A DNA stretch of 64,000 nt from Zygnema cylindricum (taxonomy: Eukaryota; Streptophyta; Zygnematophyceae; Zygnematales; Zygnemataceae): NCBI GenBank assembly GCA_037447655.1, contig JBBHKE010000880.1, forward strand, positions 1 to 64,000, read 5' to 3'. The first letter of the stretch is position 1. Each line of letters starts with the position of its first letter. Shown in pieces: positions 1 to 64,000 of the stretch. The notes under the pieces were generated by a model. It was not told the origin of the DNA. It was given only the letters and a program-made list of their open reading frames with translations, and made no database searches. Position numbers and translations under genes: made by a program.

Positions 1-127
1 TGATGATTTGCTTGTTTTAAGTAAATCAATGGAAAAAATTAATAAACTGAAAACCGATCTTAAAGGGAGATTTGAAATGAAGGATATGGGGGAAGCAAAA
101 TATATTTTGGGAATTCAAGTAGAGAGA
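1..127 (+). pseudogene. Cop-1: Ty1/copia reverse transcriptase fragment
   Basis: A short open piece of copia reverse transcriptase, read from base 2. It begins within the catalytic block (DDLLVLSKS, the second half of the YVDD box) and runs through a segment ending KYILGIQVER, which matches the same part of the other copia elements in this window. At base 128 the reading frame runs straight into mid-LTR sequence, so the element was cut by recombination or by a template switch. The upstream part lies outside the window. Function is lost. Confidence 0.85.
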
Positions 128-678
128 TGAAATCTGATTGGTTCCGTACATCAATAGAAAGAGTCTGTGAGAGAGATAGGACTTAGAAAAATTTGAAGAT
201 AGGACCCTCTCTCCCAGAGAGCTTTTGTACAAAAGGTCAACTTTGACCCTCCATAACTAACTGCTCAGGGGAGCAAATTTAGAGATTCTTTTTGCTATCG
301 ACTCAAGAGAGTCTTACCTTCACAGGGGTGAAGGTGGTCAAAGTTTTTGTCTGCCAGGATGGCAGTTATTTCTGCTTTAACACAAAGGGGTCAAGATTAT
401 CCTAGAGGCTTCTTGGAAGCTGTCCACTCTGAGGACTTATGGAGGTCTCAATCTTGTATACATATTGGCAACTTTGCCACTTCATAATAAATCGCCTGGT
501 TGGGTGTTTTCAGTGATTCATTTTGCTGTGGACTTATGAGAGTCCAGACTACACAGGGGTGTAGTTAGATTGCCTCGTTGTATACTTCGATAGCACTGGT
601 CCTAGTTGAAATGGGGTAAGTCAAAAAATACCTAGAGGCTTTCGAATTTTGTAGTCCAATGGGGGACACAAAATTACA
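128..678 (+). repeat. Cop-2: composite LTR fragment
   Basis: An LTR remnant without its start. Bases 131-452 match the 3' part of the subfamily-B LTR (compare 16,211-16,540). From about 453 the sequence switches to the 3' part of the Cop-6-type LTR (compare 10,965-11,200). It ends in AAATTACA at 678, directly followed by the primer-binding site. The switch inside one LTR indicates recombination between two LTR subfamilies. Boundaries are by eye. Confidence 0.7.
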
Positions 679-693
679 CGTTATGGGCCCACC
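679..693 (+). other. Cop-2 primer-binding site (half-tRNA iMet type) with gag ATG
   Basis: The sequence CGTTATGGGCCCACC directly follows the LTR end. Apart from its first base it is the reverse complement of the anticodon arm of plant-type initiator tRNA-Met (GGTGGGCCCATAACC). Drosophila copia and yeast Ty5 are known to use the same kind of anticodon-arm primer. The ATG at 683-685 is the gag start and would pair with the CAU anticodon. Confidence 0.75.
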
Positions 694-958
694 CTCTAGG
701 GTGCCCATCTTCAACAGATCTGGGTTCATTTATTGGGAAGCAAAGATGACAGGGCTTTGCGTGAAAAATGATACTTGGGTATTGTTAGTGGACAAGTGAA
801 AAGTCCATCTCAGGGAAACCCACTAAGGTTCGGTGGAGTGAGGTTTTTTGCAGCATCATCTGCTCCAATGGAAGAGATAGACGATGGGGACAACAGTGTG
901 TCGGAAAAAGCGAAAGGGAAAGAGACACCACTTACTTTTATTGCCACGGCACTCGGAG
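683..958 (+). pseudogene. Cop-2 gag N-terminal fragment
   Basis: Starts MGPPSRVPIFN, the shared N-terminus of gag in this copia family, and continues with a frameshift near 765 into the conserved FGGVRFF and SEKAKGKETPL segments. It is cut at 958 by the 5' LTR of Cop-3. Only about 90 codons of gag remain and the zinc knuckle is missing. Gag would form the virus-like particle, but this copy is dead. Confidence 0.75.
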
Positions 959-2100
959 TGTAGAAATTAATGGTTCTTTTAGTATTTTCTACGTTTAAAC
1001 TTGTAAAGATAAAATGCAGTGACTAAAAAGTAAAAAGAGTGTATAACTTAAAGTTTCTTTTTGTATTTTCTAGGTTTAAACTTGTAAAGATAAAATGCAG
1101 AAAAGAAGCAGAGGGAGTCTTCCTCTAACTCCTCCTTTCAACTCCCACACTTGCCGCAGTCATTGAAAGTTGGAGAGGTAGCTAGAGCCATGGGTGCCTA
1201 TGCTTTCCAAAGGGAGACAAGTAGTAGTTTGGTAAGTTCATTAAAAGGGATACTTGACGGAACTAGGATTTAATCCTAATACCTGCCGTCCGTCAAAGTC
1301 GCCGATAGAGAGTAGCTTCATCCTATTAGTCTAAGACCACCGCTAAGTACAATAGGGTTTGACAAGTATCTAAATGTTAACAGGTAGACGAATTCATTTA
1401 AGTAGAAGAATCAAATCCTAGTAATTAGTTACAGTTGAAGTATAGTGCGGTTTTATGTACTTTACGAAACGGATATCGCGCAATTTTTTCAACCGCGAAA
1501 CAATTACCGTGCATATAATTTCAATGGCTAGAATTAAAGTCGTTTTTTGATCGGATGGCCACGATAGACGCCGCAATCGCGAAATAGGCGTTTTTGGCGT
1601 TTTACGGTCATCGCCACGTCAAGTGATATGTGGCGCGATAACATTAGATTACGGCAACTTAGGAGAATTCAAGAAAAAATCAGGATATGGCATGTGTCGA
1701 CATTTTGGCCATGTCATACGATGGCCGTAGAGAAAGTACACAAACACTTGTACCTTTATGTACGATACAGTACTTTGATTGGTGCCGTATGTCATAAGTG
1801 GGGGTTAAGAGAGAGAGAAAGGACCTAGAAAAATTAGTAGGTAGCCGCCTCTCTCGGAGAGAGCTCATGAACAAAAGGTCATCTTTGACCACTCATAACT
1901 TACTTTTCAGGGGAGCAAATTAAGAGATTCTTTTTGCTATCGACCCATGGGATTCTTCCCTTCAGAAGGGTAGAGGTGATCAAAGTTGTTGTCTGCTAGG
2001 GTAACAGTTTGTCTTGCTGAAACACAAAGGGGTCAGGGTTATCCTAAGGGATTCGTGTGAGCTACCCATTCGGAGGACCTATGAAGGTCTCATAATTGCA
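959..2100 (+). repeat. Cop-3 5' LTR (subfamily A, duplicated PPT/U3 start)
   Basis: An LTR beginning TGTAGAAATTAATGG and ending CATAATTGCA immediately before a primer-binding site. Near its start the first ~60 bases are repeated after a degenerate polypurine-tract copy (GACTAAAAAGTAAAAAGAG), so the LTR contains an internal PPT and a second U3 start. The same arrangement is in the 3' LTR at 7,820. The mid-LTR carries four GTAC motifs (1,735-1,790). Confidence 0.8.
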
Positions 2101-2115
2101 GGTTATGGGCCCACC
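2101..2115 (+). other. Cop-3 primer-binding site with gag ATG
   Basis: GGTTATGGGCCCACC abuts the LTR end. It is a 15-nt complement of the plant-type initiator tRNA-Met anticodon arm. The ATG at 2105-2107 lies inside the site. Confidence 0.8.
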
Positions 2116-2439
2116 TTTTAGGTAACCCATATTTAATGGAACTGGCTTCATATACTGGGAGAGTATGATGACAAGAGCTCTATGTGAGAAACGGTTTTGG
2201 GGAATAGTGAGTGGACAGGTGAGTCCTCCATCTGGTTTTGGCATTCATTCGGGGTTTCGAGGAAGAAGATTCACCAGAGATGCACATCCATCTCCATTGG
2301 AGGAGACAAAGGAAGGAGAGGTGGTGGACATAGGAAAGGAGAAGGAGACAATCACACTGATAGCAACAGGTTCGGCATTCATGTCACATATTTCGAGGAA
2401 CGAAGAGAATTATACTGATACTTGAGACTACGACAATAT
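2105..2439 (+). pseudogene. Cop-3 gag N-terminal fragment
   Basis: Degenerate gag. After an early stop, the frame from 2165 reads MMTRALCEKRFWGIVSGQV, the family gag signature, followed by an acidic linker rich in E and K. It is interrupted at 2440 by the 5' LTR of Cop-4, within the conserved motif that reads WDYNNMAAKHF in Cop-9 (here DYDNI). The downstream half of Cop-3 is proposed to resume at 6,392. Confidence 0.75.
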
Positions 2440-3402
2440 TGTTGAAAAGAGAGGTATTTTGTAGTTTTTTTTGTGGACTTACTGCAGCCCTCATACTTGT
2501 CGTAGTCATTCATGACCTGTAGGCAGCCATAGTTGTCTGTTGCAGCTAAAGGAGACAAGCAGATCATTAAGTACAGTTTTTTTGCAAAATAAAGGCTGTC
2601 CTTTGTGGGACTTGATCTTCTAGATGCCCGCCGTACGAATTAGCTGTCCGCCTGATCCGATTGGTCTTGAAGAAATCGATACACATGAATGTCGCGATAT
2701 TTATTTAAAGCTATACTGCGCCGGATATTTCATTTAACTAATTACGAGACGATTTATGCATGGAAACATACAGGTCCGCACGAAATTGGGACCGCACGAA
2801 ATATTTGAATTCACATTTAATTTCGACGGACGAAATCAAATGACCGGATGTGATCGAACAACTCACAGTGGAGCCGAAATGCAGGAATAGTCGTTTGGCG
2901 GTTTGCGGACGAGATGTCAGTGGATGACACGTGGCAAGATATGATTGGATAACGTATATCACGGGAGGAGCAACTACGGCTTCGAATTTGACACGGGTCA
3001 GCGGAACGGCCATGCCGTACTATGGCCGTACAAGAAGTACAACGGTACCTGTACCTTTTTGTTCTTTACAGTCTTATGATTAGTCGAAGTACCTTAGTAG
3101 TAGGCTTAGAAAGGTAGCTTAGGACTTAGAATATTTTTGGTTTTCCAGCATCTCTCTCAGAGTGCACTTGTATTTATGGACCATCTTTGGTCAACCATAA
3201 CTTAATTCTCAAGGGAGCAATTTCAGTGATTCTTTTTGCAGCGGACTCAGAGGAGTTTATGCTACACAATGGTTTAGTTAGTCAGAACTTTTGCGTCCCA
3301 AGGTGGGACTTATTCATTATCAAATTCAAAAGTGCATATACTATCATAGAGGCTTCACATAAGCTGGACATTCTGTGTACCAATGGAGGTCACAGAATTA
3401 CA
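2440..3402 (+). repeat. Cop-4 5' LTR (subfamily D)
   Basis: 963 bp, from TGTTGAAAAGAGAGG to CAGAATTACA, closely matching both LTRs of Cop-10. It was inserted into Cop-3 gag. The matching 3' LTR is absent: the element is followed by a subfamily-A LTR instead. The mid-LTR GTAC cluster (3,013-3,055) and the antisense tRNA-like patch are present. Confidence 0.85.
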
Positions 3403-6391
3403 GGTTATAGGCCCACCCTCTAGGGTGCCCATTTTTAATGGAACACGGTTTTTTTATTAGGAAACCATGATGAGGGGTGCATTGTTTGAAAAATAGCTAT
3501 GGGGCATTGTGAGTGGCTGTGTGCGTCGGCCATCCGCCAAATTGGAAGTTCCACCAAGGTTTGGAGGATCTTTGTTCACTGGAGGATTTGCAGGGGTAGA
3601 GGAGGTGGAGGATGTTGCAAAAAGCACCATGTCAGACAAAAGGAAAGAGAAAATCTCACCGATGGCTATTGGATCGACTCTAGTAGCACCTGTTCAGAAA
3701 ACAGAGGCTAATGATATTGAAATCTAGGATTTTAACAATACCGTGGCGACTCATTTTATTTTCGAGCGTCTCAGTGAGGAAGTGGCTACACCTCATCTTC
3801 ATGTGGAGAGGGCAGACGAGTTGTGGGAAGCTTTTGTCGACATTTACAAAAGCAGTTTGATTGTGCAGCAGAAGTTGGCAAATCAGAAGGTACAAGCATA
3901 TGTGTACAAAGTGGGAAAGATGTTAGATTTCTGTAAAGATTGGGGAGGGTTATTCATGGAGTTAGAAAGTGCAGGGAAAAAGGTGACCGAGAAAGTGAAA
4001 GTGAACACTTTGCTAATGAAACTCCCAGATGATTATGAGAACATTGTTAATAGGGTCCAAGATCTGTCAGATCATCTTTGGGTTTGGAACTCTGTTGTCG
4101 GGATGATTTTGGTTCAGGAAAACACAATTGAGATTCGTAGGGGAGGAAAGAGTGTTAAAGCATTGGCTTTGGTACTGACTGAGATGATTATGAGAACATT
4201 GTTAATAGGATCCAAGATCTGTCAGATCATCTTTGGGTTTGGAACTCTGTTGTCGGGATGATTTTGGTTCAGGAAAGCACAATTGAGATTCGTAGGGGAG
4301 GAAAGAGTGTTAAAGCATTGGCTTTGGTACTGACTGGGGAGATAAGGATTCCAAGAAACCTTATGGGAACTTTGGTGGAGGAGGAAGAGGAAACCATGAC
4401 AGATCTGGACCAAGGGCTTCGAAAGGGCTTTGCCATTTTTGTAAGAAGCCGAGACACTACATGGCGGAGTGCATTAAGTTGACGGAGTTGAGATTGAAGG
4501 AGGAATTTATAGGAAAACCGGCCGGAAGGAAAAAAAAGGAGTTCGTTGCGACACAAGTCGTGGGAGACAATACCGATGATGACGATAAAGAACTTCTCCT
4601 CAACAAGGAGTTGGAGGTGAAAGGTGAGCCGGAGATTCCAAGGAGGCAAAAGTGTGCTTTCGTTGGAGTGAAAGAAGCTCCTGAAGAAGGATGGATCATT
4701 GATTCAGGAGCCTTTATGCATATATGTAGAGAAAAACCATTGTTTACCAAAATGAGAAAGATCCCTACTATAGAGATAGAGTATGGGGATGGGAGAATAG
4801 TGACCTCTAATTCAGTGGGATCAGCAGATCTGAGGGTCTTAACAAAAAAAGACATTTATAGTCACTTTCTCTGATGTTTATTTTATTCCGGAGCTGAACA
4901 AAAATCTTATCTTTATGTTGGTCTTAGATGATAAGGGCTTTGAGACTTCTACTAAGAAAGGAGTCTTTGTTGCTAACTATGAGAATGAAGTGTACTTCAC
5001 AGCTGAAAAAGGTAGCAAAGGAATGTTTAGGCTGAATTTGAGTAACGGAAAGACGGCAGTTTACTATAATGGTGTAAGTGATTTGATGATGTGGCATAAA
5101 AGATTGGGACATGTGCATCTAGATAGATTGAAGGAAATGAAGAAAACGGGTGTAGTTGAGGGCATACATTTTGGAGATAATGAGACTTTGGATGATTGTA
5201 GTGGGTGTGCTCAAGGAAAGGCCCACAGATTGCCTTTTCCAAAAGCCGCAACATATAAGGGTGAAAAGATTTTAGATTTGGTTCACACTGACATATGGGG
5301 ACCGGCCAAAGTGCCATCAGTTGGAGGGAAAAGATTTATGCTTATCATCATTGATGACTGGTCTATATACTCTAGAGTATATTTATTGAAAAACAAATCT
5401 GAGGCTTCTTCTTACTTTAAAGAATATAAATCATGGAGTAAAACGCTTCATGAGACACCTATAAAGAGAGTGAGAAATGATAATGGGGGGAATTCACTTC
5501 TAATGAATTTGAGGATTACTTGAAAGAGGAAGGGGTTCAACACCAAAAGATTGTCCCAAAGAACCCTGAACAAAATGGTGTAGCCGAGAGACTAAATCGG
5601 ACATTAACTGATAGTGCCCGTAGCATGTTGACAGATAAAAAGATAAAGAAAAGCTTCTGGGCAGAAGCTATGAATTGTGCTAACTATCTCAAAAATAGAG
5701 TCCCTACCTCAGCTGTAAAAGGTCAAACACCGTATGAAAGATGGACCGGGAGAAAACCTAACATATCACACTTAAAGGTGTTTCGAAGTCAAGTGTTTAG
5801 TTTAAACACAGAAAAATCTGATTAGAAGTTAGATGCTAGAGGAAAGTCGGGATACTTCCTTGGGTATGATGAGAATGTAAAAGGGTATAGAGTTTATGAT
5901 CTCGGAAGAAAAAATATAGTTCTAGTGAAACACTAGGTAGTTATGGATGAAGGAAAATCCATAGATCCGTTTAAGTACACTAAACGGGTTAGAATTATAA
6001 TTGAATCCGAAAGTGAGTTACATTCAGATTCTACTAACCGAACTCCGGTTCAGCCTTAATTTGTAGACGAAGAGGAAAAACTGACCGAGAGTGACCCTCT
6101 CTTGGAGTCACAACATCCGGTTCAAACCGAGGAAGAAAACGAAGAAAGAACAGAAATGGACGATGGACATCGTGAGATGGACTCCACGGATAGGGGAGAA
6201 GAAAAAGTTTTTCGGAGAAACACAAGATTACCCTCCATTCTAGCATCAGAGTTTGAAGGAGGAAAGAGAAGTAACAGTAGAATTCAAGAGAGACAAGTGA
6301 ACAACAAGGTAACTAAGTTGTCACATTTGAGCCAACCTCAGACTTACTCGGAAGTGGTTAATAGTCCGAAAGGTGGTAGATGGGTGACAGG
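3403..6391 (+). pseudogene. Cop-4 gag-protease-integrase polyprotein (broken)
   Basis: Ty1/copia internal region with its primer site at 3403-3417, where the gag ATG has become ATA. Visible in order: gag with a CX2CX4HX4C zinc knuckle (4431-4472, CHFCKKPRHYMAEC), protease active site DSGA near 4700, integrase zinc finger (WHKRLGH then CSGC, 5090-5210), and an integrase core with HTDIWGP, NDNGG and NPEQNGVAERLN. Damage includes a 155-bp tandem duplication in gag (4028-4182 and 4183-4337), many stops, and a lost G in the NDNGG run that shifts frame near 5490. It ends at a ~31-codon deletion at the start of RT. It closely resembles Cop-10. Confidence 0.85.
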
Positions 6392-7819
6392 TGGGTATTT
6401 TAATTGAACTCAACCCGGATAACACCATTGAGCGCTATAAAGCTTGGTTATATGCGAAAGGATTTACCAAGAAAAAGGAAATTGACTAAAAGGAGACATT
6501 TGCTCCAGTCGTCATATTTCCCTCCATTCGGATACTTCTCAGTATGGCTGCAACAGAAGACATGGAAGTACATCAGATAGACATTAAGACGGCCTTCTTA
6601 CATAGAGAGTTACAAGAGGAGATTTTTATGTGAGAACCGGAAGGATTTGTGGAGCAAAGGGAGGAGAGCAAGGTATATCGATTGATCAAATTTTTGTATA
6701 GGGTGAAACAGGCGACCCGGTTTCTTGCGAGTTTGGGATATATTCGGATCAGCTTAGATCACTCAATTTATTTGTTTGAAGATGAGGAAGGAATTATTTG
6801 CATTGCAATTTATATTGATGATTTGCTTGTTTTAAGTAAATTTATGGATAAAATAAATAAGTTGAAAAATGATTTAAAAGGAAGATTTGAGATGAAGGAT
6901 ATGAAAGAAGTAAGGTATATTTTGAGAACATAGGTAGAGAGAGACAAAGATAGAAAGATAAAAAGATTAATTCAGAAGAAGGCCATTAGAAACATGTTAG
7001 AAAGATTTTAAATGGACAAGGCTAATAGTTGAACCACTCCAATGGAACTAAAGACGGGAAGTGAGGGGAGTGTGGAAGAGGGAGTTATAATCTTGGATGA
7101 TGAGTTACGACTGGAACAAAAAAGATTTATGCAGACAATTATTTATAGACAAGTAGTGGGCAGCCTAATATATTTTATGAATTGTACTCAGCTACACATT
7201 GCCGCACCTGTAGGAGTACTAAGTAGGAGTCTAAATGCTCCCACTAAGAAGGATTGAAGGAATCTAGAAGAGTACTTAGATATCTCATAGGAACTACAGA
7301 TCTATGGTTGAATTTGGGTGGGAAAAATACTAACATCACCACTTGGAGTGATGCTAGCTATGGCAATGTTCTTATGAGGAGATCCACGTCTGGGTATGTG
7401 TTGTATGTGGGTGATGGGGCTTGCTGCTAGAGTACCAAGCAGCAAAAGATCATTGCTCAGTCCACCATAAAGGCTGAGTATATGGCCTCTTGCTCTGCTG
7501 TAAAATAATTAACATGGGTAAAGTCCTTGCTTAGTGAGCCTGGTCATCTTAAGAGTGGTGTCCAGAAAGTATTTTTGTGAAAATCAGCCATCCATTGCCA
7601 TTTCTGCAAATCTTAAACACCATTTTAAAGCCAAACATATAGACATTAGACTTAGCTTCGTTAGGGAGAAGGTATAAGACAAAATAATCAGTTTAGAATA
7701 TAGACCAGATAGTGAAATGCTAGCTGATAATATGACCAAACCTGTGCCTTCCCCTAAACTAATTTTCTATTGGGAGAAATGTGGTCTTAAACTGAAGAGT
7801 GACTATAAAATAAGGAGAG
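6392..7819 (+). pseudogene. Copia RT-RNase H, probably the 3' half of Cop-3
   Basis: Degenerate reverse transcriptase and RNase H. RT blocks include a broken copy of the KLNPDNTIERYKA region at 6,405-6,450 and IDDLLVLSKF near 6,815-6,845. RNase H blocks include a TTWSDASYG-like segment near 7,340, an [14 protein letters not shown] segment near 7,460, and a degenerate KPVPSPKLIFY tail near 7,740. The wording is closer to Cop-9 than to Cop-10 (for example MELK.GSEG and EEGVIILDDE), unlike the upstream gag-integrase. The polypurine tract and a subfamily-A LTR follow. At least ten stops or frameshifts are present. Confidence 0.75.
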
Positions 7820-8190
7820 AGTAAAATTAAAGGATCTTGTGGTATTTTCTAGGATTAAACTTGTAAAGATAAAATGTTGCGACTAGAAAATAAGCGAAGT
7901 GTAAAAATTAAAGGTTCTTTTAGTATTTTTTAGGTTTAAACTTGTAAAGATAAAATGCAAAAAAGAAGCAGAGGCAGTCACCCTCTAACTCCTCCCTTCA
8001 ACTCCTTCACTTGTCGCAGTCACTGAAAGTTGGAGAGGGAGCTAGAGCCATGACTTCTTATGCTATCTAGAGGGAGACAAACAGTAGTTTGGTAAGTTCA
8101 TTCAAAATGATGCTTGACAAAACCAGGATTTAATCGTGATACCTATTGTCCGTCAAATTCGTCTGTAGCCGGTAGCTTTATCCTATTAGT
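7820..8190 (+). repeat. Cop-3 3' LTR, truncated (subfamily A)
   Basis: Begins after a purine-rich AAATAAGGAGAGAG tract with a degenerate U3 start, then a second polypurine copy (GACTAGAAAATAAGCGAAG) and a second start TGTAAAAATTAAAGG. This is the same duplicated PPT/U3 layout as the LTR at 959. It stops at 8190 at a minus-oriented LTR remnant, so about 700 bp are missing. Confidence 0.7.
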
Positions 8191-8632
8191 TGCAACTCTG
8201 AGACCTCCATTCGTACTCAGAGGAGGCAGCTTGCTAGAGGCTTCTAGGATAATCTTAGTTGTTAGATATTAGTTTGAATATTGCTGACACCTTAACAAAA
8301 TACAGACTGACCAAACTGCACCCCTTGGAAGAGCTGACTCCTTTGAGTCTGCCACAAAAAGGAATCGTTGAATTTGCTCCCGTGAGCAGTAAATTATCAA
8401 TGGTCAAAGATGACCATTTATACAGAAGCACTCTGAGGGGGAAACTATTACCTAAATATTTTGTAAGTCCTGAACCCCTCTCTTATCGCTGTGCTACTAA
8501 AGTACAGAGCCAATCAATTCAATCTAGAGTACAAAAAGGTACTTGGCCCGGAGTACTTTTCTGTACGGCCATTGTACAACATGGCCACGAACATGACGCC
8601 TGCCATTTTTGGGTTTGCCATGGTATGTTTCG
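8191..8632 (-). repeat. Degenerate minus-oriented copia LTR debris
   Basis: Fragments of a copia LTR in reverse orientation. An end-like ACTCTGAGACCTCC segment lies at 8192-8215, the middle of the U5 side at 8,300-8,470, and a GTAC-rich piece at 8,500-8,590. A short stretch at 8,259-8,310 reads like the LNIADTLTKY tail of a copia RNase H, but it is too short to be sure. It is interrupted by the Cop-5 LTR at 8633. Confidence 0.55.
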
Positions 8633-9701
8633 TGAAACTGTGAGACCTCCATAAGTCCTCAGAATGGACAGCTTCTAACAAGCCTCTAGGATAACCCTGA
8701 CCCCTTTTTGTTTCACCAAGAACAACTGCCACCCTGGCAGACAATAACTCTAACCACGTTCACCTTGTAAAGGCAAGACTCCCTTGAGTGATAGCAAAAA
8801 GAATCTCTGAATTTGCTCCTCTGAGCAGTAAGTTATGGAGGGTCAAAGTTGACTCTTTGTATAGAAGCTCTCTCGGAGAGAGGGTCCTATCGCCTAATTT
8901 TTCTAAGTCCTATCTCTCTTATAGACTCTATCTACTGATGTACCGAGCCAATCAGATTACACTTCCGTACACAAAAGTACAACTGCCGGTGTATTTTCTG
9001 TACGGACAATGTACGACATGGCCTAAATGTCGACACGTGGTATATCCGGATTCACTCCCTTAATCCTCGGAGATGCCGCGATCCAATGTCATTCCGCCAC
9101 GTGTCATCCGATGTGGGGATGACCAAAAACCGCCGAAATCCTCTTTTGCGATCTCGGCGTCAATTCCGGCCGTCCCATTAAATTCACATTTAATCGTAGC
9201 CGTAATAAATACATGCGCGGTATTCATTTCCCTAAAGAAATAAATGCGCGGTATTCGTTTCTTATCCGTACTGTAATCCGTACTTTTACATTACTAAATC
9301 TATGTCTCCCGTAAAAGTGTTTTTGTTAAATGAACTATCCTACGTATTAATGTTTAATTAAATATCAAATCCTATAGTACGTAACACTATGTCTAGACTT
9401 AACGGTTAAGGCTACTGGCTATCGGCTGCTTACTTTCCGGCAGGTACGGGGATCAAATCCTAGGGTAAATCACATATTCTTTTAGTAAATAAACCCCTAA
9501 TGGTAAATAAACTAATATATATATTTCCCGTAAACCTCTGGATAGCCTAGGTAGCCATGGCTTTAGCTTCCTCTTCAACTTCTCAGTGACTGCGACAAGT
9601 TTGAGAGTTAGAGAGAGAAGTTAGAGGTAGACTGCCTCGGCTTCTTTCTATATTTCTATTAAGACCTTGAAAATACTTTAAACGGACCATTAATTTCTAC
9701 A
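8633..9701 (-). repeat. Cop-5 3' LTR (subfamily B, minus orientation)
   Basis: A complete LTR in reverse: the plus strand starts TGAAACTGTGAGACC (LTR end) and finishes ATTAATTTCTACA (reverse of TGTAGAAATTAAT). A reversed polypurine tract (CTCCCCTTATTTTCTAG) follows at once. Near-identical LTRs lie at 30,705 and 32,124. It carries the GTAC inverted repeat and the antisense tRNA-like segment. Confidence 0.85.
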
Positions 9702-10197
9702 CTCCCCTTATTTTCTAGTCAATCTTTAATTTCAGACCACACATCTCCTTGCAGAAAATTAGCTTAGGGGAAGGCACAGGTTTGGTCATCATATCTGCTA
9801 CCATTTCACTATCTGGTCGATACTCTAAACTGATTATTTTGTTTTCTACTTTCTCTCTAACAAAGCTAAGTCTAATGTCCATGTGTTTAGCTTTAAAATG
9901 ATGTTTAGGATTGGCAAAAATAACGATTGCTGCCTGATTATCACAAAAAAAATTGTGCACACCACTCTTAAGGTGACAAAGCTTACCAAGCAAAGACTTG
10001 ACCCACATCAATTCTTTTATAGCAGAGCAAGAGGCCAGATACTCAGCCTCGATGGTGGACTAAGCAATAACTTTTTGCTGTTTGCTACTCCAACAACAAG
10101 CCCCATCACCCACATATAATACATATCCAAAAGTGCATCTCCTCATTGGAGCATCACCATAACTAGCATCACTCCAAGTAGTGATATATGTATTTTC
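9702..10197 (-). pseudogene. Cop-5 RNase H C-terminal fragment
   Basis: On the minus strand this reads the 3' end of copia RNase H: TTWSDASYGDAPMRR, CCWSSKQQKVIA, MWVKSLLGKLCHLKSG, FCDNQAAI, HMDIRLSFVREKVENK, and the ADMMTKPVPSPKLIF tail before the polypurine tract. The remainder of pol is missing because the 5' LTR of Cop-6 begins at 10198. The piece is close to the Cop-8 remnant at 31,760-32,123. Confidence 0.85.
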
Positions 10198-11200
10198 TGT
10201 TGAAATTGTTATTTTTATATGGTATTTTTTAGGTCTGAACTTAGTACAAAATAGAAAAGGTGGACAGCCTGCCTCCGCCTCCTCTCTCTTCCCACCATTT
10301 TTGCCGTAGTCCCTGAGGGATAGAGAGGGTGGCTGAGCCATGGCAGTCCTAGCTTAAGCAGGCAGGGCTAAAGAGTGACTTATGTCACTCTCAACAAAAG
10401 GTTGAGTCCGGCAGGACTGAAACCTCCGACCGGTAGAGCGCGGCTTAGCCATTAGCTTTAACCAATCTGTCGTAGAAGTCCGTTAACATATATTAGGTTT
10501 GATATTTACTGAATCAAAGTTACGTCTATGAATTCGATTAACGGAATTACGAACGAAAGAATATGGAACCAAGTATTATATAGTGCGAACATTTTTTCGC
10601 ACGTAAACAAATGAATCGGACATTTGTTTTCGACGGCGGACATTTAATATCAAATCTGATCCGACGGCGTACATCAATGCCGAGATCACGGAATGGTCAC
10701 TTTTGGCGTTTATGGACGTGGCGTGACTTGGCGCCACGCGCAGGGATTTCATTTGGTCGCAGGAATTCCGGCGAACATAAGGACAAGTGAAAAGTGGACA
10801 CGCGTCCACTTAATGGCATTGCCCTACATGGGCAGTACAGAAAGTACATCGGCCATAGTACTTTTCTGTACTCTACAGTGATCCGATTGGTTCGTACTTC
10901 AATAGATAGGGTTTGTGAGAGGGATTTAGGACTTAGAGAATTTTGGTAGATAAGAACCTCTCTCTCTTTGAGAGTTTTTATAAACTTGGCATTTTTGCCG
11001 ACTCATAACTTATCAGCTGGTTGGCCGGTTTCAGTGATTCATTTTGCTACAGAATCAAGGGAGTCCACGTTGCATAGGGGTGCAGTCAAATTGTCAGTTT
11101 GCCTTCTTGGGCAGCAGTGGTCGTGGCTTAAATTGGGTTAGTTAAACACTATGTAAAGGCTTCCTGTATTTTGTAGTCCAATGGAGGACACATAATTGCA
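10198..11200 (+). repeat. Cop-6 5' LTR
   Basis: 1,003 bp, from TGTTGAAATTGTT to CATAATTGCA. An antisense tRNA-like stretch (B-box-like GGCAGGACTGAAACCTCCGA) lies at about 10,409-10,480. Four GTAC motifs in inverted arrangement lie at 10,836-10,875. The last ~350 bp differ strongly from the 3' LTR. Confidence 0.9.
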
Positions 11201-11215
11201 GGTTATGGGCCCACC
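11201..11215 (+). other. Cop-6 primer-binding site with gag ATG
   Basis: GGTTATGGGCCCACC directly follows the LTR. It is complementary to the initiator tRNA-Met anticodon arm. The gag ATG is at 11,205-11,207 inside the site. Confidence 0.85.
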
Positions 11216-12300
11216 CTCTAGGGTATCCACATTGAATGGATCTGGGTTCATCTATTGGGAAGCCATGATGATGGGAGCTTTGTGTGAGAAACGATACTAG
11301 GGTATCGTCAGTGGACAAGTGAAACGTCCACCTTCGCGAACTCCACCAGGATTTGGGGGAGTAAGGTTTTCTGGAACAACGGCTGCCTCAGCAGAGGAGG
11401 CAGATGATAGGGACAGCAATGTGTCCGAAAAGGAGAAAGGGAAGGAGACACCCCTCAATCCTATTGTCACAGTATCGGGAGCGGCGACCGTGAAGACCGT
11501 GGAGAACGATACTCAAATGTGGGAGGATGTAAACATGGCTGCAAAAAAACTTCATTCACAGGCACCTCACTCAAGGTTTAGCCACTCCTCATCTTCACAT
11601 TTACAAGGCCGAGGAGTTGTGGGAGAGTTTGGTGGAGATTTATAGAGCTGGAACTATTTAGGAGCTCCAGTTGGCTGAGCAAAAGCTATTGAGTTACACT
11701 TACAAAGGAGGAAAGATGTTAGATTATTGTAATGATATTTCTTGTTTGTATATGGAAATGGAAAGTGCCGGGTGGACAAGTACAATAAAAATGAAAGTTA
11801 ACAGCCTTATCATGAAATTACCAGATGGGTTCGAAAACATAGTGTACCGAGTACAGGGAATGCCTGATAGTTCATGGAAATGGAACACAGTAGTCAGGAT
11901 GATAGTTGTGCAAGAAAACACAATGGAGATTAGGAGAGGAGGAAAGAGCATTCAAGATCTAGCAGCAAGAGGGGACCGATGGGGGAAGGACCTAAAGAAA
12001 CCTTATAGAGGGGCGAGAGATCATTCTCGGGGACAGAGGCCCCTAAAGGGTCTTTGTCATTATTGCAAAAAGTTGGGACACTTTATTGCCGATTATGTCA
12101 AGCTATCAGAGCTGAGGCTCATAGAGAACCTTGGAGGGGGTTCTTCCGGAGGGAAGAAAAAGGCACTTGTGGTTAAAAAAGTGTCAAGAGAAACCGAGGA
12201 CAAGTCCTCTGAGGAGGATGGGGACTTCTTCTTGACGAGAGTCTGGAGGAGAAGGATATTCCTCGGAGGCAGAAGTGTGCCCTTGGAGCAATCCGGGAAA
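11205..12300 (+). pseudogene. Cop-6 gag (frameshifted)
   Basis: Capsid/nucleocapsid part of the copia polyprotein. From the ATG in the primer site it reads MGPPSRVSTLNGSGFIYWEA, then an acidic linker. A frameshift near 11,560 (an A run) leads into LATPHLHIYKAEELWESL. After a stop it continues as QLAEQKLLSYTYKGGKM and the LPDGFENIV segment. The zinc knuckle reads CHYCKKLGHFIADY at about 12,056-12,097, so the last cysteine of CX2CX4HX4C is a tyrosine. The other copies keep the cysteine. Confidence 0.85.
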
Positions 12301-13466
12301 CTCCACAGGAAGGATGGATCAGCGACTCAGGTGCATCCATGCATATGTGTCGTGATAAAGAACTCTTCACTAAGCTAAAAAAGATTCTTATTGTAGAAAT
12401 AGAGTATGGGGATGGGAGAATGGTTACTAAAGATCTAGTGGGATTAGTAGATCTGAAAGTCTTAGTGGAGGGTAAGACTTCTATACTTACATTCTCAGAT
12501 GTACTTTACATTCCTCAGCTGAGTAAAAATCGTCTCTCTACGTGTGTGTTAGATGACAAAGAGTTTCATACTTTCACTAGAAAGGGAGTCTTTACAGCTA
12601 AGTATGGGGATGAAGTTAACTTCACAGCAGATAAGGGTAGCCAAGGAATGTTAAGGCTTAACCTGAGTAATGAAAAGAAGAATACTTACTATGTTGGTGT
12701 TCCTAAGGTGATGATTTGGCATAAGCGGTTGGGGCATGTGCATTTTGATAGGTTAAGGGAAATGAAAAAGCTTGGGGTAGTAGATGGCATTCAGTTTGGG
12801 GATAATGAAATGATGGATGATTGTAGTGGTTGTGCTCAAGGTAAGGCTCACAGACTTCCCTTTCCCAAAGCCGCCACATATAGAGGTGAGAAAGTTTTAG
12901 ATTTGGTCCACACAGATATTTGGGGACCTGCAAAAGTACTTTCGGTTGGAGGAAAGAGGTTTATGATGACAATAACTGATGATTTGTCTAGATACTATAA
13001 AGTCTACTTTCTGAAAAATAAGTATGAAGCATCAATTTACTTCAAAGAATATAAAGCATGGAGTGAGAAGTTGCATGGAACCCCTATTAAGAGGATAAGG
13101 AGTGATAATGGGGGGGAATATACCTCTAACCAGTTTGAGGAATATCTAAGAGACGAGGGAGTGCAACACCAAAAAACTGTACCATATAACCTGGAACAAA
13201 ATGGGGTAGCTGAGAGGTTGAATAGAACACTAGGAGATAGTGCATGCAGTATGTTGGCAGACAAGAAAATAGGAAAAAGATTTTGGGCAGAGGCAATGAA
13301 CTGTGCCAACAATATTAAGAATAGAGTCCTTACCTCAGCAGTAAAGGGAGTGACACCTTATGAGAGATGGGTTGGAAGGAAACCAGATATCTCACACCTT
13401 AAAGTATTTGGTAGCCAAGTTTACAGTCTTGACACGGATAAGAAAAACTGGAAACTAGATGCATAG
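12301..13466 (+). pseudogene. Cop-6 protease-integrase
   Basis: The protease active site is DSGASMHMC at about 12,329, out of frame with gag. The 375-codon open frame from 12,339 holds the rest of protease (EYGDGRMVTKD, FSDVLYIPQLSKNRL), then the integrase zinc finger (WHKRLGH..., CSGCAQGKAHRLPFP). The integrase core has all three acidic residues visible: HTDIWGPAK, SDNGGEY and NLEQNGVAERLNRT. It ends with the copia integrase C-terminal motif KVFGSQVYSLD. A TAG at 13,464 closes the frame. This is one of the least damaged integrases in the window. Confidence 0.9.
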
Positions 13467-15528
13467 GGAAAAACTAGATACTTTGTGGGATATGATGAGG
13501 ATGTTAAGGGATATAGACTCTATGACTTAGCAAAGAAAGATATCATTCTGGTCAAACACTTACTTTTTATGAATGAGGGGAAGTCATTTGACCCCTTCAA
13601 ATATACAAAGAAGATAAGGATCAGATTTGAGTCCGAAAGTGAGGAGAACTCGGTCGTTCCCGAAAGGGACATGGGTGACACCGTGATTACAGATTCAAGG
13701 GAGATCCAAGATACAGGAGACTCACTGGCAACCTCACATACTCCTATGGACTTCGAGGAGATAGAAGAAGCGGGACAAGAACTGGTTTCTATGGACAGGG
13801 GAGCCGATGAAAGAGTGAGAAGAAATCCAAGACTTCCATCCATTCTTGCTTCAGAGTTTGAGGGAGGAAGGAGGAGCAGCAAAAGATTACAGGAAAAACA
13901 AGCCGCTCATAAGGTAACTAAGCTATCTCACCCTGATGAGCCTCAGTCTTACTCGAAGGCAGTGAATAGTCCAGAGAAAGAAAGATGGATTAGAGCTATA
14001 AATGATGAGATGGCTTCTATCATGGAAGCAAATACTTGGGAACTAGCAGATTGTCCTCCACATAGAAAACCTATTGGGTGTAAATGGGTATTTAAACTAA
14101 AAGTGAACCCAGATAATACCATTGAAAGATATAAGGCTCGATTGGTAGCTAAGGGGTTCACCCAAAAGGAGGGGATTGACTATGAGGAGACCTTTGCTCC
14201 ATTTGTTCGGTTCCCATCAGTAAGGATTCTACTCAGCCTGGCAGCAGCGGAAGACATGGAAATACACCAGATGGACATTAAGACTGCGTTTCTTAATGGT
14301 GAATTAGAGGAAGAAATTTTCATGAGACAACCCGAGGGGTTCGTGGAAGAAGGAGAAGAGAGCAAAGTCTGCAGGCTCATAAAGTCCTTATATGGACTAA
14401 AGCAGGCTCCCCGACAGTAGAATAAGAAACTAGATGAGTTTCTTACCAGTCTGGGATATATCCGTATCAGCTCTGACCATTCTATCTATATGTTTGAAGA
14501 TGAGAATGGTGTCATTTTTATTGCAATTTATGTGGATGATCTGCTTGTGTTGAGTAGATCCTTGGAAAAGATCAATAAGTTAAAAACAGATCTCAGAAGC
14601 GGATTTGATATGAAGGATTATGGGGAGGCAAAATATATTTTGGGGATTCAAATGGAGAGAGATAGGGGGAAGAAGATTATTAGACTTACTCAGAAAGAGC
14701 AATAAGTAATATGCTTGAGAAATTCCAGATGGAAAATGCAAACAGTTGTACCACTCCCCTGGACTTGAAAAAAGTAAGTGATAGGAGTGTAGAAGGAGGA
14801 GTGATGATCTTAGATGATCAAATGAGTGCAGAAGAGAGAGAGTTTATCAAGACTATTCCTTATAGACAGGTCGTAGGAAGTTTAATCTATTTTATGAATT
14901 TTACCCGGCCGGACATAGCGGCAGCAGTTGGAGTACTCAGTAGGAGTCTTAATGATCCTAGGAAGAGGGATTGGGAGGCAGCCAAGAGAGACATGGAATA
15001 TCTGGTAGGAACCAGAGAGTTATGGTTGCATTTGGGAGGGGAGCACACTGACATCACTACTTGGAGTGATGCCTGTTATGGGGACGCACCTATGAGAAGA
15101 TGCACTTTTGGTTATGTGTTGTATGTTGGGGAAGGGGCTTGCTGTTGGAGTAGTAAGCAACAAAAGGTGGCTGCTCAGTCTACTATGGAGGCTGAGTACA
15201 TGGCCTCTTGTTCTGCTGTGAAAGAGTTGATGTGGGTGAAAACCTTGATGCAAGAACTGGGTATATGAAGGAGGGAGTGCATGAAGTGTTTTGTGATAAT
15301 CAAGCTGCCATTGCAATTGAAGCTAATCCTAAACATAATTTTAAGGCTAAACATATGGACATAAGATTAAGTTTTATAAGAGAAAAGGTTGAGAATAAAA
15401 TCGTGAACCTTGTATATAGATCTGATGAGGAAATGGTAGCTGATATGATGACAAAACTGATGCGTTCTCCGAAGTTAAAATATTGGAGGGAAAAATGTGG
15501 AATAAAAATGATATTTAAATTAGACTAG
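13467..15528 (+). pseudogene. Cop-6 reverse transcriptase-RNase H
   Basis: An open frame at 13,485-14,420 covers the linker and RT fingers/palm: CKWVFKLKVNPDNT, RYKARLVAKGFTQKEG, YEETFAPFVRF, HQMDIKTAFLNGELEEEI and SLYGLKQAPRQ, then TAG. The catalytic box reads YVDDLLVLSRS at about 14,529. After a stop at 14,703, a frame at 14,711-15,268 covers RT thumb and RNase H (TTWSDACYGDAP, CCWSSKQQKV, AEYMASCSAVKELMWVK). A frameshift near 15,266 leads to FCDNQAAIAIEANPKHN and ADMMTK. Three disabling changes at most separate it from an open polyprotein. Confidence 0.9.
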
Positions 15529-15541
15529 AAAATAAGGGGAG

Positions 15542-16550
15542 TGTTGAAATTGTTATTTTTATATGGTATTTTCTAGGTCCGAACTTAGTACAAAATAGAA
15601 AAGGTGGACAGCCTGCCTTCGCCTCTTCTCTCTTCGCACCATACTAGCCGTAGTCACTGAGGGATAGAGAGGGTGGCTGAGCCATGGCTGTCCTAGCTTA
15701 AGCAGGCAGGGCTAAAGAGTGACTTATGTCACTCTCAACAAAAGGTTGAGTCCGGCAGGACTCGAACCTCCGACCGGTAGAGCGCGGCTTAGCCGTTAGC
15801 TCTAACCAGTCTGTCGTAGAAGTCCGTTAACATATATTAGGTTTGATATTTACTTAATCAAAGTTACGTCTATGAATTCGATTAACAGAATTACGAACGA
15901 AATAACAAGGAACCAAGTATTATATAGTGCGAACATTATCTCGCATGCAAACAAATGAATCGGACATTTGTTTGCGACGGCGGACATTTAATATCGAATC
16001 TGATCGACGGCGTACATCAATGCCGAGATCACAGAATGGTCACTTTTGGCGTTTATGGACGTGGCTTGACGTGGCGCAACACGGAGGGATGACATTTGGT
16101 CGCAGGTATTCCGCCGAACATAAGGAAAAGTGAAAAGTGGACACGCGTCCACTTAATGGCATTGCTGTACATGGGCCGTACATAAAATACACCGGCAGTT
16201 GTACTTTTTCGTACGGAACTGTAATCTGATTGGTTCCGTACATCAGTAGATAGAGTCTGTGAGAGAGATAGGACTTAGAAAAATTAGAAGATAGGACCCT
16301 CTCTCCTAGAGAGCTTCTGTACAAAAGGTCAACTTTGACCCTCCATAACTTAATGCTCAGGGGAGCAAGTTCAGATATTCTTTTTGCTATCGACTCAGGG
16401 GAGTCTTGTCTTCACAGAGGTGAAGTTGGTCAGAGTTTTTGTTTGTCAGGGTGGCAGTTATTTTTTCTGAAACACAAAGGGGTCAGGGTTATCCTAGAGG
16501 CTTCTTGGAAGCTTTCCACTCTGAGGACTTATGGAGGTCTCAGAGTTTCA
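15542..16550 (+). repeat. Cop-6 3' LTR, chimeric
   Basis: Starts TGTTGAAATTG after the polypurine tract and follows the 5' LTR closely for about 650 bp. From about 16,200 (GTAATCTGATTGGTTCCG) it follows subfamily B and ends CAGAGTTTCA like the LTRs at 8,633, 30,705 and 32,124. The minus strand at about 15,749-15,822 is tRNA-like, with GGTTCGAGTCC matching the Pol III B-box and T-loop. Confidence 0.85.
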
Positions 16551-18390
16551 TTCATTGCTGTCCGTAATTCCTTCGGGCCAACAGGGTAGACTGCCCTAGA
16601 TAAATGGATTGTCGGATAGGTAATTGAGGACTTTAATCCCTTGGCGAAGGACATTTCGTTGGTGGAGATGAAGTTGTACATCCACTTTGTCCACAGTTAG
16701 GCAAGGGAGAAGGCCGTGACCGGCAAGACGCGCACAAATTTTGCATGCTTTGCCGCGGAGACCTCCTTGAGTGAGGAGGATCAAGTCGAACTGCAAGCTT
16801 TGTGGAAGCTTAAAGGGAAGCAGGTAGTTGACAGCGGGTCAAAACCAACAATTGGAGCAAATGAGCAAATGTTTCTCTATAATTGCATGAATTGTCAACA
16901 TCGAGGTCATGGGTGAAAGCATTGCACCCGAAAACTGAAACCAGAGCTGGCCTTGAAGCTAAAGGAATGGGAGAAAGAATGTGCAAAAAGGACCCGAAAG
17001 TAGCAAAAAAGGCTTAAAGGGGAGGGAGGGGGAGAGAAGACGCTAGTAACAAAATACACTTACCGTTTAAATCCCCAATGCGAAACCTCTAAGATGTCCC
17101 AATCTCAATTGCGGCAAATAAAACTTTCAAAGTTTGATGACCCCCAAATCTCCAATGAGATCCGGAGTAAATATACCACCGAGGGCGCTAAGTGTAAAGC
17201 TTGTGGTTTCTTGAGGCACAAGGAAAGGCAAAGTTTCCTGGAAGAACCTAGTTCCCAAGGAAATGATGCAATTTGCTTTGTTTACTGGAGAGGGAGAAAT
17301 GACTGTTAACCCTCTCCCACTTCAACTTCTTTACCCTTGGGGCCGACAAGTTATGTCCACGCCAAAGATACCTAAGTGGGCATAGGGTGCTTCGGCAAGG
17401 CTAACACCGGAGATCATGATACAAGAGCAAAGTCACCAATTGGTCGCAATGGTTGCAGAGTTGGTTGCCCGCCGTTTAGGATCTTTTTCACGACCTGTTC
17501 CTCTCACGGCAACACAAAGACTCCAAAAACAAAAACATGAGTTATTACAGAATATCGCGGAGCTTGAAATTCAAAGCACAGCGGTTGATAATGATGATAA
17601 ATTATTGGGCTTGAATTTGCAACCCCCAAACGCCCACCATGCTTGAAACTTCTTGTCCAGAGCTTGAAATAATGGGGTGGGAGACAGCCGCCGCCAACTC
17701 CGCAATTCCACCTCGATGCAAAGAGAGGACAGGCAAAAAATGGGTGAGAGGGATCACAACCGGAAAGCTACAGGTCCGTTGTTATTTAATCCCAGAGCAG
17801 TAATACTAAACAGCGACATCGCCTCGGAATCAAACCCAATAACCCGCCATCTCTTCCTCCCGAACATAAATTGCCTCACGGTTTCGAAAGCTACCAGAAC
17901 TTGAAATCGCAGTGGGAGAAGGAGGCACTAGAACGAGAGAAAAAAGACAATCAAGACTGGTTTGATAGATACATGGTAGACGCCTGGAGAATGACACTCC
18001 GTAAATACCCCCAATCCCAGATTTCGGCTACGAGAGTGAGAAAGAAAGACAAGATTAGGATCTGCAGGAACCGAATTCATCTCCATCTTCACCGAAAGCT
18101 ACACTTCCTTCCTCCAAACCGGCTGTCATGCTAGTCCAGCACCTCATGCCATACACCCTCACACACGTGAAGACTCTAGCATTCTCCCTCAACCTGCCCA
18201 AAGAAATCCTCATTCACGCATTGGGAGAGGAGATCCATTGTGGAAAGGGGAGAGTCGACAAGACCACTCCGCCAACCGCAGTCTTTTTGTCCACCGATCC
18301 TAAAACCCCTATGGTGGATAGGGACTACAAAGCCTTATCAGTGGCTCTTATATTGAGCCGAACTGGAAACTTCAAGCTCAACGGGTACGG
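16551..18390 (+). pseudogene. Gyp-1 gag region
   Basis: Degenerate gag, mostly in the frame of 16,716. A zinc knuckle CX2CX4HX4C is visible at 16,884-16,925 (CMNCQHRGH, then a TGA, then KHC). A second one at about 17,193 (CKACGFLRH) has its last cysteine replaced by serine. Charged, lysine/glutamate-rich linkers surround them. Later segments such as QRLQKQKHELLQNIAELEIQ (about 17,515) look like a coiled coil, and 17,871-18,134 is also highly charged. The gag start is missing. I infer gag from position and zinc knuckles, as no capsid motif is clear. Confidence 0.6.
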
Positions 18391-18800
18391 TGATACCTAG
18401 ACATTGTGGTCAACACCGGAGCGCTCCCCAACCTCATCACCTCCTCCGCTTTGCAGAAAATGCCCGAGGAACTCTTGCCCGAAATCTGCCCAAGCAATAT
18501 CTGCTGAAGCGGCTGTCATCGAGTCCATGGGATTATCAAGGCCATGGAAATCGATTTTTCTGATGATGGAGGACAAAGGGTGAAAATTGAGCTTCCCTTC
18601 TTAGTGGTGGAAGGGACTCAATTCGAAATCTTGTTGGGAATGGTCACTTGGACCTGACTCAATATGAGTTTGAGCGTGTGGAAGGAACAATGCACCGTTC
18701 GGGACCCCGCAAATCTCGAAGGAACCAAAGTGGTGGTTCCTTTGGATTTATGGAATCAGGGAAAGACCAATGTCCCGGTGTCTGGTTGCTATCGGTGTAT
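18391..18800 (+). pseudogene. Gyp-1 retroviral-type aspartic protease
   Basis: The frame from 18,397 reads LDIVVNTGALPNLITSSAL. This is the D-T/S-G-A active-site loop of a retropepsin with the catalytic aspartate changed to asparagine (codon 18,412-18,414). About 70 codons later FEILLGMVTW (18,622-18,651) matches the conserved hydrophobic-LG motif near the protease C-terminus. It would process the gag-pol polyprotein as a dimer. The Asp-to-Asn change and an intervening stop make this copy inactive. Confidence 0.75.
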
Positions 18801-18899
18801 ACTATATCATCTACGACGGAACCGTTTGGCAATTCCACAAATATTGCCGAAGAAATCTAGCAATTCCCAATTTCTAAGTGGTGGGAAGGGGAATATAAC

Positions 18900-19358
18900 A
18901 ATAGATTATTGCATGTGGCGAAACTCTGGCGGGGAGTGGATCACACATTTTCGGCTTTATCATTTAAGGAAACAGATTTTACACCCATGTCTGAAGCTTC
19001 CAAACACAAGTCATGTAACGAGGAGGTCGATCAACAAGTGGTGTTATTGGCAGTCCCCAATTTCGGACTGCGTATTTTATCTCTCTTTTCGAGAATTAGT
19101 TCCGATTTGGCAGCGGTCTTGAAAATAGTATATCTGGTGGAGTCATACGTAGCCGTGGATATATCACCCAAGGCGCGGGCTGTCAACGAACACCGCCTCC
19201 ACAAACTTCATCATCTATATCCTCAACAACTACAAGTGACTGACTTTTCCAAAGCTCACCGAAGTCTTCCACAAAATGTTGAAAACATTATGGCGCCCCA
19301 TAAAGCCAGTTTGGGAAAAATGGATTTCGTGTTGGCAGGCTGGCCTTGTCAGGTATAC
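18900..19358 (+). pseudogene. Gyp-1 DNA (cytosine-5) methyltransferase, N-terminal part
   Basis: The open frame carries the first conserved blocks of C5-DNMTs. Motif I, the SAM-binding loop, reads LRILSLFSRISSDLAA (19,068-19,115; family F-x-G-x-G-G, degenerate here). Motif II with its acidic residue is ESYVAVDISPKA (19,140-19,175). Motif IV with the catalytic cysteine is DFVLAGWPCQ (PC at 19,344-19,349). The frame is broken inside motif IV by Cop-7 and resumes at 27,448 in the same phase. DNMTs transfer a methyl group from SAM to carbon 5 of cytosine. Position between protease and RT argues for an element-borne gene. Confidence 0.85.
19354..19358 (+). repeat. Left target-site duplication of Cop-7
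   Basis: TATAC before the Cop-7 LTR pairs with GATAC at 27,448-27,452, one mismatch, which gives a 5-bp duplication as expected for copia. Removing one copy restores a DNMT motif IV frame reading GWPCQ then YSLAGQG. Confidence 0.75.
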
Positions 19359-20394
19359 TGCAATTCTATGTCCTCCATTCGACTACAGAATACAGGAAAC
19401 CTCTAGATAGTTATTAACTAGCGCACTTTAACCCACAGCCACTGCTGGCGAGGCAATGAAGCTGACAATCTGAATGTACCCCTGTGGAGCGTGGACTCCC
19501 TTGAGTTCGTAGGAAAAAGAATCTTTGAAAACGCCCAACCAGGCGATAAGTTATGAGGCAGTAAAAATGCCAATTTGTACAAACTCTCAAAGGGAGAGGT
19601 GACTACCTACCAAAATTTTCTAGGTCCTGATTCTCTCTAATAACTTCTATCTATTGAAGTACCGACCAATCAGATTAGTGTACCGTACAAAAAGTACTAT
19701 TGCCGGTGTACCTTTTGTACGACCTATGTATGACAAGGCTATTAAGCGGACGCGTGTTCACATTTCACTCGTCCGTACGTTCCTCGGAATTCCTATGACC
19801 GAATGTCATCTTTCCACGTGGCTCCAGGTCATGCCACGTCACAAAACGCCAAAGTGACCACTCCGGGATTTCGGCGATGATGTGCGCCGTTGGATTTTAT
19901 GCGAAACGCAATCTTAGCCATAATAAATATTTGCGCCCCATTTGTTTCGCTGTTGTAACACAATGCGTGGTATTCGTTTTGAATTACTATCGTACGACGT
20001 ACTTTCTAAAACTGAATCTATGTACGCCGTAAACAGTTGTAGTTAAATGGATTTAATTCATCCAAACTATGTATATATCTATCACATACCATAGCACTTA
20101 GCATTGGTGCTAGTCTATTAGGATATAGCTGACCGCTACTGGCCAACTTGACGAACTGTAGGTACCGGGATCAAATCTCTGGTCCATAAAGTATATTTTT
20201 AGTAACCTACTAAAAATAGCTGCCTGTTTAACTAAGGCAGCCATGGATCAACCACCCTCTCTAACCTTCAGTGACTACAACAAGTATGGGGGCTAGAGAG
20301 CGGAGGTGGAGGCAGGCTGTCCGTCCTTTTCTTTTCCTTTTATACAAACATATTTAAACCTAGAAAATACTCTAGAAATCTATAAATTTCAACA
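19359..20394 (-). repeat. Cop-7 3' LTR
   Basis: A minus-oriented LTR of 1,036 bp. The plus strand begins TGCAATTCTATG and ends AATTTCAACA. It matches the right LTR at 26,248-27,447, except that the right copy carries a 172-bp tandem duplication. The usual polypurine tract is not adjacent: truncated subfamily-B LTR sequence abuts at 20,395. Confidence 0.85.
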
Positions 20395-21370
20395 CAACCA
20401 CCCTGGCAAACAAAAGCTCTGGCCACCTTCACGCTTGTGAAGGCAAGACTCCCTTGAGTCGATAGCAAAAAGAATCTCTGAATTTGCTCCCTGAGTAGTA
20501 AGTTATGGAGGGTCAAAGTTGACCTTTTGTACAGAAGCTCTCAAGGAGAGAGGGTCCTATCTACCAATTTTTTCTAAGTCGTATCTCTCTCACACACTCT
20601 ATCTACCGATGTACCGAGCCAATCAGATTACACTTCCGTACACAAAAGTACAGCTGCCGGTGTACAATCTGTACAGACAATGTACGACTTGGCCTAAATG
20701 TCGACACGTGGGATAATGGATTCGCTCCATTAATCCTCGGAGATGTCGCGATCCAATGTCATTATGCCACGTGTCATCCGATGTGGGGATGACCAAAAAC
20801 CGCCGAAATCCTCTTCCGCGATCTCGGCGTTAATAATAGCCGTTCGATTAAATTTACATTTAATCGTAGCCGTAATAATTACATGCGCGGTATTCGTTTT
20901 GCTAAAGAAATAAATGCGCGGTATGCGTTTATTATTCGTACCGTAATCCGTACTTTTACATTACCGGATCTATGTCTCCCGTAAAAGTGTTTCAGTTAAA
21001 TGAACTGTCTTATGTAATAATGTTTAATTAAAAATCAAACCCTATAGTACATAACACTATGTCTAGACTTAACGGTTAAGGCTACCGGCTACCGGCTGCT
21101 TACTTTCCGGCAGGTACCAGGATCAAATCCTGGGGTAATCACATATTCTTTTAGTAAATAAACCCCTAACGATAAATAAACTAATATATATATTTCCTAT
21201 AAACCTCTGGATAGCCTAGGTAGCCATGGCTCTAGCTTCCTCTCCAACTTCTCAGTGACTACGACAAGTTTGAGAGTTAGAGAGAGAAGTTAGAGGTAGA
21301 CTGCCTTCGCTTCTTTCTATATTTCTATTTAAACCTAGAAAATACTTTAAACGGACCATTAATTTCTACA
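20395..21370 (-). repeat. Truncated subfamily-B LTR inside Cop-7
   Basis: Matches the LTRs at 8,633 and 30,705 but lacks about 90 bp of the U5 end. It ends ATTAATTTCTACA at 21,370. The antisense tRNA-like T-arm is very clear: CCAGG-ATCAAAT-CCTGG at 21,117-21,133, a perfect 5-bp stem with a 7-nt loop. Confidence 0.8.
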
Positions 21371-21925
21371 TTTTGTAGATGCCGCCATCTAATGTCATGT
21401 TGCCACATGTCACCCGGTGTGGCTGAGACCTCAAACCGCCAAATCATCCATTCCGCGATGCCGACTTCTTCCCTTGTTGACGGATGATATTGCCCTTAAT
21501 TTATAGCCGTTAAAATACAAGTAGTACTTTTAGACGTGATTATATCGAACTATATCTATGTGATTGTATTCAGTTTGTCAGTAAAATGAACTTTCTTATT
21601 TGTACATCTTTAAGTAGCTATCGTACCCTATATATCTCGACACAGGTTCTAGGCTACATGGTAACGAAGCTCGACTATTCAAACGGACAATAGGTACCAA
21701 GATCAAATCCTGGGTATGTTAACCTTTTTGGTAAGTTTAACAAAGGACTGCCTACTTTCTCTAGGAGAAGCATAGGCAGCCATGGCTCCAACTTCTTATT
21801 CAGCCTCGAGTGACTACGAGAAGTATGGGGCTAGAGAGAGAAGTTAGAAGCAGGGTGCCTCTGCTTTTTCTTCCTCATTTTTAAAAAACCTAGAAAATAC
21901 ATAAGAAATCCTTTTAATTTCGACA
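21371..21925 (-). repeat. Truncated LTR of a further subfamily (C)
   Basis: The reverse complement starts TGTCGAAATTAAAAGG next to a polypurine tract (21,926-21,944 reversed). It keeps the shared TATTTTCTAGG and GAGCCATGGCTGCC landmarks and stops mid-LTR at 21,371. Roughly half of the LTR is lost. Confidence 0.7.
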
Positions 21926-24004
21926 CTCCTTTTATTTTTTAGTCATCTTTTAGTTTAAGTCCACACTTCTCTCTGCAAAATATTATTTTAGGTGAAGGCA
22001 CTGGCTTTGTCATCATATCTACCACCATTTGACAGTTTGGTCTATATTATAGACTTATTCTTTTGTTCTCCACCTTTTCCCTAACAAAGCTAAGTCTGAT
22101 ATCTATGTGCTTTGCTTTAAAGTGATGTTTAGGATTAGCAACAATTGCAATTGCTGCTGGATTATCACAAAATATTTTATGAGTTCCAATCTTAAGATGT
22201 CCCAATTCACCAAGCAAGTATTTGACCCACATCAATTCCTTCACAACAGAGCAAGATGCTATATACTCAGCCTCCATGGTGGACTAAGCAATGAGCTTTT
22301 GCTGCTTAGTGCTTCAGCAACAAGCATAATTCCCCACATACAACACATATCCAGATGTACATCTTCTCATCGGAGCATCCCTATAGCTAGCATCACTCTA
22401 AGTGGTTATGTCAGTATTTTCCCCACCCAAATACAACCATAGATCCCTAATTTCTATTAGATATCTGAGGACACTCTTAGCAGCTTCCTTATCCCTTTTG
22501 GTAGGAGCATTCAAACTTCTACATAGCACTCCTAGAGCTGCTGCCAAATCCGGTCTCGTACAATTCATGAAATAAATAAGAGTGCCCACTTCCTGTTTGT
22601 ATGGAATAGTCTGCATGAATTTCCTCTCTTTTGGACCTTATTCATCATCAAGAATTAGGATGTCTCCTTGCTCATTCCCCTCACCTCCCTTCTTTAGATC
22701 CATGGGAGTTGTACAACTGTTGGCTTTGTCCATCTAAAATTTTTCCAACATGTTTCCAATTGCCTCTTTCTGAGTTAGTCTAATTATTCTCTTTTCTCTA
22801 TCTCTCTCTACTTGTATTCCCATAATATATCTCGCCTCCCCCATGTCTTTCATCTCGAATCTTCCCTTCAGATCTGTTTTTTGTTTGTTGATTTTCTCCA
22901 TTGACTTACTCAGAACAAGCAAATCATCAACATAAATTGCAATAAAGATGACACCTTTCTCGTCTTCAAAAACATAAATTGAATGAGCTGAGCTTATTCG
23001 AATGTAACCAGACCCGTAAGGAACTCATCAAGTTTCTTCTTTCACTGTTTGGGTGGTTGTTTCAAACCATAGAGAGATTTCATCAGCCGGCATACCTTAC
23101 TTTCTTCTCCTTGTTCCACGAATCCTTTCGGCTGTCGCATGAAGATCTCCTCCTCCAGTTCTCCATGCAAGAAGGAAGTTTTGATGTCCATCTGGTGTAC
23201 TTCTATGTCTTCTACAGCTTCCAGACTGAAAAGTATCCGGACCGAGGGGAATTTGACGACCAAAGCAAAGGTTTTTTCGTAATCTATTCCCTCTTTCTGA
23301 GTAAAACCTTTGGCCACTAACCGGGCCTTATATCGCTCAATAGTATTGTCAAGATTCAGTTTCAATTTGAAAACCCACATACATCCAATTGGTTTGCGAT
23401 CAGGTGGACAGTCCACCAGTTCCCATGTATCAGCCTCCATGATTGAAGCCATCTCTTCATTGATGGCCGTCTTCCATCGGTTTCTCTTCGGGCAGTTCAT
23501 TGCCTCTCTATATGTTTGAGGTTCATCTGGGTGAGAAAGTTTAGTCACTTTGTTATTAGCTTGTTTCTTTTGAAGTCTTTTGCTTCTTCTTCTTCCTCCC
23601 TCAAAAACTGTGGCCGGAGTAGATGGTTCCCGTGGGTTCTTTCAAATCACCAGAGCTTCTCCCCTATCTCTCGGATCCATATTCGTTTCCACCATGTCTC
23701 CCGCTTCAGGTATAGGTGTTACCGGTGTTTCCAAATCTTTCTCGGTCTGTTTTGAGCGTGCAAGGATATCTTCTTCCTAGAAACCCGGATAGTTAAGAAG
23801 GTGAAAGTCATCAGAATTATTTAACTCAAATCTGATTCTGACTAACTTTGAGGATTTGAAGGGATCTACCGACTTCCCTTCATCCATAGCTACCAAGTGC
23901 TTCACTAAAATTATATCTTCTTTTTTTAAATCATACACTCTATACCCTTTTACATCCTCATCATATCCTTACAAATACCCTGGTTTCCCTTTAGGATCTA
24001 GTTT
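21926..24004 (-). pseudogene. Cop-7 reverse transcriptase-RNase H
   Basis: Minus-strand pol. The open stretch 23,548-23,042 holds RT blocks KPIGCMWVFKLKLN, RYKARLVAKGFTQKEG, HQMDIKTSFLHGELEEEI and SLYGLKQPPKQ. The catalytic YVDD box is near 22,935. Thumb MKDMGEARYIMGIQVERD lies at about 22,860. RNase H lies at 22,616-21,990 (TRPDLAAALGVL, TTWSDASY-like, MEAEYIASCSVVKELMWVK, FCDNPAAI, ADMMTKPVPSPK). Stops and frameshifts occur between the blocks. It lies downstream of the integrase frame ending at 24,005. Confidence 0.85.
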
Positions 24005-25252
24005 CTAGTGCGATCTATCTGTATCTAAACTGAAGACTTTACTAGCGAAAACCTTTAAGTGAAAGAGATTTGGTTTTCGGCCGGTCCATCTCTCATATAG
24101 AGTTTGGTCTTTCACTGCCGAAGTAAGTACTCTATTTCTCAAATAATTAGCACAATTCATAGCTTCGGCCCAAAATCTTTTTTCTATCCTTTTATCTGAC
24201 AACATACTCTGGGCACTATCATTCAGTGTCCTATTCAATCTTTCGACAACACCATTCTGTTCCGGGTTTTTCGAAACTGTATTTTGATGTTGCACACCAT
24301 CCTCTCTTAAAAACTCCTCAAACTGATTGGAGGTATCTTCCCCTCCATTGTCACTTCTTACTCTTTTTATTGAGGTCTTGTGAAGCTTCTCGGCCCATGC
24401 TTTATATTGTTTGAAATACTCCGGAGTTTCTGATTTGTTTTTCAGAAAGTATACCCGGGAGTACCAAGACCAATCATCGGTAATGGTTAGCATAAATCTT
24501 TTTCCTCCGGGTGATGGCACTCTTGCCGGTCCCCAAATGTCCGTGTGTACCAAATCAATGACCTTTTCTTCTTTATAAGTTGCTTCCTTTGGAAATGCTA
24601 GCCTGTGTGTTTTACCCTGAGCACACCCACTGCAATCACTTACATGATCATTTTCCCCAAAGCGTATCCCTTCAACTACTCCCATCTTTTTCATTCCTTT
24701 TAGCTTTTCTAGATTAACATGCCCAAGTCTCTTATGCCACAACATAATATCATTGACACCAACATAGTAAAGTTTGAGTTTTTCATTACTTAAAGCAAGC
24801 CTGAACATTCCTTGGCTACCTTTCTCAACAGTGAAGTACACATCTTCCTCAAAGCTAGCTGTAAAAACTCCTTTTTTGGTGCTAGTTTCACATCCTTTAT
24901 CATCTAATACAGACGGAGAGATAAGGTTTTTGTTTAACCCCGGAATAAATAATACATCGGAGAACGTAACTATTGAGGTTTTTCCCTTCACTACAACTTT
25001 CAGATCTATCGATCCTACATAAGTAGTGGTACCTACCCTCCCATCCCCATATTCAATCTCAACTGTAGGAATATTTCTTAGGTTATTGAAGAGATGCTTA
25101 TCCTTGCACATGTGCATGGAGGCACCTGAATCCACAATCCAACCTCCTTCACCTTTTAGTCCACCGAAAACACATTTGTGCTTCTGTGGAATTTCAACTT
25201 CTGTCTTTGCCTCCGTCAAGAAGAAGCTCCCCATCCTCCTCAGAGGACTCAT
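24005..25252 (-). pseudogene. Cop-7 protease-integrase (415-codon open frame)
   Basis: A long uninterrupted frame with protease active site GGWIVDSGASMHMC (about residues 32-45), EYGDGRVGTTTYVGSIDLKV and FSDVLFIPGLNKNLIS. The integrase zinc finger is WHKRLGHVNLEKLK...CSGCAQGKTHRL. The integrase core shows HTDIWGPARVPS, RSDNGGEDTSNQF and KNPEQNGVVERLNRT, so the D, D, E triad is intact. The family C-terminal motif HLKVFASKVFSLD closes the frame. It is the longest open protease-integrase frame in the window. Gag, upstream on the minus strand, is in another frame. Confidence 0.9.
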
Positions 25253-26243
25253 CCTCGGTGTCTCCTGTCACCTTTGTGACCAAAAGTGCCTTTTTCTTCC
25301 CTCCGTAAGAACCCACTCCTTGGTTCTCTTTGAGCCTCAGCTCCGCCAGCTTGGCACAATCCGCAATAAAGTGCCCTGGCTTTTTGCAAAAATGACATAG
25401 GCCCTTTGGGGGCCTCGGTCCTCCAGGTTGGACTCTTTCTCCTTTGTATGGTTTTTTCGGTTCCGGTCTCCACCCGTCCCCTCCCGCGGCTGGAGCTTGA
25501 ACGCTCTTTCCACCTTCTCGATCTTCATGGTATTTTCCTGCACAAGTATCATTCGACCACTGTATTCCACTTCCATGAACTATCAGTCATTTCTTGTTCT
25601 CGGTACACTAAGTTCTCATACTCGTCTGGTAACTTCATGATGAGAGTGTTTACTTTCATTTTCATTGTGCCTGTCCAACCAACACTTTCCATCTCCATAT
25701 ACAAACAAGAAAGATCATTGCAATAATCTAACATCTTTCCTCCTTTGTACGTGTAACTCACTAGCTTTTGCTCAGCCAACTGGAGCTTCGAATGGTACCA
25801 ACTCTATAGATCTCAACCAAACTTTCCCACAACTCCTCGGTCTTGTAAATATTAAGGTGAGAGGTGGCCAATGCTTGAGTGAGATGCCTTAGAATGAAGT
25901 TCTTGGCAGCCATGTTTATGTCTTCCCACATTTGAACATCGTTCTCCACTGTCTTCACGGCCGCCGCTCCTGGTGCCGTGGCAATAGGGGTGAGGGGTGT
26001 CTCCTTCCCTTTCCCCTTTTCGGACACACTGCTGTCCCCATCATCTGCCTCCTTGGCGGAAGCAGCCGTTGTTGCAGAAAACCTTACTCCCCCAAATCCT
26101 GGCGGAGTTCCCGAAGGTGGTCGTTTCACTTGTCCACTGACGATACCCCAGTATCGTTTTTCACACAAAGCTCCCATCATCATGGCTTCCCAATAGATGA
26201 ACCCAGATCCATTGAAAGTGGGTACCTTAGAGGGTGGGCCCAT
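25253..26243 (-). pseudogene. Cop-7 gag
   Basis: Starts at the ATG in the primer-binding site (26,243-26,241) as MGPPSKVPTFNGSGFIYWEA and is open for 160 codons to 25,761. A frameshift near 25,780 leads to MAEQKLVSYTYKGGKM and LIMKLPDEYENLV. Further shifts are followed by a zinc knuckle of the CHFCKKPGHFIADC type at about 25,400-25,360. An acidic segment (DTEDESSEEDGEL) precedes protease. This is the clearest evidence that gag starts at the primer-site ATG. Confidence 0.85.
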
Positions 26244-26247
26244 AACC
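26233..26247 (-). other. Cop-7 primer-binding site with gag ATG
   Basis: The reverse complement reads GGTTATGGGCCCACC directly next to the LTR end at 26,248. It is complementary to the initiator tRNA-Met anticodon arm. The gag ATG is internal to the site. Confidence 0.85.
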
Positions 26248-27447
26248 TGTAATTCTGTGTGGACTACAAAATACAGGAAGCCTCTAGATAGTTGTTATAT
26301 AGCCCACTTTAACCCACAGCCACTGCTGGCCAGGCAAGTAAGCTGACAATCTGAATGCACCCCTGTGCAGCCTTGACTCCCTTGAGTCCGTAGGAAAAAG
26401 AATCTCTGAAAACGCCCAACCAGACGATAAGTTATGAGGCAGTAAAAATGCCAATTTGTACAAACTCTCAAAAGGAGAGGTGAATACCTACCAAAATTTT
26501 CTAAGTCCTGATTCTCTCAAATAACTTCTATCTATTGAAGTACTGACCAATCAGATTACTGTACCGTACAAAAAGTACTACTGCCGGTGTACCTTTTGTA
26601 CGGCCTATGTACGACAAGGCTATTAAGCAGACGCGTGTCGGCATTTCACTCGTCCGTACGTTCCTCGGAATTCCTATGACCGAATGTCATCTTTCCACGT
26701 GGCTCCAGGTCATGCCACGTCACAAAATGCCAAAGTGACCACTTTGGGATTTCGACGATGATGTGCGCCGTTGGATTTTATGCGAAACGCAATCTTAGCT
26801 GTAATAAATACTTGCGCGGCATTTGTTTCGCTGTTGAAACAAAATGCGTGGTATTCGTTTTGAATTACTATCGTACGACGTACTTTCTAAAACTGAATCT
26901 ATTTACGCCGTAAACAGTTGTAGTTAAATGGATTTAATTCATCCGAACTATATATATATCTATCACTTAGCCGTAATAAATACTTGCGCGGCATTTGTTT
27001 CGCTGTTGAAACAAAATGCGTGGTATTCGTTTTGAATTACTATCGTACGACGTACTTTCTAAAACTGAATCTATGTACGCCGTAAACAGTTGTAGTTAAA
27101 TGGATTTAATTCATCCGAAATATATATATATCTATCACATACCATAGCACTTAGCATTGGTCCTAGTCTATTAGGATAAAGCTGACCGCTACCGCCCAAC
27201 TTGACGAACTGTAGGTACCGGGATCAAATCTCTGGTCCGTCAAGTATATTTTTAGTAACCTACTAAAAATAGCTGCCTGTTGAACTAAGGCAGCCATGGA
27301 TCAACCACCCTCTCTAACCTTCAGTGACTACAACAAGTATGGGGGCTAGAGAGCGGAGGTGGAGGCCGGCTGTCCGTCCTTTTCTTTTCCTTTTATACAA
27401 ACATATTTAAACCTAGAAAATACTCTAGAAATCTATAAATTTCAACA
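26248..27447 (-). repeat. Cop-7 5' LTR with 172-bp internal duplication
   Basis: The LTR is 1,200 bp because the segment 26,795-26,966 is repeated at 26,967-27,138 with very few differences. The duplicated block includes a TATATATAT run, the best TATA-box candidate, so the promoter may be doubled. The left LTR of the same insertion has one copy. Confidence 0.85.
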
Positions 27448-28200
27448 GATACTCCCTAGCGGGACAAGGAAAAAGGCATCAAGACCGCAAAAGTGGAACA
27501 TTTTACCGGATGATTGAATTAATCTCGTGGCTTCAACAACTCTAGGAAACACCGGTGGGGTACGTTTTGGAAAAAGTCCACTCGAGAGATCATATACGGA
27601 AATAGATTGTTGATAGCTGGAATCACGTAAAACGAATTTTAGGAGCTCCGTTGGCTTTCGACGCAGCACAGATGGGATCTGGGGCACTCAGAGTAAGGGC
27701 ATATTGGATTAATATTAACCTGCTTACCATCCTCCGCCGACTGTTGGATAAGCAAATCCCCGATCCGCAGAATTATGTACAACAAATTCTTCGGGAAGCT
27801 AGGATGGCTACCCTTGTGACGCGACCTGACCACTCACCTTTCTTTTGGTTCAACAAACCGGGATTCGCACGGAAATCTCTCCCGACTTTGGTCTCTTTTC
27901 CTCACAGTCACGTTTATCACAAAATAGCAGCGGGTATGATTTTTGACGGTAAGGCGGGAATCTGGACAACACCGACGATTGTAGAACGAGAACAAGCCAT
28001 GGGATTCCATAAACACACCACGGCAGCATCAAGTATTTCAGACCTCCATAGGTGCAGCCTTATAGGGCAAAGTATGGATTTGAATGCCATCACATGGGTG
28101 CTCAAGCATGCATTCGCCTTTTCTAGTCTCCAACCCTGTGAGTCAAGGGTTGTTTACCTTCAAGCTCCTCAGTTGATAGCGCTGCAGGCAACTTAACAGC
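27448..28200 (+). pseudogene. Gyp-1 DNA methyltransferase, C-terminal part
   Basis: Continues the DNMT in the phase left at 19,358. The rest of motif IV is YSLAGQGK. Motif VI is VGYVLEKV (27,555-27,578; family E-N-V). Motif VIII is LRVRAYWIN (27,687-27,713; family R-x-R-x-x-x-x-N). A short target-recognition region follows. Motif IX is EREQAMGF (27,984-28,007) and motif X is SLIGQSMDLNAITWVL (28,056-28,103). Two stops occur, near 27,542 and 27,600, and the last 181 codons (27,651-28,196) are open. The RxRxYW-x-N block and short TRD recall DNMT3/DRM-type enzymes more than DNMT1, but this is only an impression. The order of motifs is complete and canonical. Confidence 0.88.
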
Positions 28201-29140
28201 TTGAGGGGGGAGAGAAAGGAGAAGAAAAATTCACATTTCACCACCGCAGTTTTTCCCAGTTGGAGGTGGGAGGCGGCTCAGATGGCGACAGCTTAGCGGA
28301 AGTTGTCAGCAATCGCATCCTAGCCAGAGGGGTAGAGGAAAATCCACTGGTAGGATTGGAATTTGATATTAACCTCTGGGGTAGACCGCCGGAGGCTAGG
28401 GCTGTTGTAGAGCTTGGGAAAATGGATTCGACCTTAAGGTAGTAGTTGGATCTTCAGCAGAAGGTGTAGCTCTCCGAACTATTGGCCAAAAATAAAAAGT
28501 CGTTCTCATGGTCAAAAACAGATGTCGATATTTACAAAGGAGCACCCTTCCGAATAGACTAGATCGACGAGACGGCTACTGTTTGGCAAAAGCAGTATCC
28601 TCTCAGTTTCAAGGAAAAGGAATTTATCTCGGCTAAAGTCCAGACTTTGGTGGAAGCTGGATTGGTTCAAGAAAGTACATGACTTCTTGGGTTCGCTTCC
28701 CCAACAATTCTCCCTCCCAAGAAGGACTCGTCCGGGAAGACTTTACATTTCTGGATGTGTGGAGAGTATTGCATGCTGAACAAGGCCACCATCTGTGACC
28801 GGTACCCGATGGCGACCCCGGAAGAGATATTCCACTCTCTTGCTCGCGCCACTATCTACTCCTCTCTGGACATGAAGAACGGTTTCCACCAGATTGCCAT
28901 GGAATCAAAGCACAAGGAGAGAACCGCATTTCAGGCGGGTTCCAGACTTTATGAATAGATTTACATGCCATTCGGGCTCAAGAATGCACCGACCAAATTC
29001 GAACAGGCAATGGTTGAAGTGTTTAAAAAATCGATTATGCTCGATGCTATATTGATGATGTTATTGTATTCTCAAAGACCTTTGAGGAACACCTCCAACA
29101 TGTCATGATTGATCTCCGGGCACTCTAAGCAGCGGGTTTG
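28201..29140 (+). pseudogene. Gyp-1 reverse transcriptase
   Basis: Gypsy-type RT. An N-terminal segment, FKEKEFISAKVQTLVEAGLVQEST (split here at about 28,605-28,680), precedes ASPTILPPKKDSSGK. The palm reads YCMLNKATICDRYPMATPEE, YSSLDMKNGFHQIAM and YMPFGLKNAPTKFEQAM (28,965-29,010). The catalytic YIDDVIVFSK box is frameshifted near 29,040-29,080. The linker from the DNMT (28,201-28,500) is poorly preserved. It uses a Y.MPFGLKNAP motif typical of Ty3/gypsy, not of copia. Confidence 0.85.
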
Positions 29141-29965
29141 AAATGTTACCCGGGCAAAGGTATTTTTGGGGTGCAGATAATCATTTACCTCAGACATGAG
29201 GTTACTTCCGGACTGTGGATCCCTACATGGTCAAGGTGGCAGCCCTCAACGCTCTTACCGCCACTACAGGACATCTCAGCCTTTCGCACCTTTTTGGGCC
29301 TGGCCAACTACTATCGGCAGTTTATCCCCGAGTTCAGTAGTCACGCTCAGCCCCTTAAGCAGCTATTGCGGAAGGACCAAGAATGGCAATGGGCCGAAGT
29401 ACAACAGATCTCCTTCCAGTTCTTGAAGGATGCTCTGAAGCAGCACCACGTGCTCCGGATGCTTGAGCACCAGAGGCCTTTCCTTCTTTATACTGATTAG
29501 AACAGGTTTGGATTAGGAGCGGTTTTAGCTCAAGTCGATGATGCGGAGATAAATATGTGGTGGCCTATACCTGCTGGAGCAACAACAAAGCAGAGGGTAA
29601 TTATAGCAGTTACCACGCAGAGTTACGCGCAGCGGTTTGGGGCATCTAGAATTTTCGGCCTTATTTATACGGAGTCCATTTCACACTTATTACGGATCAC
29701 CAACCCCTGAAATGGATCATGGAAAATAGTAAGTTAGCCAACAAACTCGCCAGATATGTTCTTATCCTGCAGGAATATGATTTTGACATTGTTCATAGGG
29801 CTGGGGAAATCCATGGGAATGCCGACAGACTTAGCCAGAATCCTGATCCCTCCATCCTAGATTATATCAACGCTCGCCATGATGAGGACCATGAGATCAA
29901 TTTGGGACTCATTCGAGCATCCTCTGCTTTCATTTGGCTTCCCCAATCTGGGGTGGAACTGTGAA
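29141..29965 (+). pseudogene. Gyp-1 RNase H
   Basis: The connection segment AFRTFLGLANYYRQFIPEFS (29,280-29,340) is followed by PLKQLLRKDQEWQW. RNase H reads LLYTD then a stop, GLGAVLAQVDD, and VHFTLITDHQPLKW at about 29,660-29,715. IVHRAGEIHGNADRLSQ at about 29,790-29,840 is the usual gypsy RNase H end. Stops and one frameshift are present. The order RT, RNase H, integrase is the Ty3/gypsy order. Confidence 0.85.
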
Positions 29966-29979
29966 CTTTCTCGGCCGAC

Positions 29980-30704
29980 GTGGAGGGGCAGGCACCCATA
30001 GGGGTCAGACGTAAGGATATCTGGAATGATCTCGATGCTCTCCAATCTATCCAGCTGGGGGCGCCTTTTCCCCACTTGACTGGAATTGAATTATCTCGAG
30101 TGCAGACCCAAATAGTGGCGTACGATTGGGACAAAGGAGTTCTCCTCCGAAAATGGTCAAAAGGCACAAGGAAAGTGGTTCCTCCTCCCTCAGACCGAGA
30201 AACTCTGATTTCGAATCTCCATCAGCAATATGGACACTTCGACCAAAAGCGGACCACTTCCCTGGTTGCGGGCACCTACAGGTGGCATGGATTGCGGACC
30301 CAAGTCAACCAAATTGTGCAGACTTGCTCCTCATGCAATCGAGTGAAGGCAGCTTTTGACAAAAAGGGCGGGACTGAGCTTCATTTGCTTCCTATCCCGC
30401 GAATGTTTTATCGGTGGTCGTTGGACCTTTTGGGACCTCTTCCGACCAGCAAGCGTGGGAATTGCTTTGTGCTGGTCATGATAGAACATTATTCTAAGTG
30501 GATCTAATTGGTGGTTTTGCCCCGGAAGGAGTCCAAGGCAATTGCAGACGCCTTTTTGCAAATGATTTTAGCCCAATTCGAGGCGCCTGCGGAAGTTCTA
30601 ACCGACCAAGGCTCCAAATTCGCCAGATAATTTTCCAGCCTCTTGGAAAAATGTTTGGCCGATCATCGGCTGACCAGCCGTGACCACCCGCAAGGCGACG
30701 GCTT
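29980..30704 (+). pseudogene. Gyp-1 integrase, truncated
   Basis: A 175-codon open frame includes the HHCC zinc finger (QQYGHFDQKRTTSLVAGTYR...CSSC, 30,225-30,335) and the first catalytic aspartate in RWSLDLLGPLP (about 30,415-30,445). After a TAA at 30,507 the next block contains LTDQGSKFA with the second aspartate (about 30,600). The sequence stops at 30,704 where the Cop-8 LTR begins, so the catalytic glutamate and C-terminal domain are missing. Integrase would insert the element cDNA into the genome. Confidence 0.85.
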
Positions 30705-31759
30705 TGAAACTCTGAGACCTCCATAAGTCCTCAGAGTGGACAGCTTCCAAGAAGCCTCTAGGATAACCTTGACCCCTTTCTGTTTCACCAAAAAAAACTA
30801 CCACCCTGGTAGACAATAACTTTGACCAACTTCACCTCTCTGAAGGCAAGACTTCCCTGGGTCGATAGCAAAAAGAATCTTTGAATTTCCTCCCCTGAGC
30901 AGTAAGTTATAGAGGGTCAAAGTTGACCTTTTCTACAGAAGCTCTCTGGGAGAGAGGATCCTATCTCCTAATTTTTCTAAGTCCTATCTCTCTCACAGAC
31001 TCTATCTACTGATGTAGGGAGCCAGTCATATTGTAGTTGCGTACACAAAAGTACAGGTGCCGGTGTACTTTATGTACGAACAGTGTACGACATGTCCTAA
31101 ATGTCGACACGTGGTATGTCCGGATTCGCTCCTGTAATCATCGGAGATGCCGCGATCCAATGTCATTCCGCCACGTGTCATCCGATGTGGCGATGACCAC
31201 AAACCGCCGAAATCCTCTTTCGCGATCTCGGCGTTAATTCCGGCCGTCCGATTAAATTCATATTTAATCGTAGCCGTAATAAATACATGTGCGGTATTCT
31301 TTTCTTTAAAGAAACAATTGCGCGGTATTCGTTTCTTATCCGTACCGCAATCCGTACTTTTACAATTATGGATCTATGTCTCCCGTAAACAGTTATAGTT
31401 TAATGAATTTTCCTACTTGATAACATTTAATCAAATATCAAACCTTATATTACGTAACACTTGATAAAGACTTAACGGCTAAGGCTACCAGCTACCGGCT
31501 GTCGGCCAGCCGGTAGGTACCAGGATCAAATCCTGTAGTCGGCACTTTCCTTTTAGTAAATAAACCCCTAACTAATATATAATCCCCGTAAACTTCTCGA
31601 TAGCCTAGGTAGCCATGGCTCTAGCTCCCTCTCCAATTTCTCATTGAGTGCGACAAGTTTGAGACTTGGAGAGAGAAGTTAGAGGTAGACTTCCTCGGCT
31701 TCTTTCTATATTTCTATTTAGACCTAGAAAATACTTTAAATGGACATTTAATTTCTACA
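30705..31759 (-). repeat. Cop-8 3' LTR (subfamily B)
   Basis: A complete minus-oriented LTR. It starts TGAAACTCTGAGACC on the plus strand and ends ATTTCTACA, followed by the reversed polypurine tract CTCCCCTTATTTTCTAG. It interrupts the integrase of Gyp-1. Confidence 0.85.
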
Positions 31760-32123
31760 CTCCCCTTATTTTCTAGTCAATCTTTAATTTCAGACCACAC
31801 TTCTCCCTGTAGAAAATTAGCTTAGGGGAAGGCACAAGTTTGGTCATCATATCTGCTACCATCTCACTATCTGGTCGGTACTCTAAACTGATTATTTTGT
31901 TTTCTACTTTCTCTCTAATAAAGCTGAGTCTGATGTCCATATGTTTGGCTTTAAAATGATGTTTAGGATTGGCAGAAATAGCGATTGCTGCTTGATTATC
32001 ACAAAAAAAATTATGCACACCACTCTTAAGGTGACCAAGCTCACCAAGCAAAGACTTGACCCACATCAATTCTTTTACAGCAGAGCAAGAGGCCATATAC
32101 TCAGCCTCCATGGTGGACTGAGC
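31760..32123 (-). pseudogene. Cop-8 RNase H C-terminal fragment
   Basis: The minus strand has a 112-codon open frame reading MEAEYMASCSAVKELMWVK, FCDNQAAIAISANPKHH, HMDIRLSFIREKVENK and MVADMMTKLVPSPKLIF, then the polypurine tract. It is nearly the same as 9,702-10,040 of Cop-5. Only the 3' end of pol survives. It is cut at AQSTMEAEY by the second LTR. Confidence 0.85.
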
Positions 32124-33152
32124 TGAAACTCTGAGACCTCCATAAGTCCTCAGAGTGGACAGCTACAAAGAAGCCTCTAGGATAACTCTGACCCCTTTGT
32201 GTTTCAGCAAAAACAACTGCCACCCTAGCAGACAAAAACTCTAACCAACTGCACCCCTGTGAAGGCAAGACTCTCCTGAGTCTATAGCAAAAAGAATCTC
32301 TGAATTTTCTCCCCTGAGCAGTTAGTTATGGAGGGTCAAAGTTGACCTTTTGTACAGAAGCTCTCTGGGAGAGAGGGTCCTATCTCCTAATTTTTCTAAG
32401 TCTTATCTCTGTCACAGACTCTATCTACTGATGTACGGTTCCGTACGCAAAAGTACAGCTGCCAGTGTACTTTATGTACGAACATTGTACGACATGGCCT
32501 AAATGTCGACACATGTCATATCCGGATTCGGTGCCATAATCTCCGGAGATACCACGATCCAATGTAATTTCGCCACGTGTCATCCGATGTGGCGATGGCC
32601 ATAAACCGCTGAAATCTTCTTCCGGGATCTCGACGCTAATTCCGGCCGTCCGATTAAATTTGATTTTTAATCGTAGTCGTAATAAATACATGCGCGATAT
32701 TCGTTTCACTAAAGAAATAAATGCGCGGTATTGATTTTTTGTCCGTAACGTTATCCGTACTTATACATTACCGGATCTATGTATCCCGTAAAAAATTATA
32801 GTTAAATGAGTTACCATGTTTAAATAAATATCAAACCATACACTACGTAACATTAGTTCTAGACTTAACGGCTAAGGCTACCGGCTAACTGTTGTCTGCC
32901 GGCCGGTAAGTACCAGGATAAAATCTTGTGGCCGGCACATACCTTTTAGTAAATAAACCCCTAACTAATATAGATTTCCCGTAAATCTCTAGATAGCCTA
33001 GGTAACCATGGCTCTAGCTCCCTCTCCAATTTCTTAGTGACTGCGACAAGTTTGAGAGTTGGAGAAAGAAGTTAGAGGTAGAATGCCTCGGCTTCTTTCT
33101 ATATTTCTATTTAGACCTAGAAAATACTTAAAATGGACCATTAATTTCTACA
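32124..33152 (-). repeat. Subfamily-B LTR (second LTR of Cop-8 or a solo LTR)
   Basis: 1,029 bp, TGAAACTCTGAGACC to ATTAATTTCTACA on the plus strand. The left neighbour is RNase H sequence and the right neighbour is Cop-9 gag. There is no primer-binding site next to it and no 5-bp duplication. Confidence 0.8.
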
Positions 33153-33281
33153 TGGGTGAGGCGTCCACCCAGTCTTCGTATCCCTCCAGGGTTTGGAGGA
33201 AGCAGATTCACTAGAGATGCAGATCCATCTCCAACGGAGGAGACAATGGAAGGAAAGCTGGTGGACAAAAGAAAGGAGAAA
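33153..33281 (+). pseudogene. Cop-9 gag fragment (left of Cop-10)
   Basis: 129 bp of gag linker, homologous to Cop-3 gag around 2,220-2,350 (GFRGRRFTRDA-type stretch, then acidic/basic repeats). It is interrupted at 33,281 by Cop-10 and resumes at 39,657. The gag start, primer site and 5' LTR of Cop-9 are lost. Confidence 0.75.
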
Positions 33282-34254
33282 TGTTGAAAAGAGAGGTATT
33301 TTGTAGTCTTTCTTGTGGACTTACTGCAGCCCTCATACTTGTCCTAGTCACTGAGGACTTGCAGACAGCCATGGCTGCCTGTTGCAGCTAAAGGAGACAG
33401 GCAGATCATTGAGTACAACTTTTTATGCAAAATATAACTGCCCCTTGTGGGACTTGATCCAGTGACCTTAGGATGATCACGGTACAGACTAGCCGCGCGC
33501 CTTATCCGGTAAGTCTTGAAGAAATCGATACATGCATATGGCGCGATATTTATTTAAAGCTATACCGCGCTCGACATTTCATTTAACTAATTACGGGACG
33601 ATTTATGCATGGAAACATACCGGTCCGCACGAAATCGTGATCGCACGAAATATATACGAATTAACATTTAATTTTCGAGGACGAAATCAAATGTCTATAT
33701 CTGATCGAACAGCTCACAGTGGAGCCGGAATACCGGAATAGCCGTTTGGCGGTTTGCGGACCAGATGTCGGTGGATGACACGTGGCAACATCTGGTTGGG
33801 CAGCGGATATCACGGGAGCAGCAACTACGGCTCGAGAACTGACACGCGTCAACGGAACGGCCATGCCGTACTATGGTCGTACAAGAAGTACAGCGGTACC
33901 TGTACCTTCTTGTACTTCACATTCTTATGATTGGTCGAAGTACCTTAGTAGAAGGCTTAGAGAGGTAGCTTAGGACTTAGAATATTTTTTGGTTTTCCAG
34001 CCTCTCTCCCAGAGTGCACTTGTATTAATGGTCCAACTTTGGTCAGCCATAACTTAATGCGCAGGTGAGCAATTTCAGTGATTCTTTTTGCAGTGGACTC
34101 AAGGGAGTCCAGGCTACAGAAGGGTGTAGTCGGTCAGAGTTTTTGCGTCCCAGGGTGGGACTTATTCACTGTCAAAGTCAAAAGTGCATATACTATCTTA
34201 GAGGCTTCACATAAGCTGGACATTTTGTGTACCAATGGAGGTCACAGAATTACA
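33282..34254 (+). repeat. Cop-10 5' LTR
   Basis: 973 bp, TGTTGAAAAGAGAGG to AGAATTACA. Six GTAC motifs fall within 33,868-33,914 and form an inverted repeat (GTACAAGAAGTAC against GTACCTTCTTGTAC). An antisense tRNA-like segment lies at about 33,455-33,515 (B-box-like GGATCAAGTCC on the minus strand). Confidence 0.95.
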
Positions 34255-34269
34255 AGTTATGGGCCCACC
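34255..34269 (+). other. Cop-10 primer-binding site with gag ATG
   Basis: AGTTATGGGCCCACC abuts the LTR. It matches the complement of the iMet anticodon arm except for its first base. The gag ATG is at 34,259-34,261. Confidence 0.85.
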
Positions 34270-35400
34270 CTCTAGGGTGCCCATTTTCAATGGAATAGGG
34301 TTCATTTATTGGGAAACTATGATGAGGGGTGCATTGTTTGAAAAAAGGCTTTGGGGCATTGTGAGTGGTTGTGTGTGTCGGCCATCTGCAAAATTGGGAG
34401 TTCCACCAGGGTTTGGAGGATCTCGGTTCACAGGAGGATATGCGAGGGCAGAGGTGGTAGAGGATGATGGAGAAAGCATTGTGTCGGATATAAGGAAGGA
34501 GAAGGGGAAAGAGAAACTCACACCGATGCCTACTAGATCGGTTCCGATAGTAGATGATCACAAAACCGAGGCTAATGATAGTGAAATCTGGGATTTCAAC
34601 AATACCGTGGCGACTCATTTTATTCTCGGGCGTCTCACCCAGGGAGTGGCTACACCTCATCTTCATGTTCATAAGGCAAACGAGTTGTGGGAGGCTCTTG
34701 TCAACATTTACTAGAGTGGTACGATATAGCAGCAGAAGCAGGCAGATCAAAATGTATAAGCATATATATACAAAAGGGGAAAGATGTTAAATTTTTGTAA
34801 TGACATGGCTGGGTTATTTATCGAGTTAGAGAGTGCACGAAAAAGGGAGACCGAGAAAGAGAAGGTGAATACTTTGTTGATGAAACTCCCAGATGATTAT
34901 GAAAACATTGTTAACAGGGTTCAGGACATGCCAGATCCATCGATGGATCTGGAACACTGTTGTGGGAATGATTTTGGTTCGGTAAAGCACAATTGAGATT
35001 CGGAGAGGGGGAAAGAGTGTTCAGGCATTTGCAGCTGGTACTAACTGGGGGGATAAGGATTCCAAGAAACCTTATGGGAACTTTGGTGGAGGAGGAAGAC
35101 GAAACCATGACGAATCTGGACCAAGGGATCCGAATGGGCTTTGCCATTTTTGTAAGAAGCCAGGACACTACATGGTGGAGTGCACTAAGTTGACGGAGTT
35201 AAGATTGAAGGAGGAATCGATTGGAAAACCGGCCGGAAGGGAAAAGAAGGCATTTGTTGCAACACAAGTCGTGGGAGAGGATACCGATGATGACGATGGA
35301 GAACTTCTCCTCGACGAGGAGTTGGAGGTGAAAGGTGAGCCAGAGATTCCAATGAGGCAAAAGTGTGCTTTCAGTGGAGTGAAAGAAGCTCTTGAAGTAG
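34259..35400 (+). pseudogene. Cop-10 gag
   Basis: Open from the primer-site ATG for about 150 codons (MGPPSRVPIFNGIGFIYWET... ATPHLHVHKANELWEAL). TAG follows at about 34,712, and then QKQADQNV and GKMLNFCNDMAGLFIELESA. The LLMKLPDDYENIVNRVQDM segment precedes a frameshift near 34,940. The zinc knuckle CHFCKKPGHYMVEC at 35,142-35,183 has all four ligands. An acidic linker (EDTDDDDGELLLDEELE) leads to protease. It encodes the capsid and nucleocapsid of the particle. Confidence 0.9.
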
Positions 35401-36582
35401 GATGGATCATTGATTCAGGAGCCACTATGCATACGTGTAGAGAAAAACCATTGTTTACCAAAATGAGAAAGATCCCTATTGTAGAGATAGAGTATGGGGA
35501 TGGGAGGATAGTGACCACTAATTCAGTGGGATCTGTAGATTTGAGGGTCTTGTTGATGGAAAGACATCTATAGTCACTTTCTCTAATGTTCTTTTTATTC
35601 CAGAGCTGAACAAAAATCTTATCTCTACGTCGGTCTTAGATGATAGGGGCTTTGAGACTAGTACTAAGAAAGGAGTCTTCGTTGCTAGCTATGAGAATGA
35701 AGTGTACTTCACAGCTGAAAAGGGTAGCCAAGGAATGTTTAGGTTGAATTTGAGAAATGGAAAGACAAGAGTTTACTATGCTGGTGTAAGTGATTTGATG
35801 ATGTGGCATAAAAGATTGGGACATGTGCATCTAGATAGATTAAAAGAAATGAAGAAAATGGGTGTAGTTGAGGGCATACATTTTGGAGATGATGAGACTT
35901 TGGATGATTGTAGTGGGTGTGCTCAAGGAAAAGCTCACAGATTGCCTTTTCCAAAAGCCGCAACATATAAGGGTGAAAAGGTTTTAGATTTGGTTCACAC
36001 TGACATATGGGGACCGGCCAAAGTGCCATCAGTTGGAGGGAAAAGATTTATGCTTACTATCAATGATGATTGGTCTAGATACTCTAGAGTATATTTCTTG
36101 AAAAACAGATCTGAGGCTTCGGCTTACTTTAAAGAATATAAATCATGGAGTGAAACGCTTTATGATACACCTATAAAGAGAGTGAGAAGTGATAATGGGG
36201 GGGAATTCACTTCTAATGAATTTGAGGATTACTTGAAAGAGGAATGGGTTCAACACCAAAAGACTGTCCCAAAGAACCCAAAAGAAAATGGTGTAGCCGA
36301 GAGACTAAATCGGACATAAGAAAATGGTGTAGCCGAGAGACTAAATCAGACATTAAGTGATAGTGCCCGTAGCATGTTGACAGATAAAAAGATAAGGAAA
36401 AGCTTTTGGGCAGAAGCCATGAATTATACTAACTATCTCAAAAATAGAGTCCTTACCTCAGATGTAAAAGGTCAAACACCCTATGAAAGATGGACCGCGA
36501 GAAAACCTAACATATCACACTTAAAGGTGTTTGGAAGTCAAGTGTTTAGTTTAAACACAGAAAAAATCTGATTAGAAGTTAG
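35401..36582 (+). pseudogene. Cop-10 protease-integrase
   Basis: The protease active site is DSGATMHTC at 35,412. A frame break near 35,555 separates EYGDGRIVTTNSVGS from the FSNVLFIPELNKNLIS segment. Integrase zinc finger: WHKRLGHVHLDRLK, CSGCAQGKAHRLPFP. Core: HTDIWGPAKVPS, RSDNGGEFTSNEF and NPKENGVAERLNRT. A 36-bp tandem duplication (36,283-36,318 and 36,319-36,354) just after the catalytic glutamate motif places a TAA at the junction. The C-terminal motif HLKVFGSQVFSLNTE ends near 36,565. Confidence 0.9.
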
Positions 36583-38684
36583 ATGCTAGAAGGAAAGTCG
36601 GGATACTTACTTGGGTATGATGAGAACGTAAAAGGGTATAGAGTTTATGATCTCGGAAGAGAAGATATAATTCTAGTGAAACACTTGGTAGTTATGGATG
36701 AAGGAAAATCCATAGATCCCTTTAAGTATTCTAAACCGGTCAGAATTAGAATTGAATCCGAAAGTGAGTTAGATTCAGATTCTACTAACCGAACTCCGGT
36801 TCAGCCTGACTTTGCAGAGAGAGAAGAAAAACTGACCAAGAGTGATCCTCTCTTGGAGTCACAACATCCTGTTCAAACCGAGGAAGAAAACGAAGAAAGA
36901 CTGGAAATGGACGATGAACGTCCGGAGATGGACTCCACGGATAGGGGAGAAGGCGAAGTTGTTCGGAGAAACCCAAGATTACCCTCCATTCCAGCATCGG
37001 AGTTTGAAGGAGGAAGGAGAAGCAGCAAGAGACTTCAAGAGAGACAAGTGAACAACAAGGTAACTAAGCTGTCACATTTGAGTGAACCTCAGACTTACTC
37101 GGATGCGGTTAATAGTCCGGAAAGTAGTAGATGGGTGACAGCTATTAATGATGAGATGGCTTCCATTATGGAAGCAAACACTTGGGAGTTGGTGGATTGT
37201 CCTCCGGATAGAAAGCCAATAGGATGCAAGTGGGTATTTAAGTTAAAGCTCAATCCAGATAACACTATCGAGCGATACAAGGCCAGATTAGTGGCAAAGG
37301 GGTTCACACAGAAGGAGGGAATCGATTATGAGGAGACCTTTGCTCCGGTTGTTAGATTCCCCTCCGTCCGGATTTTACTTAGTCTCGCGGCAGCGGAAGA
37401 CATGGAAGTGCACCAGATGGACATCAAAACTGCTTTCTTACACGGAGAATTGGAAGAAGAGATTTTCATGAGACAACCGGAAGGATTTGTGGAGAAAGGA
37501 GAAGAAAGCAAGGTGTGTAGATTGATAAAATCCCTTAATGGACTAAAGCAAGCTCCTTGCCAATGGAACAAAAAGCTGGACGAGTTCTTGACGAATTTGG
37601 GATAAATCCGGATTAATTCGGATCATTCGATCTACTTATTTGAGGATGAGGAAGGTATAATTTTCATTGCCATATATGTTGATGATCTGCTTGTGTTAAG
37701 TAAATCAATGGTGAAAATTAATAGATTGAAAAAGGATCTAAAAAAGTAGATTTGAAATGAAAGATTTGGGGGAGGCAAAGTACATATTGGGAATTCAAAT
37801 GGAGAGGGATAGAGAAAAGAAGATAATTAGACTAACTCAAAAAGAAGCAATTGGGAATATGCTTGAAAAATTTCAAATGGAAAAAGCAAATAGCTCTAGA
37901 ACTCCAATAGACTTAAAGAAGGGAAATAAGGGGAGCTCAGAAGAGGGAGTCTTGATTTTGGATGATGAGCTAGGACCCGAAAAAAGCAAGTTCATGCAAA
38001 CTATTCCGTACAGACAGGTTGTCGGTAGTTTGATCTACTTTATGAACTGTACTCGTCCTGATATAGCTGCAGCTGTGGGAGTATTAAGAAGGAGTCTGAA
38101 TGATCCTAGGAAAAAAGATTGGGAAGCGGCCAAAAGGGTCATGCGGTATTTGGTAGGAGCTAGTGATTTGTGGTTGCATCTGGGAGGGGATAATACTGAC
38201 ATCACAACTTGGAGTGATGCCAGTTTTGGGGATGCTCCGATGAGGAGGTGTACTTCTGGGTATGTGTTGTATGTTGGGAATGAAGCTTGCTGTTGGAGCA
38301 GTAAGCAACAAAAGGTCATTGCTCAGTCCACCATGGAGGCTAACTATATGGCCTCTTGTTCAGTTGTGAAAGAGTTAATGTGGGTGAAATCTTTGTTTCA
38401 AGAATTGGGATACATAAAGAATGGAGTACAAATGATATTTTGTGAAAATCAAGCTGCGATTGCAATTGCAGCGAACCATAAACATCATTTTAAAGCAAAA
38501 CACATGGATATTTGTTTGAGCTTTGTTAGGGAGAAAGTTGAGAATAAAATCATTAGTTTGGAATATAAACCAGATGGTGAGATGGTAGCAGATATGATGA
38601 CTAAACCGGTCCCTTCTCCTAAATTAATATTTTGAAGGAAGAAGTGTGGACTCAAGCAAAAGATAGACTAGAAAATAAGGGGAG
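36583..38684 (+). pseudogene. Cop-10 reverse transcriptase-RNase H
   Basis: A 340-codon open frame (36,583-37,605) covers the integrase-RT linker and RT fingers/palm (CKWVFKLKLNPDNT, YEETFAPVVRF, HQMDIKTAFLHGELEEEI). The usual LYGLKQAP is LNGLKQAP here. TAA follows at 37,603. The YVDD box lies at 37,675-37,686, then a frameshift at about 37,749. A second frame (37,757-38,635) holds RT thumb and RNase H (TTWSDASFGDAP, CCWSSKQQKVIAQSTMEA, ADMMTKPVPSPKLIF), ending TGA at 38,633. The polypurine tract is at 38,666-38,684. Confidence 0.92.
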
Positions 38685-39656
38685 TGTTGAAAAGAGAGGT
38701 ATTTTTTTAGTCTTTCTTGTGGACTTACTGCAGCCCTCATACTTGTCCTAGTCACTGAGGACTTGCAGACAGCCATGGCTGCCTGTTGCAGCTAAAGGAG
38801 ACAAGCAGAACATTCACTACAATTTTTTATGCAAAATATAACTGCCCCTTGTGGGACTTGATCCAGTGACCTCAAGATGATCACCGTACAGACCAGCCGC
38901 GCGCCTTATCCGGTAAGTCTTGAAGAAATCGATACATGCATATGGCGCGATATTTATTTAAAGCTATACCGCGCTGGACATTTTATTTAACTAATTACGG
39001 GACGATTTATGCATGGAAATATACCGGTCCGCACGAAATCATGACTGCACGAAATATACAAATTAATATTTAATTTTCGATGGATGAAATCAAATGTCTA
39101 GATCTGATCGAACGGCTCACATTGGAGCCGGAATGCCGGAATAGCCGTTTGGCGGATTGCGGACCAAATGTCGGTGGATGACACGTGGCAACATCTGGTT
39201 GGGCAGCGGATATCTCGGGAGGAGCAACTACGGCTCCGGAACTGATACGCGTCAGCAGAACGGCCATGCCGTACTATGGTCGTACAAGAAGTACAGCGGT
39301 ACCTGTACCTTCTTGTACTTTACTGTCTTATGATTGGTTGAAGAACCTTAGTAGTAGGCTTAGAGAGATAGCTTAGGACTTAGAATATTTTTTGGTTTTC
39401 CAGCCTCTCTTCGAGAGTGCACTTGTATTTATGGACCAACTTTGGTCAGCCATAACTTAATGCTCAGGTGAGCAATTTCAGTGATTCTCTTTGCAGCGGA
39501 CTCAAGGGAGTCCATGCTACACAGGGGTGTAGTCGGTCAGATTTTTTGCATCCCACGGTGGGACTTATTCACTGTCAAAGTCAAAAGTGCATATACTATC
39601 TTAGAGGCTTCACATAAGCTGGACATTCTGTGTACCAATGGAGGTCATAGATTACA
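38685..39656 (+). repeat. Cop-10 3' LTR
   Basis: 972 bp, from TGTTGAAAAGAGAGG to GATTACA. It differs from the 5' LTR by scattered substitutions and small indels spread evenly, consistent with ageing rather than recombination. The GTAC cluster is kept (39,270-39,318). Confidence 0.95.
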
Positions 39657-40062
39657 AGAAAAAGATAATCACACCGATAGCAACCGGTTTGGCATTAATG
39701 TCACCTATTTCGAGGAATAAGGAGAATGCTACCGATACGTGGGACTACAACAATATGGCGGCAAAGCACTTCATCCTCCGCCATGTGACTCAAGGGCTTG
39801 CATCTCCTCATTTGCAGGTAGAGAGGGTATCTGATCTTTGGGTGGCTCTCATAGAGATGTACTGAAGTGGTATGATTCAGCAACAACAGTTGGCTGATCA
39901 GAAAGTCAAGGAGTATGTATAGAAGGGGGGGAGATGTTGGATTTTTGTAATGAGCTCGCAACACTTTTCATGGAGGTAGAGAGTGCTGGAAAGGTTGAAA
40001 CTGAAAAGATGAAGGTTAAATTCTCGCTCATGAAGTTACCAGATGATTTCGAGAACATAGTC
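39657..40062 (+). pseudogene. Cop-9 gag, second part
   Basis: Gag resumes directly after the Cop-10 target duplication. It includes WDYNNMAAKHFILRH, LASPHLQVERVSDLWVALIEMY, a TGA, QLADQKVKEY, and the LMKLPDDFENIV segment, which is cut after GTC at 40,062 by the 1.2-kb insertion. An AGGGGGGGAG stretch near 39,925 shows a likely single-base slip. Confidence 0.85.
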
Positions 40063-41272
40063 TGTTTTTTTTGAAGATTTAGTTTTGTGCGTACGCGACA
40101 TTTCATGCGTACGTGAGGTTTCGTGCGTACTCGACGCGATTTGTAATGCGTGAGTACTAACTGAATTTAATGTGGAAGCTGGAATGGATTTGCGGATTGG
40201 GGGAGTAATGGTAGGAATTGTTTTTAAGCGTACGGAATCAAATTTGAGTGACGTGAATCAAATTACGGAGAGTACAATTTGCGTAATGTGAAATGGACGA
40301 CGGATCGCGAAGCGATCCAATGTAATCGATTTTGAAATGTTTTTGTAAAAGTCTGTCGCCCGTACGAAACATAATGTGAGAGGCGCACTTATGAAAAAGA
40401 CGCGGTTTCGGTACGGAAAAGATTTGGAAAGTACGATTTCATTTCGGCAAGTGGTTCGCGCTATTTTTGGATGTACTATCAAGTGGGTCGTACGTATGTG
40501 ATGACGGGTTACTACGTGGACTTATCGACAAGTGACTAAGCAAGTTGTCACTTATGACGCGGATTTGTGGATGCGTCGGTGTAAATATTTGGAGTAACAT
40601 TGTTTTGTCTTTTACATCATTATAAATTAGTGTTGATTATGATGTTTATTTTTAAGTGATCAATTAGGGTTTTGATAGTGTAATTTGTGTGTGTACGATG
40701 TCGTATTTGCAGACAAGTGTACGCTTACGATTGCTTGACTCTCAGGTGTACGCTTACGATTAGTTTGATTTAGTGACAGTTATGTAATTTACTTTGGTAA
40801 TTTTGACACTTAGTGATTCATTGACAGCTCACAAGTGTATATATAGGAATGAGCTTTGTTAGGAATTAATCATCAATGCTAGTTAGTAAAGTGGGGACCA
40901 AAGATGTAGTGTTTTAGGGTTGTCGATTAGGTCATGCACTGTGAATGATATAATGATTATTTGATTATACTTTTGTTTATGTGTGATGCATTTGTGTGTT
41001 ATTATTTATTTATGTTGTTTTATATATGTTTGATATGCATTGTTTATGCATTTGTACTAGGGTTTGTTTATGTCGATTATTCCATCAAACCTTAGATGTT
41101 GTCATAGGGTTTATTTATGTTGATTATTCCATGAAACCCTAAATGTTGTTTGTTGCGTCTGTGTACGCATATGGAGGATGCATTTCAAATGATTGTTCAT
41201 TAGCCTAACTTTGCTTAGCTTCTTGCATGATAGTTTGGGTGGCTTCTGCGGTCTATTTTAGACCAAAGAACA
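40063..41272. mobile_element. Unclassified 1.2-kb insertion in Cop-9 gag
   Basis: About 1,210 bp bounded by the direct repeat ACATAGTC (40,055-40,062 and 41,273-41,280; nine bases if AACATAGTC is counted). Removing it restores the gag reading ENIVNRV, a stop, then DLPHSRWIW. The insert starts TG and ends CA, has no large ORF, and contains GCGTAC-rich DNA near its left end. Two ~45-bp repeats with AGGGTTT...AAACCCT arms lie at 41,055-41,150. An 8-9-bp duplication is too long for a typical LTR element, so a hAT/MULE-like non-autonomous element is an alternative to a solo LTR. Confidence 0.7.
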
Positions 41273-42900
41273 ACATAGTCAACCGTGTGTAGGACTTGCC
41301 ACACTCAAGGTGGATATGGAATTCAGTGGTAGGGATGATTCTCTTTCGGGAGAACACGATTAAGATCCGAGGGGGAGGAAAGAGTGGGCAAGCCTTGGCA
41401 GTTGGGACCGATTGGAGGAACAACGATTTTAGGAAACCATTCAGAAATTATGGAGGGGGGGAGCAAAAAAATCAGACCGAGGAGTTTGGACCAAGGGCTC
41501 CCAAGGGTTTATGTCATTTTTGTAAGAAACTAGGGCACTATTTGGCGGTGTGCACTAAGTTAACCAAACTTCAGTTAAAGGAGGGGCAGATCCATAGACC
41601 TCCAAAAGGAAAGAAAAAGGCTCTTGTGACTCAGGTACACAAGGAGGAATCCGAGGACGATGACGGTGAGCTCCTACTGGATGAGGAGTTGGAGGCAAAG
41701 ATCGAGGTTGAAATTCCTCAAAAGCAGAAGTGTGCTTATAGAGGTTTAAAAGGTGAAGGAGGTTAGGTTGTGGATTCTAGTGCCTCCATGCACATGTGTA
41801 AGGATAAACACATGTTCACTAAGATGAGAAAGATTCCCACCGTAGAGATAGAGTATGGGGATGGGAGGGAAGTCACTACTACTATGGTAAGATTGGTAGA
41901 TCTGAAAGTCTTAGTGGAGTGAAAGACATCAATAGTAACATTCTCTAATGTGTTGTTTATTCAAGAGTTAAACAAAAACCTCATCTCAACGTCTGTGTTA
42001 GATGATAAGGGTTTTGAAACTAGCATTAGGAAGGAAACCTTTACTGCCACCTTAGAGGAGGAAGTTTATTTCACTGCTGAAAAAGCTAGACAAGGGATGT
42101 TTAGGCTGATTTTAAGCAATGAAAAGAAGAAAATTTACTATTCTGGGGATCATGATATTATATTGTGGCATAAGAGGCTTGGACATGTCCATTTAGATAA
42201 GTTGAAATAAGTGAAAAAGATGGGAATAGTGGAAGGAATTCAGTTCAGAGAAAGTGAAAACGTAAGTGATTGTAGTGATTGTGCTCAAGGTAAAGCACAC
42301 TGGTTACCCTTCCCAAAGGAAGCCACTTAAAAAGGGGAAAAAGTGTTAGACTTGGTACACACTGATATTTTGGGACCGGCCAAAGTGCCCTCACCCGGTG
42401 GTAAAAGGTCTATGATGACAATCACTGACGCTTGGTCTCGATATTCTAGAGTGTATTTTTTGAAGAATAAATCAAAGGCCCCACAGGTTTTTAAGGAATA
42501 TAAGGCATGTAGTGAGAAAATCCATGAAACCCTTATTAAGAGAGTAAGGAGTGATAATGGGGGAGAATAAACCTCCAATCAGTTTGAGGATTTTATGAGA
42601 GAGGATGGAGTGCAACACCAAAAGACAATTCCTGAAAATCCTAAACTGAATGGTGTACCCGAGAGGTTAAATAGAACTCTAAGTGATAGTGCCAAGAGTA
42701 TGCACTCATATAAGAAAATAGAAAGGAGATTTTTGGCCGGGCTATAAACTGTGCAAATTATCTCAAAAATATAGTTCTTACCTCGGCAGTAAAAGGCCAA
42801 ACTCCTTATGAGAGATGGACCGGCCGAAAACCAGATGTTTCACACTTAAAGGTTTTCGGTAGTCAAGTGTTCAGCCCAGACACATATCGGTCATATTAGA
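41273..42900 (+). pseudogene. Cop-9 gag end, protease and integrase
   Basis: Resumes at the WIWNSVVGMILFRENT block. The zinc knuckle CHFCKKLGHYLAVC (41,512-41,553) is intact. The protease active site reads DSSASMHMC, so the catalytic-loop Gly is Ser, and a stop lies just before it. Integrase: WHKRLGHVHLDKLK, CSDCAQGKAHWL, HTDILGPAKVPS, RSDNGGE followed by TAA, and NPKLNGVPERLNRT, in which the catalytic glutamate is preserved. HLKVFGSQVFSPD closes the domain. Many substitutions make this copy older than Cop-10, in line with the nesting order. Confidence 0.88.
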
Positions 42901-44983
42901 AGCTGGATCCGAAAGGAAAACGAGGATATTTGCTAGGATATGATGAAGATGTAAAAGGATATAGACTCTATGATCTCAAGAGAGAAGATATAATCCTAGT
43001 AAAGCATCTAGTGGTCATGGATGAAGGGAAATGTATAGATCCCTTTAAGCATACAAAGAAAGTCAAAATCAGATTTGAGTTAGAAAATTCTGATGAATTT
43101 GAGCTTCTTAACTATCCAAGTTTTGGAGAAGATGATGATCTTGCAAGTACAAATAAAACCAAGGAGGATTCAGCTATGGAATCCCTAGTGCCAACTCCAA
43201 CCGAAGCGGAAGATGTGGTAAAAAAAGTAACGGAATCAAGGGATAGGGGAGAAGTCGAAACTATTCGAAAGAATCCACGAGAGCCATCTATTCCGGCATC
43301 ATAGTTTGAAGGCCGAAGGAGAAGTAGCAAAATACTGCAATAGAAACAAGTTAACAACAAGGTAACCAAACTGTCTCATCACGATAAACCCCAAACATAT
43401 GGTGAGGTGATGAGATATCTAGAGAGGAAACGGTGGAAGATAGCCATTAATGAGGAAATGGCTTCGATTAAGGCAGCCAATACGTGGGAATTGGTGGACT
43501 GTCCCCCTAATAGGAAGCGAATCAGGTGTAAGTGGGTATTCAAATTGAAAATCAACGCAGATAACACCATTGAGCGCTACAAGGCTCGGTTAGTGGCGAA
43601 TGGATTTACCCAAAAAGAGGGAATTGACTACGAGGAGACTTTTGCTCCGGTTGTCAAGTTTCCCTCTGTTCGGATACTTCTCAGTATGGCGCCAGCAGAA
43701 AACATGGAAGTGCATCAAATGGACATCAAGACGGCCTTCTTACATGGAGAGTTTGAAGAGGAGATTTTTATGCAATAGCCCGAAGGATTTGTGGAGCAAG
43801 GGGAAGAGAGCAAGGTATGCCAATTGATCAAATCTTTGTATAGGCTAAGACAGGCGCCCCGCCAATGGAACAAGAAACTCGATGAGTTTCTTATTGTTTA
43901 GGATATATTCGGATATGCTCAGATCACTCAATTTATATGTTTGAAGATGAGGAAGGAATTATTTTTATTGCAATTTATGTTGATGATTTGCTTGTTTTAA
44001 GTAAATCTATGGATAAAATAAATAAGTTTAAAAATGATCTAGAACGAAGATTTCAAATGAAGGGTATGGGAGAAGCAAGGTATATTTTGGGAATTCAAGT
44101 AGGGAGAGACAAAGATAAAAAGATAATAAGATTAACTTAAAAAGAAGCCATTGGAAACATGTTAGAAAAATTCCAAATGGACAAGGCTAATAGTTGTACC
44201 ACTCCTATGGAACTAAAGAAGGGAAGTGAGGGGATTGAGGAAGAGGGAGTTATAATCTTGGATGATGAGGTATGCTCGAAAGAGAAAAGATTTATGGAGA
44301 CCATCCCTTATAGAAAAGTAGTAGGCAGCCTAATATACATCATGAATTTTACCCGTCTGAACATAGCCGTGGCTGTAGGGTTTCTAAGTAGAAGTATAAA
44401 TGCTCCTAGTAAAAAAATTAGGAGGCAGCTAAGAGAGTCCTTAAATATCTCATACGGACTAAAGATCTATGGTGGCATTTGGGTGGGAACAATAGTCACA
44501 TCACCACTTGGAGTGATGCCAGCTATGGGGATGCTCTTATGAGGAGATGCACGTCTTGGTATGTATTGTATGTGGGTGATGGGGCTTGATGCTAGTGCAG
44601 CAAGCAGCAAAAGGTCATTGCTCAGTCCACCATAGAGGCTGAGTACATGGCCTCTTGCTCTGCTGTAAAAGAATTGATGTGAGTCAAGTCTTTGCTTGGT
44701 GAGCTTGGTCACCTTAAGAGTGGTGTGCAAAAATATTTTTGTGATAATCAGGCAACAATCGCTATTGGTGCAAATCCTAAACATCATTTTAAAGCTAAAC
44801 ACATGGACATTAGACTCGGTTTTGTTAAAGAGAAGGTAGAAAACTAAATAATCATTTTAGATTACAGACCAGATAGCGAGATGGTAGCAAATAAGATGAC
44901 CAAACCTATGCCTTCCCCTAAGCTTATTTTGTGTCGGAAGAAGTGTGGTCTGAAATTAAAGAGTGATTGAAAAATAAGGAGAG
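42901..44983 (+). pseudogene. Cop-9 reverse transcriptase-RNase H
   Basis: Open pieces 42,930-43,304 (linker) and 43,407-43,778 (RT: CKWVFKLKINADNT, RYKARLVANGFTQKEG, YEETFAPVVKF, HQMDIKTAFLHGEFEEEI), then TAG. YVDDLLVLSKSMDK lies at about 43,975-44,015. Thumb and RNase H lie at 44,159-44,940 with several stops (TTWSDASYGDAL, AEYMASCSAVKEL, FCDNQATIAIGANPKHH). A purine-rich tract precedes the 3' LTR. The wording is close to the RT part at 6,392-7,819. Confidence 0.88.
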
Positions 44984-45750
44984 TGTAGAAATTAATGGTT
45001 ATTTTTAGTATATTCTAGGTCTAAAATGAAAGGCACAAAAGAAGCCGAGGCAGTATGCTTCTAACTCCTCTCTTCAGCTCCCACACTTGTCGCATTCACT
45101 AAATGTTGAAGAGGAACCTAGAGCCATGGCTGTCTATGATGCTTAAGAGATAGAGAGACAGATGGTAGATTTTGGTAGATTTACCAAAATATACTTGACC
45201 GACCCATGATTTGATCCTGGTACCTACCATCCGTAAAGTTTGAAATAGTTCGTAGCTTTATCCTATAGTGTATGATCAGTGATGAGACATATAGGGTTTG
45301 ACAAATATATAAACTGTGAAGCGTGAACTAATTCATTTAACTGAAACAATAGACGTTGCACATGGATACAGGTTTGTAAAGTACGGAGTTCGATATGGTT
45401 CCGAAACAGATACCACGAATTTTGTTTCGACATCACAACAAATATCGCGCAACGATTAATGACTCCTACGATTAAAACCCGGTTTTGATCGGACAGCCGC
45501 AAAAGATGTCGAGATCGAGGAATAGGATTTTGGCGGTTTTCGATCACCGCCACATCGATTGACACGTGGCACGACCACATTGGATTACAACATCTCCGGG
45601 ATTACACGATCAAATCCACATATGACAAATGTCGACTGGTTGGCCATGTCGTACAATGGCCGTACAGAAAGTACACCGACACCTGTACCTTTGTGTATAA
45701 CACAGTATTTTGATTGGTGTCGTACTTCAGTAGATAGAGTTTTAGAGACT
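44984..45750 (+). repeat. Cop-9 3' LTR, truncated (subfamily A)
   Basis: Starts TGTAGAAATTAATGG after AAAATAAGGAGAG, without the duplicated PPT/U3 block of Cop-3. It keeps the antisense tRNA-like patch near 45,205-45,225 and a GTAC cluster at 45,648-45,690. It loses similarity to the other LTRs near 45,750, so about 300 bp of its end are missing. Confidence 0.75.
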
Positions 45751-46399
45751 CGTACGGCTAAATTTTTTGTCAAAGTTCCTTGCATTTTAGGGCAAAAGGA
45801 CAAAGAAAAATAGATACTTTATTACATGGGGACATACCCTTACTCTCGCGCTCTTTCTATTGTACCTTCCATTGACCTTCGTTGGTTTTCTTGATTTTTT
45901 TTATTAATCATTAAAGTACATTTGGTATAGTGAAATAGTACGATGTACAATCACATTAAAGGCTCTCGTCCGTGAGGCATTACGAATAATCGTACGGCCA
46001 CTTTTTTTGGCAGTAGTATTGTGATCCATTCTTCGTCAGGTGTTGTCGGCAAAGCACCTACAGGCTACATGTTTTATTGCGATTGGTAACACATAGGTTT
46101 CTATTCAGACGTCGAGAATAGTCAAAGAATTTAGAAGCATCAATCTGAACTGACGTATCCACACTGACGGACGAAATCTAAGATTTTTAGAAACTTAAAA
46201 ATTTTAAGATATGTAAAAACCATAGTTGTTCAATTAATACGGATTTGGGCTTCATTAAGATTTTTACGTATTATTCGTCGATTTCAAACTTTTCGTAAAT
46301 TTCTTATGGTTTTTATCTTACTAAATAATGTACAAAAGTGTACGAGAAGTGTGTAAACGATAAAAAATCCAAAAAAAAAAAAATGCACAAAATTATACG
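45751..46399. other. Unassigned AT-rich stretch
   Basis: No ORF of note and no clear similarity to the LTRs in the window. It lies between the broken Cop-9 LTR and the truncated 5' side of Cop-11, and may be either genomic DNA or decayed Cop-11 upstream sequence. An A-rich run lies at 46,371-46,383. Confidence 0.5.
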
Positions 46400-49300
46400 A
46401 AAATTTCCGAATTGAAAGGTGATCTAACCTTGTGGCACCATCGAATGTGTCACACATCAGAGACGGGTTTACGACGGATGATTAAAAATAGAAGCGTTAG
46501 GGGATTAGACTTGGTGAGGGGAGAGAAAATTAACGGATGTGAGGGGTTTAGTAAGGGGAGACAAATTAGAAAGCCGCATCCGGCTAAGGATCCGATGCAT
46601 CAATCTAGGCATCCGCTTGATCTAATGCATATAGATTTATGTGGGGACGTGAAACTGGAGACGATTGGTGGAAACAAATATATTATGGTGGTGGTGAACG
46701 ACTTCTCTCGCTTCACATGGGTAATATTACTTAAACACAAATCCGAAGCATTTTTACGCTTTCAAGAGTGGCATGTGATGGCCGAAAGGCAATGTGAGAG
46801 AAAGTTAAAATCTATTAGATCGGATAATGGAGGGAAATTTCTTGCTTTTGATCCTTCTTGTAAAGAGTGGGGAATTTCTCATCAATATACTGCATCTTAC
46901 TCACCAGAATCTAATGGCGTTGCCGAGAGAAAAAATCGTACTCTTCAAAAAATGGTACGATCCATGGTACATGGATCGGGGAGGTGTATTCATTTATAGG
47001 GCGATGCAATTTTAACGGCAAATTATGTTTGCAGTCGGCGAATTATATCGGTTTCGGGTGATACAACTCTGTATGAGTTGTGGTATGAGCAAAAGCCTAC
47101 TCTACACCACATTCAGATTTGGGGATGTCGTGCGTCGGTTTATATTCAAGCACCAAAGAGGAAGGGTAAGTTTGCATCGAGGAGTTGGAGTGGTTATTTC
47201 GTTGGATATAGTAAAGAAGGGAGTCTTTATCGAGTTTATGATCCGATTCGAAATATCATTGAGGAATCAAGAAATGTGGATTTTCACCAAGACTTATTAT
47301 CCACAATCTCTCGATTGGCTAAGCGAAATTCTAATCTTGACTTTCATGAAGAATTTGAAATCGGTGATCTTAATGACAATGAAGGTTCGGATTCGGAAAT
47401 TGAGCCGGAATCCACCTCCAATGTTAAGAGGGGGAAAGGTAAAATTGTGGAGAATGTTCATTTTGGTAACATTGGTGGGGGTTTGCAAAGCGAAAATTCC
47501 CGAATGTCTTCGGACACGATGAAATCTTCGTCTTCTAAATCAAGTGAACCCAATATTATTGAAAAGGAACCGGCAAAGGAGGAGAAAAAAATTGAGCCCA
47601 GGAGGAGTATGCGGGAAATTAGGGGTAAGAAACCGGCTCGCCTTTCTTTTTATGGTAAGGGGAATGTGGAGAATTCGTATTATTTTATTTCTGCGGAGAG
47701 GGAGGATGACTTTCTTTTATAGCAATCATTATGTGAAAATAAGCCGGGCGATCCGCAATCGTATGTGGAAGCACGAAAATCATGCAATTGGGAGAAGCAT
47801 TGGAAACCGGCATGGGAGCGAGAACTTCAATCTATTATCGACAACCGAACATTTAAGGAGGTAAGCCTACTGGAGGGCAAAAAGGCTATTGATGCAAAAT
47901 GGATTATTAAAACCAAAACTGAAGCATCCGGGGAAGTAGTAAAACATAAGGCTCGGCTAGTGTGCAAGGGCTTTCAACAAAGGGAGGGGATAGATTATAC
48001 GGAGACATATGCACCGTTTGTTAAGTTTGATTCATTAAGGATGATTATTCTTATTGCCGCTGTCGGCAAAAAGCACATTCACCAGATGGACGTAGAGACG
48101 GCGTTCTTAAATGGTGACTTAGAGGAGGAGGTATATATGAAAGTTTCAAAGGGAGTAGTGTCGAAGGAGGGGAAGGTATGGCGGCTACCAAAGTCCTTGT
48201 ACGGACTAAAGCAGGCACCGCGGACTTGGTATTTACAATTACACAAGGTCCTTACCTAATTTCAATTCGTCCGAACAATTTCAAACTCTAAAGTTTACGT
48301 AAAAGGTGAGGAGGAAAATCAAATTATATTTTCTGTCTACGTGGATGATTTCTTGATCATATGTGACAAGTCGACGCAATCGCGGAATTGAAGGAGTACC
48401 TACGTCTACATTTAAAGTCACAAATTTGGGGGACTTACGATATATTATTGGAGTGGAAGTTTTGAGGTACGATAATGGAGATATTAAATTGTCGCAAGCG
48501 CAATATTGTAAAGAAGTACTAACAAAATTTGCTATGTTGGATTCTAAGCCGGGTTTGACACCACTAGATTCCAAACTTCAATATCACAAATTCGAGGAGG
48601 AGGAAACTAACCACGTGCCCTATCGTGAGGCCCTTGGAAGTTTAATGTATTTAAGTCTGGCCACGCGACCGGATATTTCAACCGCAATTTTTATTGTGAG
48701 CCGATTTTGTCAAGCTCCTAAAAAGATTCATTTGGAGGCTGTGAAGAGGATATTTCGTTACCTTGTAGGTACTGTCAAGATTGGCTTATTATTTTGAACT
48801 GGACGGACAACTTTGGAGTGCGTGGGATATTGTGACGCAGATTGGGGTGGAGATTATGATACAGGAAAGTCAACGTCTGGATATGCTTTTGTCTTTGGTG
48901 GCGCGACAATTTCTTGGAGTTCGCGACTCCAGCCAACTGTCGCATTAAGTTCAACCAAAGCAGAGTATATGGCTGCGTGTCATACGTCTAAGGCGTCGAT
49001 TTGCATTAAGGAACTACTTGGAGAATTGGGGAATTCAATTGGCTGTATGAAAATATTTTTGACAGCATGAGATCGATGGCATTGGTGAAAAATCCTGTCT
49101 TTCACAAAAGAACAAAACATATTAGGATTCACTAGCACTTCATATGCGATTTGGTCACAACAAAGGAAGTTGAGTTTTTGTATGTTTCGACGTTGGAGGA
49201 AGCCGCGGATATGTTGACAAAAGCCGCGGCTCATGATGTGCTTTTGAGGGGGAGACCTAAATTAGGTTTGATGTGATGATTATAAGTTTGAGAGGGGGAT
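46400..49300 (+). pseudogene. Cop-11: Ty1/copia pol of a different lineage, 5'-truncated
   Basis: Begins in the integrase zinc finger (LWHHRMCHTSETGLRR...; the second Cys of CX2C is Phe in CEGF). The core reads HIDLCGDV, RSDNGGKF and SPESNGVAERKNRT. Integrase C-terminus and linker run 47,078-47,722. RT is at 47,765-48,259 (KKAIDAKWIIKTK, HKARLVCKGFQQREG, HQMDVETAFLNGDLEEEV, SLYGLKQAPRTW) and 48,320-48,797, with a YVDDFLI box at about 48,340. RNase H is at 48,813-49,070 ([43 protein letters not shown]), with ADMLTKAA near the end. Gag and protease are absent. A purine tract lies at 49,290-49,300. The motifs are the common plant copia type and differ throughout from Cop-1 to Cop-10. Confidence 0.9.
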
Positions 49301-49870
49301 TGTGAAGTCAAAGTTTGTAATCGTCCGTCGCGGTCTATCGCGCGGCCGGCTAGTTTGTCTTTTTCAGTCAAAGTTGTAGTCGGTCGTCGCAGTCTGTCGC
49401 GCGGCTGGCTTATTTGTCGTTACGTTAAGTTAGTGGTCCCGGGTGGTTTTATTTAGTCATGTAGTGGATTATAGTTTTGTGGTTTCACAGAGATTCAGTT
49501 TGACAACGACCAATTTATGTTTCGTTTGGTGTGTACGGTATGTAGGTTCGTTTTGTCTTTAGTTGGTTTTGACTGTACGTGTGAGTTGTACTGGCAGTTC
49601 TTTGTGTTTCGCTGTTGACACGTTTTGACTTGTACGCACTTAGTGTGCACTATATGATTTGGGTTGATTTGTAGTTTGAAGTAGTGACGTCACAATAAAT
49701 GTACTATATATTGCAGCTTAGAGGGAGTAGGAAGTTAATCTTTTATGGGAGAAAATGTGTATGAAATATATTGGCTTTTGTGGAGAGTTTGTTCTCGTGT
49801 GAATTATGTGAATGCTACCGCTGTAGTCTTGCACTCTGATTTTTGTGTGAGATCCTATCATTTTTCACTT
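49301..49870 (+). repeat. Cop-11 3' LTR (end approximate)
   Basis: Starts TGTGAAGTCAAAG directly after the polypurine tract AGAGGGGGAT. An imperfect tandem repeat of about 52 bp, rich in CG (GTCGCG...TCGCGCGGC), lies at 49,308-49,360 and 49,368-49,418. A TATATATTG run near 49,705 may be the promoter. The end is not fixed because no 5' copy is present; TTTTTCA near 49,868 is one candidate. Confidence 0.65.
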
Positions 49871-50661
49871 TTGTTTTTTAGGTGATAAGTTCAGGACAAT
49901 CAGGTCTAAAAGTAGTCATTCATTGGCTGGACAATTTTTTGCTGTACGATTTTTATTTCAATTGTCATAAACTGCCCAATCATTTGTACGGCTTTGAAAT
50001 GATGGCTATTTGGCTCTGATTGGCCCGGAGAAGTAAACTTTTTTTCTTTTTTTTCTCTCATTTTCTCGTCAAGCCTCTCTTTTAGTGCACTTGAGGGTCA
50101 TCTTCCGTCATCTTTCGTCAGGGTAATTGTATGGATACATGTATTAACAACAATTTTTGGCGGTACGATGTCGTCTTGTGTAATAAAGTGATAATCTTCA
50201 AAGATTTGAAGCGTACAATCGGAGAGGGCGACTGTACTTTAACATTGTACTATCTGTACGTTAATGCTTTTATAAACTCTAAAGCCCCTCTTAAAATTGA
50301 AAAATATATTTAAACTACAACATGAATCGTTATTAGTGTTAAAAATAAATAAGTGTAAAGTAACAGTTAGTGTTATTAACCCTATTTTGGGTTGAAGGGC
50401 CTAACGCCAACAAAACATTAACGCTAATTTAGACGTCTAACATTAATTTGGATAACATATTCTCATAGTGTAGCTGTTATTGGCAACTCTCATATAGTCG
50501 ACGTTTGAACTTGTTAGAACAGGTTCGCGTGATTTTCTCTCGTCTTTATTACTAGGAATCAAATCAGAGGGCACTTTCCCATGGCTGGGCCACATACTTT
50601 CACGTTTGGACCCCGTTATCTGACACTTTGTATTTACGGTTGTACATTTTACGTAGCACTT
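49871..50661. other. Intergenic, AT-rich
   Basis: No convincing coding sequence. A 60-codon ORF at 50,131-50,313 has no recognisable motif. The stretch 50,340-50,420 (TTAGTGTTAAAAATAAAT, TATTAACCCTATTTTGGGTT) weakly resembles the repeat at 50,662-50,835. Confidence 0.5.
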
Positions 50662-50835
50662 TTAGTATAAAACGACACATTTCGTGCATTACACTATTTA
50701 AAAATCGCCCAAATTAGAGTCATTAATGTTAATTAGACTGTACCTATATTAGTGTAAAGAAAAAAATAGAATTATTAATTCTATTTTTGTTTCGAGGGTC
50801 AACATTTGGGGGCGCCGAATTAGTGTTATTAACAC
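50662..50835 (+). repeat. Inverted dispersed repeat, copy 1
   Basis: About 170 bp, GACACATTT... to ...CGCCGAATTAGTGTTAT, alignable with the reverse complement of 52,352-52,517. Shared landmarks are ATTACACT, CGCC.AAAT, ACCTAT.TTAG, AATTCTA and GAGGGTCAA.ATTT. The two copies face each other across 1.5 kb. Copies have diverged and no gene is inside. Confidence 0.7.
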
Positions 50836-51580
50836 TAAAAATGATTAACGGTGTATCAAACCACGAAGGTTACATTAAAGAAGGACTACCATTGTGGTAA
50901 ACTAAATGTTTTTTTTTCATTTTCCATCAAAATGGAATATGTCAATTATAAAAAAAGTCGACGAACAAATAAAATGTAAAAACAGAATTAGAATTTACAT
51001 CATTTTCATCAACGCTATGTCTCAATAGCCATGACCAATGTGTACATTTTTTGACCGATCGATAATCGATATACAAGTTCGATACATTGGTATAGGAATT
51101 ATCGCATCAAATTTCCGATGTATCGCGATGAATTAAGGATAAATATTGGGCAGATAACTATCGACGATAACTTCGTACTATGGCACGGAATGGATTGTTC
51201 AAAACATCCAAAATACCCCCCACCCTTCACCCATGTCGCCGCAATATTTATATACTAATTCGTACTTTTATTTCCGTACCATAATTCCATTCTCTTCTAC
51301 AGACCACCCTCACCCCACGTTATCAACGATATTTTTTGATGGTTTCGGATAGATAAATAAGTACCCCTCATCGTTCGATAACCGAAAACATCGTCTATCG
51401 AATTTATTGCAATAAAATAATTACCTGGTGTATAAACATTAATTATTACACTTCTTATGTATTTTATATTGTATGTAACACCTTCCAATACTTTTAACCA
51501 ATAACGTGTCAAAAAATGACCGTACTATGTACCGGTCCAACTCCGCATAACTCATGTGGTACACCATGTATCGCTATGAG
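50836..51580. other. Intergenic, no feature recognised
   Basis: AT-rich sequence. A 71-codon minus ORF (51,297-51,512) has no known motif. A C-run (ATACCCCCCACCC) lies near 51,214. Confidence 0.4.
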
Positions 51581-52350
51581 GTTGAAGATTACTACAAAAC
51601 TTCCCACAATTGTTGATGTCACAATTGTTGGTTGTCAACATTTGGTTTTTGTGAGATTGAAGATGTCTAAGGTTTTGTGACATTGTGGCGTCATGCTCAC
51701 TTGTGCCAACCTAGACGTCACTAATTTTAAAACTTCCGCCATGGCTTCCTAATTTTTGTTTTTGTCTTTTCTCACTCAACCTACCATCAAAGTACTTCCA
51801 AATGTAGTCAAAAAACTCTTTTTTAAAATCTCTTTCAATTCATACCAGTATCGTCGTTCATTGAAAAAAATGTGATATAAGAGTGGGAGTTTGAGAGGGA
51901 GAGGGGGAGGCGATAACGGTGTAAACTTGAACAAAGGATCCATGAAAGAAAGTGGACGTCCGAGACCCCTGCAATTTTTTTTCTGTCCATGCGTGCACGT
52001 GACGGGCAGGGGAAAAAATAGCACGTTCTCTCCTTGATGCTATAAATTTACAATTCGTGTGACACATGAACGGTTTTTTTTGCATTCGTTGGTCGATTGA
52101 TAGTTTAACCAAATTCACCTTGCGTAGTGATTTCAATTAACTTTTTTGCTGAGTTAGATTCACGTGCCCATGGGTCTAAAAGAGGAAACGCCGAAATGAG
52201 TACAAAGACTACAAAACTGGAGTACATTCGAAGTATCAAGATGATGTTCATTGTACTGTGGTAAAAGCAATTTTTTTGTAGTCTCGTTGGGGACTGAATT
52301 TTGGAGGAAAACAAAAAAAACACGATGCGTTAACACATGGGCACATGCCT
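51581..52350 (+). repeat. Dispersed direct repeat of ~770 bp, copy 1
   Basis: Alignable over its length with 56,315-57,082. Shared landmarks are ACTACAAAA at the start, TTGTGACATTGT, AAAACTT.CCGCCATGG, TTTTCTCACTC, a purine-rich GGGAGAGGG run, GAGACCCCT, and CTCGTTG.GG.CT.A.TTTTGGA near the end, closing at CACATGCC. The CCGCCATGG context looks like a good start codon but is followed at once by stops in this copy. Confidence 0.75.
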
Positions 52351-52351
52351 T

Positions 52352-52517
52352 TATAACACTAATTCGGCTCTCCTAAATTTTGACCCTCAAATCTAATATA
52401 GAATTAATATTTTTTTTTTCTTTTTAGCTAACATAGGTTCGGCATAATAGTGTCAATTACACTTATTTTGGCGGTTTAAAAAAAGTGTAGGGTATAAAAT
52501 GTGTCAGTTCGTACTAA
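52352..52517 (-). repeat. Inverted dispersed repeat, copy 2
   Basis: Reverse-complement partner of 50,662-50,835. It begins directly after the end of the 770-bp repeat. The flanks of the two copies differ. Confidence 0.7.
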
Positions 52518-53327
52518 ACGGCTCGCTATTGCTTATAAAAGTACAAAAAAAATGTTAGTATTGCATGATCCTGATTCCACATGTTCAAATAGTAAACATC
52601 CCACACTGATGTAGCAAAAGCTTTATGCTTCTTTCCCCCTAAAACTTCTTAGATTCGTTGTTTCTCCACCGTAGGTTATTCTCTGCCTACCAAATGCGCT
52701 AGCTTAACAACAGGTGGAACACTAAAGTATACTGTACCTTATTTGAACATTTTGGGTTATGAGCTAATAACTCAACCATGGTCGCTCGTATAAATCATAA
52801 ATTTAGACATGTTATCGCATGAAAAAATGATTATGTCGAACGAAAATAAAAAGACTCAAGTACACATCATTTTGCAAATAGCCTTCCAATGAAGTCTGAT
52901 GCGTATAGACTTTTACGTATTGTGAAATAGAAAGCTTATGGTACTTTTAACATGTATCACTTTCAAAATCTTGTTCCAAAATTGAATGTCAACTGTCATT
53001 CACACAAAAAACAGAAGATGCGAAAGAAAAAACAAAACGTCTCACAAAAAAAAAAAAAACTTGTCAGACTAGAAAAATTAACTAACTTGAATAAATATCA
53101 CTAATTTAACTATGACTAACCAGTTTACTAGCTGGCATAACTTCAGTCGGTAACTTAGACGTGAAAGTTACCTTTTCCACTCAACTGCTTCCACATTTAC
53201 AAAACGTGAATTGTCGTCATCACCATATTTTACGTTCTTCCAACAACATTGCTTTTCAAACTGATCTCTTTCGATTTTCCCTCTTGCTTTTACTTCCTCG
53301 ACTGACGCTGAGTCAAGTAGGTGAGGC
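52518..53327. other. Intergenic, no gene recognised
   Basis: Unique-looking AT-rich DNA with A-runs (53,046-53,061). There is no ORF above 60 codons with any motif until the purine-rich repeat that starts near 53,330. Confidence 0.45.
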
Positions 53328-53933
53328 TTATGGGGGAGGAGAGGAAGGAGGGGAGGAGCGTGGAGGCGAGGATGGTGGAGGAGAAACGGGAGGGGGGGAG
53401 AGACGAGGAGTTGGGTATTGTGGAGGAATAGAGGTAGGAGGTGAGGAAGCCGGACGTGTGGACTGTGGAGGTGGTGGAAGACGCGAGGGAGGAGGGGGGC
53501 GACTACGAGGAGGGGATGGTGGAGGACGAATGGGAGGAGGGGGGAGACGACGAGGAGGGGATGGTGGAGGACGAATGGGAGGAGGGGGGAGACGATGAGG
53601 AGGGGATGGTGGAGGACGAATGGGAGGAGGGGGGAGACGACGAGGTGGGGATGGTGGTGGACGAACGGGAGGATGGAGGAGACGACGAGGGGATGGTGGA
53701 ATACGAATGGGAGGAGGGGGAAGACGTCGAGGTGGAGATGGTGGTGGACGAATGCGAGGAGGGGGGAGACGACGAGGTGGGGATGGTGGAGGACGAATGG
53801 GAGGAGTGAAAACAGATCGTGGGGGAGGTGGTTGCGACACTACAAAACCATCAAGAGAATAATTTTCATCGTCAATCACGTACCACAAAAAAAACAATGT
53901 TTTTAAAAAAATGAACTTCATTGAAAGTCTCAA
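53328..53933 (-). CDS. Proline-rich repeat protein ORF (hydroxyproline-rich-glycoprotein-like), hypothetical
   Basis: A minus-strand ORF of 201 codons. The first ~30 residues include a hydrophobic stretch ([15 protein letters not shown]) that could be a signal peptide. The rest is almost only P, S and R in a 15-residue unit [15 protein letters not shown], repeated about six times, then a PPS/SPP-rich tail ending at TAA (53,330-53,328). SPPP-type repeats recall extensin-like cell-wall glycoproteins of green plants and algae. The complementary strand is also open (Gly/Arg-rich) because the 45-bp unit has no stops, so the coding strand is uncertain. No promoter or intron can be assigned, and it may be an untranslated satellite. 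Confidence 0.4.
53475..53811. repeat. 45-bp purine-rich tandem repeat (minisatellite)
   Basis: About seven units of a 45-bp G-rich motif containing GGGGATGGTGGAGGACGAAT and GGGAGGAGGGGGG. The units differ by a few bases, and some are shortened by 3 or 6 bp, which keeps the reading frame. The dense runs of G on the plus strand could form G-quadruplexes. Confidence 0.85.
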
Positions 53934-54796
53934 TATTCATCATGGGGGTAGTACACATGTTATTGCTTTCCAATTCAATATTTTTACTACATGTAGTCAT
54001 AGGTTAAAGGAAGAGGATTGAGGTTTAGAGGAAGATACGAAGGAAAAAGATTAGGTGGAGAAGATAGAGGTGAAAAGTTGAAAAGGGTGGAGAAAATAAG
54101 AGATGCGGATAATGTGTGAATAGGAGGCAAATTTGGTGGTTGGGAGAGAGGCGTTATAAAAAAGTTGAACATCAATGTTATGGAGCGAAACTTAGCTTCA
54201 CATGTTATTTTCATTTATACAACGGTCCCAATAAAATTCGAGAAGCAAAAACAAAACGTTAAGTCTTCGTCCTAGTTGGGGTTTCACAAGGCATTCTTTA
54301 TATTATCCAAATAGCTTCTACTCCCTTTACGTTTTTCCCACAAAACACACACAGTTTCCATTAACGTCATGCACATAAAACGCATCATAAAACAACAAAA
54401 TAAATATGAATATTCGCATTGAACGAATGCAAAAGGTCCATAATATGCCTTGACTGACATTGACTTTCACCAAACTTAGACGTAACAACATGGCCAGTCG
54501 CGTCAAAAATAGCTAAGTCAATGCAGTTTGTAGTTGAGTCTGCGGAATCATTCGTTGCAATGCCGACGCAATGTCTAAATCGTGTAACAGGGCCAAGCGC
54601 CGTAGAGCGCTAGCACCTTGAAGGTGCCAAATGTAAATACAAACTTTTAGAAGCATAATGTAAGTTATGTAGCGTCTTATAGAGTTATTGGGGAGATTCG
54701 AGAGGTTAGAACTTTAGAGAAACTTAGCAAGGCTCTCTAAATCCTTAGTGTACTTTTAGAACTTAGGGCACTTTCTCATGTAACCGAAACTTAGTT
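53934..54796. other. Intergenic, one proline-rich minus ORF, otherwise empty
   Basis: A minus ORF at 53,987-54,214 (75 codons) is rich in P, L, S and N (for example PPNLPPIHTLSASLIF) and lies just upstream of the proline-rich ORF. It could be an upstream exon but no splice evidence is convincing. A hairpin GCACCTTGAAGGTGC lies near 54,615. Confidence 0.35.
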
Positions 54797-54814
54797 TTGT
54801 TACTTTGTATTTTA

Positions 54815-55036
54815 GAGAAGATTTTCGGTACTACTATTGTCATGCACGATTATATTTTATTGCCTATGGAGGAATTTCGACCCTATTACGACTTCATTGG
54901 ATGCGGTTTCGGACCAATTTTGGAGTTAGTTATTATTGGGCCGGCAGGGCACCAAAAGCTATTTTTGAGAGACGATTTTGACTCCACCGTTTATTTTTTT
55001 GATCTGGAATCGAACGTCCTATTAAATTCTATGTAG
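54815..55036 (+). CDS. Hypothetical ORF or terminal exon, unknown function
   Basis: An open frame in the plus strand reading EKIFGTTIVMHDYILLPMEE, FRPYYDFIGCGFGPILELVI and GPAGHQKLFLRDDFDSTVYFF, to TAG at 55,034-55,036. It is preceded by TTTGTATTTTAG, a good splice acceptor. With AG|AG it would be a last exon, entering after one base of a split codon. Inside the frame an ATG at about 54,842 could instead start a 65-residue protein. I recognise no family. Amino-acid composition looks protein-like (balanced, few low-complexity runs), but this is weak evidence. Confidence 0.3.
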   Translation, partial: EKIFGTTIVMHDYILLPMEEFRPYYDFIGCGFGPILELVIIGPAGHQKLFLRDDFDSTVYFFDLESNVLLNSM

Positions 55037-56314
55037 CGTAGCTGATAGAACTTTACTTTACTTAATTTGGATAATTAGGCTACGAGATATGTTAGGTCAA
55101 AGTAGTCTTTTGGTACAGTTTTTGAAAACTTTGATGTACAGTAACTTTGCAACGGATCATTCAAATACGCTGTATTTTATATTGGTAGATAGAACTTTTT
55201 AATACCTTTTCAATACAATTTTGTTTGTATTAATCAAATAGATATTTGGAGAGATATGGCAGTTTCTGTAAACTGCATAATATAGGTTAATTACTGACTT
55301 TTCGAAGTAATGATTGCTTTTGTCGGTTGGAAATTGGTACAGGCTGTCCAACCGACGGTTCATAAGTCAAAGGTTCTGACGTTTTCGGGAATTAAACATA
55401 GAATAAGTCCCGTAGTGTCAGTTTTTGATGCTAAGTATTAGTTCTAAGTGTTTTAGGTTGTTGGAACTCAATATTGCCTTGGAAATGAAGGCTCAGAACT
55501 GTCTCTCAGTTCTGTCGCCTTCCGAAACCTTAATTCATCAGAAAAGAGCTATTTTGCCAGCCTCCCTTTTGCCATCTTTTGATCATGTTGGAGTTGCCTT
55601 GCAGTTAGTCAATTAGTGTCTTGTTTGGCAACAAGGATACTTGGGGCTTTCTGATTGCAATAGTCCTTGGGGGTCTGAAGGAGGGAGTTGGACGGATCCC
55701 TGATTTGGAGGGATCCGTGGGTTTTTGGGACCTTCGGAGTCTGATCGTGGGAGTTTTCCGTGGCATCAGTTCGCTCCTCTGGGTGGGTCAAAACCCTTAT
55801 TGAGTTTGCATCCGGGGACGCTTGGATGTTACTTGATTTTTTGTCTGTAATTTTTTTGTAATATGTTTTTGGTATTATGGTGAATGGCTTCTGATAGAGT
55901 TAGGTAGAAGGCAATATTGTTTAGTCTGCAGAGATCACTGTCATAAATGTTATGGCAGTCTAAATTATTTCCATTTTGATTTGATTTGTTAATTCCCAGA
56001 ATTAGGGTTATTGTTAACTTACTTTTGTTTAAGTTGTTAGCATAGCCCACCGAGCTTGGTGATGTTAAAGCTCGTCTGTCTTTTCATTGTTTTTATCATT
56101 TATATGTCCACACTAATGTTGTCAGTATCATCATTGTATTCCGACGTATGGAATTCTATACGCGGAGTGTTATTTGTCGCCAAATTTATATATTATTCTT
56201 CTTGCATGAAGCATCACAGCCATGGGCTCGACACTATCAAAGCATTCCAGTGTAAAGAAATGAAATCGTTACTTTAGATTGTGATGGATGTAGATGTGGG
56301 TGTAATTTTTGACT
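55037..56314. other. Intergenic, small ORFs only
   Basis: ORFs of 60-73 codons at 55,425-55,616, 55,621-55,803 and 56,056-56,277 show no motif I know. Sequence around 55,480-55,800 is less AT-rich than its surroundings and could hold a decayed exon or UTR. Confidence 0.35.
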
Positions 56315-57082
56315 GTTGTAGACGACTACAAAAATCGCGACAATTGATGACGTTTACAAAACAACGTCGGTTGTAGACGTCTAGTTACTTGTGACATTGT
56401 AGATGTTTAGGGTTTGTGACATTTTGACGTCACGCTCAATTATGACAACGTCGACATCACAAATTCTAAAACTTTCCGCCATGGTTTCCCGATTTTGTTT
56501 TTTAGTCCTTTCTCACTCTACTTGCCATCAAAATACGCCCAAAGATAGTAAAAAGAAATCGTTTTTGAATATCTTTCATTTGACACCATTATTGACGTTT
56601 TTCATTGCAAGAATTGTGAGATAGACGTGGTAGTGGGAAAGGGAGAGAGAGAGAGAGAGGCTTTTTCACGGACTTCGCTTTTGCGAAATGGCGTCCTTTT
56701 GTCGAGACCCCTCCATTGCCCCTTTACGGAAAAAAGCGCACGGAAAAAAATCACACACAGGCCGGAAACTTGCAGTGGGTAATTTTTTGGTAATCCGCGC
56801 AAAAAAAAAATCAAAATTCTCCGACGCGTGTGACAACATCTACCTATTCACTCACATCATGGAAATTTACTTCAAATCACCTCGCGAGGTGATTTTATTA
56901 TAAGTTTGAAGATGAGCTAGAAGGACGCGAAAATGGATCGAAAAGCGCTAGACGACAAACAAGTTTCATGGTAACGCAAATTGTACAATTGTAATTTCAA
57001 TTTTTTGGTACGGCTAGGGATTTTCTCGTTGAGGGCTAAGTTTTGGACAAAAACGACGGAAAAAAACCCTTATCACATGCCC
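56315..57082 (+). repeat. Dispersed direct repeat of ~770 bp, copy 2
   Basis: Partner of 51,581-52,350. It starts GACTACAAAAATCGCGACAA, with several GACGTC/GTGACATT-type short repeats in the first 150 bp. Such an ACTACAAAA end with subterminal repeats recalls CACTA-type DNA transposon ends. A (GA)n run lies at 56,642-56,659. A 48-codon reading from the CCGCCATGG start has no recognisable motif. Confidence 0.7.
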
Positions 57083-57419
57083 TTAGTTCAAGACTTAGGC
57101 CACATTCAAGGAAAGAGAAAATTCCGGGAAACTCCCTAGGTAATTTCTAGGAGGAACTAGGATAGGAAAAGATGTATGTATATAACATATATATATTAGG
57201 CTTTCCATTTGGGAGACACTTAAGTCTTTACTCACAAGCTCCGTTACTATTACTACCCTTATACTACCATTATGCCTGTAGGCTAATAAATAATTACTTT
57301 TGCTACATTTTTTAAGTTCTCATTGAGGGCCTTTAGGACTTCTTTCATAAAGGCTAGTGAGGGATTTTGGGAGGGTAGTGAGGGTAAGCCTTTTTTCATC
57401 TTACATCACTCCAATTACA
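57083..57419 (+). repeat. Probable Gyp-2 5' LTR end (start not fixed)
   Basis: It precedes the primer-binding site and ends CCAATTACA. A TATATATATTAG run at 57,188-57,199 is a likely TATA box. No 3' LTR copy is found downstream of the element, so the left boundary cannot be set. Confidence 0.45.
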
Positions 57420-57420
57420 C

Positions 57421-57433
57421 TAGTATCGGAGTC
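57421..57433 (+). other. Gyp-2 primer-binding site, degenerate (iMet 3' end)
   Basis: TAGTATCGGAGTC agrees at 9 of the first 12 bases with TGGTATCAGAGC, the complement of the 3' end of plant initiator tRNA-Met and the usual primer site of plant chromoviruses. It lies one base after the LTR-like end. Confidence 0.55.
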
Positions 57434-57499
57434 TAACACAAACCATCACTATGTCATCTTCCGCGTGAACCAACCCCAGTGAAGTGTGGTTCAAGAATT

Positions 57500-58300
57500 A
57501 GAGAAACTTAAACCTTCGTAACGCAAATTTGGAGAGTGTAGTTTCGCAATTCCAAAATCAAGCTCAAAAATCAAAGCCGAAGAGGAAGACATCGGATGAT
57601 TTAGATCCTTCTAAGAAGGTGGACCTTGAGACGTGGCTCTTCACGGTGGAGTCCTACTATTTCCAATTTTCCGCTCTCGAGGACAACGAGAAAATTCTGT
57701 ACGCGGGAGGAATCCTACGGAGGGCGGCTGCTGCGTGGTGGCGCTACATGGTGAAAATTAACAAGGTACGTAGGAATTGGGAGGCGTTAAGCTTGGCAAC
57801 CGGCGAATACCGTCAAAACGGCTCGAGACAAGATTGCAAACCTCCAGAAAAGTCATCGGTGATGGAGTATTCGCAATAGTTTTCGGAGCTTTAAGTTAAA
57901 ATACCCACGATGAGCGAGGAGGCGGTCGATTGATACGTGAGAGGACTTAAATACTTCGTCCGGTGAAACGTGGAACAATGGCGTAAGAGGGACGGTGGGA
58001 GATACCTCTTACAGATATTAGACTTTAGTATTTGGAAGAGAGATTTCCCTTAACATTCCTTCGGGAAACGCAACGATTCCCCAACTCCCATGGAACTTGG
58101 TGTTGTGGAAGTGGAAGACAAGGAACTCGGAGCGCTTTGAAAGACAAGGAAAAGCCAAGGTTCAATATTTCAAAGGAGGACCTTTAAAAGAGGAGGCAAG
58201 ACGGGTTATGCTTCCGATGCGGCTCCCCCGACCACATGGCAAAGGTGTGTTCCTCAAAAGACAGCAAGACGTAGAGGAGGGCCGAATGAAAGTTTTACGG
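57500..58300 (+). pseudogene. Gyp-2 gag
   Basis: The frame around 57,529-57,879 reads DLDPSKKVDLETWLFTVESYY and AAAAWWRYMVKINKVRRNWEAL, which fits the retrotransposon gag (capsid) domain: a W-rich core followed by W-x-x-F/L segments. After breaks, a zinc knuckle CFRCGSPDHMAKVC (CX2CX4HX4C, all ligands intact) lies at 58,209-58,250 in another frame. Gag would package the RNA. Confidence 0.8.
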
Positions 58301-58850
58301 CTTGTAGGAGATGGGAACAAACCCTTCAAATTCCAAGGTCAAGTTTGTGGAGTCCCGATGCTCTTCATGAACGAGTCGGGAGGGTCCGGGAACTTTAAAA
58401 GCCAAGAAACGCGAAGCGTCTCAAGGTGACTTTGCTTTCACCGAAAGAGCGGTCTTCGATTATTTTAGCCAATGGGCGACCTCTTAACGTAAACACCCGC
58501 ACTCTTACCCTTGAGCTCGGCATCCGAGGTTACAAGTGGAATGACGGGCACATGACGGGCACAACGTCGTTCTCGGCAAACCGTGGCTCAAAAGTGGAAT
58601 CTGTTGATCGATTGGAGGAAAAGTGCACTTTTGGTGGAGCAAGGAGGCAAAAAGCTTGTTCTTAGAAAGGAACCAATAGGCAAACGCGCGAGGAGGACGC
58701 TTCCTTACAATTGAAGAGAACTATGCGTAAAGGGTAACAAATTAATATAATGCTTGTCACAATAGTCAAATCGGAAGATTCCGAGGCAAGTGATGGAATA
58801 CTTGAGAAGACCGAGTCGTCATCAAGTCTAAGCGTAAGGACCAAGAAATT
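58301..58850 (+). pseudogene. Gyp-2 aspartic protease
   Basis: FKFQGQVCGVPMLFMNESGGSGNF at about 58,328-58,400 matches the start of a retropepsin, in which the active-site D-S-G is E-S-G here. Later pieces in other frames (GYKWNDGHMTGTTSFS, about 58,530-58,590) correspond to the flap and C-terminal half. The catalytic Asp-to-Glu change would abolish activity. Confidence 0.7.
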
Positions 58851-60420
58851 ATGTGGTGGCCTTGGAGGTCGTGGCAAAACTTCTCGAGGAGTATGTGCAT
58901 GTTTTCCCCAACAAGTTACCTTCTGAATTACTGCCAAAGAGGAGTGTGGATCATTGGGAAGAGTTCATTCCCTATGCCAAACCTCCCTGTTTATTGTTTT
59001 GGAAAACTATGGACTCTCAGCGATGAAGATAAATCTTGTCGCTGGAGTAGCGATGACCAGCCACGAAACACTTTTACCGACGTAACAAGAATTCCATGCG
59101 AACATGAATTTCATGCGCACTAAATGAAACACTAAGTTAAGGTTGAAAGTCAACGCGAATTTTACGGACTGGTCGGCGAACAAATACCTTATTGGTGTAG
59201 AAAAAGTCGGTGGTAAACTTACCACCAAGTATAATCTGTCGTAGTGCGTAGTAATGCTTAAAATAGTACTGTACAGTTTTTAGCGTAAGTGACAAACCAG
59301 GGTTATCTGTAGCAAGAGATTGTACTCTAGATTAATTGTACCAGATAGTGGATTCGACAGTACGAGAGTGCGCCCACAGTGATCTTATTGGTAATTAGGA
59401 AATTAGATAGGCGTAGTGGTATAAATTAGGACTTAGACATTTGGAAAATTAACTTGTACAAGTTCACTAAGTAAAGTAACATTTGAGTCTGCCTTTGTGT
59501 GCATGTCACCTTGTGACTGATCAGAGTTTGTGCTTTTTGTGCTTGAAACTCTGTCAGTATACTGTGGTAAGTGTGAGCTCTAAGTGAGCTGTGTTGTAAG
59601 CCTAAGTGGCTTTTGTAGTACTAAATATAAGCTGGTCAAAGTTGGCCATTTGTGTGGTACTTTTTGGGTTGTCTTTTGCTGAATTAAATGGGTGACTTTG
59701 CACCTTCTGGTAGTGTCCCTGTTGCTGCAGAGCAACACCGTCAACCACATGTATAAGATGAGTCACACGGAGCTTGACGAACTCAAAAAACAGCTTGCGG
59801 AACTTGTCCAATCTGGAGCGATTGAGCCAAATAAGTCCCCTTACGGAGCTCCCGTGTTATTTGTGCTAAAGAATGACGAAGGTTTAAGGCATTGCTTGGA
59901 TTAGCGGGCTCTCAATAAGATGACGGTGAAGAATTCTTATCTTTTACCGCGATTCAACAAACTCTTGGACCAGGTTCGTGGCGCTAATCATTTTTAGCAA
60001 AATCGACTTACGGGGCGGATACCATCAAAGAAGGGTGGCGGAAGAGGATGTCGAGAAGACCATGTTTTGCACGAGCTACGGACACTATCAATTCCTTGTC
60101 ACGCTGTTTGGTTTAGCCAACGCTCCGGCAGCTTTCATGCATCTCATGAATTCGATTTTCCGACCTTATCTCGATAAGTTAGTGGTGGCCTTCCTCAACG
60201 ATGTCCTCATTTACAGTCGTTCTTTGGAGGAGCACGTGGAGCCCTCCAAAATATCCTCTACATTTTGAGGGAGCATAAATTTTACGCCAAGTTAAGCAAG
60301 TGTGAGCTCGCAATGGATAAGGTGGAATTCTTGGTGCACATGGTGACACGCGATGGAATTTGGGTGGATCTATGAAAGACAAAGTCCATGGAAAATTGGC
60401 TTATCCTCGGAAACTTTCTA
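58851..60420 (+). pseudogene. Gyp-2 reverse transcriptase, split by an insertion
   Basis: The N-terminal block is LEVVAKLLEEYVHVFPNKLP and LLPKRSVDHWEEFIPYAKPP (58,862-58,987). It resumes at about 59,738 with YKMSHTELDELKKQLAELVQ, IEPNKSPYGAPVLFV and a broken RHCLD[16 protein letters not shown]. The palm is [12 protein letters not shown] (59,990-60,025), and the [12 protein letters not shown] block follows. The catalytic box is FLNDVLIYS at about 60,190, with the first Asp of the DD pair changed to Asn. The C-terminal thumb is around 60,270-60,370. Confidence 0.85.
58988..59737. mobile_element. ~750-bp insertion in Gyp-2 RT
   Basis: Between the KPP codons (58,979-58,987) and the YKMSHTEL block there should be only a few codons, but ~750 bp of unrelated AT-rich sequence intervene. 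The insert starts TGTTTATTG and can be read to end GAGCAACA, so TG...CA as for an LTR. No matching target duplication is seen next to these ends, so the borders are approximate. It has GTAC motifs (59,269, 59,338, 59,361) but no alignable similarity to the copia LTRs. Confidence 0.5.
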
Positions 60421-60990
60421 AGTTACATCGACGTTTTGTGGAGGGATTTGGACGTATCGCCGCACCACTTATGGACCTTTTGAAGCAAGATAAGTCGTAC
60501 GAGTGGGAAAAGCACAAACGGAGATATTTAACACTCTAAAGGAACGATTGGTTACCGCTCCTTGTTACTTGTCCTCAACCCTGATAAGGAGTGGACGATC
60601 GTCACGGATGCGAGTGACATAGCCATCGGGGCCATTCTTCTTTAAGAACAAGAGCGAGGACTTCAACCGGTGGCGTATGAACCTATGAAAATGAAACCGT
60701 CGGAGTTAAATTACGTGACCTATGAGAACGAGACTCTCGCGATCATTCACTCTCTTCAAGCGTAGTAATGTTATGCGCAAGGAAAGGAGGTCAAGGTGAT
60801 CACGAATCATCAAGCCCTCACATATCTTGAAACGCAACCGAGATTAGCATGGCGTCAAGCGCGGTGGTTGGAATTCATGCAATGCTCGGCCCGGAATTAA
60901 ATGTGGAGTACCGACCGAGGAGACTAAATCTGGCAAATGCACTCAAACGAGCTCTGAAGGAGAAAACACCACAAGTCGCGAGCCTTTAGA
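60421..60990 (+). pseudogene. Gyp-2 RNase H
   Basis: WTIVTDASDIAIGAILL (about 60,590-60,640) is the first RNase H motif with its aspartate. VAYEPMKMKPSELNYVTYENE follows, then VKVITNHQALTYLETQPRLA (about 60,798-60,855) with the second aspartate as asparagine (the family reads TDH). The terminal block RPRRLNLANALKRAL-like is frameshifted near 60,920-60,955. The connection domain before it is broken at 60,420-60,590. Confidence 0.8.
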
Positions 60991-62220
60991 GTACGCTCGG
61001 CGTGGACACTAAATGGTTGTGAGAGTTCGAGGAGCCGTACAAGACCGACACAACAATCACCAAGCTCAAAAGAAAATCGTGGTTGAGGAAGGGAACGAAC
61101 TTTGGAAGTACCGCAAGAGTACAAAGACCCGCCTTTATGTTTCGAACTGTGCGGAAATCTGACATTGAGTCCTCAAATCTTGTCATGATGACCCGACAAG
61201 TGGACATTTTGGGCGCGACAAAATGCTCGCACGAGTGATGGAGTCGTTTTATTGGCCAAAGATGACAGAGGAAATTGGTCATTGTCTTCGAATGTGCAAT
61301 TCGGACAAAATGAACAAGAACGACCACTTCACCCACGGACTCCGACAGCCTTAAATGACACCTTTAAAGCCTTGTGAGGCGATGTCAATAGATTTCATTA
61401 TGGCACTACCGGAGACCCTATAAGGTTTTGCCTCCATTTTGTGTTGGTGGATTACCTCACTAAAATGGTCCATTTTCTCCCAGCAAAGACAACCGCAACG
61501 ACGATGGAAGTGGCCGACTTATTCCTTAACGGAGTCTTCCGTTACCATGGTCTTTCCGAAAAAATCGTTAGCGATGGAGACCATAAATTTGTGAATCATT
61601 TTTCGACTCAGGTCTTTTAGCTTAATGGCACGGAGTTGGCGATGTCGACGACCTATCATTTACAAATGGACGGGCAAACGGAGCTGATCAACCATATTTT
61701 GGAGGACACGCTATGGGCATATGTCACAATGCACCAAAGGGATTGGGCCAAACATCTCACGACAGCCGAGGTGGCATACAATAGTGTAATGCACTCATCA
61801 ACAAACAAAACTCGAGCTCAATGGGCGACAACCACTCCTTCCGCAGAATCCCGTCCAGTTGACTACGGAGACCAAGGCGGCGACGAGTTGTATCACAAAT
61901 TTACGAAACGACCGTAGCCAAAGAGGCGTTGGAGTTGGCCAAGAGTTGTCGGGCATTTTACGTTAATATGCAGTGGCGAGACTGGAAATTTCGTGTGGGG
62001 GATTGCTTGCGACTCAATATGGCCATTTTCACCCTCCCATAGACAATGAGTCGCAAACTATCGGCCCAGTTCACTCGAAATTTTTAGATCATCGAAGAAA
62101 TTAGCCCCGATGACTGTCGCGTTGATATTACGATGGAGTGGGAAATACATGAAATTTTTCATATTTCACAACTCAGAGAATTTTGGGATCTCGATGCGGT
62201 GTATCCGCACCGATAAAAAC
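60991..62220 (+). pseudogene. Gyp-2 integrase
   Basis: Degenerate zinc-finger region near 61,190-61,330. Core: AMSIDFIMALPE (61,380-61,415, first Asp), VDYLTKMVHFLPAKTTATT (61,447-61,503), VFRYHGLSEKIVSDGDHKFVN (second Asp, about 61,575) and DGQTELINHILEDTL (61,669-61,713, catalytic Glu). HQRDWAKHLTTAEVAYNSVMH follows in a 93-codon open piece (61,636-61,917). The C-terminal GPY/F-type region FHISQLREFWD is near 62,155-62,190. Confidence 0.85.
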
Positions 62221-62244
62221 AACCCCTCTTCCACCCATCTCGGC

Positions 62245-62425
62245 CATGGAAATCAGTTATGAGGTCGAATCCATCCTCGAACATCTAGTGCTTGGACGAC
62301 GGAATTGAAAAAAAGGCCATGCTTGTTGCGATGGAAAGGTTATGGGCCGGAAGACGAATTGTCGGTGGACGAAAGGGACTTACATGCCGACCAATTACTT
62401 CGAGACTATCGGAAAAAGGGTAGGG
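62245..62425 (+). pseudogene. Gyp-2 chromodomain
   Basis: The frame from about 62,249 reads ISYEVESILEHLVLGRRN, a TGA, then KKRPCLLRWKGYGPEDELSV and LHADQLLRDYRKKG. This matches the chromodomain pattern Y-x-V-E-x-I-L, then L-x-x-W-K-G-Y/W, then an N/H-L helix. Two of the aromatic-cage positions (Y and W) are visible. It defines the element as a chromovirus. Confidence 0.82.
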
Positions 62426-62460
62426 GAAGCGTAGCCACCTCCATTTTCCGGGGGAACTGA

Positions 62461-63470
62461 AGTGCCACACCCATGTGCGTTTCGATGGCGGCGCCAAGAA
62501 GGCGCTTCTGAGACGCTGGTGGAGGCCCGCCGATTGTGAGTCGCCGGAGGGTCTCGGTGGGGCGTGAGTGAGGCACCGAATGGTACAGAGGCGCCTGTCT
62601 AACAATTCAAAAATTTAAATTCGAATTGGAGGCGCCAATTTTGTCAATTCAACAAAATAGCAAATAAACATTTGCAAGGGAAACAAGACTACAAATAAGA
62701 AAAAACTCAGAGAAACCCAGAAAAAAGCCATGCAATATGTGTTGATAGGGTGAATGTTATCCACATAAGGGTCAAATGTGCTCTACATTTGTTAGGACAG
62801 CAAGGCTATTCGTTAATACCAAAAGTCAAATTTATTTTGGCAGTTTACTAAAAAACTTGAGTTGTTTCCTTGGTTTTTCCGTTTCTTTAAAAACAAAATC
62901 CGAACGCATTACGTAAATAGTAGATACTAGATAGCCTTGGTATTGCACATTTTCTCACTCGCGACTAAGTACTTTTGTCTAAGTACTTATTTTGATATGC
63001 TGAGTTAGAGTTATTTTTCTTCTAAGGTTAGAACTTACCGATGGTATTGTAAAGGTAACTATTTCATGTTGTTTTACATAAGCAGATCATGTAACTTTTG
63101 CATACTTGGGCGAATTGCATTTATTTAAACATTGCATTTATTATAACTTTTAAACATTTGGCCCGGATTATATTAAGTGAGAAAGAATTTTCCACATGTG
63201 ATTGCTCTGACAAAGCATTCACCTAGAATTAGCGGTGATGCTCCAATACGGGTTATTCACGTTGCTATTTCTCATTAAATCCTTATAAAATTAAAGCTTA
63301 GAATGTCAAGCCATAGGTTGGAAAGTTAAGGAAAGTAAAATGTTTCATCACAAGTTATTTTCTCACTACCTTCTTGAATTTCTATGTATCACATTGTCAT
63401 TAATTTATTTTTTTGAATGAAACTAGGTTATTACAAAGAGAAAAATGATAGGTAGAAGCAAAACGCGTAC
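62461..63470. other. Intergenic, no feature recognised
   Basis: No ORF with a motif and no LTR copy of Gyp-2. AT-rich from 62,600 on. It lies downstream of the lectin exon on the minus strand and may contain its intron or 3' exons, but no exon can be recognised. Confidence 0.45.
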
Positions 63471-63923
63471 CTTTTCGAAGAACTCGTACTTCACTAAGAT
63501 GTAGCCACTGGCCGGTTAGCAAAACCACCCACACGTATCTGCCAACACGATTACACTCTTTGACAAATGGAAATCCGTAAGAACCACCATTATAGTCAAA
63601 ATATGCCTCCGGATTGCACTCGGATCCATTCGTATTGTAGGAAACGCTCGAGTTGGTAATATATACCTGGACGCCTGTCATACGCCACCAACATACGCTA
63701 CAGGAAACACCATCCAAACAACAGATGCGATTGTATAGTTCCACTTTACCAACCATATACGTGTCGAGTAAATCCACTTTCCACCAATTAACATCAAAAG
63801 GTTCAGTGCAAAACCACCTCCCCCAACTGGAGCCGTCGACTCCATAATAACTTTCGTCCAAAACCCCGTCTAAGTCAAGAAATGTGCTACTCAATTTAGT
63901 GGGTTTCTTGAAGGCTAAGTTCT
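63471..63923 (-). CDS. F-type lectin (fucolectin-tachylectin-4-pentraxin-1) domain exon
   Basis: The minus-strand exon encodes about 150 residues of an F5/8-like beta-sandwich lectin domain. It begins NLAFKKPTKLSSTFLDLDGV (family N-L-A-x-x-K-P-x-x-x-S-S), then CTEPFDVNWWKVDLLDTYMV. ELYNRICC follows; adjacent cysteines after N-R are diagnostic for the F-type motif N-R-x-D-C-C-x-x-R, here lacking the Asp. WWRMTGVQVYI follows, and it closes GRYVWVVLL...LHLSEVRVL. Splice signals fit: acceptor TTGACATTTGCAG before 63,923 and donor AAAAG|GTACGC after 63,471. Both junctions are phase 1, so the exon is symmetric, as in shuffled extracellular modules. Such proteins are secreted or cell-surface and bind fucose. 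Other exons are not visible. It is the only clear host-gene sequence here. Confidence 0.85.
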
Positions 63924-64000
63924 CTGCAAATGTCAAGAATCACTTGCACAAGATGTTAAAAAAAAAATGGTACATCATTCAATAAGACTATGACACTGAG
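63924..64000 (-). other. Intron upstream of the lectin exon
   Basis: Read on the minus strand, this is the intron tail leading to the acceptor: an uninterrupted T run of 10 (63,959-63,968) and then TGTGCAAGTGATTCTTGACATTTGCAG. The upstream exon lies beyond the window. Confidence 0.5.

What the first reader, a model, noticed from the sequence alone, without database searches (positions are those of the whole stretch)
16551..30704. Ty3/gypsy retrotransposon with an internal DNA cytosine methyltransferase
Between aspartic protease (18,397-18,651) and RT (from about 28,500) lies a complete set of C5-DNMT motifs in canonical order: I at 19,077, II at 19,140, IV (PCQ) at 19,344, VI at 27,555, VIII at 27,687, IX at 27,984 and X at 28,056. 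All share one orientation and, on both sides of the Cop-7 insertion, one reading phase. A host DNMT gene would not sit between retroviral protease and RT, so the enzyme was part of the element. Capture of DNMTs by LTR elements is, to my knowledge, reported in charophytes and dinoflagellates. The element might methylate its own cDNA or new insertions, either to hide from damage or silencing or to limit copy number. The function is inference.
Basis: partly seen in the sequence, partly recalled or inferred. Interest (0 to 1): 0.93.

Follow-up and report, generated by a model that had tools for sequence, protein, structure and literature searches.

The report
Decayed retrotransposon carrying a DNA methyltransferase
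This stretch holds the broken remains of a virus-like jumping gene that carried its own DNA-methylating enzyme, a rare kind of element described in algae, and related sequences turn up in liverworts and mosses too.

Summary
Window 16551-30704 is a decayed, LTR-less Ty3/gypsy fragment in the order CCHC knuckle, protease, C5 DNA methyltransferase, RT, RNase H, integrase, split inside the DNMT (after PCQ) by a Copia element. Three DNMT pieces hit a profile built without window sequence, in order and on successive model positions (E 2e-47, 6e-24, 1e-3). The family is DNMT3-like with canonical motif order, not DRM-like.

The DNMT belonged to the element. A complete relative (L001) encodes gag-PR-DNMT, one in-frame UAG in a CARYYA context, then RT-RH-IN-PHD; the window is collinear with it. 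In 61 long relatives the protease lies upstream of the DNMT in 42 and RT downstream in 9, with no reversed case. 22 of the 61 are named as liverwort or moss proteins.

The kind is known: KnitGypsy-Dnmt3 of a charophyte alga (PMC5890265). Not found in the texts I searched: land-plant members, a PHD finger after the integrase, a DNMT on the Gag side of a leaky-type stop. This copy is dead. Most likely the enzyme methylated the element's own cDNA or fresh insertions (inference). The host of the window is unknown.

The parts
16551..30704 (+). Ty3/gypsy fragment without LTRs, most of gag and the integrase tail; interrupted by a Copia element at 19359-27447
   Evidence: collinear with L001; edges are Copia LTR ends
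16884..16925 (+). CCHC zinc-knuckle remnant of gag, with one in-frame stop
   Evidence: read by eye from the translation
18406..18639 (+). aspartic protease remnant (NTG for D(T/S)G)
   Evidence: about 224 aa before DNMT motif I, against 229-248 aa in seven sequences measured; profile support only E 6.1
18861..19352 (+). DNMT3-like methyltransferase, N-terminal part, motifs I to IV (PCQ)
   Evidence: E 6.1e-24; 35% identity to L001 ORF1 residues 739-837, E 1e-15
19359..27447 (-). Copia element nested in the DNMT, LTRs 94-96% alike over the two aligned stretches
27453..28128 (+). DNMT3-like methyltransferase, C-terminal part, motifs VI (EKV) to X, two in-frame stops
   Evidence: E 2.2e-47 and 0.0014; P0081 40% over 188 aa, E 5e-41; L001 36% over 165 aa, E 2e-29
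28470..29125 (+). reverse transcriptase, broken over several pieces
   Evidence: PF00078 4.9e-5, below its curated cut-off; P0081 67% over 91 aa
29129..29961 (+). end of RT and RNase H
   Evidence: PF17919 1.3e-4, PF17917 1.4e-11; L001 62.5% over 80 aa
29965..30704 (+). integrase, zinc-binding and core, cut at a Copia LTR end
   Evidence: PF17921 4.7e-14; L001 ORF2 residues 553-780

Best explanation
The region is a dead copy of a Ty3/gypsy retrotransposon whose lineage had captured a DNMT3-type cytosine-5 methyltransferase between protease and reverse transcriptase. In the intact relative L001 the enzyme is the C-terminal part of a gag-protease-DNMT product ending at a UAG in the leaky UAG-CAR-YYA context; occasional readthrough would add RT-RNase H-integrase-PHD. 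The DNMT would then be made and packed at Gag level, cut free by the protease in the particle, and methylate the element's own double-stranded cDNA or its fresh insertion, so that new copies enter the genome marked like resident DNA. Shown: the domains, their order, the intact relative, protein-level conservation of the DNMT, the stop context. Inferred: readthrough, packaging, cDNA methylation, and a benefit to the element. The confidence given is for identity as a DNMT3-carrying gypsy relic; for the cDNA-methylation mechanism I would say about 0.45.
For: Profile hits in order on successive model positions. PDB and fold matches of relative P0003 are led by DNMT3A/3B. Intact L001: PF00145 6.8e-12 in ORF1; RVT_1, RT_RNaseH, H2C2, rve and PHD in ORF2; RT-RH matches Ty3-G at 4.9e-100. 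Order in 61 long relatives: PR upstream 42, RT downstream 9, integrase downstream 4, none reversed. Spacing: PR to motif I 224 aa in the window, 229-248 in seven sequences; motif X to RT 247 aa, 250-265 in P0081, P0094 and L001 (P0046 has 139). Against L001 the DNMT is more alike than gag in 7 of 7 relatives and than protease in 6 of 11. PC and ENV are both kept in 35 of 42 near-full rows. UAG CAA UCA at the ORF1/ORF2 border fits the readthrough motif (PMC3542737, passage). De novo CG methylation by retrotransposon DNMTs is stated in the abstract of PMC5890265.
Against: This copy cannot work (NTG, EKV, stops, frameshifts). CpG O/E of the gypsy pieces (0.69, 0.71) is like that of the three Copia elements measured (0.55-0.73), so there is no special trace of self-methylation. 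The readthrough motif occurs twice in L001, the second on the minus strand, against 0.36 expected, and 15 of 200 shuffles have two or more, so the motif alone is weak. Groups such as P0081, P0083, P0088 and P0094 have no stop between DNMT and RT, so Gag-level expression is not general. Three candidate catalytic departures (EHV in four near-full rows, P0079, P0091) exist. No methylation was measured.
Confidence: 0.93

Rival explanations
1. A host DNMT3 gene or retrogene that landed by chance inside one gypsy copy.
For: The DNMT halves are far more decayed than the profile family and score poorly alone.
Against: The same place, order and spacing in L001 and in many relatives from other genomes.
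Confidence: 0.02
2. The enzyme serves to limit the element's own copy number, or the host, by inviting silencing of new insertions, instead of hiding the cDNA.
For: Cytosine methylation is the usual silencing mark; PMC5890265 (discussion) raises slower transposition as an option.
Against: Conservation of the DNMT close to that of protease across the relatives suggests a direct use in the element's own cycle (inference).
Confidence: 0.25
3. The DNMT acts on RNA, or as a structural or nucleic-acid-binding part of the particle.
For: PMC5890265 suggests RNA methylation for a LINE-type relative that showed no DNA activity in yeast.
Against: Fold and sequence are nearest DNMT3, and PC and ENV are kept in 35 of 42 near-full rows.
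Confidence: 0.15
4. A DRM-type plant methyltransferase was captured.
For: Chains 4onj (named DNA methyltransferase; tobacco DRM by recall) and DRM2 match P0003 at E 1.2e-8 and 1.6e-4.
Against: Motif order in window and relatives is the canonical I-IV-VI-VIII-IX-X, and DNMT3A matches better and longer (6.1e-12).
Confidence: 0.02

Closest known systems
KnitGypsy-Dnmt3 of Klebsormidium nitens (PMC5890265)
   Same: A Gypsy element with an unrearranged DNMT3-type domain in its polyprotein, without introns.
   Different: The paper's text places the DNMT in the Pol polyprotein ORF and does not contain the word PHD; in L001 the DNMT is in a gag-PR-DNMT ORF and ORF2 ends in a PHD finger.
SymbioDIRS-Dnmt3 and SymbioLINE-Dnmt of dinoflagellates (PMC5890265)
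   Same: Retrotransposons that carry a cytosine methyltransferase.
   Different: DIRS (tyrosine recombinase) and LINE classes, not Ty3/gypsy.
Chromoviruses, Ty3/gypsy elements with a chromodomain after the integrase (PMC6317226, passages)
   Same: A histone-reading type of module C-terminal to the integrase in L001, P0082 and P0086.
   Different: A PHD finger instead of a chromodomain, and a DNMT between PR and RT.
Animal DNMT3A/3B catalytic domain
   Same: Nearest solved sequences and fold, canonical motif order.
   Different: About 25% identical over the structure alignment; part of a retroelement polyprotein; Pfam found no PWWP or ADD in the relatives scanned.

Membership tests
Ty3/gypsy LTR retrotransposon | pol order PR-RT-RH-IN with gypsy-type RT | tested here: met
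   the RT-RH of L001, collinear with the window, matches Ty3-G at 4.9e-100
Ty3/gypsy LTR retrotransposon | flanking LTRs, primer binding site, target-site duplication | tested here: inconclusive
   not seen in the window, whose copy is cut on both sides by Copia LTR ends; L001 has 127 bp of identical ends and about 2 kb of non-coding DNA between ORF2 and gag
C5 DNA methyltransferase (PF00145) | motifs I, IV, VI, VIII, IX and X in order | tested here: met
   VI is EKV in this copy; PF00145 is reached in the relatives but not by the window halves alone
DNMT3 family | nearest to DNMT3 by sequence and fold, unrearranged | tested here: met
   tested on relative P0003 and on L001; no tree with host DNMT3 proteins was possible
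DRM family | rearranged order, VI-X before I-IV | tested here: not met
KnitGypsy-Dnmt3 kind (Gypsy with internal DNMT3) | DNMT3 domain inside a Gypsy polyprotein | tested here: met
KnitGypsy-Dnmt3 lineage of Klebsormidium nitens | one clade with the K. nitens elements in DNMT and RT trees | not testable with these tools
   no K. nitens sequence was returned under that name
PHD-bearing sub-kind | PHD finger after the integrase | not testable with these tools
   the window copy ends inside the integrase at 30704; the PHD is present in L001, P0082 and P0086

The most novel reading that the evidence does not exclude
A widespread gypsy lineage in bryophytes, and probably streptophyte algae, carries a two-part epigenetic kit: a DNMT3 writer that in one group is made at Gag level upstream of a leaky UAG, and a PHD reader on the integrase whose nearest solved relatives (CHD4, UHRF1, KDM5, AIRE) include readers of the unmodified H3 tail (binding recalled). 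The element would place its copies in chromatin without H3K4 methylation and deliver them already methylated. The window holds a divergent, dead branch of it.
Probability: 0.4. Interest if true: 0.8.

Novelty: new member of a known kind. Interest (0 to 1): 0.62.

Why it matters
[quoted passage not shown] Proteins found here (18 named Marchantia polymorpha, 2 Calypogeia fissa and 2 Sphagnum of 61) speak against that for liverworts and mosses. Marchantia is a laboratory plant, so the question why an element would carry the enzyme that usually silences it becomes directly testable. Such DNMTs sit in public gene sets mostly as hypothetical proteins, so they may be missed or miscounted among host DNMTs.

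Tried and rejected
Searches that gave little or nothing: Pfam on the two window halves gave no PF00145; PDB gave nothing for the N half at E 1 and E 0.58 at best for the C half; tblastn in phages; viral contigs with the window C half, P0001, P0003 and A6; genome contigs with P0001. Five viral-contig loci from A7 (L002-L006) match only part of the query (residues 113 to 213 at most, 27-49% identity) and were not followed. Rfam and tRNA scans of the window found nothing.

Considered and dropped: DRM origin (motif order); a chance host-gene insertion (relatives); CpG depletion as a trace of self-methylation (CpG O/E 0.69 and 0.71 against 0.55-0.73 in three Copia elements; the second gypsy and two gene-free stretches have 0.99-1.12). 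In the tree the window C half joins P0081 (99/80) and P0086 (98/87), but on a long end branch (1.12) and 173 columns, so the place is not firm. The host was not identified. No Ka/Ks was possible, as only one relative was available as DNA.

Rows dropped before counts: the tree has 68 rows (67 of 96 proteins and the window C half) with at least 120 of 173 columns; the 42 rows are those with at least 300 of 338 columns out of 96; one search compared 11 chosen proteins for ORF1 and 5 for ORF2; one search scored only the 7997 candidates sharing most words. The 18 Marchantia entries come from two annotation versions of one species, so loci may be counted twice.

Papers: of PMC5890265 I read the outline with abstract, sections 9 and 11, and passages; of PMC6338049, PMC6317226, PMC12344493, PMC9033089, PMC5784723, PMC10952607, PMC8775202, PMC10508981, PMC6453930, PMC8616336 and PMC3542737 passages only; all others only as search listings. 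PMC12344493 speaks of LTR Copia and DIRS elements with DNMT3, citing the 2018 paper, which itself says Gypsy. That land-plant members, the PHD or the leaky stop are not in print rests on ten searches of an open-access library and may be wrong.
Full report
What is there. Window 16551-30704 carries on the plus strand a CCHC knuckle, a protease remnant, a cytosine-5 methyltransferase, RT, RNase H and integrase. The methyltransferase is split just after the PCQ codons by a minus-strand Copia element, 19359-27447, with flanks TATAC/GATAC. Both outer edges coincide with ends of Copia LTRs, so the gypsy's own LTRs, most of gag and the integrase tail are not seen.

Is it a methyltransferase? Alone the halves score poorly: no PF00145, and DNMT3A at E 0.58 for the C half. 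One database search with the C half found a single protein, P0001 (E 9.6e-8 in 5.8 billion sequences). A profile of both found 35 proteins; 4 of the 35 carry PF00145, all four above the curated cut-off when scanned. A profile from seven relatives, without window sequence, was run on all 1615 six-frame pieces of the window and hit three pieces, in order, on model positions 4-104, 104-132 and 156-328; the next piece has E 0.076. The stretch between 132 and 156 holds the two in-frame stops and the EKV motif.

Was it part of the element? The search for long relatives gave 61 proteins at E 0.01 or better among the 7997 candidates scored: 18 named Marchantia polymorpha, 2 Calypogeia fissa, 2 Sphagnum, 1 in a Candidatus Obscuribacterales MAG, and 38 without an organism name. 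53 of the 61 have PF00145 precomputed, 4 of them together with RVT_1 (P0046, P0052, P0081, P0094). All 96 proteins match the DNMT profile, as expected from how they were found. In the 61, protease lies upstream of the DNMT in 42, RT downstream in 9, integrase downstream in 4, PHD after integrase in 2, and no case is reversed. Some Marchantia gene models lack stretches, perhaps through predicted introns (inference).

The intact relative. A scan of prokaryote genome contigs gave one relative, CADCWO010000201.1, 9285 bp, in a Synechococcales MAG; from its content I take it for eukaryotic contamination (inference). ORF1 holds gag-like sequence, two CCHC-type knuckles (by eye), PF13650 protease (7.8e-4, below its curated cut-off) and PF00145 (6.8e-12); ORF2 holds RVT_1, RT_RNaseH, H2C2, rve and PHD (4.3e-10). 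RT-RH matches Ty3-G at 4.9e-100. The contig ends repeat 127 identical bases, as a collapsed LTR pair or a circle would give. Window pieces align along ORF1 739-1061 and ORF2 107-780 in order. Spacings agree: PR to motif I 224 aa in the window against 229-248 in seven sequences; motif X to RT 247 aa against 250-265 in P0081, P0094 and L001, with P0046 deviating at 139.

Expression. In L001, ORF1 and ORF2 lie in one frame with one UAG between them, followed by CAA UCA, which fits the UAG_CAR_YYA readthrough motif (PMC3542737, passage). Control: the nine-base pattern occurs twice in L001 (the other on the minus strand) against 0.36 expected, and 15 of 200 shuffles have two or more. Of the 26 protein ends printed, eight (P0062, P0064, P0065, P0069, P0071, P0072, P0074, P0075) end in NALSATK-like tails as L001 does, so the stop position is kept in that group. 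P0081, P0083, P0088 and P0094 run from DNMT into RT without a stop. So only where the stop exists would the DNMT belong to the abundant Gag product.

Constraint. Against L001 the DNMT is more alike than gag in 7 of 7 relatives, more alike than protease in 6 of 11 and at most 4 points below it in the other 5; the PR-DNMT linker is lower than the DNMT in 11 of 11. PC and ENV are both kept in 35 of 42 near-full rows; the other seven are four EHV rows, P0079 (KNV), P0091 (ECQ, ENT) and P0041 (PS). This fits selection on the enzyme but is not Ka/Ks.

PHD. The L001 finger is nearest to fingers of CHD4, PHF12, UHRF1, MLL3/KMT2D, KDM5 and DPF proteins; several of these bind H3 tails without K4 methylation (recalled). 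P0086, which groups with the window in the tree, also has a PHD, so the window's ancestor may have had one (inference); here that place is cut away.

How it most likely works. Packed DNMT methylates the element's cDNA or fresh insertion (about 0.45), with copy-number control, an RNA target or a structural role as rivals. PMC5890265 reports in its abstract that retrotransposon DNMTs can methylate CGs de novo and suggests self-methylation of retrotranscribed DNA. CpG O/E in the window gives no support either way.

Known or new. Gypsy with DNMT3 is published for the charophyte Klebsormidium nitens (PMC5890265); the window is a further member of that kind. A 2019 paper says such elements are absent from land plants (PMC6338049), against which the liverwort and moss proteins speak. 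The PHD and the leaky-type stop were not met in the texts searched. Whether all of this is one lineage with KnitGypsy-Dnmt3 could not be tested.

Noticed in passing
L001:1-9285: A complete eukaryotic gypsy-DNMT-PHD element, with 127-bp identical ends, sits as a contig in a public cyanobacterial MAG (CADCWO010000201.1); one relative (P0067) is likewise filed under an Obscuribacterales MAG, so such elements contaminate bacterial genome records.
   Followed up: partly
L001:3489-3497: UAG CAA UCA between two in-frame ORFs, the tobamovirus-type leaky stop context, in an LTR retrotransposon.
   Followed up: partly
window 57502-62460, +: A second, different Ty3/gypsy element in pieces (RVT_1 8.1e-14 at 59930-60265), without a DNMT hit; a chromodomain-like end at 62263-62457 was seen by eye only and gave no Pfam match. 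Its CpG O/E is 1.03 against about 0.7 for the DNMT gypsy.
   Followed up: partly
window 1-45740: A dense nest of Copia elements in both orientations with many LTR fragments related at 75-94%.
   Followed up: no
window 63400-63936, -: ORF with a galactose-binding domain (PF22633, 2.5e-6), perhaps a host lectin gene and a clue to the host; a proline-rich tandem-repeat ORF lies at 53328-53933, -.
   Followed up: no
P0083, P0084, P0085, P0090 (unnamed JGI or Logan proteins): A group of element DNMTs with EHV instead of ENV in motif VI, possibly altered catalysis.
   Followed up: no
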